Of a stretch of 48,491 nucleotides of DNA, positions 1 through 48,491 are shown piece by piece. The stretch is from Desulfococcaceae bacterium. Its GTDB lineage: Bacteria; Desulfobacterota; Desulfobacteria; Desulfobacterales; Desulfosalsimonadaceae. The DNA is taken from the NCBI GenBank assembly GCA_030145385.1, contig JAQYVU010000027.1, forward strand, positions 1 through 48,491. The letters run 5' to 3'. Each line of letters starts with the position of its first letter. The stretch's first letter is position 1. The notes under the pieces are model-generated. The model searched no databases, was not told where the DNA came from, and was given only the letters and a program-made list of their open reading frames with translations. A program made the translations under genes and the position numbers.

Positions 1-1
1 T

Positions 2-196
2 AGCAGGGAAGATGCCCAGAATTGTTTAATACATCTGCCGACTCAAAAAGGGAAAAAATATGAAGTACAGGCAATTATGTACGGAGATTTGTCCCAGGAT
101 GCGTTTTCCAATAATTTTTTTATTTTCATGCTCGATGAAGACGGTAAAATTATCGATAAAATATTTCCCGACCAACCCCATGAGCCTGTCCATTGA
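2..196 (+). CDS. C-terminal end of an unidentified protein (5' partial)
   Basis: An open frame enters from the left edge and stops with TGA at 194-196, giving 64 residues. The visible part alternates charged and hydrophobic segments (IMYGDLSQDAF, FFIFMLDEDGKIIDKIF) and looks like the end of a soluble alpha/beta domain. I do not recognise the family. The downstream 214 bases to elbB hold no other gene. Confidence that it is coding rests on its open frame to the window edge, the natural codon use and the absence of a better frame on either strand. Confidence 0.5.
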   Translation, partial: SREDAQNCLIHLPTQKGKKYEVQAIMYGDLSQDAFSNNFFIFMLDEDGKIIDKIFPDQPHEPVH

Positions 197-410
197 TAAA
201 AACAGTTTAACGAGCTGATTTGTTTTTTTGCCGGTTGACGATTTCTTGAATTATTGGTATGTATTTTTCTCATCAATCGAGAATATACTCATTTAAATAA
301 ATATAAATCATAGATATTCTTCGGTATTTAGTTGTTTGTTAAATATAATTTCTACATCTCTGCTCACTATAAATGAACTATTTTGTTCCGGTCGCTAAGG
401 GGAGAAAACT

Positions 411-1064
411 ATGAAAAAAATAGGTGTTTTAATGTCAGGATGCGGTGTATATGACGGCGTTGAAATTCATGAAGCAGTCATCACCCTTCTCGCCCTGGAT
501 CGAAGCGGCGCTGAAGCAGTCTGTATGGCGCCGGACATTGAACAACATCATGTTGTCAATCATTTAAATGGTGAAACCAGTGATGAAAAACGGAATGTTC
601 TTGTTGAGTCGGCAAGGGTTGCAAGGGGAAATATAAAAGATATTAAAGCCGTTAATGTTGAAGATATTGACGGACTGATTCTGCCCGGCGGATTTGGAGC
701 GGCAAAGAATTTAAGTAATTTCGCGCTTAAAGGTAAAGACGCGGATATTAACCCGGATGTTACAAAAATCGTCAGGGATATGTTTGATGCCCAAAAACCC
801 GTGGGCGCGATATGCATATCACCGGCCGTCTTATCTAAAATTCTGGAGGATAAAAATCCGGAAGTTACCATTGGAAATGATTTCGGAACGATTGAAACAA
901 TCGAGGAGATTGGCGGGATTCATGTTGTCTGCGCAGTCGACCAGATTCATGTCGATCATGTTAATAAACTCATAACAACACCGGCATACATGATTGGCCC
1001 CGGCATCAAGGACGTGGCCAAAGGAATTGAAAAACTGGTTGAAGAAGTTTTAAAGTATGCCTGA
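411..1064 (+). CDS. elbB: Isoprenoid biosynthesis glyoxalase ElbB (DJ-1/PfpI family)
   Basis: 217 residues, the usual ElbB length. The N-terminus carries the GCGVYDG signature (about residues 10-16) and EIHEAV. The nucleophile-elbow region is GAICISPAVL, with the cysteine in the DJ-1/PfpI position. LILPGGFGAAKNL is the family's glycine-rich loop. E. coli ElbB has weak glyoxalase activity and was linked genetically to early isoprenoid synthesis; its physiological substrate is unsettled. Glyoxal or methylglyoxal detoxification is a fair inference. The start has a good ribosome site (AGGGGAG) about 6 bases upstream. It stands alone and converges on the DHH-CBS gene. Confidence 0.93.
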   Translation: MKKIGVLMSGCGVYDGVEIHEAVITLLALDRSGAEAVCMAPDIEQHHVVNHLNGETSDEKRNVLVESARVARGNIKDIKAVNVEDIDGLILPGGFGAAKNLSNFALKGKDADINPDVTKIVRDMFDAQKPVGAICISPAVLSKILEDKNPEVTIGNDFGTIETIEEIGGIHVVCAVDQIHVDHVNKLITTPAYMIGPGIKDVAKGIEKLVEEVLKYA

Positions 1065-1141
1065 ATTTATAATATCAAAAATGTCCTTTAAATAATGAAA
1101 ACAATTCTTTCAAAATTTAAACCGCTCAAATTAGATAATTA

Positions 1142-2440
1142 TTAATCCGGCAACAAGTCATAAAAATAAAGCATTGCATCTGATCTTGACATGATTCCAA
1201 TAATTTTATCGTCCTTGACGACCGGCAGCCTTCCGATATCGTGTTTTACCATTATCCGTGCCGCCTCCATAGGGCTTTTGTCCGGTTCAATCGTAATATT
1301 CCTCGTATTCATAAATGCTTTGACCGGCGATTGCAATTGAGATCCCTTTCTTATTTTTTTAAAATCACGTCGTGAAATTACACCGACAAGCTTTTCATTA
1401 TCAACAACCGGCAACCCCGTACATCCCTTTTCTTTTAATAAATCGGCGACAACACTCATGGGCGTGTCTGAAGTGACGCTGAAAACAGGATAAGACATTA
1501 AATCACTGATTAGCACCGATGCCTGCTGATTGCCTTTGAGTAATTCAAGCAGCCAGTCATTTAATGCAGAAGGATTAACAGACTTTATCATAGCCGATCC
1601 GGCGCCAGGATGACCGCCCCCGCCCATGCTCCGCATAATTGAACCCACATTAATATCCTCAACACTGCTGCGGCCGATAACAATACATTTTTCATGGTCG
1701 TTATGAACAAATATTCCAAAAGCGGCATCAACATTTAAAATATCCCTGTACATATGCACAACCAGCGAAAGATTGCTTACATGACCGGCGATATGCATAA
1801 TATTAATACTCACCGTGTAGTTATCAATTTTTGTCCGGGGGGCTGTTTTAAGCATTTCAAATAAAATATTTTTTTGTTTTTCTCCGTAAGCCGGCTGTAA
1901 AAATGTGGAAAGAATATTTAAGTCTGCTTTATTTTCCAGCAGGTAACCAGCAGCATATGCGTCTTCGGCTGTTGATGAAGGGAATGTCAGGCTTCCGGTA
2001 TCTTCATATAAACCCGTTAAAAAAAGTGTGGCCTGCATGGGGGTTAAAAGAATCTTTTGTTTTTTGATTTCACGGATCATTAAAGTGATATTGGCACCTA
2101 TTGTCTCCTGACATGTCCAGGTCGGATTTAAATCACACTGGTTTTCATGATGATCCCATAAAAAAATTTCTAAATTTTCATTGTCTTTCAGGCTTTTCAT
2201 TTTTTCAAGCCGGGACCATTTACTTGTATCAACAACAATCAATCGCTTTACTTGCGCCAAATCAATTTCATTGACGCTTTTGGTGTCAAACAGGTCTTTA
2301 TGTATGGACAAAAAGGCTTTGACGTTCGGATTCAGCGTTTTGGGTAATATGGGAATTGCCTGAGGGTATAAAATAGTACCGGCAATAACAGAAGCAAAGC
2401 CGTCAAAATCAGCGCTTCGATGAGTTGTTATGATCTGCAT
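1142..2440 (-). CDS. DHH/DHHA1 phosphoesterase with two CBS domains
   Basis: 432 residues. The order is a DHH domain (THRSADFDGFAS near residue 6, LWDHHE near 95), a DHHA1 domain with GGGGHPGAGSA (about 273-283), then a tandem CBS pair (about 310-430). DHH proteins hydrolyse phosphodiesters such as nanoRNA or cyclic dinucleotides using Mn2+; a CBS pair usually senses adenine nucleotides. In many deltaproteobacteria the same DHH-CBS-CBS arrangement continues into a poly(A) polymerase/tRNA nucleotidyltransferase domain. Here the protein ends right after the second CBS domain (FYDLLPD, stop), and no polymerase frame follows. The gene is monocistronic, with AGGA upstream of the ATG. Substrate is not predictable from sequence. 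Confidence 0.85.
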   Translation of the reverse strand: MQIITTHRSADFDGFASVIAGTILYPQAIPILPKTLNPNVKAFLSIHKDLFDTKSVNEIDLAQVKRLIVVDTSKWSRLEKMKSLKDNENLEIFLWDHHENQCDLNPTWTCQETIGANITLMIREIKKQKILLTPMQATLFLTGLYEDTGSLTFPSSTAEDAYAAGYLLENKADLNILSTFLQPAYGEKQKNILFEMLKTAPRTKIDNYTVSINIMHIAGHVSNLSLVVHMYRDILNVDAAFGIFVHNDHEKCIVIGRSSVEDINVGSIMRSMGGGGHPGAGSAMIKSVNPSALNDWLLELLKGNQQASVLISDLMSYPVFSVTSDTPMSVVADLLKEKGCTGLPVVDNEKLVGVISRRDFKKIRKGSQLQSPVKAFMNTRNITIEPDKSPMEAARIMVKHDIGRLPVVKDDKIIGIMSRSDAMLYFYDLLPD

Positions 2441-2593
2441 AACAATATCCTGTGTTCCTATTGGAAAGTTTTATATTTGGGATGGGAAATTCTTAAGAAT
2501 AAAAAATTCAAATAATAGTGACAATACAATGATGGTGCGGATATATGCATGAATTTATTTTATGACGTTACTCTAAAAAGTCAAGCTGTTTAC

Positions 2594-2753
2594 TTAGTGG
2601 CCGAACGAAAACCGCCAATTTTCCCAATTTCTGCGTTGGGCTCAAATTTTAATGCTCAAAACACTCTATGCATGGCTCCGGTTAAACCAGAGCTAAAATT
2701 TGGCTGCCCGCCTTGAACTTGAAAAAAATTTCAGGTTTTCGTTCAGGCAGTGC
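2594..2753. repeat. Nested inverted-repeat element (MITE-like or structured RNA)
   Basis: Three nested imperfect stems share one centre. The outer arms share an 11-base perfect core, GAACGAAAACC at 2603-2613 against its complement at 2734-2744, extending imperfectly outward. The middle arms pair CAAATTTTA-ATGCTC near 2643 with GAGCTAAAATTTG near 2690. The inner arms pair GCTCCGGTT with AACCAGAGC around 2675-2693. The element is richer in GC than its surroundings and contains no open frame. This architecture suits a non-autonomous mobile repeat or a folded RNA. I believe similar sequences recur in Desulfobacterales, but that is from memory and unverified. Confidence 0.5.
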
Positions 2754-2887
2754 TGAATAAAAAGTACAACAAACTGATTTAAAAGTTGTTTTCAGTTTCA
2801 ATAATTACAGGGTCGGTAAAAATGCCTATAAACAAGCGATTTGCAAGGTATGGACATAGAACTTACTGGAATAAAATGATTTATTTC

Positions 2888-2916
2888 TTGACTTAAGCTG
2901 TGAAACCGTATTAAAT
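2888..2916 (+). promoter_or_regulatory. Possible sigma-70-type promoter for the PilZ gene
   Basis: TTGACT at 2888-2893 is followed after 17 bases by TTAAAT (2911-2916); TATTAA with a 15-base spacer is an alternative. It lies about 50 bases before the ATG at 2965. This is a pattern match in AT-rich DNA only. Confidence 0.3.
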
Positions 2917-2964
2917 TAAAATAATTTCCATTTACAATTTTACAGGGGTTTCCTTAAAAAGCAA

Positions 2965-5073
2965 ATGGACTATATCGAGAAAGTCAAAGAAAATGAAGCT
3001 CCAGAGGCCTCGAGTAAAACATCAGAGGCCTCGCTACGTATTATTGATACCGATCTTGATGGACTTTCTCCTCCCCAAAAAGTACTCCAAACCGATAAAA
3101 CCGTCAGGCGAAAATCTCTCGCCAATAAGTTAAACCATATTAACTTTAAAGATGAAACTGTCTGTATCAATTTTCAGCATGTGCGCGATAAACAGATAAT
3201 TTCTTTTTACGGGACACCTCAACCCTGCTTTGGCAATCATCTGGTCTGTCTCTGGAAGAATGAGCCGAATATCAATCAACTGCTCGCCGCTTATCAATTT
3301 CATAATTTTATTATTAATGACAGTCAAAGTATCATAACAGTTCCGGCTGATCTGCGCAGCATAAATCACAGAGGAGTCTGTTTCACGCTTCCTGAAAAAT
3401 CGTCACAAACCAGTTCCCGGAAAACAAAACGCTTTTCCTGCGACAATCTTGACGTTAAATTAATTCAAAACAGCATAATATTTTCCGGTTTACTTGAAGA
3501 ATTCAGCCCTTCGTCTTTACGGATAAAAATGGAATACTCTCCTGCCGCACCATTCCAATGGATTAATTTAAAAGATCATGTAAACCTGATTGTATCTAAT
3601 GGCATGGACACCCTTTATTCCGGTGAATGCAGCATATTAAAGATAACCGGGTCTTCAAAAAAGAAAAAAGCAATTTTACAGCCCACCCATGATACAATTC
3701 AAAGATTTAATCCCAAGGTATATCGAAGCAACCGATTGGAACTCACACCTTCGCCTGATATTCTATTCAACCACCCATTTACGGATAAGCTGGTTAATTT
3801 GAAAGTGATTGATTTATCCGGTTCAGGTCTCAGTGTCGAAGATGATGAAGACAGTTCTGTCCTTTTACCCGGAATGATCATTCCGACCATGACCCTTAAC
3901 TTTGCCAACAGCTTTAATTTTCCATGCAAGGCCCAGGTCGTTTACCGAAAAGCGTTTGAAGATGAAAATAATAAACGGATGATTAAATGCGGTATCGCCT
4001 TTCTGGATATGAAATCCGATGATCACATACGGCTGCTATCTTTATTGTATCAGGCAAAAAATAAAAATTTTTATATATGCAATGATATTGATATGGATAA
4101 ATTATGGGATTTCTTCTTTAAAAGCGGTTTTATCTATCCGAAAAAATATTCCTTTATTCATGAAAATAAAAAAAGAGTCCGGGCAACTTATGAAAAGTTG
4201 TACAACAATGATTCGAATATTGCCCGCCATTTTACATGGCAGCGGAAAGGAGAAATCCTCGGCCACATGTCGATGCTTCGATTTTACCAAAACACCTGGT
4301 TAATTCAGCATCTGGCAGCAATCATGTCAAAAGATCAGCTCAAAGTCGGTATTGAAATACTTAATCAGATTGGCGCGTACGCTTACGATTCCCACCGTTT
4401 GTTTTCAAGCCATATGGATTATCTTATATGCTATTTCCGGCCGGAAAATCATTTCCCCAATCATTTTTTTGGTGGTGTTGCTAAAAACATTCAGGATTCC
4501 AAGATCTGCTCAATTGATACATTCGCTTACTTCCATTTTCACAAATCCACAAAAAGTAATCAGGAATTACCCGCAAACTGGCATCTTGAAAAATCCGAAT
4601 TTAATGATCTTTCCGATCTGGAGAATTTTTATGAGCATCAATCCGGCGGATTGATGCTTGAAGCGCTTGACCTGATACCTGAAGATATGGAAATGTCCGA
4701 TCATCATGATCTGTCATCTGAATATACGAAGGTAAAATTAAAACGGGAACGCAGACTTTACTCATTAAAATATGACAATGAGGTAAAAGCCGTTCTTATG
4801 CTTAATATATCAAACTTTGCAGTTAATATGTCTGATTTAACAAACTGTATCAGCATCTTTGCAATTGATTCGGAAAATCTGACAACGGAAATTATATATT
4901 CGTCTGTTTATTTGCTCTCTGAAAAATATAAAGAAAAAAAATTTCCGATATTGCTGTTTCCTTTGGCATTTGCAGACACCCATTCCTTAAAATATGAAAA
5001 AACATATAATCTATGGACATTGAATATGCAGCATACTGACGATTATTTTAAAAATTTTAATTATCTTATTTGA
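2965..5073 (+). CDS. Double PilZ-like protein with acyltransferase (GNAT)-like C-terminus
   Basis: 702 residues, with no signal peptide or membrane segment seen. After a charged N-terminus come two PilZ-like modules. The first has RKTKR (152-156, an RxxxR motif) but lacks a clear DxSxxG partner. The second has YRSNR followed by DLSGSG (283-288), the c-di-GMP-binding pattern. Residues about 360-690 look like one or two GNAT-fold modules (IARHFTWQRKGEILGHMS near 420; a second near 600-690), similar in outline to N-acyl amino acid synthases. I infer a c-di-GMP-controlled acyl transfer or sensing role; no substrate can be named. It is followed after 32 bases by a methyltransferase gene, probably co-transcribed. 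Confidence 0.7.
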   Translation: MDYIEKVKENEAPEASSKTSEASLRIIDTDLDGLSPPQKVLQTDKTVRRKSLANKLNHINFKDETVCINFQHVRDKQIISFYGTPQPCFGNHLVCLWKNEPNINQLLAAYQFHNFIINDSQSIITVPADLRSINHRGVCFTLPEKSSQTSSRKTKRFSCDNLDVKLIQNSIIFSGLLEEFSPSSLRIKMEYSPAAPFQWINLKDHVNLIVSNGMDTLYSGECSILKITGSSKKKKAILQPTHDTIQRFNPKVYRSNRLELTPSPDILFNHPFTDKLVNLKVIDLSGSGLSVEDDEDSSVLLPGMIIPTMTLNFANSFNFPCKAQVVYRKAFEDENNKRMIKCGIAFLDMKSDDHIRLLSLLYQAKNKNFYICNDIDMDKLWDFFFKSGFIYPKKYSFIHENKKRVRATYEKLYNNDSNIARHFTWQRKGEILGHMSMLRFYQNTWLIQHLAAIMSKDQLKVGIEILNQIGAYAYDSHRLFSSHMDYLICYFRPENHFPNHFFGGVAKNIQDSKICSIDTFAYFHFHKSTKSNQELPANWHLEKSEFNDLSDLENFYEHQSGGLMLEALDLIPEDMEMSDHHDLSSEYTKVKLKRERRLYSLKYDNEVKAVLMLNISNFAVNMSDLTNCISIFAIDSENLTTEIIYSSVYLLSEKYKEKKFPILLFPLAFADTHSLKYEKTYNLWTLNMQHTDDYFKNFNYLI

Positions 5074-5105
5074 TTGTTTAACCATATTGATTGGAAACAG
5101 AAGAA

Positions 5106-5936
5106 ATGACTGACATGTTCGCTTATGAATATCTGATGGAAAATGACCAGGAAACGCTTCGGCTGGCACTTAAAACTGATCGGACAACACTTGAAAAGCA
5201 GGCGAAATGGGCCGGAATCAAAGCCGGGATGCGCGTTGCGGATATCGGATGTGGGGCCGGTAAAACAACGTCATATTTAAATAGGTTAATTCAGCCAGGC
5301 GGCGAAATTGTCGGAGTAGACAGTTCTGAAAAGCGCATTGAAGATGCCAGAAAAAAATTTTCAAATGGCTCAGTGCATTTTGTATGCAAAGATGTAACCC
5401 AACCATTGGATGACATCGGTAAGTTTGATTTTATTTGGGTTCGGTTTTTACTTGAATACCATCGGTTAACCAGTTTTGAAATTGTTCAGAATCTCTGCAA
5501 AATATTAAAACCCGGCGGGATCATCTGCCTGATTGATCTTGACCATAACTGCCTGAATCATTTTGAAGCCCCGGAGCCCTTGATCAAAAGTCTTATCGGC
5601 TTAATGGATATATTGGCAGCCAATAAGAATTTTGACCCTTATGTCGGCAGAAAACTCTATTCTTTCCTCTATGATTTAAATTTTGATGACATTGATGTTG
5701 ATTTAGCCGCTCATCACCTGTTTTTTGGTGAATTGAATCAGACGAATGCCTTCAACTGGATAACAAAAGCAGAAGTAGCCGCAAAAAACTCCGGATATGA
5801 TTTTAATGAATTCAATGGCGGGTATGATGAATTTTATGAAGTGTTCAAAGAATTTATTTTAAACCCGAGACGATTCACATATACACCGGTTATTTCATGC
5901 CGGGGACGCAAACCGTTAAATGGCTCATCCGGATGA
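5106..5936 (+). CDS. Class I SAM-dependent methyltransferase
   Basis: 276 residues from the ATG at 5106. A longer TTG start at 5091 would add five residues, but the purine-rich GGAAACAGAAG just before 5106 works better as a ribosome site for the ATG. Motif I is VADIGCGAGKTT, the acidic end of strand 2 is VGVDSS, and LKPGGIICLIDLDHN is the post-motif III strand, so the Rossmann methyltransferase core is complete (about residues 40-160). The C-terminal 110 residues form a helical substrate cap seen in small-molecule enzymes. The substrate is unknown; pairing with the PilZ/GNAT-like gene suggests a shared small-molecule or lipid pathway. Its 3' end overlaps the convergent HD-GYP gene by 12 bases. 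Confidence 0.85.
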   Translation: MTDMFAYEYLMENDQETLRLALKTDRTTLEKQAKWAGIKAGMRVADIGCGAGKTTSYLNRLIQPGGEIVGVDSSEKRIEDARKKFSNGSVHFVCKDVTQPLDDIGKFDFIWVRFLLEYHRLTSFEIVQNLCKILKPGGIICLIDLDHNCLNHFEAPEPLIKSLIGLMDILAANKNFDPYVGRKLYSFLYDLNFDDIDVDLAAHHLFFGELNQTNAFNWITKAEVAAKNSGYDFNEFNGGYDEFYEVFKEFILNPRRFTYTPVISCRGRKPLNGSSG

Positions 5937-7874
5937 TACGCGAATACCGGAGTGATTTAAAAATTCGGATTGATAATAATTTATAAATGCGTCAACAATC
6001 TCTCCGTCAAAAAACGTGCCGATTTTATCCTTTAAAATATTAATCACCTGCTCCGGCGGCATGGGTTCGTTGTAATACCGATTAGCAGTTAGCGCCTCAA
6101 AATAATCCGCAACAGCAATAATTCTGCCCCCGAGCGGAATCTCCTTGCCCCGAATACCTTTTGGATAACCACTCCCGTCATATTTTTCATGATGTGCCGC
6201 AGCAATATCCGGGACATCTTTTAAAGGGCCTTCAAAATTAATCTGGTCAAGGATCTCTTTTGTTTTATTGACATGGAATTTCACGTATTCATACTCGTGT
6301 TCGGTGAGCTTGTCGGGTTTTTTCAGCATGGAATCAGGGATCGCAATTTTCCCGTAATCATGCAGCAGGGCGGCCACACGAATGACCTCGCGATCTTCAT
6401 TATTTAGTCCCAGCTCCTTACAGATACCGACTGCAAATTCAGCCACCCATTCGGAATGGCCTTTTGTAACCGGATCACGAGCGTCAATACTTGATACCAA
6501 TACTTTCAGTACGGTTTTTAATTGATTTTTCTGTGCTTCAAGATGCTCAGTATGGCGAATGCTGATACCGACAAAATGCGAAATTCCCATTAACAGACTC
6601 ATATCGCTGTGAACCAGCAGGCGTTTGGAACGGATATTATCCACGGCTAGAATACCGATACTTTCTTTATCGCAGATGATTGGACAGCAAATAAAAGATT
6701 TAGCACCCATTTTTCGGGCAAAACTTGAACTCCGGTTAGAAAGTTTATCCTGGAATTCATTTATATCATTGATCAGCAGTGGCTTTTTTCGTTTAAATGA
6801 AACAACAAAAATACCCTTTGAATTCGGATTATCTAAATGAAAATAAAGTTTTTGTAAAAAATTATGGTGCTCGGAACTATAACCGAATCCCGCCCGAAAT
6901 CCCATCAGTGTCTTTTCTTTATTCGCCAGCATGATCATTCCGCGGTCAAAATCAAGCCGTTTCTCCAGTACGGAAACGATCTCGGATAAAACATCTTCCA
7001 AATTTGTATATCGATTGACAATCTGCCCGATTTCCCGGGTGATCAGGCGGTTGTTATAATTTACTTCAATCTGATCAACAAGCTGGTCAGACGCGTCTTT
7101 CAGACTTTTGACAGCAACGTTTAAATCATTTTTTTCAACATATACAACTGCATATGAAATAAGTAAAATCAAAAATAATGATACCGAATAAATGGAAATC
7201 AATTTTTCGGTGTTTAAAAAGGGAATCAGCATAATTCCGATAAAAACCGAAATTAACGCGCTGTAGTTTCTGACAAGTTTAAGGTAAGTGGCAAACGTTT
7301 TTTCCCACGAGATAATATATCGGCAGCATCGGTCCCCCCTGAAAATGCATTCGGGATGTTCAATCCGGGGGCGCTGATAATTAAAAATCATTGTTATGGC
7401 TTCAAAAAAGCCCTTGCGGTTCTCGCATTGAAAAGATTTTTCTTTTATGTCTTTGAAAGGTGTTACAGTGATTTGAACCGTATTCGATGACAGCATTTCC
7501 GATTTGTAGGCAGACGATTTTGTAAAATTAGCTGATGATTTAGCAATCAACTCATAGACTTTAGCCGGCGTTACCATTCCCAGGATAGATTGCCGCATCA
7601 CACCAATGGTTTCCGGGGATGCTGAAAAACGGCCGGCTTCTCTGGCAATATTTTCCCTTCCGGTGAAACTGACAAGCCGCTCATAAAATCTGTCAATCTG
7701 ATTCTGAGTAAACCAGTGCCCCTGATCATTAACCTCATGCGGTTTCATTCCTGCATAATCTAACAGGTTTTCCAGATCAACATCCGGGTAATTTTTTTTG
7801 ATGAGTTGAATATACGATTGAATAATTCTGCTGTTGTAGAGTTGGGGGTCCTGCTTGTGTAGGATATCAGGCAT
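5925..7874 (-). CDS. Membrane HD-GYP phosphodiesterase with GAF domain
   Basis: 649 residues. The N-terminal sensor-like module (about 1-190) ends in HPECIFRGDRCCRYIISW, a Cys/His-rich pattern resembling V4R or heme-NO-type ligand-binding modules; I cannot name it with certainty. Two adjacent transmembrane helices follow (about 200-245), then a GAF domain (about 285-435) and an HD-GYP domain. Catalytic motifs are complete: HD at 505-506 in LLHDYGKIAIPD and HHEKYDGSGYP at 561-571. HD-GYP enzymes hydrolyse c-di-GMP to GMP, sometimes cGAMP. The protein probably lowers c-di-GMP in response to a ligand and may oppose signalling through the PilZ proteins here. The start has AGGA 7 bases upstream. 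Confidence 0.88.
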   Translation of the reverse strand: MPDILHKQDPQLYNSRIIQSYIQLIKKNYPDVDLENLLDYAGMKPHEVNDQGHWFTQNQIDRFYERLVSFTGRENIAREAGRFSASPETIGVMRQSILGMVTPAKVYELIAKSSANFTKSSAYKSEMLSSNTVQITVTPFKDIKEKSFQCENRKGFFEAITMIFNYQRPRIEHPECIFRGDRCCRYIISWEKTFATYLKLVRNYSALISVFIGIMLIPFLNTEKLISIYSVSLFLILLISYAVVYVEKNDLNVAVKSLKDASDQLVDQIEVNYNNRLITREIGQIVNRYTNLEDVLSEIVSVLEKRLDFDRGMIMLANKEKTLMGFRAGFGYSSEHHNFLQKLYFHLDNPNSKGIFVVSFKRKKPLLINDINEFQDKLSNRSSSFARKMGAKSFICCPIICDKESIGILAVDNIRSKRLLVHSDMSLLMGISHFVGISIRHTEHLEAQKNQLKTVLKVLVSSIDARDPVTKGHSEWVAEFAVGICKELGLNNEDREVIRVAALLHDYGKIAIPDSMLKKPDKLTEHEYEYVKFHVNKTKEILDQINFEGPLKDVPDIAAAHHEKYDGSGYPKGIRGKEIPLGGRIIAVADYFEALTANRYYNEPMPPEQVINILKDKIGTFFDGEIVDAFINYYQSEFLNHSGIRVSSG

Positions 7875-8011
7875 GCGAGGTCCTAATAAATATTATAACC
7901 ATTCATTATAATTATCTTTAAGGAATTGTAACATTACATACTAAAAATGCAAGCAATATTCTTTTAATTTAAAAATAGAAATCAGATAACAGGACTCAGC
8001 AAAAAATGATT

Positions 8012-8785
8012 CTATGTATTGATAATTTCAATGGCAGAACGTTTTATCCATCCCAATTTGCCGTTTGAAAAATAGATTTTTACATAGTTATTTTTTTCTG
8101 ATTGTATTTTAACTTTCGATCCGGCATGCAGAGTAAATAGTTCTGTGGAATCATCTGACAGGCCGGATCGTATGGAAATTTTTTCAGGAAGAATTACTGC
8201 CTGCTTTACATGTATGAAATCATAATAATTATAAAATCCGGTTAATATCAGAACAGCGCTGATATTCAATAACGAGTAATATATAATATTGAGAAAAAAT
8301 GACTTTAATTTTTTGGAATAAATACATCGGAAAAATGTCATCAGCCAGAAGCTAATGGAAAAACCGATGCTCAGCAGGATAATTTCAGAAAAAGACAAAA
8401 TATAATTCCAGAAAAATAAGGATTTAATAAGAGGCGATGTTTTTTCTTCAACCTGATCTTTTACCAGACCTCGCGCATATTCCAAATTAAATCTCAGGTC
8501 CGGATCCCTTGGCATTAGGCGATGCGCCCGTTCATACCATAAAACAGCCCGGCCAAGATTTTCCTGTTTTAAATATGCATTTCCCAGATTATAAAACAGT
8601 TTGCCGTTGTTAATTCCGCTTTGGACATTTTTTGTAAATTGGGAAACCGCCTCATCATAATTTCCTTCCTGATAGGCTTTAATCCCGTTCATATAGCTCA
8701 TTGTCTCGGAAGCATACAAAATATTAAATAAAATAAGGATGCCGATAATGCAGCAGACGGTTGCTTTGATGGCTTTTATTTGCAT
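8012..8785 (-). CDS. batE: BatE-like TPR and SH3 protein
   Basis: 257 residues. An N-terminal hydrophobic segment (about 7-27) is a signal or anchor. TPR repeats follow (about 30-105, with GKLFYNLGNAYLKQENLGRAVLWYERA), then two transmembrane helices (about 120-185) and a bacterial SH3-like domain at the C-terminus ending in NGKLGWIKRSAIEII. This TPR-TM-TM-SH3 layout is that of BatE of the Bacteroides aerotolerance operon. It overlaps batD by 10 bases, which indicates translational coupling. It is the last gene of the moxR-bat operon and probably a membrane adaptor between the VWA proteins and the cell wall. The exact role is not established. Confidence 0.8.
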   Translation of the reverse strand: MQIKAIKATVCCIIGILILFNILYASETMSYMNGIKAYQEGNYDEAVSQFTKNVQSGINNGKLFYNLGNAYLKQENLGRAVLWYERAHRLMPRDPDLRFNLEYARGLVKDQVEEKTSPLIKSLFFWNYILSFSEIILLSIGFSISFWLMTFFRCIYSKKLKSFFLNIIYYSLLNISAVLILTGFYNYYDFIHVKQAVILPEKISIRSGLSDDSTELFTLHAGSKVKIQSEKNNYVKIYFSNGKLGWIKRSAIEIINT

Positions 8786-10542
8786 AATTCTTTAATTACT
8801 TTTTCTGATTTGGAAGCTAAATCTGATCGGTCGGCCTGATCCAGTCGTTTTCCACTGTATTTAATCGATTCAATCTCTTCAAGCAGTGCTGCTGTTGATT
8901 CAATAATGATTTCAGGGCAGCCTGCGGGTTTTAAGATGCGTTCAACTTCAGAACTCGTTATCGAAAGTCCTTTGCCGCCGGCTTTTGACCGGATTGCAAA
9001 ACATAACGATTGATACAAAGATGTCAGCAGTTCATTTTCCGGTAAACGATCAACTGACATATCTTTTAAAATTTTTAATGCTTTTTTCCGGGAAATTTTT
9101 TCTTCATTTATTTGTTTCTGATATCCCAACAAAAAAAAGGTAAAAAAGCAAAACAGTAAAGGTGGTGCCCCGACACAAACCAGGTAATTAAATAACGGCA
9201 TGTGAGATTGATTTTTCATGGCTGTCAAATCGTCTTTTATCGGTAAAATGTCGTGGCCAATAACCTTAACAGTGATTTTTTTCGGCAAAAGCGATTTTTT
9301 ATTTTCTGTTTGCACGTCATCGGCAAATATCGCTTTATTCGGATCACCAGACGGTTTAACGGACACGGCAAATTGTTCAGTGGAAATGGGTAGATATTTT
9401 TCCTGATCAATATCAAAATAGACTAAACTTACGGGACCAATAACATAATCATCGGATTTTATTGGAACCATGGCATATTTAAAGGTTTTCCGTCCGTAAT
9501 ATCCCCGGGGTCCGGTATTGAGCTCTTCGACTGGTTTGTCTTCATAAATCTTCCAGTGATCCGGAACCGTTAAATCAAGACGGCTCAGATCAATAAGATT
9601 GCCCTCACCTTCTATGGTCACGGAAAATGTCGTTGAATCACCGACTTCAACTTGTTCGTTACTTATTTCGCTATTTATGGAGAATTTCCCCACAAGACCT
9701 GAAAATCTTTTTACGGTTTCCGGCACGGCAGGCAATGAACGTATGTTTAAATTTATGCTTTTCGTAATATACTGTTTGGGTTCAAGTTGCCGGGTGTTGA
9801 AAAATGAATCAAAAGGAAAGCCCCGATTTGTCCTGCTTCTGGATGCGGCCCGGGCAATGTCACCGGTTAAAACCGAAGGTTCAATACGAATTTTTCCCGC
9901 TTTATCCGGAATCAGAACATATTGGAGTTCAGTCACTGAATAATTCCTGCCATTGATTATTTTTCGATAAGTTTTTTCATCACCGATTTTTATAGAAAAA
10001 AAACCTTTAAATTCAGGTTCCTTTAATCGGGCATTTGCTATTTTAACTGCCTGGAACAGTTGAAATGTATATACGATTTGTTCACTGACAAATGGATCTG
10101 TTTTTGAAACATCCGCCGTTATAAATATATCCGCCATTCCTGATTTTTCAGATGGCGAATCAGATACATTCACTGTTATCGCCTGAGTGTAGAAAACCTT
10201 GCCGTCTTGATTAACCGGCAATGCAGGTATGGAAAGATGCCCTTTTCTTATGGGAAACAGCAAAAAATTATGGCTGACTTCTTTTGAATATTTAGAATTA
10301 ATAATTTGAATATTGGTGCTTTCGCCACGCGGCGTGACTTTGAAATCTTTAATCAATGACGTATCAACATCACATCCGCCATCATTTACAATTACTTTCA
10401 GACTGACGGATTCATTTAAAGAAATATTGGTATTATCCACTGTGGCCCGGACATCGGCACCAAAGGCGGGTGATGAGGAAAAAAAGATAATCAATATGAT
10501 TAATGCTGATTTTTTAAAACAAGGATCAAAATTCAGGTACAT
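8776..10542 (-). CDS. batD: BatD-like oxygen-tolerance protein
   Basis: 588 residues. A signal peptide (about 10-29, cleavage near SPAFGA) is followed by a long periplasmic region of beta-sandwich repeats (about 30-400; phrases such as VGDSTTFSVTIEGEGNL and PVNQDGKVFYTQAITV). One transmembrane helix lies near 445-470, and a cytoplasmic helical domain of about 110 residues ends the protein. This matches the BatD family (oxygen tolerance) in length and layout. It lies 24 bases after batB/C and overlaps batE. In this family BatD is proposed to contact VWA partners in the periplasm; that is inferred from conservation of the operon. Confidence 0.85.
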   Translation of the reverse strand: MYLNFDPCFKKSALIILIIFFSSSPAFGADVRATVDNTNISLNESVSLKVIVNDGGCDVDTSLIKDFKVTPRGESTNIQIINSKYSKEVSHNFLLFPIRKGHLSIPALPVNQDGKVFYTQAITVNVSDSPSEKSGMADIFITADVSKTDPFVSEQIVYTFQLFQAVKIANARLKEPEFKGFFSIKIGDEKTYRKIINGRNYSVTELQYVLIPDKAGKIRIEPSVLTGDIARAASRSRTNRGFPFDSFFNTRQLEPKQYITKSINLNIRSLPAVPETVKRFSGLVGKFSINSEISNEQVEVGDSTTFSVTIEGEGNLIDLSRLDLTVPDHWKIYEDKPVEELNTGPRGYYGRKTFKYAMVPIKSDDYVIGPVSLVYFDIDQEKYLPISTEQFAVSVKPSGDPNKAIFADDVQTENKKSLLPKKITVKVIGHDILPIKDDLTAMKNQSHMPLFNYLVCVGAPPLLFCFFTFFLLGYQKQINEEKISRKKALKILKDMSVDRLPENELLTSLYQSLCFAIRSKAGGKGLSITSSEVERILKPAGCPEIIIESTAALLEEIESIKYSGKRLDQADRSDLASKSEKVIKELCK

Positions 10543-10566
10543 TTTTATTTAATTTCCACTAATGAG

Positions 10567-12447
10567 CTACCAGTCCTTATCAATTGATTTATCCATGTAT
10601 CTTGGAACCAGTGCCGCGCCGGGGCGGTCTTCAAGACGATCAAGGGCACGATCACCCGCCTGTCTCTCCTCTGAAGAAGGTGATGTCGGCATTTGTTCAG
10701 TCGAAGAATCTGCTGTCGGTGGTTTCGAGCTTTCTTCTGCGCCCCTATTCTCCTGATTCTGCTGACTATCATTCATGGAATCGCCGTATTGAGTGTTCTT
10801 ATTTGAATCTGATGAATCCGGCTCAGAGGCTTTTGAGTCACTATTATCCGATTTATCCGATTCAGAACGATCCTGCCGTTTATTGTTTTCATCCGGTTTG
10901 TTCTGTTTATCTTTTGAATCGTCAGCAATATCTCCGGACCGGTTTTTTGATTCGCCTTCATCCGTATCATCTTTTTTGTCTTGTGGCTTGTTGTTTTCAG
11001 ATGACTGCTGTTCCTGCTTCTGTTTTTCAAGCATTTTTCTGGCAAGTTTTAAATTGGCTGCAGCCTTCTGATCTTCCGGATTCATTTTAAGATATTTTTC
11101 ATAAGATTCAATCGCCGGTTCAAATTGTTGAAGTCGGAATTCTGTATTGCCTTTATTATAATATGATTTTTGTTTTAATTCATTGTTATCGCTGATTGTT
11201 CCTTTATCAAAATGATTCAGCGCTGATTGATAGTCGCATGATTTATAATAGGCAGTTCCTATATTGAAATTAATCATATCATCATCCGGGGATAGAAGCT
11301 GACCGTCAATAAACGATTTTAATGCTGCGGCATAATCCTTATTGTCATACGCACTGATTCCTTTATCAATGAGGTCATGTGCGTCATCGGCATAAGCATC
11401 ATTTGTAAATCCGCCAAGGCTGAGTGTGAAAACACACATCAGTATTGGAATGATTTTATTTTTTTTCACAGATGAAAGGATCATTTCAATCATTAAAAAA
11501 AGCAGCGCAATACCTAAAAACCACTGATAACGGTCTTCCCATATTTTTTTACGACCGGAAGAGATTGTCGCAGATTCCATATTACCACGAATTTTATTTG
11601 AATAAATGTTCTCAAGATCCATATCTCCGGCAACGGATTTAACATAAATCCCGCCGGTCAATGAGGATATTTCTTTGAGTGTACCATCATCAAGTTTTGT
11701 CAAAACAATATTGCCCGAATTATCTTTTGAAAATCCGCCTTCTTTTTTTAAAACAGGAACGCCTTCTTTTCCGCCGATACCGATACAGAAAATTTTGATT
11801 CCCTGATCTCCGGCTGCTTTAGCTGATTTAATCGGATCATCAGCAGTACTTTCCCCATCCGTGATCAGGATAATTGCTTTGTCTGAATTGCTGTCCGGAT
11901 CAAAGCCTGAAATGCCGGCAGCAATTGCTTGTGAAAGATTTGTTCCCCCGACCGGCATGAAATCAGGCGTCAGGGAATCTAAGAATAAATAAAACGTTTC
12001 ATAATCATGGGTCAACGGGCACTGAAGAAATGCCGTTCCTGAAAAAGCGACCAACCCCACCCTGTCGCCTTTTAGCATATTCAATAAATCGATAATTTCG
12101 TACTTGGCCCTTTCCAGTCGACTCGGCCTGACATCTTCGGCAAGCATACTCCGTGAACAGTCCAGTGCAATAAATATATCAATCCCCTTTTTTTCTACGT
12201 CAATCCATTTATACCCATATCTTGGACCGGTCAAAGAAATAATAAAAAACAAAATTCCAAAAATCATCAGCAGCGCCTTGAACCATCGTTTTTGAACAGA
12301 AGCGTCCGGTATGATGATTTCAATGGATTTTTTAGAAGAAAAGGATGAAATAATTTTTCGCCGTTTTCTCATCCCCAGGTAATAAACCAGAAATAAAACC
12401 GGTACTGCCCAGATCAAAAAAAGAATTTCAGGATTTGTAAAGCTCAT
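10567..12447 (-). CDS. batB: BatB/BatC fusion: VWA domain plus TPR repeats
   Basis: 626 residues. Membrane helices near 7-25 and 58-78 precede a VWA domain with an intact MIDAS (DCSRS, residues about 94-98, and ITDGES). Another membrane helix lies near 305-325, and a second hydrophobic signal-like stretch near 333-353 (ending NDAYA). Three or so TPR units follow (about 357-465), then a low-complexity tail of about 110 residues rich in S, D, K, N, E and Q. In Bacteroides the VWA (BatB) and TPR (BatC) parts are separate genes; here they are one frame. It overlaps batA by 4 bases (ATGA). Mg2+-dependent partner binding is the likely role. Confidence 0.87.
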   Translation of the reverse strand: MSFTNPEILFLIWAVPVLFLVYYLGMRKRRKIISSFSSKKSIEIIIPDASVQKRWFKALLMIFGILFFIISLTGPRYGYKWIDVEKKGIDIFIALDCSRSMLAEDVRPSRLERAKYEIIDLLNMLKGDRVGLVAFSGTAFLQCPLTHDYETFYLFLDSLTPDFMPVGGTNLSQAIAAGISGFDPDSNSDKAIILITDGESTADDPIKSAKAAGDQGIKIFCIGIGGKEGVPVLKKEGGFSKDNSGNIVLTKLDDGTLKEISSLTGGIYVKSVAGDMDLENIYSNKIRGNMESATISSGRKKIWEDRYQWFLGIALLFLMIEMILSSVKKNKIIPILMCVFTLSLGGFTNDAYADDAHDLIDKGISAYDNKDYAAALKSFIDGQLLSPDDDMINFNIGTAYYKSCDYQSALNHFDKGTISDNNELKQKSYYNKGNTEFRLQQFEPAIESYEKYLKMNPEDQKAAANLKLARKMLEKQKQEQQSSENNKPQDKKDDTDEGESKNRSGDIADDSKDKQNKPDENNKRQDRSESDKSDNSDSKASEPDSSDSNKNTQYGDSMNDSQQNQENRGAEESSKPPTADSSTEQMPTSPSSEERQAGDRALDRLEDRPGAALVPRYMDKSIDKDW

Positions 12448-13442
12448 GGGATCCTTAAAAATCGAGTATTAGTTAAAACAATCAGCACTACCAGTATCAA
12501 AAAAGCCGGCCACAGCAGATAACGGTAAAATTCATCATATTCAGCAAAGGTTTTGATCCGGGTTTCTGTCTTTTCAAGTTTATCTATTTGATCGTATACC
12601 TGCTCCAACTGCGTTAAATCTTCTGCCTTAAAATATCTTCCCTGAGTTTCACTGGCAATGGCTTTGAGAGAATTCTCGTCCATATCAACCTGCTGATAAA
12701 CATATTGTTCCCCTAAAAACGGATGTTTGATTAGAAAAGGCGCTTTTCCTTTACTTCCCACACCAATCGTATATATTTTAACGCCTCTTGCAGATGCGAT
12801 ACGGCTTGACTCTTCTGGTGTTAATTCACCGCTGTTGCTTCTTCCGTCCGTTAACAGAATAATGATATTCGATTTACTGTCAATGTCCTGCAGCCGTTTT
12901 AATGAAATGCCGATTGCATCACCGATTGCCGTGCTCTTGCCGGCGGCTCCGATTTCGATCTTTTCCAGTATCGTCATGATTGTCTGGTAATCTCTGGTCA
13001 GGGGAATCTGTGTATATGCATGGCTCCCGAATACAACCAGCCCGATTCTGTCCCCATCCCTTTTTGATATAAAATCAGCGACAACTCCTTTTACAGCCTT
13101 TAAACGGTTGACGATTTGTCCCTCTTGCTTAAAATCTAAGGCCGCCATGCTTTCTGAAATATCAACAGCCAGTATGATATTAATACCTTCAGATTGAACC
13201 GTTACACGATGGGTTCCCCATTGAGGCCTTGCCATGGCGATAATCATCAAACAGAATGCGAAATACTTTAAAACAGGCAGCAGCCATTGTGCCTTTAATA
13301 CCAGTGACGGCTTAATTTGATCGATCTTATGTGTGCCGGATATATATATGGATGGATAATTATTTTTTCGTTTTCGCAAAAATAATACAATCGGAACCCA
13401 GGCAAGCAGCAGCAGAAATATAGGGGATGCAAAACGAAACAT
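12444..13442 (-). CDS. batA: BatA-like membrane VWA protein
   Basis: 332 residues. Transmembrane helices sit at about 5-22, 57-75 and 305-325. The VWA domain between them has an intact MIDAS: DISES (about 94-98), a T in the QIPLTRDY loop, and LTDGRSNSG. This topology places the VWA domain on one face of the membrane next to BatB/C, in line with a heteromeric VWA complex driven or remodelled by the MoxR ATPase. It lies 26 bases after the DUF4381-like gene, and its stop overlaps the start of batB/C, so coupling is likely. Confidence 0.9.
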   Translation of the reverse strand: MFRFASPIFLLLLAWVPIVLFLRKRKNNYPSIYISGTHKIDQIKPSLVLKAQWLLPVLKYFAFCLMIIAMARPQWGTHRVTVQSEGINIILAVDISESMAALDFKQEGQIVNRLKAVKGVVADFISKRDGDRIGLVVFGSHAYTQIPLTRDYQTIMTILEKIEIGAAGKSTAIGDAIGISLKRLQDIDSKSNIIILLTDGRSNSGELTPEESSRIASARGVKIYTIGVGSKGKAPFLIKHPFLGEQYVYQQVDMDENSLKAIASETQGRYFKAEDLTQLEQVYDQIDKLEKTETRIKTFAEYDEFYRYLLWPAFLILVVLIVLTNTRFLRIP

Positions 13443-13468
13443 AAAATATATCCGGTAAACAATTATTT

Positions 13469-14137
13469 TTAAGTTATTTCAGGCTTAAGTTTTTCTTTTG
13501 CCGGGGTTGTCGTGTTAACAAAGCGGAAAGCCAGCTGCAGATCATTTGCAGCGTTATCCCTTCCCGTTGTCATTTTGGCAAACTTTATTTCATCACTGAT
13601 TTTAAGAAAATTTTTTATATCACGCTTTAATTCTTCGTTTAAATCAATCTTTGAAATCATTGGTAAAATTTCTTCAAGTGTCATCTCAACGGCATTGATA
13701 TCAAATCGACCCTGTATGTATTGCCTTAAAATCAAAGAAAGTTTAAAATAGAATTTTTGGGAAAAAAAGTCCGTGTATCTGGAAAGATTGTGCAGCGCAT
13801 TTAATGCTTTTTCTTCAGGCGAAATATATATCACCTCATTTATTTTATGTGACTTTTTGCGGCGCTTATAAAGATAAATTAATATGGCCGCAATTGCTAT
13901 GATGCAAAAGGCAGCAGCCGTTATAATCAGAATAAAGGATAAATTATCTGCCGCAATTTGCTCGGGCGGTAAAATATCATAAATTTCCGAGATGTCTTCT
14001 GCTTGTGCCTGAGAGGCTGCAGGTAGTGGTGGATTTTGGATCTGACTGTCACCTATGTCCGGCTGCTGAGTAAACCCAAGCGCGCACAAACCAATATTTA
14101 CGAGGCAGATAATCAATAGCGTTTGATAGAATTTCAT
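13469..14137 (-). CDS. DUF4381-like membrane protein of the bat operon
   Basis: 222 residues. A signal-like segment (about 5-22) is followed by a short periplasmic Pro/Gln-rich stretch, then a transmembrane helix (about 67-90, FILIITAAAFCIIAIAAIL) with a basic YKRRKK stop-transfer, and a cytoplasmic helical domain of about 120 residues. Proteins of this shape between DUF58 and BatA are usually classed as DUF4381 or similar. Function is unknown; position suggests a membrane subunit that docks DUF58 or MoxR to the VWA pair. Its start overlaps the stop of the DUF58 gene by one base. Confidence 0.7.
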   Translation of the reverse strand: MKFYQTLLIICLVNIGLCALGFTQQPDIGDSQIQNPPLPAASQAQAEDISEIYDILPPEQIAADNLSFILIITAAAFCIIAIAAILIYLYKRRKKSHKINEVIYISPEEKALNALHNLSRYTDFFSQKFYFKLSLILRQYIQGRFDINAVEMTLEEILPMISKIDLNEELKRDIKNFLKISDEIKFAKMTTGRDNAANDLQLAFRFVNTTTPAKEKLKPEIT

Positions 14138-15015
14138 CAGTGGATCCGTTTTTCCCGTAAATGAAAATATCGGATCAATGCATCTGTTACAGAATCAGCT
14201 GTACTGATTTGAATGGTGTCAATTCCAGATGTCTTTAGACTTTCTATGCTGCTGAAGTATTCTTTGCGTTTTATCTGACTAAAAAAATTTCTGTTCGATT
14301 TATTGGCCGCATCGAGTTGAAAACGATTTCCTGTTTCCAGATCCTCGACAGTAACGATTCCGTAATTCGGTAAATTAAAATCTCCCGGATCAGATAAAAT
14401 AACCCCGATAAATTCATGTTTTTTTGCACTGATTTTAAGGAGGTGCTGATAATGTTGCGCCAGAAAATCGGAAATAATAAACGAGGTGGTGTGCTTACGG
14501 CAAACCTGGCTTAAATATCTGATGGCGCATTGAAGGTCCGTTTTTTTGTTTTGCGGTCTAAAAGTATATATTTCTTTTATCACACGCCAGATATGAGAAT
14601 TCCCTTTTTGGGGCGGAATAAATTTTTCCACCTGGTCGGTAAAAAATATAGCGCCGACTTTATCATTATTGCGGATGGCATTAAATGACAGAATCGCAGA
14701 AACTTCTGCAGCAATGTCCTTTTTGGTATTTTCAGTAGTTCCGAAATTTGCTGATGCGCTCATGTCAATAAGCAGCATCACAACCATTTCACGTTCTTCT
14801 CTGTAAAGCTTTATAAAGGGGCGGCCCACTCTGGCTGAAACCTTCCAGTCAATGCTTTTAACGTCATCTCCCGGCGAGTATTCCCGCACTTCTTCGAATT
14901 CAATGCCGGAACCTCGGAAAACGGATCGATACTGACCGGCCATCATACTGTTAACCGTTCGGCCGCTTTTGATATGCAGCTTTCGAATTTTTTTTATTAT
15001 TTCAATCGGTATCAT
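14137..15015 (-). CDS. DUF58 family protein (MoxR-associated)
   Basis: 292 residues, soluble. The hallmark DUF58 block is present: VREYSPGDDVKSIDWKVSAR with FIKLYREEREMVVMLLIDMSAS at about residues 42-90. The DMSAS motif places it in the VWA-like group with a partial MIDAS. DUF58 proteins almost always accompany MoxR ATPases and are thought to be substrates or adaptors. It starts 4 bases after the moxR stop and is clearly part of the same transcript. Confidence 0.9.
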   Translation of the reverse strand: MIPIEIIKKIRKLHIKSGRTVNSMMAGQYRSVFRGSGIEFEEVREYSPGDDVKSIDWKVSARVGRPFIKLYREEREMVVMLLIDMSASANFGTTENTKKDIAAEVSAILSFNAIRNNDKVGAIFFTDQVEKFIPPQKGNSHIWRVIKEIYTFRPQNKKTDLQCAIRYLSQVCRKHTTSFIISDFLAQHYQHLLKISAKKHEFIGVILSDPGDFNLPNYGIVTVEDLETGNRFQLDAANKSNRNFFSQIKRKEYFSSIESLKTSGIDTIQISTADSVTDALIRYFHLREKRIH

Positions 15016-15019
15016 TTTA

Positions 15020-16003
15020 TTACGGGACTTCTATTGATTCCAGCATCTGCAAAATGATATCATCTGTTGAAATATCTTCAGCTTCTGCTTCATAGGAAAG
15101 AATGATTCTGTGCCTGAGAACTGATGGTGCTACCATTTTTATGTCCTGGGGCGTCACATAACCACGGCCATTTAAAAAAGCATATGCACGGGCAATAATA
15201 CTAAGAAAGATGGTAGCTCTCGGAGATGCACCAAATTGAATATATTGTTCTAAGTCTAATCCATATTCTGCGGGTTTTCTGGTGGCAAAAATAAGATCAA
15301 CGATATAATCCTTTAGCTTTTCATCCATGTAGATTTCGTATTTGATAAAATCAGAAATGTCATGCAGTTGATCCGGGGTGATGATGTTGTTAATCTCAGG
15401 CAGATTTTCAAACCCCACACGTTTCATTATTTCCTTTTCTTCGCTTTTGTTCGGGTAATCAAGAACTAGTTTGAGAATAAATCGATCGATTTGGGCTTCC
15501 GGCAGCGGATAGGTCCCTTCCTGTTCAATCGGGTTCTGGGTAGCCATGACTAAAAACGGATCGTCTAGTTTAAAAGTTGTTTTGCCGATGGTCACCTGTT
15601 TTTCCTGCATGGCTTCAAGCAGTGCGGACTGAACTTTAGACGGTGCCCGGTTGATTTCATCGGCCAGAATAATATTATTGAAGATCGGACCTTTGCGAAT
15701 GGTAAAATCGCCGGTTTTCGGGCGATACACTTCAGTGCCGATCAGATCGGCCGGCAGCAGGTCCGGCGTAAACTGGATTCTTTTGAAATCCACCTGGATG
15801 GTTGCAGCCAGGGCATTAATAGCACTTGTTTTGGCAAGTCCCGGAACACCTTCGATTAAAATATGCCCTTTGGTAAAAAGCCCCATTAACATGCCATTGA
15901 CTAAATCATGCTGACCGACAAGGACTTTACCCAGTTCTTCCTTAATTTTATGAACAATCAGACTCTTTTCTTCAACAAGGGTTTTTAATTTTTCCATATC
16001 CAT
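15020..16003 (-). CDS. moxR: MoxR family AAA+ ATPase
   Basis: 327 residues. Walker A is GVPGLAKT (52-59), Walker B is ILADEINRAPSKVQSALLEA, and sensor 1 lies in ATQNPIEQEGTYPLPEAQ, followed by DRF; all are typical of the MoxR subgroup. The C-terminal lid domain is complete (GASPRATIFL). MoxR proteins are chaperone-like ATPases that mature or activate VWA-containing partners. It is the first gene of the seven-gene operon. An in-frame ATG two codons in is an alternative start; the ribosome site is weak for both. Confidence 0.93.
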   Translation of the reverse strand: MDMEKLKTLVEEKSLIVHKIKEELGKVLVGQHDLVNGMLMGLFTKGHILIEGVPGLAKTSAINALAATIQVDFKRIQFTPDLLPADLIGTEVYRPKTGDFTIRKGPIFNNIILADEINRAPSKVQSALLEAMQEKQVTIGKTTFKLDDPFLVMATQNPIEQEGTYPLPEAQIDRFILKLVLDYPNKSEEKEIMKRVGFENLPEINNIITPDQLHDISDFIKYEIYMDEKLKDYIVDLIFATRKPAEYGLDLEQYIQFGASPRATIFLSIIARAYAFLNGRGYVTPQDIKMVAPSVLRHRIILSYEAEAEDISTDDIILQMLESIEVP

Positions 16004-16412
16004 AATATGTGCTGCCTTTTACCATTGAATTGATACAACTTTTTGATAAATATTGCTTAAAATAACCGGGTGTAGAAATTTTGACGACCCAGCGGTTTTT
16101 TAAACGTAAAATTTAATTTTAAAAAAAAATAAACAATAAGGATTAACGTGTCAAGTTTTCACAATAAAAATTCATCACTTAATAAAGACCATTCATATAT
16201 AAAGCAGATATGATTAAAAGAAGGTTAAAATTAGATTAAAATTTTCTTATTTTTTATTGTTCAAATGAGGATGGGTCAACTTGGTTGCAATGACGGCCGG
16301 TCTGAAATGATCCGGTGCGAATAGAAATAAAATTTAATATTCGGACGAAAGTGATATGATAAGATTTCAATATAAATTTTTGATTTAGGATTGTTTCTTT
16401 CACGGTGCTTTT
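16004..16412. other. AT-rich intergenic region upstream of the moxR operon
   Basis: 409 bases between the end of the decayed SPL-like remnant and moxR. It must carry the moxR-bat promoter, but I cannot single out a convincing -35/-10 pair on the minus strand. No open frame, strong hairpin or repeat is visible. Confidence 0.5.
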
Positions 16413-17063
16413 TTATAAAACACCACAGTGCCGGGATGAACTGTCATCAAGTATCTGAGGCAGTCCGCCCTTTTCTGCCGGCAAAAATCCCAGAGATTTC
16501 GTCCACACCTCATCATCTCCCATGCAAAAATAAAGTGTAACATCGGGTGCAAATTCCCTGATATAGGAAACAATCTTTTGATAAAACCGGATTCGAAGCG
16601 GTTTAAAATATCGCATCTTACCATCAATACCTTTGATAAATTCACCGTATACGGTCTTTGAGTGAGCAAACCTGTTTTCTATGATTGACTTTAAATCCGG
16701 CATAAATCGAAAGGTACCCAGGCTGATCCATACAATATTTTCCGGAGTGATATACGTAAAAAGCTGTTTGATTATTTTTCTTTTGCAGAAAAAGGCGGTC
16801 AAGAGATTCGTCGAAGTCTTTATGATTTACATAAAATTGAAGTAGCGGCGGATGAAAACAGGATTGCAGAATGCAATATGAGCAATCCATCGTACAAAAC
16901 GTACCAATGTGCAATATCATGTAATTACAGCAAGTCTAATAATTCGTCCCTGGGCATTGCCTGACAAATTTCCCACGGTTTTTGGTTAAAAAAAGAATTT
17001 TTTCCCCTGCTCAACCGGGATATCTCTTTGGTTAAACGAATAATTTCTTTTTGATGATTAAAG
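16413..17063 (-). pseudogene. Decayed spore-photoproduct-lyase-like radical SAM protein
   Basis: Read on the minus strand, the pieces line up with the SPL-like family in order. They are EIIRLTKEISRLSRGKN; then, after a frameshift in a run of seven T (16988-16994), LFLTKNRGKFVRQCPGT; an in-frame TAG at 16936-16938; TCCNYMILH and the radical SAM cluster motif FCTMDCSYC; and FHPPLLQFYVNHKDF. Near 16800 the frame changes again and the text jumps to PENIVWISLGTFRFMPDLK and DGKMRYFKPLRI. About 100 or more residues usually found between these blocks are missing. A full-length enzyme uses SAM and a 4Fe-4S cluster for radical chemistry on DNA; this copy cannot be functional. Exact end points are approximate. 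Confidence 0.85.
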
Positions 17064-17318
17064 TTGGATTTAATTCTTCAATGATTCGTGCATCAACATG
17101 CCGCCAACCTAAAGAGCGGCATGCTTCAATTCGTCGAAAACCGCTAACAACAGCATATTGGCTGTTAGCTTTTCTTTTAAGTATCGGGGGCGAAATTAAC
17201 CCGACATTTTCAATCGATTCAGTAAGATCGGCCGTCGAAGTGTCCGTGGTTATTTTAAATGAGGTATCATTTATCTTATAATATGATTAATCTCAAGCGT
17301 GTCAGAAAAAATTTTCAT
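17064..17318 (-). pseudogene. ParB-like N-terminal domain remnant
   Basis: The minus strand opens with ATG at 17316-17318 and MKIFSDTLEINHIIR, then hits TAA. In the next frame it continues as DLTESIENVGLISPPILK, YAVVSGFRRIEACRSLGW and HVDARIIEELNPT, the pattern of a ParB/sulfiredoxin-like domain (VSGFRR box). After NPT the text passes by another frameshift (about 17058-17063) directly into the SPL-like remnant, so the rest of the ParB-type gene is lost or the two were fused. It starts 8 bases beyond the purC stop, suggesting it once sat in the purC transcript. ParB-like proteins of this type may bind or cut DNA; no activity is expected here. Confidence 0.75.
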
Positions 17319-17326
17319 GAGATTAA

Positions 17327-18211
17327 TTATTGGGTAAGGGAGGTCAGAGCCTCCATATATTTTTGATATGTCTTTTTAATTACCTCTTCCGGAAGTGAAG
17401 GTGCGGGAGGATTTTTATCCCATTTTATTGAAGTCAGGTAATCGCGTAAATATTGTTTATCAAAACTGTTTTGAGGGCCACCGGGCTGATAGGTTCGTTT
17501 TGGCCAGAATCTGGATGAATCCGGTGTTAAGACCTCGTCAATTAAAATTAATTGCTCATTGATAATTCCAAATTCAAACTTGGTATCAGCAATGATAATG
17601 CCTTTTTCCGCAGCAAGTGCAGCCCCTTTTTTATAAATTGCAATACTCAAGTCCCTGACCTGCTCAGCCAGTTCAGCACCAACTAAGTTAACCGCTTCAT
17701 CAAAATCAATGTTAATATCGTGCGCCCCTAGTTCTTCTTTGGTGGAAGGCGTAAAAATGGGTTCCGCAAGCTGGTCGGATTCTTTAAGGCCGGCCGGTAA
17801 TTTTATACCACACACTTCTCCGGAATCCTGATATGATTTCCATCCGGATCCGGAAATATATCCGCGAACAACACATTCAATCGTCAATGGCTCAGCTTTT
17901 TTAACAAGCATGCTTCTGCCGTTTAAAGCATCAGCATATGGCTTGCAGATCTCAGGGTATTCTTCAACATTGCTCGAAATCAAATGATTTGAAACAAGAT
18001 CTTCCATGATTTTAAACCAAAAAAGTGATATTTGGGTTAAAATCTCACCCTTTCCGGGAACAGCATTCGGCATAACCACATCATATGCTGATATACGGTC
18101 TGATGCGATCATTAAAATTTTATCATCCAGGTCGTAAATATCTCGGACCTTTCCTCGTTTGATTAATTGGAGTTCGGGAAAATCAGTTTCAAAAATTGTA
18201 TTGATAGCCAT
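17327..18211 (-). CDS. purC: Phosphoribosylaminoimidazole-succinocarboxamide synthase
   Basis: 294 residues from the ATG at 18211, chosen because AAGGA lies 8 bases upstream; an ATG three codons earlier has no room for a ribosome site. SAICAR synthetase features are present: [10 protein letters not shown] near the start (nucleotide-binding lysine loop), [25 protein letters not shown], and the C-terminal [15 protein letters not shown]. Its length fits the longer 290-300 residue group. It joins CAIR to aspartate using ATP in purine synthesis. No other pur gene is present. It follows the PilZ gene on the same strand with a 56-base gap. Confidence 0.95.
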
Positions 18212-18267
18212 TAAAAACATCCTTGATGGGTAATAATTAAATATTTACTTTAACAAAAGATCGTAAC

Positions 18268-18618
18268 CTATTCATTAAATTGCTTATTAAATTCACTAAT
18301 ATATTTTTTTAATACAGCAAGAGCATCCTGCTTGACCTGGATAAATTCCAAGCCGGTTTCAAACTTGCCGGAGTCACCGCGGTTGGTATAAACGACCTTT
18401 CCTTTAATCTCGACCAAGTCGTCCTCAATACCGATTGAAATCTGCAAAATATATTTGGTTTCAATCGGTTCATGTGTCTCAAGCTGAAGGCCGCTTTCAC
18501 TGATATTTAACGTCCGGCCCATTCCCTGATTCCACTCTTTGTTGTCTGAATCAAGAATGACATAGGATAAAAGATTTAATGCGTCGACTCTTTCATGTTT
18601 GCGTTTATTAATTCCCAT
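18268..18618 (-). CDS. Single-domain PilZ protein
   Basis: 116 residues from the ATG at 18618, which has AAGGAG 7 bases upstream; a GTG six codons earlier is less likely. It is essentially one PilZ domain: RKHERVDALNLLSY supplies the basic N-terminal motif (RxxxR as RKHER) and NISESGLQLE is the NxSxxG motif, so c-di-GMP binding is plausible. It ends with a short helix. It lies 122 bases after the PATAN/cNMP gene on the same strand and may be read from the same transcript. It probably acts as an adaptor controlling the GTPase module or motility. Confidence 0.88.
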   Translation of the reverse strand: MGINKRKHERVDALNLLSYVILDSDNKEWNQGMGRTLNISESGLQLETHEPIETKYILQISIGIEDDLVEIKGKVVYTNRGDSGKFETGLEFIQVKQDALAVLKKYISEFNKQFNE

Positions 18619-18740
18619 TGCATAACTCCTTATCACTAAGAAATATTTTATCTATTACAAAAAGATGAGTATTATAATGCTGATGTTTATTCTAATCAAG
18701 TTATAAAAAAAATAGAAAAGAATCAATGCTCATTCAGGTA

Positions 18741-19913
18741 TTAGCCGTTTGAATTTTTTAAAATATCCATCAGCCTTCCGGTTGTTACGGATAAACAGGT
18801 GGAGGTGTGAAAAGCCATGTTCTTTAACGTCGTGGATAATTCATCATAGTCTTCTTTTAAATCAATTAAATCGATTTCTTCTGTTGCAAAATCATCGGAA
18901 ACATAAACCTCGGCAGAGTGTGGTTCGTGCGAAGTACTTAAAAAAGGAATGTTTCCGATAATGTCATCCGCCTTTAACAGGCACAAATGTAAAAAATGAT
19001 TGTTGATTTTTTTTACGACGACAGCTGTGCCGTTTAATATTTTATAGATTATATCATCCGATTTTTGGGAAATTTTGAATTGTTTGAGTTCGCCCATGTT
19101 TTGATGGATTTTTATTTTTTTGAAATGTGCGTTTGCGCAAATCATTGTAAGTTGTTTCAATCGATTTTCTATTGAAAATAAAACCTCCTTAAAACTTTCC
19201 GGTATTTTGGAGAATTCTTCCAAAATCCGATGATAATCCAGTACGCCGAGCTGGACACTGGTGACCGCAGAAACGGTTGCACTTCTGACATTACTTTTTT
19301 CTTTCAGCGAGCTGATACTGCCGATAAAAGAACCTTCAGTTAATTTACTAATCGTCACCTGGCCTTCCGGCAATGAACGGGCAACCTCAACTGTGCCTTC
19401 CAGGATCACCCACAGCCAGTTGCCATATTTTTCCTGAACAACGACTTCCTGACCAGCGGAAAAGTCATCCTCATCAACAATGTAGAGGTAATCAACAAGC
19501 GGACCTTTTATTATCGGGATACCGGATTCATCTTTAATTTCGGCTTTTGTTTTCTTTGACGAAGTTTCCCCGACAATTTTGATTAATCCATCATCAAGCA
19601 TCCGCAATCCATCAAGAATTATCTCCATCCGATTTTTCTGAATTGTCTTGCGGTGCAGAATTTTTTCATCACTGAATTCAAACCCTGCGTCCACCCAGCC
19701 GAAAAAGGAATTTAAAACTTCATTGCCTTTTTGATCCTCAAATTCAGCATCTATCGGATTGCCATCGATAATGTAGATAAAACCGGGATTTTCCGTATGC
19801 ATGCTCGTCAGCTTAAGAATACCTGTACTTCCGGATCCGCCGAAAAGCTGAAGCAGTTCTCCCAGGCCTAAAAAACTCAGATTTCCCTTTAATACAATAT
19901 TAGAGCTCATCAT
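18741..19913 (-). CDS. PATAN (DUF4388) and cyclic-nucleotide-binding protein
   Basis: 390 residues. The N-terminal PATAN/DUF4388 domain (about 5-85) shows LSFLGLGELLQLFGGSGSTGILKL and FIYIIDGNPIDAEF. A cNMP-binding cupin follows (about 135-235: SAGQEVVVQEKYGNWLWVILEGTVEVAR, GSFIGSISSL), and a second, degenerate cNMP-like domain lies at about 265-385. The phosphate-binding cassette arginine is not obvious, so ligand binding is uncertain. No DNA-binding helix-turn-helix is seen, so it is probably not a Crp-type regulator. PATAN domains often pair with MglA-type GTPases; it starts only 5 bases after the GTPase stop. Confidence 0.82.
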   Translation of the reverse strand: MMSSNIVLKGNLSFLGLGELLQLFGGSGSTGILKLTSMHTENPGFIYIIDGNPIDAEFEDQKGNEVLNSFFGWVDAGFEFSDEKILHRKTIQKNRMEIILDGLRMLDDGLIKIVGETSSKKTKAEIKDESGIPIIKGPLVDYLYIVDEDDFSAGQEVVVQEKYGNWLWVILEGTVEVARSLPEGQVTISKLTEGSFIGSISSLKEKSNVRSATVSAVTSVQLGVLDYHRILEEFSKIPESFKEVLFSIENRLKQLTMICANAHFKKIKIHQNMGELKQFKISQKSDDIIYKILNGTAVVVKKINNHFLHLCLLKADDIIGNIPFLSTSHEPHSAEVYVSDDFATEEIDLIDLKEDYDELSTTLKNMAFHTSTCLSVTTGRLMDILKNSNG

Positions 19914-19918
19914 TTAAG

Positions 19919-20533
19919 TTATTGCGCCCATTTGAATTCATTCTGCAGCGACTGTAATGTCAGTTTAAGCGCCTGGTTTAATGTGTTGCCAACACCTTCT
20001 CCGGATAATGCACTGGCCGTAAATGAAGGGACTTTCAGTTGGCGATTCAGTTCATGATCCATTTTCTTAAGAGACATGACCGGTAATCCCTGTTTCTCAA
20101 GATCCCGTTTATTATATTGGAGCACAAGAGGTATCTTACGGATACTCAGCCCCATTTTTAAAAGGTTTTCATGAAGATCCTTTAATGAAACCATATTTTT
20201 CTCACGCCTGACCGCCAGTGAGTCGGCAACAAACACGATACCGTCAACGCCTTTTAAAACAAGCTGTCGGGTTGCTTTATATTTCACCTGACCGGGAACA
20301 GTGTATAACTGAACCCTTACATCGCATCCTTTAATTTTTCCCAAACCAAGGGGTAAAAAATCAAAAAACAAAGTCCGGTCACCTTCGGTATCAATGGAAA
20401 TCATTTTCCCGGCAACCTGCTTTTTAAACGCTTTGTGAATATATTCAAGATTAGTTGTTTTACCGCTTCGACCGGGTCCATAAAAAACAAGTTTGCATTC
20501 AATTTGCCGATTTTTCAGATTAATTACCGCCAT
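19919..20533 (-). CDS. MglA-like Ras superfamily GTPase
   Basis: 204 residues from the ATG at 20533, which has GGGGAG 6 bases upstream. G1 is GPGRSGKT (about 19-26). The MglA-type switch II is LYTVPGQVKYKATRQLVLKGVDG, with G4 QYNKRDL and a plausible G5 SALSGEG. MglA in Myxococcus sets cell polarity and drives gliding and type IV pilus reversals with the GAP MglB (roadblock). No MglB/roadblock gene is seen; the adjoining PATAN/cNMP protein may replace it. The gene lies between a TPR protein and the PATAN/cNMP gene in a tight cluster. Confidence 0.88.
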   Translation of the reverse strand: MAVINLKNRQIECKLVFYGPGRSGKTTNLEYIHKAFKKQVAGKMISIDTEGDRTLFFDFLPLGLGKIKGCDVRVQLYTVPGQVKYKATRQLVLKGVDGIVFVADSLAVRREKNMVSLKDLHENLLKMGLSIRKIPLVLQYNKRDLEKQGLPVMSLKKMDHELNRQLKVPSFTASALSGEGVGNTLNQALKLTLQSLQNEFKWAQ

Positions 20534-20605
20534 TATCAACTCCCCAAAAAAGCCGTCATGAATTTTAAATTTTTGCAGAATCTGATTATCGTAGAATTAT
20601 CTCCA

Positions 20606-21523
20606 TTATGAAACAATTTTAATTATTTTAATTTCAAGGCTGTAGTCAGCTTTTTTCGGGCCTGCATCAATTTCGTTTTTTGATGAAACGTAGCCTTCAC
20701 CGGAAAAAATAGCCACCGGAGAATAGAACACAATCTCCTTGAGCAGATCACCGGGGTTTATACTGTCTATCAGATCCTTTTCCTTTCGGGGAATAATCAT
20801 TCGAATGTATTTCCCCGACTGGAAGCTGATTTCCAGTTCAATTTTTTCGCCTTCCTTCGGCCCTCTTGGCAAAACAAACCTGACCGCACTGATGTCAAGG
20901 ATCTCATCATCATCTATCTCTGAATCCGGTTCAACCGTCCGTTGTGACTCAAGTTCGTCAATTTCATGATCACCACCTGCACTATCAATCAGTTCAGTAA
21001 AATAGGCTTGTATGGAATCAACTTCTTCAGGCGGAAATAATTTATTTTTACGCCATTTCTGATAGAGAGAAACGGCATAGTCTGTATAATTTTGCTGAAC
21101 CCAGCACCAGAGAATATTTTTTGCTGCTTCAAGGCGAAGTTTGTCATATTCAAGCAATCTGTTTAGTTCTTCAATTGCCTTATCATATTGTCCGAATTTG
21201 GCCAGCGCAATTGCGCCTCCTAAGGCAGAAGAGCCTTTGGCTTCCGGATCATCAAAAGTGTACATCTCTTTCATGAGCGACTGGGCGTCTTCGGCTACTT
21301 CCGGTGTTGCTTTCACCCCATCTAATTTTTGAAGTTTTTTGCTTGTTAATTCGATCTTTAATGCGATTTGTTTTAAAATGCCCTCTCGGTTTCGAATATT
21401 TCGTGTTGATTTGACAAGGCCGTCAATTGATTTGTATTTTTCAAGAGCTTCGTTCAGCAATCCGTGTGAATTGTAGAGTTCCGCCTCCTTGTAATATTTT
21501 TTAATTTTATTCCCAAGATCCAT
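20606..21523 (-). CDS. TPR-type protein of the GTPase operon
   Basis: 305 residues, soluble. Residues 1-190 are helical with TPR-like units (YYKEAELYNSHGLLNEALEKY, FGQYDKAIEELNRLLEYDKLRLEAAKNI). An acidic linker follows (about 195-220), and a beta-rich C-terminal domain (about 222-305, VRFVLPRGPKEGEKIELEISF) resembles a PilZ-like barrel only loosely. I do not recognise the C-terminal family. It is 72 bases upstream of the MglA-like gene and is probably the first gene of that operon, serving as a scaffold. Confidence 0.7.
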   Translation of the reverse strand: MDLGNKIKKYYKEAELYNSHGLLNEALEKYKSIDGLVKSTRNIRNREGILKQIALKIELTSKKLQKLDGVKATPEVAEDAQSLMKEMYTFDDPEAKGSSALGGAIALAKFGQYDKAIEELNRLLEYDKLRLEAAKNILWCWVQQNYTDYAVSLYQKWRKNKLFPPEEVDSIQAYFTELIDSAGGDHEIDELESQRTVEPDSEIDDDEILDISAVRFVLPRGPKEGEKIELEISFQSGKYIRMIIPRKEKDLIDSINPGDLLKEIVFYSPVAIFSGEGYVSSKNEIDAGPKKADYSLEIKIIKIVS

Positions 21524-21662
21524 CAGCTGAGCCCCGATTAAAATTTACTATAATTATTGCTATATAACATATTAGAACTATTGATTGTACAAAAAACTGA
21601 ATAATGATCCAATAATCAATGAATCAATATTGCAAAACCTTTTTTATAACTATTTTTCAAAT

Positions 21663-24341
21663 TTATTTTCCGGACAATTCATTTTTAATTGCCAGTCCAA
21701 GTTCTTCAATCGTATATGGTTTTTTTAAAAATTGACCGGCGCCTAAATTCTGGACGGCTGTTACATCATTATTTATTGAAAAGCCGCTGGCAATAATGGC
21801 TTTCTGGCCTGGAAAATATTTTAGTATCTGTTTATATGTTTCAAGGCCATTCATTCCAGTGGGCATTATCATATCAAGCAGTATTAAATCAAATGAGTTT
21901 TTCTGTATTTGTTCAATTGCAGCCTGGCCGCTTTGAACCTCGGCGGTTTTATAGCCTAAGGCTTTTAACATTTCACAGGCAATATCTCTTTGGTTTTTTT
22001 CATCATCAACAACAAGAATATCTTCGCTGTTTCCTAAGTATTCATCAATAGATATTTTTTTTACTCGTTCCTTGATGCTCTCCCGGGTAATAGGGAAGTA
22101 CATGTCAAACCGGGTCCCCGCCTGATTGCTTGTCACAACGACATAACCGTTATGATCCTGAACCGTATTCCAGACAACCGTTAATCCTAATCCCGTCCCG
22201 CTTCTGCCCATCACTTTTTTCGTATAAAACGGTTCGAATATACGATCAATTTCTTCTTTTGAAATACCGCTACCGGTATCCGAAATTGATAACACCGCGT
22301 ATTCACCGATCTGCACGTCATTATAAGCTTTTAAGGGGCGATCGATATATCTGTTCGCTGTTGAAATTTCGATGTTGCCGTTTGTCTCAATTGCTTCTGA
22401 AGCATTTGTCACAAGATTCATAATACTTTTTCGAACATGCAATCGGGAAGCATCAATATTGAACAAATCAGGTTTAAGATCGGTTTTGAGTTGAATATTC
22501 GTTTCCAGCAATTTTAGCTTATAAAATTCAGGAGAAATTAAATATTCTTTAACAATGCTGTTTAAGCTGAGCACCTCTTTGTTACTTGCAATGCCTCTTG
22601 AAATCGTTGTCAGATCGTTTACGACTGCTGCTGCTCTTTCACCTGATTCCTGTATAACCTTCAGAGCTTTGCGCGTCTTTGCATCCAGTCCTTCTTTCAT
22701 GAGCAATAATTCGGGATAACTGACAATTCCGGAAAGGATATTGTTCAAGTCATGCGCCACACCACCGGCAAGAAGCCCCAATGCTTCCATTTTTTTAGAT
22801 CTTGCCAGTTTTTCCCTTAATGTCTGTGTTTCAGCTTCAGCAGCTTTCCTGTCCGAAACATCCCGAATAACCGAGACAAAAACATTTTTCCCGTAATAAA
22901 TCATTTCCTTAGTCTGAATAATTAATGGAAAGGGTGCGCCGTCATATCTTAATCCCATAATTTCAAGAAAAGTCGTCTGTCTTAAAATTATTTCAGGTTC
23001 AAACATTTCTCTGAATTCAGGTGAAATGGTATTAATAAATGCCATCTTTCCAATAACTTTTTTACGGTTATATCCGAACATTTTTAAAAATTGATTATTG
23101 ACCTGAAGAATAATGCCGTTGTCATGGATAACGATTGCTTCCAAGGCAACTTCCGATAATTGGCGGAAGCGGTCTTCGCTTTCACGCAAAGCCCGGATGG
23201 ATTTTTTTAAATCCGTCACATCCCTGAAATTCATTACCGAGCCAAAATTTTTTCTGCTGTATATTAAGGGGCAGTAAACCCTTTCAAAAACCCTGCCGTC
23301 ATTCAGGTAAAGTTCTTCAAATAATTCTTTGCCGTTTTCAAAAAATTTTGAATGAAAAGTTTCCGGATTTTTTAATTGACCAAGCATAAACTTAGTCAAT
23401 TCCAAATCTTTATCTTTAAACTTAAACTCTTCAGGCATCTTCCACATTTGGTAAAAACGGTCATTCGCATTGATAATGTGGCCATTGTTATCCGTAACCA
23501 AAATCCCGTCTGACGAAGCTTCAAAGGTAGCCCTTAACTGCGCTTCACTATTACGTATGGCTGATTCCACTTTTTTTCGTGCATTAACTTCAAAGCCCAA
23601 CTGGCGGTTGATATCCGCAAAGGAATCTTCACGACGCCTTATCTGGTCTGCCATAAATCTAAAATCTAAAATGATGGATTGAAACTCAATATGTTTAAAT
23701 TTTTGAAACTCATATCCGTAATTCCCGCGAGATATCTGGTTCATACCCTGAATAAGAGAGTGAAGGGGTTTTTTTACCAATAAACGAATTAATACAGCGG
23801 TTAAAATTACTAAAGACAGAATAATCAATAACAGGATAAGAATATTAGATACCAAAAGTTGCCGAAGGTTTTCCTGGTAGTAGCGACGCGTAAGACCAAG
23901 TTTGACATTTCCGATATTCCTTCCGTTATGACGAATTTCAAAATCTCTGAAAATTAAATCCGGATCATTGGATTTTGATTTACTAAAAACATTTTTGTCA
24001 TAGGGAATACGGTTTGAATCGTAAAATTTTTCACTGACCTGAATTATATCCACCAGTTCATTGTTGAAATACGATTCTGCAATTTTCGCTGAAATTTTTC
24101 GATCCAAAGTCCAAATTGGCAACTCAAGACTTTCAATTAAATAAGACTGGTATTCGTCAGCAAGCTGTTCAAGCCTTTTTTCTTCAACATGCGAGGTATA
24201 CAAATAATTAGACCAGATAGCGATCATCGAAACTGTGACAACGATCAAAACTAGACTTAACGTTAAATCTTTTGTTATCGTTCGTCTTTTATTTGTGTTT
24301 TGTCGTTTTAAGATTGGTTGAACAGTTTTATTCGCCGGCAT
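21663..24341 (-). CDS. Hybrid sensor histidine kinase with two PAS domains and receiver
   Basis: 892 residues. A transmembrane helix (about 28-50), a periplasmic sensor region (about 51-155) and a second helix (about 160-187) lead into a HAMP-like linker. Two PAS domains follow (about 265-380 and 390-500), with a PAC-like segment. The HisKA box is GGVAHDLNN with His530; the ATPase has NLVTNASEA, GSGISKEEIDRIF and GTGLGL. A C-terminal receiver has Asp823 as the phosphoacceptor (LLDMIMP) and Lys in FLKKPYT. All catalytic residues are intact. No separate response regulator is adjacent. It is upstream of the TPR-GTPase cluster on the same strand, with a 139-base gap, so a link to that module is possible. 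Confidence 0.92.
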   Translation of the reverse strand: MPANKTVQPILKRQNTNKRRTITKDLTLSLVLIVVTVSMIAIWSNYLYTSHVEEKRLEQLADEYQSYLIESLELPIWTLDRKISAKIAESYFNNELVDIIQVSEKFYDSNRIPYDKNVFSKSKSNDPDLIFRDFEIRHNGRNIGNVKLGLTRRYYQENLRQLLVSNILILLLIILSLVILTAVLIRLLVKKPLHSLIQGMNQISRGNYGYEFQKFKHIEFQSIILDFRFMADQIRRREDSFADINRQLGFEVNARKKVESAIRNSEAQLRATFEASSDGILVTDNNGHIINANDRFYQMWKMPEEFKFKDKDLELTKFMLGQLKNPETFHSKFFENGKELFEELYLNDGRVFERVYCPLIYSRKNFGSVMNFRDVTDLKKSIRALRESEDRFRQLSEVALEAIVIHDNGIILQVNNQFLKMFGYNRKKVIGKMAFINTISPEFREMFEPEIILRQTTFLEIMGLRYDGAPFPLIIQTKEMIYYGKNVFVSVIRDVSDRKAAEAETQTLREKLARSKKMEALGLLAGGVAHDLNNILSGIVSYPELLLMKEGLDAKTRKALKVIQESGERAAAVVNDLTTISRGIASNKEVLSLNSIVKEYLISPEFYKLKLLETNIQLKTDLKPDLFNIDASRLHVRKSIMNLVTNASEAIETNGNIEISTANRYIDRPLKAYNDVQIGEYAVLSISDTGSGISKEEIDRIFEPFYTKKVMGRSGTGLGLTVVWNTVQDHNGYVVVTSNQAGTRFDMYFPITRESIKERVKKISIDEYLGNSEDILVVDDEKNQRDIACEMLKALGYKTAEVQSGQAAIEQIQKNSFDLILLDMIMPTGMNGLETYKQILKYFPGQKAIIASGFSINNDVTAVQNLGAGQFLKKPYTIEELGLAIKNELSGK

Positions 24342-25862
<1,521 letters not shown>

Positions 25863-25878
25863 CCATTTAGCTTGATAT

Positions 25879-27702
25879 TCAGGTAATCTTATTCAGGGCG
25901 GTTTGAACGATTTGAGCCACTTTCCGATTCATGCCGGGCACTTCGGCAATTTCATCAACCGATGCCTGCGCAAGCTTTTTAAAACTTGAAAATTTTTTCA
26001 ATAAAGCCGCTTTGCGTTTTTTGCCGATTCCGGGGATGGAATCAAGGCTTGAATGTAAAGCGGTTTTCGACCGTTTCTGCCGGTGAAAAGATATGGCATA
26101 CCGATGGGCCTCATCCCGGATACGCTGCAGGAAATACAACAATTCAATATCCTTTCCAAAGTTAACCGGATTCACCCGGCCGGGTTTGTATATCTTATCC
26201 TGGGGTTCTTTTTTTTGAATGTCTTTTTTGGCGATTCCGATCACGTCAAACGCATTTTTCAAATTTAATTTTTCCAGGACATCTATGGCAATATTTAACT
26301 GTCCCTTTCCGCCGTCCACAATTAACAGTTCAGGGAATTCAAAGTTCTGGTTATTTTTTTTAAACCGTCTTTCAAGCACCTCTTTCATGCACGCATAATC
26401 ATCCTGAATGTCGACTGATTTAATGGTGTACCGGCGATAATGTTTCTTGTCCGGTTTCCCGTCAACATAAACCACCATACCGGCCACCAGGTTTTTGCCC
26501 ATCATTCCTGAATTATCAAAACATTCAATCCGATGGGGAAGACTGCGAAGTCGTAATTTTTCCTGAAGATTGTTTAAAAGATCGGCCTGGGCGGATAATT
26601 CGTCGACCATCCTGGTTAATCGTGATTCCGCATTCTCACGAGCCATGGTTAACAGGCGGACTTTATTTCCCATTTTCGGAACCAGAATATTGACTTTCGA
26701 CGCTTTGATGCCGGACAGCCATTCTTTATAGACAGACGCATCAGAAAGTTTTAAGGGGAGTAATATTTCCCTGGGGATATAGTCGGAATCCCGGTAATAT
26801 TGTTTGACAAACGAATCAATAACCTCATGATCGGAAGAGATCGAATCCTTAAATGCAAAATGCCGAACTCCCTGTAAAAAGCCCTTTCGGATTAACAGTA
26901 CAACAACCACCGTATACATATCATTTCCGGTCAAACCGATGACATCCCGATCCACAAAATCCGTGGTAACAGCCATTTGTTTTTCAACTGTTTTTTCCAG
27001 GGCAAATATTTTATCCCTTAGTTTTGCCGCATTTTCAAATTCTTCTATTCGTGCGGCGTTAATCATTTCGCCCTTTAATGTTTTAACCAGTTCATGGATT
27101 TGACCGTTTAAAAACATCCGGACTTCATTGACGATTTTGTTATACATCTGTTTATCAACGTCATAACAGCAGGGTGCGAGACATAGACCCATTTGATAAT
27201 TAAGACAAGGCCGGGACCGGGGTTTAACCGGTTCGGAAATACATTTTCGAAGTTTAAATGTTTTATTTATCAGTTTCAACGTATGGCGGACCGCACCGGC
27301 AGAAGCGAACGGCCCGAAATAAACGGCATCATCATTTTTCATTTTTCTGACAATCTGAAGGCAGGGATAGTCGCTTTTAACAGCAATCCGAAAGGAAGGA
27401 TACCGTTTGTCATCTTTGAGAATAACGTTATAGCGTGGTTTATAACTTTTGATCAGGGTGGATTCAAGTATCAGGGCTTCTTTTTCAGAAGCAGTGACAA
27501 TCGTATCAAAAGAAACGATTTTTTTGACCAGTATTCCTGTTTTTAAATCCGGATGAATTTTCCGGACAAAATAGGAAGCCAGCCGCTTTTTCAGGTGAGC
27601 AGCCTTTCCGACATAAATGACTTTGCCGTTATTGTCTTTCATCAGGTATACTCCCGGACCGGATGACACAGAATGGAGTTTATCTGAAAGGTTTGCAGTC
27701 AT
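25879..27702 (-). CDS. uvrC: Excinuclease ABC subunit C
   Basis: 607 residues, normal UvrC length. The N-terminal GIY-YIG nuclease has GVYLMKDNNGKVIYVGKA and the catalytic Arg in LKKRLASY. A UVR motif (about 205-240, ARIEEFENAAKLRDKI) binds UvrB. The RNase H-like endonuclease half has ECFDNSGMMG and LLIVDGGKGQLN (catalytic Asp residues). Tandem HhH motifs close the protein (SIPGIGKKRKAALLKKF, EVPGMNRKVAQIV). It makes both incisions in nucleotide excision repair. It starts 6 bases after uvrB ends, so the pair is surely co-translated. Confidence 0.97.
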   Translation of the reverse strand: MTANLSDKLHSVSSGPGVYLMKDNNGKVIYVGKAAHLKKRLASYFVRKIHPDLKTGILVKKIVSFDTIVTASEKEALILESTLIKSYKPRYNVILKDDKRYPSFRIAVKSDYPCLQIVRKMKNDDAVYFGPFASAGAVRHTLKLINKTFKLRKCISEPVKPRSRPCLNYQMGLCLAPCCYDVDKQMYNKIVNEVRMFLNGQIHELVKTLKGEMINAARIEEFENAAKLRDKIFALEKTVEKQMAVTTDFVDRDVIGLTGNDMYTVVVVLLIRKGFLQGVRHFAFKDSISSDHEVIDSFVKQYYRDSDYIPREILLPLKLSDASVYKEWLSGIKASKVNILVPKMGNKVRLLTMARENAESRLTRMVDELSAQADLLNNLQEKLRLRSLPHRIECFDNSGMMGKNLVAGMVVYVDGKPDKKHYRRYTIKSVDIQDDYACMKEVLERRFKKNNQNFEFPELLIVDGGKGQLNIAIDVLEKLNLKNAFDVIGIAKKDIQKKEPQDKIYKPGRVNPVNFGKDIELLYFLQRIRDEAHRYAISFHRQKRSKTALHSSLDSIPGIGKKRKAALLKKFSSFKKLAQASVDEIAEVPGMNRKVAQIVQTALNKIT

Positions 27703-27708
27703 GAGCGG

Positions 27709-29727
27709 TTATCTTTTTAAAGTACTTGTTTCAAAATCAAAAATAATTAATTTTTTCAATTCCCGGATGCGATCCCTGTATTCAGCCGCTTTTTCAAACT
27801 GCAGTTCTTTTGCCGCTGCATTCATCTGTTTGTCAAGGGATGCAATCTGCTCTTCGATGTTTTCATATGAGTCATATTTTACGTGCTTTTCTTCCACCTG
27901 AAACATCTGGCTGTTAGATTGGGGATAAAAGGATGAAATTAATCCAGCAGAAATTCCCTTTTTAATCGTTGCGGGAATAATATTGTGCTCGCGATTATAT
28001 TTTTCCTGAATTTTTCGCCGGCGAACGGTTTCATCTAAAGCCATCTGCATCGAAGCGGTAACGACTTCGGCATACATCAGAACTTTGCCGTTAATATTTC
28101 GGGATGCACGGCCACATATCTGTATTAAGGAACGGGCAGAACGCAGAAAGCCTTCTTTGTCCGCATCAAGAATTGCCACTAATGAAACTTCCGGAATATC
28201 AAGGCCTTCACGAAGGAGGTTGATACCGACCAGCACGTCAAACTCTCCTGTACGAAGATCCTGTATAATTTCAAGACGCTCAAGTGTTTTAATATCAGAA
28301 TGAAGATATCGGACCTGGATACCGAGTTCGGAATAATAATCCGTCAAATCTTCTGCCATTCGTTTGGTCAGGGTGGTGACCAGAACCCTTTCATTTTTAT
28401 CAATCCGAAGCTGAATTTCTTCAAATAAATCGTCCACCTGCTTTTTTGCATCACGGAATTCGATTACCGGATCAATTAAACCGGTGGGCCGGACAATCTG
28501 CTCGACAATTGCGCCTCCACTGATTTCAAGTTCATAATCAGCGGGGGTTGCTGAAACATAAATTATCTGAGAAATACGAGACTTGAATTCGTCAAACCGT
28601 AACGGCCGGTTATCCAGTGCCGACGGCAGTCTGAATCCGAATCCCACCAGAGTTTCCTTGCGGGACCGGTCTCCCTTATACATTCCCCGCAATTGGGGAA
28701 GCGCAATGTGGCTTTCATCAATAAAAATCAGGTAATCATCCGGAAAATAATCCAGCAGCGTCGGCGGCGGCTCTCCTGCCGAACGTCCGGTGAGGTGGCG
28801 GGAATAATTCTCAATACCCGTGCAGTAGCCGATTTCCTGGATCATTTCCAGGTCAAAATTTGTTCGCTCTTCAATCCGCTGCGCCTCAATTAATTTATTT
28901 TCTTTGACAAAATAATCGATACGGTCTTTTAATTCTTCATTGACCACTTCAATCACCCGTTTTCGGGTACGCTGCTGAGTGACATAGTGACTTGCGGGAT
29001 AGAGTGTTATGCGGTTCAACGCCTTCTTTTTATTTCCGGTAAGCGGATCAATCTCATAAAGGCCATCAATCGTATCTCCGAAAAATTCGATGCGGACCGC
29101 AGTGTCTTCTTCATAAGCCGGAAAAATTTCCACCCGATCTCCCCGGACACGGAAGATTCCCCGATAAAAATCCGTATCATTGCGTTCATACTGAATTTCA
29201 ACCAGGCGCGACAACAATTGATCCCTGGAAAATTCCATGTCATTTTCCAGTTCAAGACGCATGGCAATATAATCTTCCGGTGCCCCTAAGCCGAAAATAC
29301 ATGAAACACTGGCAACCACAATAACATCCGGCGCGGATAAAACCGATCGGGTGGAAGAATGTCTCATTTTATCGATCATTTCATTGATCGAGGAATCTTT
29401 CTGGATATAGGTATCGGAAACAGGGAGATACGCTTCCGGCTGATAATAATCATAATAGCTGACAAAATACTCCACTGAGTTATCCGGGAACAGGGCTTTA
29501 AACTCGTTGTACAACTGAGCCGCCAGTGTTTTGTTCGGAGCCAATACCAAAGTCGGTTTTTGGACTTTTTCGATAATATTGGCCATTGTAAACGTTTTCC
29601 CGGATCCGGTAACACCGAGCAGCACCTGGTTTTTCTTGTCTGCCATAACGCCCCTGCTTAAAGTGCTGATGGCATTCGGCTGATCCCCTTTCGGGGTCAT
29701 TTCGGAAATTATTTTAAATCGTGACAT
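27709..29727 (-). CDS. uvrB: Excinuclease ABC subunit B
   Basis: 672 residues. Walker A is [14 protein letters not shown], the damage-binding beta-hairpin is [16 protein letters not shown], and the helicase box II is FIDESH. Motif VI ([18 protein letters not shown]) is complete. The C-terminal UVR motif [20 protein letters not shown] contacts UvrC. UvrB verifies damage handed over by UvrA and recruits UvrC. uvrA is not in the window. The upstream neighbour cysS is separated by 154 bases containing a perfect palindrome, so uvrBC probably forms its own unit. Confidence 0.97.
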
Positions 29728-29804
29728 AATACTTATATATGAATAAAAGGTTGTGGTGGATCAGGAGAGAAAATGGTGATGATAGCAGGAAACTAAAATT
29801 TAAC

Positions 29805-29842
29805 ATAAATTGAGCGTTTATAATTATAAACGCTCAATTTAT
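29805..29842 (-). terminator. Perfect 38-base palindrome after cysS, probable terminator
   Basis: The 38 bases are identical to their own reverse complement; the half-site begins ATAAATTGAGCGTTTATAA. Read on the minus strand it lies 39 bases after the cysS stop and is followed by GTTAAATTTTAG. It is AT-rich, so it is a weaker stem than a standard terminator, and it could instead be a protein-binding site upstream of uvrB. Confidence 0.5.
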
Positions 29843-29881
29843 ATCTTATCTAAAACAATGATCGCAAATTGTTCTTAATAG

Positions 29882-31351
29882 CTATGGCAGAACCTTCCAG
29901 ATGGTTTCTTCCGGGCGATCCTCAATTTCAATATTCATTTCCTTTAAGCGGTCTCTGATTTCATCTGCCTTTTTAAAATCCTTTGCTTTTCTGGCATCCT
30001 GGCGTTGTTGAATCATTTGCTCGATCATTTCCGCATCAAAAGATTGTTTATTTATGATTTTGTCTTTTTTTTGTTTAAAGTATGTAGCGGGCGATACCGC
30101 CGGCAAACCAAGGATGTTGCCCATTTTCATGATATTAAGGCATTCATTGTGTATGACCTGACAATTTTCAATATCATCCGTTTTACCCATTGGGCCTGAC
30201 TCATCAAGGAACCTGTTTAAATTCCGAACCGAATCAAACAAAACGCCAATCGCCTGGGCAGTATTGAAATCGTCATTCATGGCATTACAAAAAAGCGCCC
30301 AGAAATCCTTTTGGGGACGGAGTCCATCGTGATATGCAGAGTCTGTTGCCGGTAATGCCCCCAGATATTTTTCAGCCCGTTCAAGCAGTGCATATATCTT
30401 ATCCAGACCGGCAGCCACATTTTTAATTGCCAGGTCGGTAAAGTCAACCGGAGACCTGTAATGATGGGAAAGGAGAAAAAGACGAACCGCCTCCGGGTGA
30501 TATTCTTTGACGATATCTTTGATCATTAAAAAATTGCCCAAAGATTTTGACATTTTCTCGTGGTTGATATTTACAAAGCCGTTGTGAATCCAGTATTTCA
30601 CAAATTGTTTACCAAATGCCGCCTCGGATTGGGCGATTTCATTTTCATGATGAGGAAAAATCAGATCTTTTCCACCGCCATGGATATCAAAACTGACGCC
30701 CAGATAATCTTCACTCATTGCCGAACATTCTATATGCCAGCCCGGCCGCCCATTGCCCCAGGGACTGTCCCAGAAAGGTTCATTGGGTTTTGAGGCTTTC
30801 CACAATACAAAATCAAACGGACTTTTTTTGCGCGGATCAACTTCAACACGCGCACCGGCTGCCATGTCTTCCAATTTTCGACCGGAAAGCTTTCCATATC
30901 CTTCAAACAAATCAACAGAAAAGAACACATCGCCGTCAGAAGCATATGCATATCCTTTATCCACAAGTATTTCAATGATCCTGATAATATGATCAATATG
31001 ATCCGTGGCCCGGGGTTCTAAGGTCGGCCGTAAAACATTTAACAAATCCATATCATCATGGAATTCATCAATATATTTTTGCGCAAGGGATTCCGAAGTA
31101 ACACCGAGCTCATTGGACCGATTGATAATTTTATCATCAATATCCGTAAAATTTCTCACATATGTGACATCGTATCCAACTGCGGTCAGATATCGATATA
31201 TGACGTCAAAAACAATGACTGATCGAGCATGACCGATATGACAGGAGTCATAAACAGTCGGACCGCAAACATACATTTTGACGCGGCCGGGTTCAAGTGT
31301 TTCAAACGGTTCCTTTGATCGATTTAGAGAATTATAAATATTTATTGTCAT
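29882..31351 (-). CDS. cysS: Cysteinyl-tRNA synthetase
   Basis: 489 residues. The zinc-binding YVCGPTVYD and HIGHARS class I signatures are near residues 27-44. Further Zn ligands are in HIECSAM and HHENEIAQSEA. The KMSKS loop is HEKMSKSLGNF. The C-terminal anticodon-binding helical domain includes the QQRQDARKAKDFKKADEIRD motif. It charges tRNA-Cys with cysteine. It follows ispF on the same strand after 102 bases, an order also seen in other bacteria. Confidence 0.97.
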   Translation of the reverse strand: MTINIYNSLNRSKEPFETLEPGRVKMYVCGPTVYDSCHIGHARSVIVFDVIYRYLTAVGYDVTYVRNFTDIDDKIINRSNELGVTSESLAQKYIDEFHDDMDLLNVLRPTLEPRATDHIDHIIRIIEILVDKGYAYASDGDVFFSVDLFEGYGKLSGRKLEDMAAGARVEVDPRKKSPFDFVLWKASKPNEPFWDSPWGNGRPGWHIECSAMSEDYLGVSFDIHGGGKDLIFPHHENEIAQSEAAFGKQFVKYWIHNGFVNINHEKMSKSLGNFLMIKDIVKEYHPEAVRLFLLSHHYRSPVDFTDLAIKNVAAGLDKIYALLERAEKYLGALPATDSAYHDGLRPQKDFWALFCNAMNDDFNTAQAIGVLFDSVRNLNRFLDESGPMGKTDDIENCQVIHNECLNIMKMGNILGLPAVSPATYFKQKKDKIINKQSFDAEMIEQMIQQRQDARKAKDFKKADEIRDRLKEMNIEIEDRPEETIWKVLP

Positions 31352-31453
31352 GGATATCGCTTTAATCTTTTTAATTATGGATTTTCTGTTTATCGACTAT
31401 GAGCTTAATCTCATAATCATGAACTGGTAATAAACTATGATTTTTTGGCCAGG

Positions 31454-31921
31454 TCAATCAATAAGTACAACACACATGGCGGCAATTCCATCTTTTCTGC
31501 CGATAAACCCCAACCCTTCGGTAGTTGTCGCTTTAATGTTCACCTGATCGGAATAAATCGAGAGTGCCGAAGCAATTTTGTCTTTCATTTTATCTGCATA
31601 CGGTGAAATTTTAGGTGCCTCGGCAAAAATGGTTGTGTCAATGTTAATGATGGAAGAATAATGGGGCCTGACGATTTTCCATGTTTCTTTCAAAAGTTCG
31701 ATACTGTAGATATTTTTATATGCCGGGTCCGTGTCCGGAAAATGTATTCCGATATCGCCCTTCCCGGCGGCGCCCAAAATCGCGTCACACACCGCGTGCA
31801 ATAGTACATCCGCATCCGAATGGCCCTCAAGGCCTTTTTCAAATGGTATCTCAACACCCCCTAAAAAGAGTGGTCTTCCTTTAATTAAACGATGAACATC
31901 GAATCCATGGCCAACGCGCAT
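31454..31921 (-). CDS. ispF: 2-C-methyl-D-erythritol 2,4-cyclodiphosphate synthase
   Basis: 155 residues, standard length. The metal site is GFDVHRL (Asp8 and His10) with His42 expected in [25 protein letters not shown] and [16 protein letters not shown] complete the family signature. It cyclises CDP-methylerythritol 2-phosphate in the MEP isoprenoid pathway. It works alone here without the IspD that often precedes it. elbB at the left of the window was also linked to isoprenoids, though the genes are 30 kb apart. Confidence 0.96.
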
Positions 31922-31960
31922 TATATCAAGCCCGATATATTTAAAATTTTTTGGTAAAAG

Positions 31961-32308
31961 CTATAAAAGAAAAAAACGTCGATCATTTGATTTTGCATGC
32001 GGGATATCATTTTTTTTCTTTAAATGCACTATAAATTCAATAATGACAGCAATAGAGTGTATACATGTATTTTCAATCGGATTACAGGTACATTCTGAAT
32101 ATAATTCCCCTTCATCATATTCAACCTTTGTCGCAAAAAGTTCTTCTGCTTCGACCCAGGCGAGAATACCGCCGGTTTTTGTCAATGACAGCTGCCGGAC
32201 CTCTTTTCGCTGAAAACATTCCCGGCCTTCAGAAACAATTTTTTTGCCGGCCCATAACGTCAGGTCTACCCATGTTAATTCTCTGAAACGATGGTGTGAT
32301 AAAGTCAT
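31961..32308 (-). CDS. Small SWIM zinc-finger protein
   Basis: 115 residues from the ATG at 32308; GTG at 32326 would add six residues, and neither has a clear ribosome site. A SWIM finger is visible as SECTCNPIENTCIHSIAVII (CxCx6CxH, about residues 74-92). The N-terminal FRELTWVDLTLWAG and VRQLSLTKTGGILAWVEA resemble the lead-in of other SWIM proteins. SWIM fingers bind zinc and usually mediate DNA or protein contacts; Swi2/Snf2 helicases often carry them, but none is nearby. It lies 18 bases downstream of the deacetylase-like gene on the same strand. Confidence 0.7.
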   Translation of the reverse strand: MTLSHHRFRELTWVDLTLWAGKKIVSEGRECFQRKEVRQLSLTKTGGILAWVEAEELFATKVEYDEGELYSECTCNPIENTCIHSIAVIIEFIVHLKKKNDIPHAKSNDRRFFLL

Positions 32309-32344
32309 AAACGTCAATAATAACACGGCAAAAAGGAATTAAAA

Positions 32345-33088
32345 TCAGGCGGACATCCCGTTAATCAATGCGGTTGCATTTTGTCCGAGCACCTTATGGT
32401 TGTACCCGCCTTCCAGAAGCGCAAAATACCCGGCATCGCACGCTTTTGCAGCTTCTTTGACCATGCGGCCGATCAAAAAATAATCTTCAGTAGACAAAAG
32501 GCCGCCCCAGTCATCCTTATGATTATCAAATCCGGCGGATATACCGATTATATCAACATTGATTCCTGAAAGTATTTCTTGTACGTCATTGATATATTGT
32601 GCCCGATTATTTTTTTCCGGATTATATATTTTCAGCCAGTTAAATGCCCCCAGTATATTGTCGGTTCCATCACCATAGTGGAGATCTATATCCAGCACAA
32701 ATGCTGTTTTAATAAGAAACTCAGATCTTAATGTCAGCAATGATACTGCCATATTGTTAAAATAGCAAAAACCCCAGGCAGACTCCGCAGACGCATGATG
32801 CCCCGGCGGACGGATCAGGCCAAAACACGGCTCATTCAATCCGAATCTGGCAGCCTGGATCGCACCGCCGGCTGCCAGGGCGGCAATTTCAAATACGCCT
32901 TCGTTTTTAACGTCATTTATATGGTCAACGGTATGAGCGAGTTCCAGCTGTTCCATGGCCGCCGGTTCTGCGGCAATAAAATCCGTATCTGTTGGAAGCG
33001 CTGCGACAATGGCTTCCATGCGCCCTTCAGCAGACGCTGGATCTGAGGAATAAACAAAATGAAATAATTCATCAAAAACAACTTTCAT
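32345..33088 (-). CDS. Histone-deacetylase-family hydrolase
   Basis: 247 residues, shorter than the 300-340 common for bacterial members. The His pair RPPGHHAS, the metal motif DIDLHYGDGTDN (Asp and His ligands) and GFDNHKDDWGG with LEGGYN are all present, so the zinc site looks intact. Members act on acetylated polyamines, acetoin-related compounds or lysines; the substrate is unknown. GAGG sits 6 bases before the ATG. The SWIM gene follows closely, suggesting co-transcription. The shortness arises from trimmed loops, not truncation, since all motifs occur in order. Confidence 0.88.
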   Translation of the reverse strand: MKVVFDELFHFVYSSDPASAEGRMEAIVAALPTDTDFIAAEPAAMEQLELAHTVDHINDVKNEGVFEIAALAAGGAIQAARFGLNEPCFGLIRPPGHHASAESAWGFCYFNNMAVSLLTLRSEFLIKTAFVLDIDLHYGDGTDNILGAFNWLKIYNPEKNNRAQYINDVQEILSGINVDIIGISAGFDNHKDDWGGLLSTEDYFLIGRMVKEAAKACDAGYFALLEGGYNHKVLGQNATALINGMSA

Positions 33089-33135
33089 TTTTACCTCATA
33101 TAAAAATTCATTTCTATGTCAAGGATCGCAAACTC

Positions 33136-33166
33136 AATAAATTGAACAATCTTTGTTCAATTTATT
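33136..33166 (-). terminator. Hairpin downstream of the Fn3/barrel gene
   Basis: A perfect 14-base stem (AATAAATTGAACAA with its complement) and a 3-base loop lie 32 bases beyond the stop of the minus-strand gene at 33198. The stem ends in a T-rich arm. It is a plausible weak terminator separating that gene from the deacetylase gene. Confidence 0.55.
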
Positions 33167-33197
33167 TCGTCCCGGATCCTAAAACCAGAAACTGTTG

Positions 33198-34877
33198 TTA
33201 AAAATGATAGAAAAATCCGAATTTAAACGTCCAGCCGCCAATGTCTGTTTTGTTGTCACCGAACCGGTCAATCTGAGAATAGCCGCTTTCAAGCAGGGCA
33301 CCGGTTCCTTTGAATTTTTCATCTGTATTGTATAACCGAACTCCGGCTTTGCCATGAAATCCGCCCACCCATTCTTCGATTTCTGGATGTTCTATTTTAT
33401 CGTCTGTTTCTTCCTGGCAATACCAGTAGTCCGGCCCAACGCCGATATATCCGACAACATAAGGTAAAATTTTCATGTTAAATTTAACTGACGCGGAAAC
33501 GGGAACAAGGGTTATTTTAGTGCGGATATTGGTTTGTTCTCCTGATTCTGAGAACAAATTCCCTTTTTCTTTCATAAACCCGGATTCACAATCAATTGAA
33601 AAATATTTGGAAATAAAACGTTCGTAAAAACCGTAAACCGGGAAATTATTATCACCGTAATAATCTTTAAAATCTGATTCCAAAGGAATGTAATACCCCA
33701 CAGAAACACCGATGATATTATTCCCCGGCATTTCAGGCATATCCGCATTTGAAATACTGAAGGAAAACATGACAAACAGGAAAGAAAGAAAAAGTATCCG
33801 AAAATATTTTAAAATAACATGTATATTCAAAAACAGGATCAGGGCGCAGATCATTAAAAAGAAAATTTGAATATGTGAACTGGCGTCTTTCCCGGACGTG
33901 CCGATAAAACATCCCCCGTCAAAGTCGTCCGGCTGATTCAAAAATCGCACGGTTTCTTCAATGATCACTGAAATTTCATCAGTTGCCGCACTCTCATTTT
34001 CTGAAAAGTCATATGATGATGCAGCAAAATACCAGGTGGATCCAACCGGCAAATCATTTAAGACATAGGAAAAAGTATTGCCCAGATCAACACTGGTATC
34101 TAAATTGCCAGCAGCATTCCCATAATAAAGAATGTTACCGGTAAAATCCGCCATTTGAGAATTTCCGTCGGAAATGGTCACGGTAATTGAATGGGTGCCA
34201 CTTAAGACTCCGGAGATGCCGTTGGGTCTGTTCGGCGAAAAATTATCTGCCAGGGTGTCAATAATCAATTCATCTGCTTTTTCCGATTCATTGCCGGATG
34301 TTACGACCGCCGTGATTGAAAAATAATACCGGGAAGAATTGGTCAAACCGGAGACAGTAAATGACGTCGAATCAGAATCATTTGCCTCAATGACATTATC
34401 ATAGACGCCTGAAGTCGTGCTGTAATAAATATTATAGTGATCCAGGTCGGATTCCGTGTTTTGATCCCATTTTAGTCTGACAAAATTTTCATCAATATCA
34501 TTAATTCCGGTTATTGAAAGACCGGTGGGAGTTTCCGGGATACCGGTATCTTCTAAAGTTGCAATGGATTCAACATCCGACTGATCGCTTTCAACCGAAT
34601 TTTCAAATGAGGAAACAGCAACATAATAGGTTGTTGCAGACTCAAGGCCGGTAATCGTATATTCAGTTACCGAATCATCGACTGTGACACGATTATCCAG
34701 ATTGCCCGATGACGTTCCCCAGTAAACAAAATAATTATCCGCATCACTATCACCTGTCCAGTCAACGTTTATTGTTGTTTCAGTCGCTGACAGTGTCACA
34801 TTGGTCGGAACGTTGGCTGCTAACGCGCTATGAGAAATCAGCAGCAACAAAAAGCAGTAAATCAATCGAAATTTCAT
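33198..34877 (-). CDS. Fibronectin III protein fused to an outer-membrane barrel
   Basis: 559 residues. A signal peptide (about 1-20, cleaved near ALAA) is followed by three Fn3-like domains (about 21-105, 112-208 and 215-305; repeated TxYxVSS/YYFS patterns). Next comes DDFDGGCFIGTSG (about 318-330), a Gly-Gly-Cys-Phe-Ile motif then a hydrophobic helix and lysine, resembling known C-terminal sorting tails. In the same frame a second signal-like segment follows (LFLSFLFVMFSFSISNA), then about 180 residues of beta-strands ending in aromatic FFYHF, an outer-membrane-barrel terminus. It therefore looks like two exported proteins joined in one frame. No internal start with a good ribosome site was found. 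Confidence 0.75.
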   Translation of the reverse strand: MKFRLIYCFLLLLISHSALAANVPTNVTLSATETTINVDWTGDSDADNYFVYWGTSSGNLDNRVTVDDSVTEYTITGLESATTYYVAVSSFENSVESDQSDVESIATLEDTGIPETPTGLSITGINDIDENFVRLKWDQNTESDLDHYNIYYSTTSGVYDNVIEANDSDSTSFTVSGLTNSSRYYFSITAVVTSGNESEKADELIIDTLADNFSPNRPNGISGVLSGTHSITVTISDGNSQMADFTGNILYYGNAAGNLDTSVDLGNTFSYVLNDLPVGSTWYFAASSYDFSENESAATDEISVIIEETVRFLNQPDDFDGGCFIGTSGKDASSHIQIFFLMICALILFLNIHVILKYFRILFLSFLFVMFSFSISNADMPEMPGNNIIGVSVGYYIPLESDFKDYYGDNNFPVYGFYERFISKYFSIDCESGFMKEKGNLFSESGEQTNIRTKITLVPVSASVKFNMKILPYVVGYIGVGPDYWYCQEETDDKIEHPEIEEWVGGFHGKAGVRLYNTDEKFKGTGALLESGYSQIDRFGDNKTDIGGWTFKFGFFYHF

Positions 34878-34967
34878 TTATAATACTCCAATATAACAGG
34901 ATTATGATTTTAACAGTGTAATTATTGCGTATTTATCAATTTAAATAAAAAGGTTTTTTCCACATTA

Positions 34968-35732
34968 TTAAACATTAGACATTAAATCAAATTGTTTCCA
35001 CATGCTGTTGCCCGGATCATCCGTCATTATCACATCAAGATCCAAATCAAGCAGATGCCGAAGCGTTTTTAGCGAATTGCAGGAATATGCCATGACGACC
35101 TTATTCTTGCGATGCACATTTTCAACAAACTGCCTGCTTAATTTTTTATGTTCAATGCAATATCCGCAAAGTATTTCAGAATCGATGTTTTCGCGGTTCT
35201 GATCAATCAGCGGGGCATCTAAATTCAGGACATAGTTTAAATCCGGATCATTGATATATGCTGATTTAATAATTTCCGGGTCAAACGAAAGAATATACAT
35301 ATTCGGGATCAGGTCTTTAGGAACAAGTTTTCTGACTGACTCAACAACTAACCCGGCAAGTTTGTAATACAAATTTTTTGTTTTTATTTTTGGGGATGGC
35401 TTAATTTCAATCAGCAGATGAATTTTGGACCCGTAATTTAATAATACCTGATCCAGCGTAAGAATTTTTTCATTTTTAAATTCTTTGGAAAACCAGCTTC
35501 CCCAGTCATAACCGGATAGCTCGTGAAACGTATGGTCCGGAATGGATTTCAAACTCCTGTTAATTTTTGCCAGTGATTGATCATGAAAAATAACCGGACA
35601 GCCGTCACTGGTTACCTGAACGTCGAATTCAATTCCGTCTACAGAATAAAAAACAGCCTTATCAAATGCCGCTTTCGTGTTTTCAGGAGCATCAAGCATC
35701 GCCCCGCGGTGTGCGATTATTAAAGGAGTCAA
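34968..35732 (-). CDS. Glycerophosphodiester phosphodiesterase
   Basis: 254 residues, typical of the cytoplasmic UgpQ-like group, with no signal peptide. Catalytic features are the first His in AHRGAMLDAPENT with Arg, GIEFDVQVTSDG (metal Glu and Asp), the second His in FHDQSLAKINR, and LIEIKPSP. It hydrolyses deacylated phospholipid headgroup diesters to glycerol 3-phosphate and an alcohol. The start is TTG at 35732, with GGGG about 8 bases upstream; no in-frame ATG precedes the catalytic motif. It lies 48 bases after the small 73-residue gene on the same strand. Confidence 0.92.
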   Translation of the reverse strand: MTPLIIAHRGAMLDAPENTKAAFDKAVFYSVDGIEFDVQVTSDGCPVIFHDQSLAKINRSLKSIPDHTFHELSGYDWGSWFSKEFKNEKILTLDQVLLNYGSKIHLLIEIKPSPKIKTKNLYYKLAGLVVESVRKLVPKDLIPNMYILSFDPEIIKSAYINDPDLNYVLNLDAPLIDQNRENIDSEILCGYCIEHKKLSRQFVENVHRKNKVVMAYSCNSLKTLRHLLDLDLDVIMTDDPGNSMWKQFDLMSNV

Positions 35733-35780
35733 AATAAGTACCCCGTCAATTCGTGTTTCGTCAACTATGAAAAATCAGTT

Positions 35781-36002
35781 TTAATGTTTGTAGTTTTCAA
35801 TATTGTTCACGTATTCATCAAAAGCGTATTTTTTCAAAAATGATGAAACCATTTCATTGACTTTTTCCGCCGTATCCACGCGATATATTCCTTTTTCATC
35901 CGTACCGGCAATTTTTTTGGCATTTTCAACAATTGTTTGAAGTGTTGAAGCGGCGATATCGATGGTAACATTTATGGAAATCTTATCATTGGTTGCAGAC
36001 AA
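35781..36002 (-). CDS. Small soluble protein of unknown function
   Basis: 73 residues, starting at TTG with AGAGGA 8 bases upstream. No in-frame ATG lies near. The sequence is mixed helical: ISINVTIDIAASTLQTIVENAKK then EKGIYRVDTAEKVNEMVSSFLKKYAFDEYV. There is no membrane segment or cysteine. I do not recognise a named family. It sits directly before the phosphodiesterase gene, with a divergent acyl-CoA synthetase on the other side. Confidence 0.6.
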   Translation of the reverse strand: MSATNDKISINVTIDIAASTLQTIVENAKKIAGTDEKGIYRVDTAEKVNEMVSSFLKKYAFDEYVNNIENYKH

Positions 36003-36212
36003 TTTTCAATTCCTCTCAACATAGATCCGGTTAAGATATTAATAAACAATCTTATTGACAATTAAACGATTACTCAGATTTATTAATCCCATGTCCCTTA
36101 GAATGACACGGTTTTATTGTTATTTATATACACAAACAAAGGTCCTGAAAAGTATTTATATGCATATTTGATTTATTTTATACTATTCATCACATTATAA
36201 CAAGAGGTTAGA

Positions 36213-38318
36213 ATGGAAAAATTATTCAATCCGGAATCCATTGTCATATTAGGGTTATCAAAAAAATCATCAAACGTACCGCGCATCATATTGGAGAATC
36301 TTATACGCTGGGGGTTTATGGGAAGAATTTTCGGCGTCAACCCCACTTCACCGGACATCCATGTTGACGGTGTACGAATGTATCAAAAAATTGAAGACTT
36401 GCCTATTGTACCGGATCTTTGCGTTTCTTTGATACCGGCAAAATTCATTCCGGATGCCGTCGAATCCTGTGGGAAGTTCGGTATTCACTGGATGGCCATA
36501 CCTTCCGGCGGATTCAATGAAACCGGCGAAGAAGGGAAAAAACTGGCAGATCTGACCATGGGCAATGCCAAAAAATACGGAGTCCGGTTTGTAGGCCCTA
36601 ACGGGTTAACAGTTGCCAATACATCCAATGGTCTGTGTCTTCCGTTTGTCCCGCTTTACAAACCTTTAAAAGGCGGATTTTCGATTATCACGCAGAGCGG
36701 CGGGCTTGGACTGATGCTCTGGAATTTGATGAATAACGGGAATGTCGGACTGGCCAAGTTTGCAAGTATCGGCAATAAACTGGATTTAACTGAAATTGAT
36801 TTTCTGGAATATTTTGGTGCGGACCCGGAAACGAATGTCATCGGCGTGTATCTTGAAAGTATTACAAATGGAAAAAAATTCATTGAAATTGCCTCTAAAA
36901 TCAATAAACCGATCATTGTTCTTAAGGCGAATACAACATCAGCCGGCAACATGGCTGCCATGAGCCATACCGCTTCGATTAGCAATAACGACGATATTAT
37001 TGATTCAGCGTTTGAACGATCCGGGATTATACGTATTTCAAGCTTTTCCGATTTTATCTCCATGGCCAAGGCGTTCAAACTTCCGCCCATGAACGGCAAC
37101 CGGATCATGGTCATGAGTCCGGCAGGGGGCTTTTCTGTTATCCTGGCCGATCTTTGCGAAAAAGCCGGTTTTGAATTTGCTGATCCCGGTGAATCGTTTT
37201 ACAAAGAGCTTGAAAAATATTCCAATGCCGGGGTGATTAATTTTTCAAATCCGCTGGATATGGGTGATATTTATGATCCTGAAATGTATGCCCAGGTTTT
37301 CTTTTCCGTTCTGCATAATGAGTATGTTGACGGTGCAATCTACCTTACGCAATGGCCTACCATGCCCCGGGGCGAAGATGTATTTACCAAAATGTTCAAT
37401 ACGGATCTTTCAAAAGATGCCATTGGTGCGTTGCATTCATCCGGAAAACCCATGGGTGTCTGCCTTTATGGATCTGCCGGCACCATGATGAAAATCAAAC
37501 AAAATATTGCCTTCCCGCTTTTTGACAGTCCGGAAGAAATCGTCAATTCATTGAAAGCTCAGAAAAACTATTATAAAAGGCGCTTGCAAAATGCGTTTGT
37601 ATCCAATCGTCCTGCCGAATACGACCAATTACAAGCAACCCAATGGATAACCAGTCATAATGATGACATCGGTGAAGAGTCGTTGGCGTTGATTGAAAAG
37701 GCCGGTGTCAAAACCGCAAAATCAATCGTTGCCCAAACCCTTCAGGATGCCATTAAATCGGCCAACCAGATAAGTTATCCGGTTGTTATGAAAGTCGTTT
37801 CACCGGATGCATTGCATAAATCCGAAGCCGGGGGCGTAATTGTCGGCATAGAAAACGATCAGGAAGCGGAAAAAGCATTTCACCAAATTAAAAACAATCT
37901 TATCTCTTTCAAGCCGGATGCTGTTTTCAAGGGCGTGCGTGTAATGGAAATGGCTGCCGAAGGCCATGATATGTTTATCGGCGGAAAAGTCGATAAATCT
38001 TTCGGCCCGGTGGTTTATTTTGGATATGGCGGAATTTACATTGAAGTTTTTAAGGATATCCGCAATGTCCTTTGCCCTTCAAATACTGAAGAAATTACCG
38101 AAAAACTGAAACGTTTAAAATGCTTTTCGATTTTAAAAGGAACCCGGGGAAAAGCTGCCGGTGATATGGATGCGTACGTCCATGCCATTGAATGCGTTTC
38201 TCATTTATTATCGGATAATAAAGAAATCAAGGAACTGGATATCAATCCCATTCGCATTCTTGCCAAAGGCTCAGGCGTCATGGCTTTGGACGCACGAATG
38301 AAAATCAACCGAACTTAA
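36213..38318 (+). CDS. NDP-forming acyl-CoA synthetase (acetate-CoA ligase family)
   Basis: 701 residues. The order is CoA-binding domain (about 1-130), two ligase-CoA subdomains (about 145-450) and a C-terminal ATP-grasp domain (about 485-700). The phosphohistidine candidate is in AAMSHTASISNND; the CoA-ligase motif is ITQSGGLGLMLWN. ATP-grasp features are YPVVMKVVSPDALHKSEAGGV and FGYGGIYIEVFKD. This fused alpha-beta form converts acyl-CoA, phosphate and ADP to the acid, CoA and ATP. In anaerobes it conserves energy from acyl-CoA, or activates acids in reverse. The acyl chain cannot be told. GAGG precedes the ATG. It ends 2 bases from the convergent Hsp70 stop. Confidence 0.9.
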   Translation: MEKLFNPESIVILGLSKKSSNVPRIILENLIRWGFMGRIFGVNPTSPDIHVDGVRMYQKIEDLPIVPDLCVSLIPAKFIPDAVESCGKFGIHWMAIPSGGFNETGEEGKKLADLTMGNAKKYGVRFVGPNGLTVANTSNGLCLPFVPLYKPLKGGFSIITQSGGLGLMLWNLMNNGNVGLAKFASIGNKLDLTEIDFLEYFGADPETNVIGVYLESITNGKKFIEIASKINKPIIVLKANTTSAGNMAAMSHTASISNNDDIIDSAFERSGIIRISSFSDFISMAKAFKLPPMNGNRIMVMSPAGGFSVILADLCEKAGFEFADPGESFYKELEKYSNAGVINFSNPLDMGDIYDPEMYAQVFFSVLHNEYVDGAIYLTQWPTMPRGEDVFTKMFNTDLSKDAIGALHSSGKPMGVCLYGSAGTMMKIKQNIAFPLFDSPEEIVNSLKAQKNYYKRRLQNAFVSNRPAEYDQLQATQWITSHNDDIGEESLALIEKAGVKTAKSIVAQTLQDAIKSANQISYPVVMKVVSPDALHKSEAGGVIVGIENDQEAEKAFHQIKNNLISFKPDAVFKGVRVMEMAAEGHDMFIGGKVDKSFGPVVYFGYGGIYIEVFKDIRNVLCPSNTEEITEKLKRLKCFSILKGTRGKAAGDMDAYVHAIECVSHLLSDNKEIKELDINPIRILAKGSGVMALDARMKINRT

Positions 38319-38320
38319 TA

Positions 38321-41113
38321 TCAGGCTTCATGCAAGACAAGTCCGGAAGGCAGCGATTCGCCAAAGATAGTGCTTTCTTCCATGGTTGCCATGGGTTTTA
38401 CGGAAGTTAAAAATTCCGTTTCCGCTTTTAAATCCATTTTAATCAGCCAGTGGATCACCTGATCCATTACAATCGGATCAAGATCACGCATGCGGTCGCC
38501 GGTTTTTCTTGCCATCTGGGCAAGTGCTGCGCCGACAGGCTTGGGGTTTGACCACTCTTTTTTCAGTATTTGTGAAATCCATGCCTCAACTTCTTTTGGC
38601 GGAACAACACGATCAACGGGACCGTACAGCAATTCCCGCGCACCAATTCTGGATAATGCCCATAAAAGCGGCGGACGGCTCTTTTTGGGGTGCAGTTCGG
38701 AAAGAAGACGTCTGCCGTATTCGATTTTATCTTTGACCGTCAGTCTTTCCATGTTGGCAACCGCCATCCAGATTTCAATCCGCTCCTGATTGGAAATTCT
38801 GACTTTGGTTCCTTTTTTCGGCATTAACAGCGTCCGCAGATCCTGAATAAATTGACGCTGTTTCCCGGATATCAGTCCGGCGGCAACCCGACGCCACAGG
38901 ATCCACCACTCATTATTGACCTGCGCATTTTTTTTATAGCAAATCCCCTGCTTATAAATTTTCCATAATGCTTGAATCCGCTGTTCATCCATTCCGTCAC
39001 CAAACCCCGGGCGCAGGCAATAACCGGCTAAATTCAGCCATCTGATTTCATGTTCGGTTGAAAATTTCCTGGTATCAATGACGTTAAGAAGTTCATCCCC
39101 CAATCTTCTAATCAGCGCAAGAGGCCATTTTTCTTTCGACCGGCCGACACTCCTGGAAATTGTTTTCATTAATTGAATCAATGCCGCCGGATCGACATTG
39201 GGTGAAAATGATGATTGGATATCAGAAACCGCAGAATCGATGATTGCGGAATCAAAAACTTCATAATCCAGAACTTCAGGTTTTCCGGCAGTATCTCTTA
39301 GCTGAAACTGCAGTCTCCAGCGGTGGGAAGTGGAAAGAGAGCGGCACCATAAAAACAGAACCCCCATCTCGCTGAACTCAGCTTCGACCTGTATGGGAAT
39401 TTCCTTTTTTGACCCTTTCTGGCCGAACTGGATGACCGTCTGAAGCGGCGGCAAGGGGGTTAACGTATCATCTATTGGAATCAGATCACCGCTCCGGTCG
39501 CCGGAACGATAAGTGGAACTGTATAGATCAAAACTCACCGGCTGATTGGCCAGCACCTGGAATTTTTTATCCGGCAAGCTGATCTGAGACCCTTCATCAA
39601 GACCTCTTTCAACCAGACATACAGCTGATTTTTCGGCTTTCGCATCACCATTTTTTCTTTCAAAACCCAGATAATACGAACGGGCACTGCCGCTGCCTAC
39701 CCGGACACCTTTACCGATTTTAACGAGCCCGTAATAGGCGGCCCCAAGCGCGACCGCAAGATCCGGGGCAGAATTTTCAAGAACAGACGGCTGGCGGGAA
39801 CCGGCTTCGCCGAACCAGTGCCGCACGGAATCGGAAATTCTGTTTTGAATCAAAGAAGACTTTAACGATCCGCCGTTAAACAGAATGAAATCCGGAAACG
39901 GTTTTTTATCCAGAATTTTTTTTACATCATCCTTGTGCTTTTCTAAAAACAAACCAATATGACGCGTAATGGCCGGCTCGGTTTCATAGGGGAGTCCGAA
40001 CTCGGAAATTCCTTTTCGAATTTTTTTCGCCGCCGGATTATGGTTTTCGATCACCGGGAAAAAACCATCCATTAGAATCTCTTCTAATTTTGATCGTTGC
40101 AGCCGTGCGGTAAGCGTTCCGCCGATCAGACTGCTTCCTTCACCTATCATGGTGATGGTTTCAGAATCAACGCCGTCATTTAATATACTTTCCTTGGCCT
40201 GACGGCAAAGATGACAAAGGGTTTTCCAGCGATCGGAACTCAAATGACTGGATTGCTTAAATTGTTTTTCAACAAATCTTGCCAGGGCAAGATCAATATT
40301 ATCGCCGCCCAGTATTAAATGATCTCCAACGGCAATCCTTTCGAATCTTGGCGTTCCCTGGGTCTCACGCAGCGTAATCAATGTAAAATCACTGGTACCG
40401 CCGCCAACATCACAAACCAGAACCAGTTGTCCGGGTTTGATAAAATCCTGCCAGTTAAGTTCGTGCTTGATTAACCAGCTGTAAAATGCAGCCAGCGGCT
40501 CTTCCAGCAAGGTAACATTTCTCAAACCGGCGAGTTTAGATGCTTCGATGGTCAGGTCCCGGGCCACTTCGTCGAAGGATGCGGGAACGGTGATGATAAT
40601 CATCTGATTTTCAAGATAAAGTTCATCCTCATCACCCTTTGTGCTGTTCCACGACAAACGGATATGTTTCAGATAGGAAGCAGTTGCCTGTACCGGTGAT
40701 ATCTTATAAACATCATCACCGGAGCCCCAGGGCAGAATTTTTGCTCTTCTGTCTGCGTTCGAGTGACACAGCCAGCTCTTGGCTGATGACACGAGGCGGG
40801 ACGGAACCTTGCCCCCATGGTCCCTGGCAAATTTCCCGACAAAGTTCATCTCATCAGTGACCCAGGGAAGCCGGATCGAATCCTCGGCAATATCATATTT
40901 TCCGGGTATGTAACAAAAAGACGGAAGTACCGGCAATGGCGACAGTTCACCGGCACCGGTCAGCTGGGGGACTTTAAAGAGTTTAATCCCTCTGTTTTTT
41001 GCTGTATCTTCCGCAAGATCAACATAGGATACAGCAGAGTTGGTTGTACCAAGGTCAATGCCAATAATATATTTTTTGTTTTCAAAATCCAAGCTAATCC
41101 TGCTCCCGTACAT
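38321..41113 (-). CDS. Large Hsp70-family protein with helical C-terminus (DUF3731-like)
   Basis: 930 residues. An actin-like ATPase domain (about 1-480) has IIGIDLGTTNSAVSY, VCDVGGGTSDFTL and LFNGGSLKSSL. A reduced beta domain (about 490-640) replaces the usual peptide-binding domain. The last 290 residues are helical and resemble DUF3731, which accompanies such Hsp70s. Its start overlaps the upstream Hsp70 stop by 20 bases; a TTG at 41092, just after that stop with AGGA upstream, is an equally likely start. It shares the insertion S-S-A-K-S-W-L-C with its partner, so the two are paralogues. Substrate is unknown. Confidence 0.9.
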   Translation of the reverse strand: MYGSRISLDFENKKYIIGIDLGTTNSAVSYVDLAEDTAKNRGIKLFKVPQLTGAGELSPLPVLPSFCYIPGKYDIAEDSIRLPWVTDEMNFVGKFARDHGGKVPSRLVSSAKSWLCHSNADRRAKILPWGSGDDVYKISPVQATASYLKHIRLSWNSTKGDEDELYLENQMIIITVPASFDEVARDLTIEASKLAGLRNVTLLEEPLAAFYSWLIKHELNWQDFIKPGQLVLVCDVGGGTSDFTLITLRETQGTPRFERIAVGDHLILGGDNIDLALARFVEKQFKQSSHLSSDRWKTLCHLCRQAKESILNDGVDSETITMIGEGSSLIGGTLTARLQRSKLEEILMDGFFPVIENHNPAAKKIRKGISEFGLPYETEPAITRHIGLFLEKHKDDVKKILDKKPFPDFILFNGGSLKSSLIQNRISDSVRHWFGEAGSRQPSVLENSAPDLAVALGAAYYGLVKIGKGVRVGSGSARSYYLGFERKNGDAKAEKSAVCLVERGLDEGSQISLPDKKFQVLANQPVSFDLYSSTYRSGDRSGDLIPIDDTLTPLPPLQTVIQFGQKGSKKEIPIQVEAEFSEMGVLFLWCRSLSTSHRWRLQFQLRDTAGKPEVLDYEVFDSAIIDSAVSDIQSSFSPNVDPAALIQLMKTISRSVGRSKEKWPLALIRRLGDELLNVIDTRKFSTEHEIRWLNLAGYCLRPGFGDGMDEQRIQALWKIYKQGICYKKNAQVNNEWWILWRRVAAGLISGKQRQFIQDLRTLLMPKKGTKVRISNQERIEIWMAVANMERLTVKDKIEYGRRLLSELHPKKSRPPLLWALSRIGARELLYGPVDRVVPPKEVEAWISQILKKEWSNPKPVGAALAQMARKTGDRMRDLDPIVMDQVIHWLIKMDLKAETEFLTSVKPMATMEESTIFGESLPSGLVLHEA

Positions 41114-42947
41114 TAAATTCTAGTTTCCACTTTTGTTCAGCTTTGAAAGATTCTTCATCTTCGTCAGGCTGTTCGTGGACAGCCACACACCATAACTCCA
41201 GCGTTCCGATTTCCGTTACTTTAATTTCGAGTGAGACTCGCACAAACTGACCGTATTCCCCGTCAAGGGTTGTCTCAATAGAAGTAATTTCTTCGATTTC
41301 ATCCTGCCAGTCTTCAACAATTTCACCGGCAATATCCTTTTTACGGGTTGAAGAACCGAAAAAGTCAAACCGAACCGGTTCGCCGACAGCCAGGACAAAC
41401 TCCTGGTTTTTAAGGTTTATATCCGTGCCTTCTTCCATACCGAAAGACGCAACGCACAGTGCTTTTACCGGAACCGGCATACCCGGAACGGCCGGCATGG
41501 AAGCGGCAATACCGATATAATACGACCTTCCCAAGCCGCCGCGAATCCGAACGCCTCTGCCCCGACGGGCCAGGCCATAATACGCGGCGCCACGAGCAAC
41601 TGCAAGATCCAGGTCTTCTGAATTTATTTCCCGGATAGAATTTGATTCATCATTGGCGCCCCAGGAATCAAGAATGCCGGTGATATGTTTGCGGACTTTA
41701 TCGGACTTCATCACACCGCCATTAAACAAAACAGCGGTGGGCAATGCCATTGAATCATCAGTGTCGTTCTTCTGATGATTCAGGAAATTCGCAAGATGAC
41801 GTGAAACAGCCGGGTCGGATTCGTAAGACAAACCGGCCTCTGCAAGACCGATTTTCTGTGTTTTCATCGGTACTGACGAGATTTCACAGGCCGGGAAAAA
41901 TCCATTAATAATTGAATTTTCAATTTCTTTTTTGGATATGGATGATTTTATGGTGCCGCCGATCAGGCTGGACCCTCTTCCTAAAATGGTTACCGGATGT
42001 TCCTCTGTTTCCGGATCCGACAGAACTTTTTCTTTGGCCTTACGGCAGCTGTGGACCAGTCCGCGCATTTGCCAGGAATCCAGGCGAGTACCGGAATCCG
42101 CCATTTTTTTTGCAATCGAATATGCCAGTGCCAAATCCATGTTATCTCCGCCGACCAGCAAATGGTCACCGACTGCCACTCTTTCCAGTACTAAGTCACC
42201 GTTATCTTCATTAACATGAATCAGGCTAAAGTCACTGGTTCCGCCGCCCACATCACAAATAAGAATCCGGTCCCCTTTTTTTACTTTTTTTCTCCATTGA
42301 TCATTTGATGCTTCAATCCATGAATAAAAGGCCGCCTGGGGTTCTTCAAGCAGTGTGACATTGGAAAGTCCCGCCTGACGGGCTGCCTTAAGCGTCAGTT
42401 CACGTGCGACGGCATCAAAAGAGGCCGGAACCGTTAAAAAAATTTCCTGATTTTCAATTTTTAGCCTGTCATCGTCTGAAGCCATGAGATGATTCCACAC
42501 ATCACGAATGTGCTGAAGTATCAGCGAAGACGATTCAACCGGTGACATTTTGGATATGTCATCCGGACTGTCCCACGGCAAAACCGATTTATTCCTGTCG
42601 ATCATAACATTACAGAGCCAGGATTTACTCGACGAGATAAGACGCTGGGGAACTTCTGCCCCTCTATCCCGAGCAAATTCACCGACTATTTTTTTATTTT
42701 CACGATTCCACGGCAGCGACATGCCGCTGTCTGAAATTTCATGATTTGCCGGCAAATAGATAAACGACGGTAAAATATTTCGATTCTCTACCACCCCGTC
42801 ACTGATAACTTGCGGTATATCAAGAACCCTGATTTCAGGTTTCCGGTCGTCATGTTGCGGGTCTTCCGATATTGACGCTTCAGTATATGCAACAATACTG
42901 TTTGTGGTTCCCAAATCAATACCGATAATAAACTCTGGATTCAGCAC
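41094..42947 (-). CDS. Hsp70-family protein, partner of the larger paralogue
   Basis: 617 residues, close to DnaK in length but divergent. ATPase motifs are FIIGIDLGTTNSIVAY, LICDVGGGTSDFSL, LLEEPQAAFYSW and LFNGGVMKSDK. An insertion containing SSSKSWLC (about 109-116) is also in the neighbour and absent from DnaK. The C-terminal beta domain is short and lacks a DnaK-type helical lid. No DnaJ or GrpE gene is adjacent. It overlaps the larger Hsp70 and lies 117 bases after the DUF2760 gene on the same strand, indicating one operon. Confidence 0.92.
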   Translation of the reverse strand: MLNPEFIIGIDLGTTNSIVAYTEASISEDPQHDDRKPEIRVLDIPQVISDGVVENRNILPSFIYLPANHEISDSGMSLPWNRENKKIVGEFARDRGAEVPQRLISSSKSWLCNVMIDRNKSVLPWDSPDDISKMSPVESSSLILQHIRDVWNHLMASDDDRLKIENQEIFLTVPASFDAVARELTLKAARQAGLSNVTLLEEPQAAFYSWIEASNDQWRKKVKKGDRILICDVGGGTSDFSLIHVNEDNGDLVLERVAVGDHLLVGGDNMDLALAYSIAKKMADSGTRLDSWQMRGLVHSCRKAKEKVLSDPETEEHPVTILGRGSSLIGGTIKSSISKKEIENSIINGFFPACEISSVPMKTQKIGLAEAGLSYESDPAVSRHLANFLNHQKNDTDDSMALPTAVLFNGGVMKSDKVRKHITGILDSWGANDESNSIREINSEDLDLAVARGAAYYGLARRGRGVRIRGGLGRSYYIGIAASMPAVPGMPVPVKALCVASFGMEEGTDINLKNQEFVLAVGEPVRFDFFGSSTRKKDIAGEIVEDWQDEIEEITSIETTLDGEYGQFVRVSLEIKVTEIGTLELWCVAVHEQPDEDEESFKAEQKWKLEFNVREQD

Positions 42948-43064
42948 CCTTATACTCCTGATTTTTTTTATTGAACAGTCCGATAGCAGGCTGCGCGGTT
43001 TTATTCAAAAGACACCTTCTTTTAACATTGACGCAGCGGAGAATTACACCTGAAAAGATTTAAA

Positions 43065-43868
43065 TCACATAATTTCAACTTCGGCAGGGGCAAGTATACC
43101 CGGATCTTTTACCGCAGCTAATGTCGGCAGCTCAAGACGTGACGCACGCCACCCTTTATGTCGCAGCGTTCCCTGAAACGGCGGCTCACCGGTCACGTTC
43201 CCCGTCAGCTTGATGGTATTCGGATCAAAGTCGGCAGGAACAGAGATGGGGTCTCCTTCGTTCTGATCAATAACCGCTTTGGGGTTTAAATATTTTTTTA
43301 ATGAGTTCTTGCAGTTGTCCTGAATACTTCGGACTGCGGCGCCGATCTGCGCGTCTTCATACAAGCTGAGATCTTCGGAAAAAAAATCGATTAAACGCCC
43401 TTCCCGTTGAAGAACGGAAAGCAAGTGCAGGTAAAACCGTTTGTTTGTTTCCGCTAATTCCTTTTTTGTGATCACAGGCTCTGCGTCGGGGTCAGCTGAT
43501 AATTTATCTTTTTTCCCTTTTTTCTTTGGAGCGGCAACACGTTGATCAACAAGTTCGGATTTTCGAAGCAGCCGGGCGATGGAGCCTCTTAAAAAAAGCC
43601 ATAATATTAAGGCAAATATCACAAAAACAGATGATACGACAGGAATGTAGAAATTTTGTAAAATATTGATGACAGGCAAAACTTTTTCCAGACCGATTCT
43701 TAATTGTTCAGAATGAATGGAAGCATCCTCCAAAACCTGAATCGGCAAAGCGTTAAACAACAACCGAGCCCCATAGTAACCTGCTGCAATAAATAATATG
43801 GCAAGCAACATCATGAATATAAAAGACCATAACAAAATACGGCGGGAAAAAGATTTTATGACATTCAT
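43065..43868 (-). CDS. DUF2760 membrane protein
   Basis: 267 residues from the ATG at 43868, chosen for AGGAG 8 bases upstream; a TTG six codons earlier is inferior. Two transmembrane helices (about 10-32 and 68-92) flank a short loop, followed by a basic linker (AAPKKKGKKDK) and a cytoplasmic domain. The domain contains FYLHLLSVLQREGRLIDFFSEDLSLYEDAQIGAAVR, the core of DUF2760. The C-terminus is GTLRHKGWRASRLELPTL. The function is unknown. It is the first gene of the Hsp70 operon and could tether the chaperones to the membrane. Confidence 0.88.
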   Translation of the reverse strand: MNVIKSFSRRILLWSFIFMMLLAILFIAAGYYGARLLFNALPIQVLEDASIHSEQLRIGLEKVLPVINILQNFYIPVVSSVFVIFALILWLFLRGSIARLLRKSELVDQRVAAPKKKGKKDKLSADPDAEPVITKKELAETNKRFYLHLLSVLQREGRLIDFFSEDLSLYEDAQIGAAVRSIQDNCKNSLKKYLNPKAVIDQNEGDPISVPADFDPNTIKLTGNVTGEPPFQGTLRHKGWRASRLELPTLAAVKDPGILAPAEVEIM

Positions 43869-43886
43869 TGCAAATTCTCCTATCAA

Positions 43887-44292
43887 GTATCCTTAAGACC
43901 GGTAAAAATAAAAAAAAGATAAGGCGTTTATCCTGATTATCAACAAAAAAACTCCGCCCTGATTCATCATACGCATTATTTTATGTGTATTGTTAAAGCT
44001 TGAATAAACGGCATTTGTTAAATATATTGACCATCTGTGTCAAGAATCTTTTGATTTTGAAATACGCTAAGATTAAATTATTACAGAATAAAAACCCTAT
44101 GTTTCAAAGATTAAATAAAATTGCGGTTTTTGGAATTAATTTGGAAATAATATTGATACGCAACGCAAGCCGGATACGCTCTAAAAATTACCATATTTCG
44201 TTTTAAACAATTTAACAAACGATGATCGATTATGCTTGATAAAAAAAAAATTAATATGATAAGTTATTTTTCATTTAAAAAGGTGCCAGTAC
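43887..44292. other. Intergenic region upstream of the DUF2760 operon
   Basis: 406 AT-rich bases between divergent genes. A 68-codon frame at 44000-44206 starts with TTG, has no ribosome site and reads as basic low-complexity sequence, so I do not call it. No repeat or strong hairpin is visible. Confidence 0.5.
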
Positions 44293-44478
44293 ATGACAGT
44301 GACAAAAAATAAATTTGATTTTGAAATCGGTTATTTAGTAAAAAGCCCATGTAAAGAATGCCTTTATCGTAATAATCTGCCGAAATGCTCTGACGATTGC
44401 AGTTTACTTGATAAAATTCAGGTAATTCTGTCCAGGGGCATTTCCTGCACCGGAAAATACCCCTCCTCTAATTTCTAA
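44293..44478 (+). CDS. Small cysteine-rich protein
   Basis: 61 residues. Five cysteines: CKEC, then LPKCSDDC and a later SC. The pattern CxxC-x8-CxxxC resembles a metal- or Fe-S-binding knuckle. AAAGG lies upstream of the ATG. I recall similar short proteins in deltaproteobacteria with no known role, but cannot verify it. It has its own spacing (115 bases) before the next gene. Confidence 0.65.
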   Translation: MTVTKNKFDFEIGYLVKSPCKECLYRNNLPKCSDDCSLLDKIQVILSRGISCTGKYPSSNF

Positions 44479-44593
44479 AAAAGTCCGTTTCATTTAAAAA
44501 TATTAATACATGTAATTTAATTTTATTCATAAACATCTATTCTTTGCTCTGAAATTCACATTTGTTAAACTTGTTTAAGGAGAAAATTTTTTA

Positions 44594-45190
44594 ATGAAAA
44601 AAATTACTATTTTGTTAATGACGATAGGTTCCATTTTATTATTTTGTGTGAACAATTCTATGGCGAATGACTACAGTGTCAGACTTTCCGCCAACCAGTA
44701 TGCCCTTGATTCTGAATTTAACGGTGTATTTAATATGGCGGACAATATGTTAACGGCCGGAGTCAGTGGTGTATATGATAGTGATGATTACAAAATCTTA
44801 TTTTTGCAGGCTTTGGTCGGGAATGAAATTTTAGATGGATTTACCGGCGGGCTAGGATTTAAGGGAGCATGGGGTGAAGCGGAAAAGCGCTATATCGATG
44901 GTGATGTGCTTAATTTAGGTTTTACGTGTTACGCCAGTTATGATCTGTCAAAAACCGCTTTAAATAATTATCCTGTGATCCTGTCGTCAAGTTTATGTTT
45001 TTCACCAGAGCCGCTTTCATTCAGTGACACGAAAAAATTTGTTGAGATTTTGGCCGAATGCAGTTGGAAAGTTTTGGACCAGGCATCCCTGGTCTTAAAC
45101 TACCGGTATCTTGAAATCGATTTTAAGAACCATAAGAAATGGGAAAAATCAGACAGTGCCGGATACTTAGGGCTGAAATTTTTCTTTTAA
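44594..45190 (+). CDS. Secreted or outer-membrane beta-rich protein
   Basis: 198 residues. A clear signal peptide (MKKITILLMTIGSILLFCVNNSMA, cut near residue 24, given here in description only) is followed by about 170 residues of alternating beta-strand pattern ending in LGLKFFF, the aromatic terminus of many outer-membrane barrels (YfaZ-like in outline). AAGGAG lies upstream of the ATG. It ends in front of a strong bidirectional terminator. A small barrel is the best guess; no function can be given. Confidence 0.7.
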   Translation: MKKITILLMTIGSILLFCVNNSMANDYSVRLSANQYALDSEFNGVFNMADNMLTAGVSGVYDSDDYKILFLQALVGNEILDGFTGGLGFKGAWGEAEKRYIDGDVLNLGFTCYASYDLSKTALNNYPVILSSSLCFSPEPLSFSDTKKFVEILAECSWKVLDQASLVLNYRYLEIDFKNHKKWEKSDSAGYLGLKFFF

Positions 45191-45212
45191 TATTTTAAAA
45201 AAAAATTAAAAA

Positions 45213-45247
45213 AAGAAGCCCCGTGCCGGATCGGCACGGGGCTTCTT
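45213..45247. terminator. Strong bidirectional Rho-independent terminator
   Basis: A perfect 16-base GC-rich stem (AAGAAGCCCCGTGCCG with its complement) and a GAT loop lie between two convergent genes. The minus strand continues into a long T-run; the plus strand is followed by a shorter ACTTTT. Confidence 0.95.
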
Positions 45248-45274
45248 ACTTTTAAATATTATGAAATCCAGCTA

Positions 45275-45556
45275 TTAAATGGTCATGCTGTCCGCATTCT
45301 CCGCCAGAATCTTGGGGCCGATTCCTTTTATCTGCTCAAGGTCTGCAACGCTTTTAAAAAGTCCGTGTTCTTCCCGATATTGAACAATACTTTGTGCGAT
45401 CTTTTCACCAACTCCCTTTAACTGTGTCAACTCTTCAGCAGAAGCCGTATTAACATTGATTTTTCCATCTCCATCTGCGGCTAAAACACTACCGGAAAAG
45501 CCCAAAACAAATCCAATAACAGTTACCAAAACAATCAATCTTTTCATCTTTGTCAT
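45275..45556 (-). CDS. ComEA-like secreted helix-hairpin-helix protein
   Basis: 93 residues from the ATG at 45556 with GGGAG 6 bases upstream; longer starts are unsupported. A signal peptide or N-terminal anchor (about 4-24, ending VLAA) precedes the pattern KINVNTASAEELTQLKGVG, then EKIAQSI, and a second HhH with IKGIGPKILAENAD. ComEA proteins bind dsDNA non-specifically in the periplasm during DNA uptake. A PilT-like ATPase is nearby at the right edge, consistent with a type IV pilus/uptake role, although no comEC is seen. Confidence 0.88.
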   Translation of the reverse strand: MTKMKRLIVLVTVIGFVLGFSGSVLAADGDGKINVNTASAEELTQLKGVGEKIAQSIVQYREEHGLFKSVADLEQIKGIGPKILAENADSMTI

Positions 45557-45690
45557 TTTGATCTCCCTTTCATTTGTTGGTTGGTTTCCTGCTTTAATCG
45601 ATCGCAGTCTATCGTTTGAAAATAATATCAACGTTAATTTCAAATATTTTTAGGATTTAGTCAAGGCATTAGTAAAAAAAAACTAACATT

Positions 45691-46617
45691 TTATCCATTC
45701 ACACGATTTAGGAAATCAAGCTGATATGCCAGAATCTTTGACTTTTGCATATCATACCCTGTCTTCTCTGCCGCGGCAATGGGGCGCCAGTAGATATTTT
45801 CAATTTCCAATGGCCTTCCGGCATCATAATCAAGCTTCATGCTCGGGCTGTAATCAACCATCTGTTGCGTGGCATTCAACATTATTTCAGCAAAATTATC
45901 TTCAATTTCATATCCGCATACCCTGGCTCCCTGAATCACTTCCAGCATGATCTCGTTGACCATCGCCCGGGAGGATTTATTTTTCATGATCTGATCGGTT
46001 GTTGCATTTAAAATCACCGTTGATCCGTTGAACCCCATATTCCAGACCAATTTTTCCCATCGTGCCTTTCCAAGATTTTCTGCCAAATGAATGGGGATTG
46101 TCGCCTTGCCAAAAACATCTGCAATTTTTTGCAGCTCCGGGGTTATGCCGGCTGCCGGATTATCTTTTCGGTATTGCCCCAACCGGATACTGCCATAATC
46201 CAGGTGACGAATATGGCCGGGTCCGATTTTATTGCTGCATAAAAAACATAATCCACCGATAATCGTCGATGAAGGCACAATTTCAGAGATGTCTTTTTCA
46301 ATCCCCAAACCATTCTGGAGCGCCACGACAATGCCATTCTTTTTTATGGTATTCGGCAATATTGATTTCAGCTGATCATTATGTGTTGTTTTTAATGCAA
46401 CGATAATCACGTCACATTTCGGCATATCTTCGGAACGGCAATATGCGTTAACAGAGTCTAGTGCAAAATCACCGTTTTTAGATTCAACCAGCAGGCCATT
46501 GTTCCGCACATGCTCAAAATCACTTTTAAGCAGAAAGTGTACATCAAATCCGTTTTGAACGAGCAACGCCCCATAATATCCACCCACTGCACCTGTACCG
46601 ATTATCCCTATTCTCAC
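45691..46617 (-). CDS. panE: 2-dehydropantoate 2-reductase (PanE/ApbA family)
   Basis: 308 residues from GTG at 46617, with AGGAGG 4 bases upstream; a TTG ten codons earlier is less likely. The NADPH site is IGIIGTGAVGGYYG. The catalytic lysine is probably in LGKARWEKLVWNMGFNGSTVI, and the C-terminal ENIYWRPI holds the conserved Glu. It reduces ketopantoate to pantoate for CoA synthesis; PanE paralogues sometimes act on other 2-ketoacids, so substrate is moderately sure. It is monocistronic and divergent from the PilT-like gene. Confidence 0.88.
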   Translation of the reverse strand: MRIGIIGTGAVGGYYGALLVQNGFDVHFLLKSDFEHVRNNGLLVESKNGDFALDSVNAYCRSEDMPKCDVIIVALKTTHNDQLKSILPNTIKKNGIVVALQNGLGIEKDISEIVPSSTIIGGLCFLCSNKIGPGHIRHLDYGSIRLGQYRKDNPAAGITPELQKIADVFGKATIPIHLAENLGKARWEKLVWNMGFNGSTVILNATTDQIMKNKSSRAMVNEIMLEVIQGARVCGYEIEDNFAEIMLNATQQMVDYSPSMKLDYDAGRPLEIENIYWRPIAAAEKTGYDMQKSKILAYQLDFLNRVNG

Positions 46618-46647
46618 ATTTCCTCCTGACGTTATAGACCCTCTCAA

Positions 46648-47001
46648 GCTGTATAATCCATGTTTTAATGAACCGAAAAATCATGATTGTTGAAATTTTT
46701 TGTATTGAAATAAATATAAAGTGCAATAAAAAAACCAGGTGATTAAGACAAGTAAAACTTTTAATTTGCGGGTTCTCAAAAATCAAAAATTACGGATATG
46801 ATATGTACATTTATTTCTACCTGTAAACCGAAAAGATATCTTATGGTTTATTTTTATTGAAAAAATCGTTTAAATAATGATAAATAAATAAATTTACTTT
46901 TTTTGGAAATCTGATTTTTTAAGATCTGTTAATTTATCTTTTATATATTTACAATCAATGCTCTGTTTACAATATTTTTTGAGCAATGAGGAGGTCAATC
47001 A
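46648..47001. other. Divergent promoter region between panE and the PilT-like gene
   Basis: About 354 AT-rich bases. GGAGG at 46990-46994 is the ribosome site of the downstream gene. I see no strong promoter, repeat or open frame. Confidence 0.5.
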
Positions 47002-48491
47002 ATGACGGACGGATCAACAAGTACAAAGAAAAAACCAACCCCCAAGGGCCTTCTTGGTGAAGAACTTGTGAGTTCAAAACTGATTACCCGGGATCAGTTG
47101 AAACAGGCCCTCGTAAGACGATCTCAAGTGGATATGCCGATAGGATCCTTACTGATTAAGATGGGTTTTGTTTCTACCGATGACATGCTTGATTTTCTAT
47201 CAAAAAAATTCGGAGTTCCCTGTGTAAATATTTTTAAAAGATATATTCCGCAGGATATCATAAACCTGATTTCCCTTGAAAAAATCAAACAATACAAGAT
47301 CCTGCCGATTTCCAAAAAAAATAATACGCTGACCCTTGGGATGGTCAGTCCCCAGGATTTTATGACCATCAGTGACCTTGAATTTACCATGGGCATGAAA
47401 ATAAAGCCGGTTGTAATCCCTTTCTTTATGATGGAGGCTGCTCTTAACCTGGTTACATCGAGTTTTGAGGATGGCATTAGCGGTGAAACAGTCAAAAACA
47501 TTGCGCTGGAAGATAAAAGCGAAACACATTCATCTCCAAAAATTGAAGCTTTGCTTTCCTACCTTGTTAAAACAGAAGCCAGTGATATGTTACTCACTGC
47601 CGGAGTCCCGCCGTCAATAAAAGTGGCTAATCAGGTAAAACGCTTGGCAACAGTTGCGCTTAAACCATCGGACTGTGAATTATATGCCAGAGAATTGCTG
47701 GCAAACAGAGATGAGGACTGGGAAAAATTTCTACAAACAAATGATCTGGATATTGCCGCCACCTACCCCCATTTAGGACGATTCAGGATTAATTTTTACA
47801 GACAGCGCCATTCCATTTCAATTACTATCAGAAGACTTTATGACCGTCTTCCGACTTTAAAAGAACTGAGACTCCCTGAATGGATCCGGGACTATGCATT
47901 AAAACCCCAGGGTTTAGTGCTGATATCCGGTCCTGCCGGCCACGGAAAATCGACAACGCTGTGCACGATGATTGATATCATAAATACCACCCGTCGCTGT
48001 AATATCATTACTCTTGAAGACCCCATTGAATACCTGCACAAACATAAAAAAAGCAATATCAATCAGCGTGAAATCGGCAGTGACACGGAGTCGTTTGAAA
48101 AAGGCATGCGTGCGGTTTTCAGGCAATCACCGGATGTAATTGTAATCGGCGAACTCCGTGACAAGGAATCATTTGAAATTGCGTTGCGGGCCGCCCGGAC
48201 CGGCCATCTGGTTTTAAGCACAATGAATGCCGCCAATTCTACTGCTGTAATTCGAATCATTGTCAACATGTTTCAGGAAAGCCAGCAGAATCTGATTAGC
48301 ATGCTTCTTGCTGATTCTTTGCTGCTATCCCTTGCCCAGCGACTGGTACCGACCAAGAATAAAACAGGGCAGGTCCTGGCATTAGAAAGATTCACCAATT
48401 CAAATCGTATCAGCAACCTGATCAGAGAAGGAAAACTCCATCAGATCCGGTCTCAGATGGAAACCGGCTGTGAAGAATTTACGCCTTTAGA
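47002..48491 (+). CDS. PilT-like ATPase with MshEN N-terminal domain (3' partial)
   Basis: At least 496 residues, running off the right edge. The N-terminus (about 15-150) is an MshEN-type domain (LLGEELVSSKLITRDQLKQAL, PIGSLLIKMGFVSTDDM), a c-di-GMP-binding fold in some MshE proteins. The C-terminal part is PilT/PilU-like: Walker A GPAGHGKST (the usual Ser is replaced by His), VIVIGELRD (Walker B), TGHLVLSTMNA (His box) and SNLIREGKLHQI, the PilT retraction signature. Such ATPases power pilus retraction or secretion. An N-domain fused to a PilT core is less usual. GGAGG is 7 bases upstream of the ATG. Confidence 0.88.
   Translation, partial: MTDGSTSTKKKPTPKGLLGEELVSSKLITRDQLKQALVRRSQVDMPIGSLLIKMGFVSTDDMLDFLSKKFGVPCVNIFKRYIPQDIINLISLEKIKQYKILPISKKNNTLTLGMVSPQDFMTISDLEFTMGMKIKPVVIPFFMMEAALNLVTSSFEDGISGETVKNIALEDKSETHSSPKIEALLSYLVKTEASDMLLTAGVPPSIKVANQVKRLATVALKPSDCELYARELLANRDEDWEKFLQTNDLDIAATYPHLGRFRINFYRQRHSISITIRRLYDRLPTLKELRLPEWIRDYALKPQGLVLISGPAGHGKSTTLCTMIDIINTTRRCNIITLEDPIEYLHKHKKSNINQREIGSDTESFEKGMRAVFRQSPDVIVIGELRDKESFEIALRAARTGHLVLSTMNAANSTAVIRIIVNMFQESQQNLISMLLADSLLLSLAQRLVPTKNKTGQVLALERFTNSNRISNLIREGKLHQIRSQMETGCEEFTPL

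Follow-up and report, generated by a model that had tools for sequence, protein, structure and literature searches.

The DUF2760 protein D and the two Hsp70 proteins A and B are inherited as a unit. Their genes follow one another in the order D-A-B at 66 of 80 named loci in several phyla (the best 80 of 184 relatives were kept), so that conservation of the neighbours, set beforehand as a check, was found. The Hsp70 motor is kept across these phyla, J-acting features are lost in A and in many B, and the Hsp70 proteins are nearly always accompanied by D, a small protein with no known fold match. Judged on sequence, D, A and B may constitute one dedicated Hsp70-type machine beside DnaK and outside the known mode of control by DnaJ and GrpE, a reading to which we give a little less than an even chance.

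Layout of the locus

The window, the whole stretch of 48,491 nucleotides that was analysed, comes from a Desulfococcaceae bacterium. ORF calls and a Pfam profile search placed D (DUF2760), A (Hsp70) and B (Hsp70 plus DUF3731) on the minus strand, in agreement with the three same-strand genes described in an earlier note on this DNA.

43065..43868, minus strand: D, DUF2760 protein, 267 aa counted from ATG (PF10816, E 2.5e-49)
43590..43838, minus strand: predicted membrane hairpin of D, two hydrophobic helices, residues ~11-93 (Kyte-Doolittle 2.78 and 2.72; model)
43074..43433, minus strand: DUF2760 domain of D (profile match)
43068..43085, minus strand: C-terminal AEVEIM of D (motif common to homologues)
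41094..42947, minus strand: A, Hsp70, 617 aa, GTG start, NBD and beta domain, without lid (PF00012, E 3.9e-18)
42612..42629, minus strand: SKSWLC of A, residues 107-112, K108 corresponding to DnaK K70 (alignment)
38321..41113, minus strand: B, Hsp70 plus DUF3731, 930 aa (PF00012, E 6.7e-20; PF12531, E 4.3e-87)
40766..40780, minus strand: KSWLC of B, residues 112-116, K112 corresponding to DnaK K70 (alignment)
38333..39061, minus strand: DUF3731 of B, helical, at the Hsp70 lid position (PF12531 match and AlphaFold2 model)

The overlap of the two Hsp70 genes, also described previously, is 20 bp as called. DUF2760 is the sole Pfam match of D, which counts 273 aa if an upstream TTG is used; its start codon was picked by comparison with locus L007. 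The cassette was said to lack DnaJ, GrpE and Hsp90, and none of these families was found in the 28 window ORFs scanned (out of 38 with at least 120 aa). Among the scanned ORFs, one at 21663-24341 contains HATPase_c, here as a histidine kinase domain. The host genome encodes four J-domain proteins above the cut-off, on other contigs, and also an ordinary DnaK.

Distribution and neighbourhood of the trio

Among 198 genomes of the window's phylum, D was detected in 25, B in 24 and both in 23, with one match per positive genome. D and B occurred in the same 5 of 143 genomes of a second set and in the same 3 of 149 of a third. Pooling gave 490 genomes, 31 with D and B, 2 with D only, 1 with B only and 456 with neither; three of the 31 (G000, G204 and G205) were search centres picked for holding the cluster, and the Fisher test of co-occurrence counted genomes irrespective of kinship. 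The DUF2760 match in G472 was weak, below the cut-off, and was excluded from the counts. The earlier note had placed such clusters in deltaproteobacteria; they are present there but are not confined to them.

B is distant from D-A yet kept in G161 and G029, and a separation of 250 kb was seen. A is missing from G134 and G155, both 99%-complete, with D and B kept. From this absence of A, D plus B looks like the core of the system. The Hsp70 pair proposed previously therefore stands only in part: the paralogues co-occur, but A is dispensable in these two genomes, and pairing of A with B is not generally obligate. The broader claim of one unit separate from DnaK fared better, since the three genes co-occur even when scattered, and A and the window's B are without the J-contact and linker features of E. 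coli DnaK, HscA and HscC. A candidate A-B fusion in G092 (a 1515-aa open frame) was rejected, its extra length being an out-of-frame extension across A. Other long ORFs flagged among the relatives likewise overlap A.

The neighbourhood comparison gave no fourth gene conserved across phyla. Directly 3' of B, an M48 Ste24-type protease gene is found at the Nitrospirota loci L030, L032, L034 and L036 (Pfam-checked for L030 and L036), and an HTH_25 gene lies ahead of D at L032, L034 and L036 (Pfam-checked for L036). Upstream of D, a sigma32-like score averaged 8.80 over 66 regions against 8.17 in mononucleotide shuffles, with none at 12 of 14, and a CIRCE-like score was 9.70 against 10.17 in shuffles; this heat-shock promoter test was low-powered, because the host's own dnaK control failed too (9 and 9).

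Features of the three proteins

Both A and B belong to the Hsp70 superfamily, with PF00012 above the cut-off in each and, in the model of B, NBD and beta domain folded as in Hsp70. They are paralogues and share 40% identity over 621 columns. Besides the window's own proteins, the alignments took in 54 of the 78 full A sequences, 54 of the 63 full B sequences and 52 of the 73 D sequences. The equivalents of K70, E171, D194, T199 and D201 are invariant in 55/55 A and 55/55 B. A "SKSWLC insertion" had been claimed for both proteins, but there is no insertion: the lysine aligns with the invariant K70, and, as B reads AKSWLC, the common element is KSWLC. A tree of 39 rows, in which B was represented by residues 1-640, separated A from B with a bootstrap of 48 and an SH-aLRT of 99; the DnaK stem was very long and the root position not settled.

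The interdomain linker and R167 have roles in J-protein action according to the available text of PMC8215388. The place of R167 is occupied by T in 51 of 55 A, likewise in the window's B, and by R in 17 of 55 B (Burkholderiales and relatives); that of N170 is E in all 110 A and B sequences. At the D326 place, which adjoins a large insertion and is uncertain in position, E or Q was present in 28 of 28 sampled sequences. A hydrophobic linker-like string was found in 0/55 A and not in the window's B, with E. coli DnaK, HscA and HscC all scoring as positive controls of the pattern. Such a string (hydrophobic plus D) occurs in 13 of 54 B, all proteobacterial (L015 was left unscored), and together with R at the R167 place in 11 B. 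Both features are missing in A and in 36 of 55 B. The string FLVLD of B aligns with YYIGIE of A and with LSLGIE, the first beta strand of DnaK; given this position, we take it for the first beta strand, and it may otherwise represent a shifted linker. With these 17 and 13 sequences in view, proteobacterial B may be under J-protein control.

In the AlphaFold2 model of B (mean pLDDT 80.7), helices 622-903 follow the beta domain, in keeping with the claim that the larger Hsp70 has a helical tail in place of the lid. DUF3731 spans residues 685-927 (Pfam, PF12531) and has no sequence match in the PDB. The Hsp70 likeness covers NBD and beta domain (against 6eof: Z 34.7, rmsd 3.7, 465 aligned), and alignment of the model with Hsp70 structures runs to about residue 606. 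The earlier note had spoken of the lid of the larger member only; in the alignment A, too, stops beyond the region corresponding to B 1-607, with no lid-like extension.

D of the window contains the two hydrophobic segments listed above, and its model has helices H3-40 and H54-103. Among 73 homologues, no segment exceeds the hydropathy threshold in 27, and a single one, borderline in several cases, does so in 20. The membrane tether attributed to DUF2760 thus holds for the window's D but not for these 27 homologues, and by prediction the anchor is lineage-specific. The constant parts, as the aligned sequences indicate, are the soluble domain and the C-terminal AE[VIL]E tail; AE[VILM]E[ILVM] stands at the C-terminus of D, or at most 2 residues from it, at 72 of 73 loci. 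The HPD motif, hallmark of the J-domain, was present in 0 of 53 aligned D sequences, and the window's D had no J-domain profile match. A Foldseek search of the D model gave nothing at E 0.001 or better, and sequence search of the PDB nothing convincing (best E 0.82). Likeness to GrpE or another exchange factor was not detected by Pfam or PDB match, a search that an unlisted fold would escape.

Proposed mechanism and alternatives

The machine that we propose would work as follows. D would stand in for the J-protein as a partner that targets or activates the Hsp70 proteins; in lineages where it carries the membrane hairpin, it would also place the machine at the inner membrane, on the cytoplasmic side. 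B, with DUF3731 replacing the lid, would be the core ATPase together with D, and A an additional, dispensable Hsp70. The clients would perhaps be membrane or membrane-proximal proteins, which is the weakest step. Counted against this machine are the following: a fast-exchanging NBD may, by analogy with HscA and HscC, need no exchange factor; the host has J-proteins elsewhere; the anchors of D are variable; and 17 of 55 B have R at the R167 place. A bolder version, which we hold to be doubtful, has the AE[VIL]E tail of D docking in DUF3731 of B (or in a beta groove) as an EEVD-like handle of independent bacterial origin. Gating of both ATPases, B and A, would then come from docking and not from a J-domain, and would take place at the membrane where D is anchored.

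Several other readings were weighed. B could be nucleotide-exchange factor and holdase for A in an Hsp110-like pair with D merely an anchor, which we find rather improbable. As with Hsp70/Hsp110 (PMC6843406, in the text available), there are two paralogues of unequal length, which here share an operon, and the longer one differs in its C-terminal helices and has a divergent linker; moreover, the cluster is without GrpE, and Sse1 is matched by B in Foldseek, though ranked under many Hsp70. However, G134 and G155 have kept B and D but not A, so that an exchange factor would have no client there, and B retains all ATPase residues. V386 and D393, which the same text describes as generally retained in Hsp110 linkers, are missing in A and the window's B. 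The eukaryotic pair differs further in that the PDB sequence matches here are DnaK, BiP and Hsp70, that A can be lost and that there is an extra partner, D. Loss of the canonical linker and lid would also suit A and B as Hsp70-fold ATPases serving as a switch or scaffold (signalling, envelope organisation) rather than as chaperones of unfolded clients. Both have weak MreB matches in Pfam, though any actin-fold ATPase would be expected to give them, and signalling genes lie near some clusters, as does the HTH_25 gene of the three Nitrospirota loci. We consider this unlikely, as the adjoining signalling genes are not kept across phyla, the beta domain is retained and in A is as conserved as the NBD (0.668 vs 0.664), and GroES-GroEL lies ~1 kb after B on one Bradyrhizobium plasmid.

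The J-proteins encoded in the genome, and the 17 B with R at the R167 place, 11 of them with a linker-like string, would be in keeping with an ordinary accessory Hsp70 set that engages host DnaJ and GrpE by contacts not recognised so far, with D either its client or a co-transcribed protein unrelated to it. Set against this are A and the 36 of 55 B that have neither feature, the E at the N170 place in 110 of 110, and the occurrence of D with B even when unlinked, which is not expected of a chance neighbour; the accessory set is accordingly improbable. A part in anti-phage defence is hardly credible. On a Thiodictyon plasmid D-A does lie amid genes annotated as anti-phage, and PADLOC matched B (E 9.5e-7) and A (E 2.2e-4) weakly to one candidate model, PDC-M61B. 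But that match spans only ~100 residues of generic NBD and D has none, positive genomes in the phylum scan hold a single match, the tree rows cluster by phylum, and the flanks in Desulfobacteraceae are ordinary chromosomal genes.

The proposed D-A-B machine can also be set beside known systems. With DnaK-DnaJ-GrpE the trio shares the ATPase residues and the fold of NBD and beta domain, but its cluster has no J or GrpE gene, linker and R167/N170 are altered in A and the window's B, and no canonical lid was recognised. A further comparison is with E. coli HscC and DjlB/DjlC, where again a divergent Hsp70 exists alongside DnaK, its partner is anchored in the membrane and GrpE is not involved; the tail-anchored DjlB/DjlC have been proposed to bring HscC to the membrane (PMC8215388, in the part available). 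Unlike these partners, D has no J-domain motif; the identity of A and B with HscC is ~25-28% across part of the sequence, and HscC has R167, N170 and a hydrophobic linker.

In the same part of PMC8215388, a review, prokaryotic Hsp70 types are counted as three, DnaK, HscA and HscC, all of which have J-proteins as partners, a count from which YegD, a further Hsp70-family protein of E. coli, is absent. If the proposed working were true, an Hsp70 could be run by a non-J partner, and the J-domain-free machine of the bolder version would be a further prokaryotic Hsp70 kind besides these three, present in several phyla. The trio offers a compact testable system of three proteins, in which a C-terminal motif is defined and A is naturally missing from some genomes. 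Neither DUF2760 nor DUF3731 or PF12531 is mentioned in the literature searched, and the families are not named in the available portions of PMC11019930 and PMC4753570. The Pfam entries DUF2760 (PF10816) and DUF3731 (PF12531) are the same families as in the cassette, under labels without function. In public plasmid records (NCBI) the families stand side by side as 'DUF2760 domain-containing protein' and 'Hsp70 family protein'.

Layout and distribution of the D-A-B cluster

Profile matches placed three genes on the minus strand of the window, as the earlier note had described:

43065-43868, minus strand, D, a DUF2760 (PF10816) protein
41094-42947, minus strand, A, an Hsp70 of 617 aa
38321-41113, minus strand, B, an Hsp70 of 930 aa with a C-terminal DUF3731

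The two Hsp70 genes do overlap, by 20 bp, and a gap of 117 bp separates D from A. Among the named loci, the median gap was -4 between D and A (this very value in 35 of 73) and 0 between A and B (n = 62), and these short distances suggest translational coupling of the cluster genes. The reported lack of DnaJ, GrpE and Hsp90 beside the cluster was also confirmed, no J-domain, GrpE or Hsp90 family matching any of the 28 window ORFs scanned by profile search. The ordinary DnaK of the host is encoded on another contig, and four J-domain genes exceeded the cut-off elsewhere in its genome.

The gene-neighbourhood check that had been proposed was carried out with one scan, which found 184 relatives and from which the best 80 were kept as named loci. 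The order D-A-B on one strand was observed in 66 of these best 80. Eight of the 14 exceptions (L010, L021, L022, L030, L038, L045, L061 and L080) end at a contig edge where the missing gene is expected, and in L060 a second Hsp70 lying 3 kb after A is cut by the contig end. No B match was detected in the 2.0 to 3.1 kb beyond A in L019, L027 and L063, while L026 and L048 contain A with no D or B inside 10 kb. By record title, the best 80 of the 184 belong to Desulfobacterota, Nitrospirota, Acidobacteriota, Proteobacteria and one Gemmataceae, and plasmid records added Bradyrhizobium; the description of the cluster as deltaproteobacterial was thus too narrow. The close relatives of the window are Desulfobacteraceae (L007, whose A protein shows 89% identity to that of the window), and the window's phylum is accordingly taken to be Desulfobacterota.

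Some neighbours recur locally. An ADP-forming acyl-CoA ligase gene adjoins B in the window (36213-38318, plus strand), L020 and L023 (Pfam checks covered the window and L023), and sits between A and B in G001 (L116) and G077 (L115). In the Nitrospirota loci L030, L032, L034 and L036, a gene for a Ste24-type M48 membrane protease begins 0-4 bp past B, and an HTH_25 gene lies upstream of D in the last three. Thiodictyon plasmid pTs485 (L130) carries D-A without B amid annotated anti-phage and TIR-domain genes, and a conjugative plasmid of Bradyrhizobium sp. CB82 (L131) carries D-A-B with groES-groL about 1 kb beyond it. The neighbours that hint at proteostasis (GroES-GroEL, M48 protease) are local to the Bradyrhizobium plasmid or to some Nitrospirota.

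Co-inheritance of the three members

The window's phylum was represented by 198 genomes, of which 25 contain D, 24 contain B (detected by DUF3731) and 23 contain both. A, distinguished from B by match score and position, was found in 22, always alongside D, and all three members in 21. The incomplete sets were D and A without B in G042 (67% complete), D alone in G078 (62%), B alone in G041 (85%), and D and B without A in G134 and G155 (each 99%). Of 143 genomes from the class to which G205 (Noviherbaspirillum, L042) belongs, 5 contained D and the same 5 contained B; for the phylum that includes G204 (Solibacteraceae, L040), the two again shared an identical set of genomes, 3 of 149. Pooling gave 31 genomes with D and B, 2 with D only, 1 with B only and 456 with neither (Fisher p 1.5e-45, kinship being ignored and the three search centres, chosen for holding the cluster, included). 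The 14 genomes reached via named loci all contained D, and 13 contained B, the exception being G202, a 2.3-Mb assembly without a completeness figure.

The members need not be adjacent. B lies 250 kb from D-A on the same single contig in G161 and on a different contig in G029; G198 has D and B on separate contigs, neither inside 10 kb of A; G199 keeps the D and B domains 2 kb apart, with A located elsewhere; and in G134, B directly follows D. Since the members are retained together when scattered, linkage alone does not explain their co-inheritance. This finding, with the changes to J-contact and linker features in A and the window's B described below, supports the proposal of a unit separate from DnaK. 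The proposed pairing of the two Hsp70s, in which any contact is putative, is not obligate as a rule: G134 and G155 retain D and B without A, the dispensable member of the trio.

Changes in the two Hsp70s

A and B share 40% identity over 621 columns; along the NBD of E. coli DnaK, each is 23-25% identical to that protein. In a 39-row tree one branch separates A from B, and on either side the proteins cluster by phylum. A single old duplication with joint inheritance afterwards would give this pattern, but the split has a weak bootstrap of 48 and the tree no secure root. The model of B (mean pLDDT 80.7, pTM 0.68) comprises an NBD to residue ~465, a beta domain (~479-601) and helices (622-903), in line with the helical tail noticed earlier. 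Its structural match to complete Hsp70 structures extends to residue ~606 (6eof: Z 34.7, rmsd 3.7, 465 residues).

The earlier observation is largely borne out, except that the SKSWLC motif had been taken for an insertion. The lysine of this motif instead aligns with K70 of solved DnaK, also by MAFFT, and is invariant in 55/55 A and 55/55 B; KSWLC occupies the place of KRLIGR, and the next four DnaK residues are absent from A and B.

The ATPase residues are invariant in both proteins (55 + 55 sequences). Conversely, the place of N170 (DnaK numbering) is occupied by E in 110/110 sequences (55 A, 55 B) and that of R167 by T in 51/55 A and in the window's B. A linker-like string, found in the positive controls E. 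coli DnaK, HscA and HscC, was absent from 55/55 A and from the window's B. In DnaK, R167, N170 and the linker carry J-domain contacts and interdomain coupling, according to PMC8215388 and PMC6843406. Sequence evidence thus gives good support to the predicted loss of J-type control, both for A and for window-type B. An R is retained at the R167 place in 17/55 B, and a hydrophobic string plus an Asp (D) residue occurs near the linker in 13/54, 11 of which also have the R; all are from Proteobacteria. J-type control of proteobacterial B may thus persist, R167 and the linker-like string being retained in some.

The DUF2760 partner and a proposed mechanism

In the window's D, two hydrophobic helices are succeeded by a basic stretch, for which reason the DUF2760 domain should be cytoplasmic. 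Among 73 D homologues, hydrophobic segments over threshold numbered two in 26, one in 20 and none in 27. The membrane tether suggested in the earlier note therefore suits the window's protein but is not general. Several other D open with a short segment of amphipathic character (in L042, the hydrophobic moment is 0.64), a putative membrane contact.

Conservation of D is low over residues 1-104 (0.27) and high over 146-242 (0.69) and the last 25 (0.63). The motif AE[VILM]E[ILVM] ends the protein, or lies at most two residues from its end, in 72/73; in the sole exception, L024, AEIEV is followed by three more residues in the alignment. In the D model (mean pLDDT 82.3, pTM 0.44), residues 243-267 contain neither helix nor strand. 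Being constant and without secondary structure, the tail has the look expected of a docking motif. A parallel by analogy is the EEVD terminus found on eukaryotic Hsp70 and Hsp90.

We propose an Hsp70 motor that would operate outside J and GrpE control, at least for A and window-type B, with D as its nearly constant non-J partner. B and D would form the core and A an auxiliary; D could act as a targeting or activating factor, its tail perhaps docking onto DUF3731 or a beta groove, and clients may be located near the membrane. The grounds for this model are the observed co-inheritance, domain make-up, residue changes and natural losses of A. D-A-B is a variation on the Hsp70 theme, its families being annotated and without description in the literature searched, where no mention of DUF2760, DUF3731 or PF12531 was found.

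One published protein may be of the A type. PMC7085900 describes a Burkholderia pseudomallei mutant with a decreased level of an 'Hsp70 family protein' of 65,225 Da and pI 5.7. The forward primer given there encodes GEHILL, where B. multivorans A reads GEHILLGGDNMD, and the computed mass of L046 A (65,554) fits. The assignment is not confirmed by the pI, computed as 5.1-5.2 for three A proteins, or by the reverse primer, for which no match was placed in the compared loci; it is a lead that is silent on function.

The host genome also encodes a further Hsp70 of 562 aa (G000:C201:7201-8841; L002, L006), whose NBD shares 40% identity with that of E. coli DnaK. The minus strand of the window carries, at 8012-16003, an aerotolerance-type Bat operon with genes for MoxR AAA, DUF58, BatA/VWA, BatD and TPR proteins.
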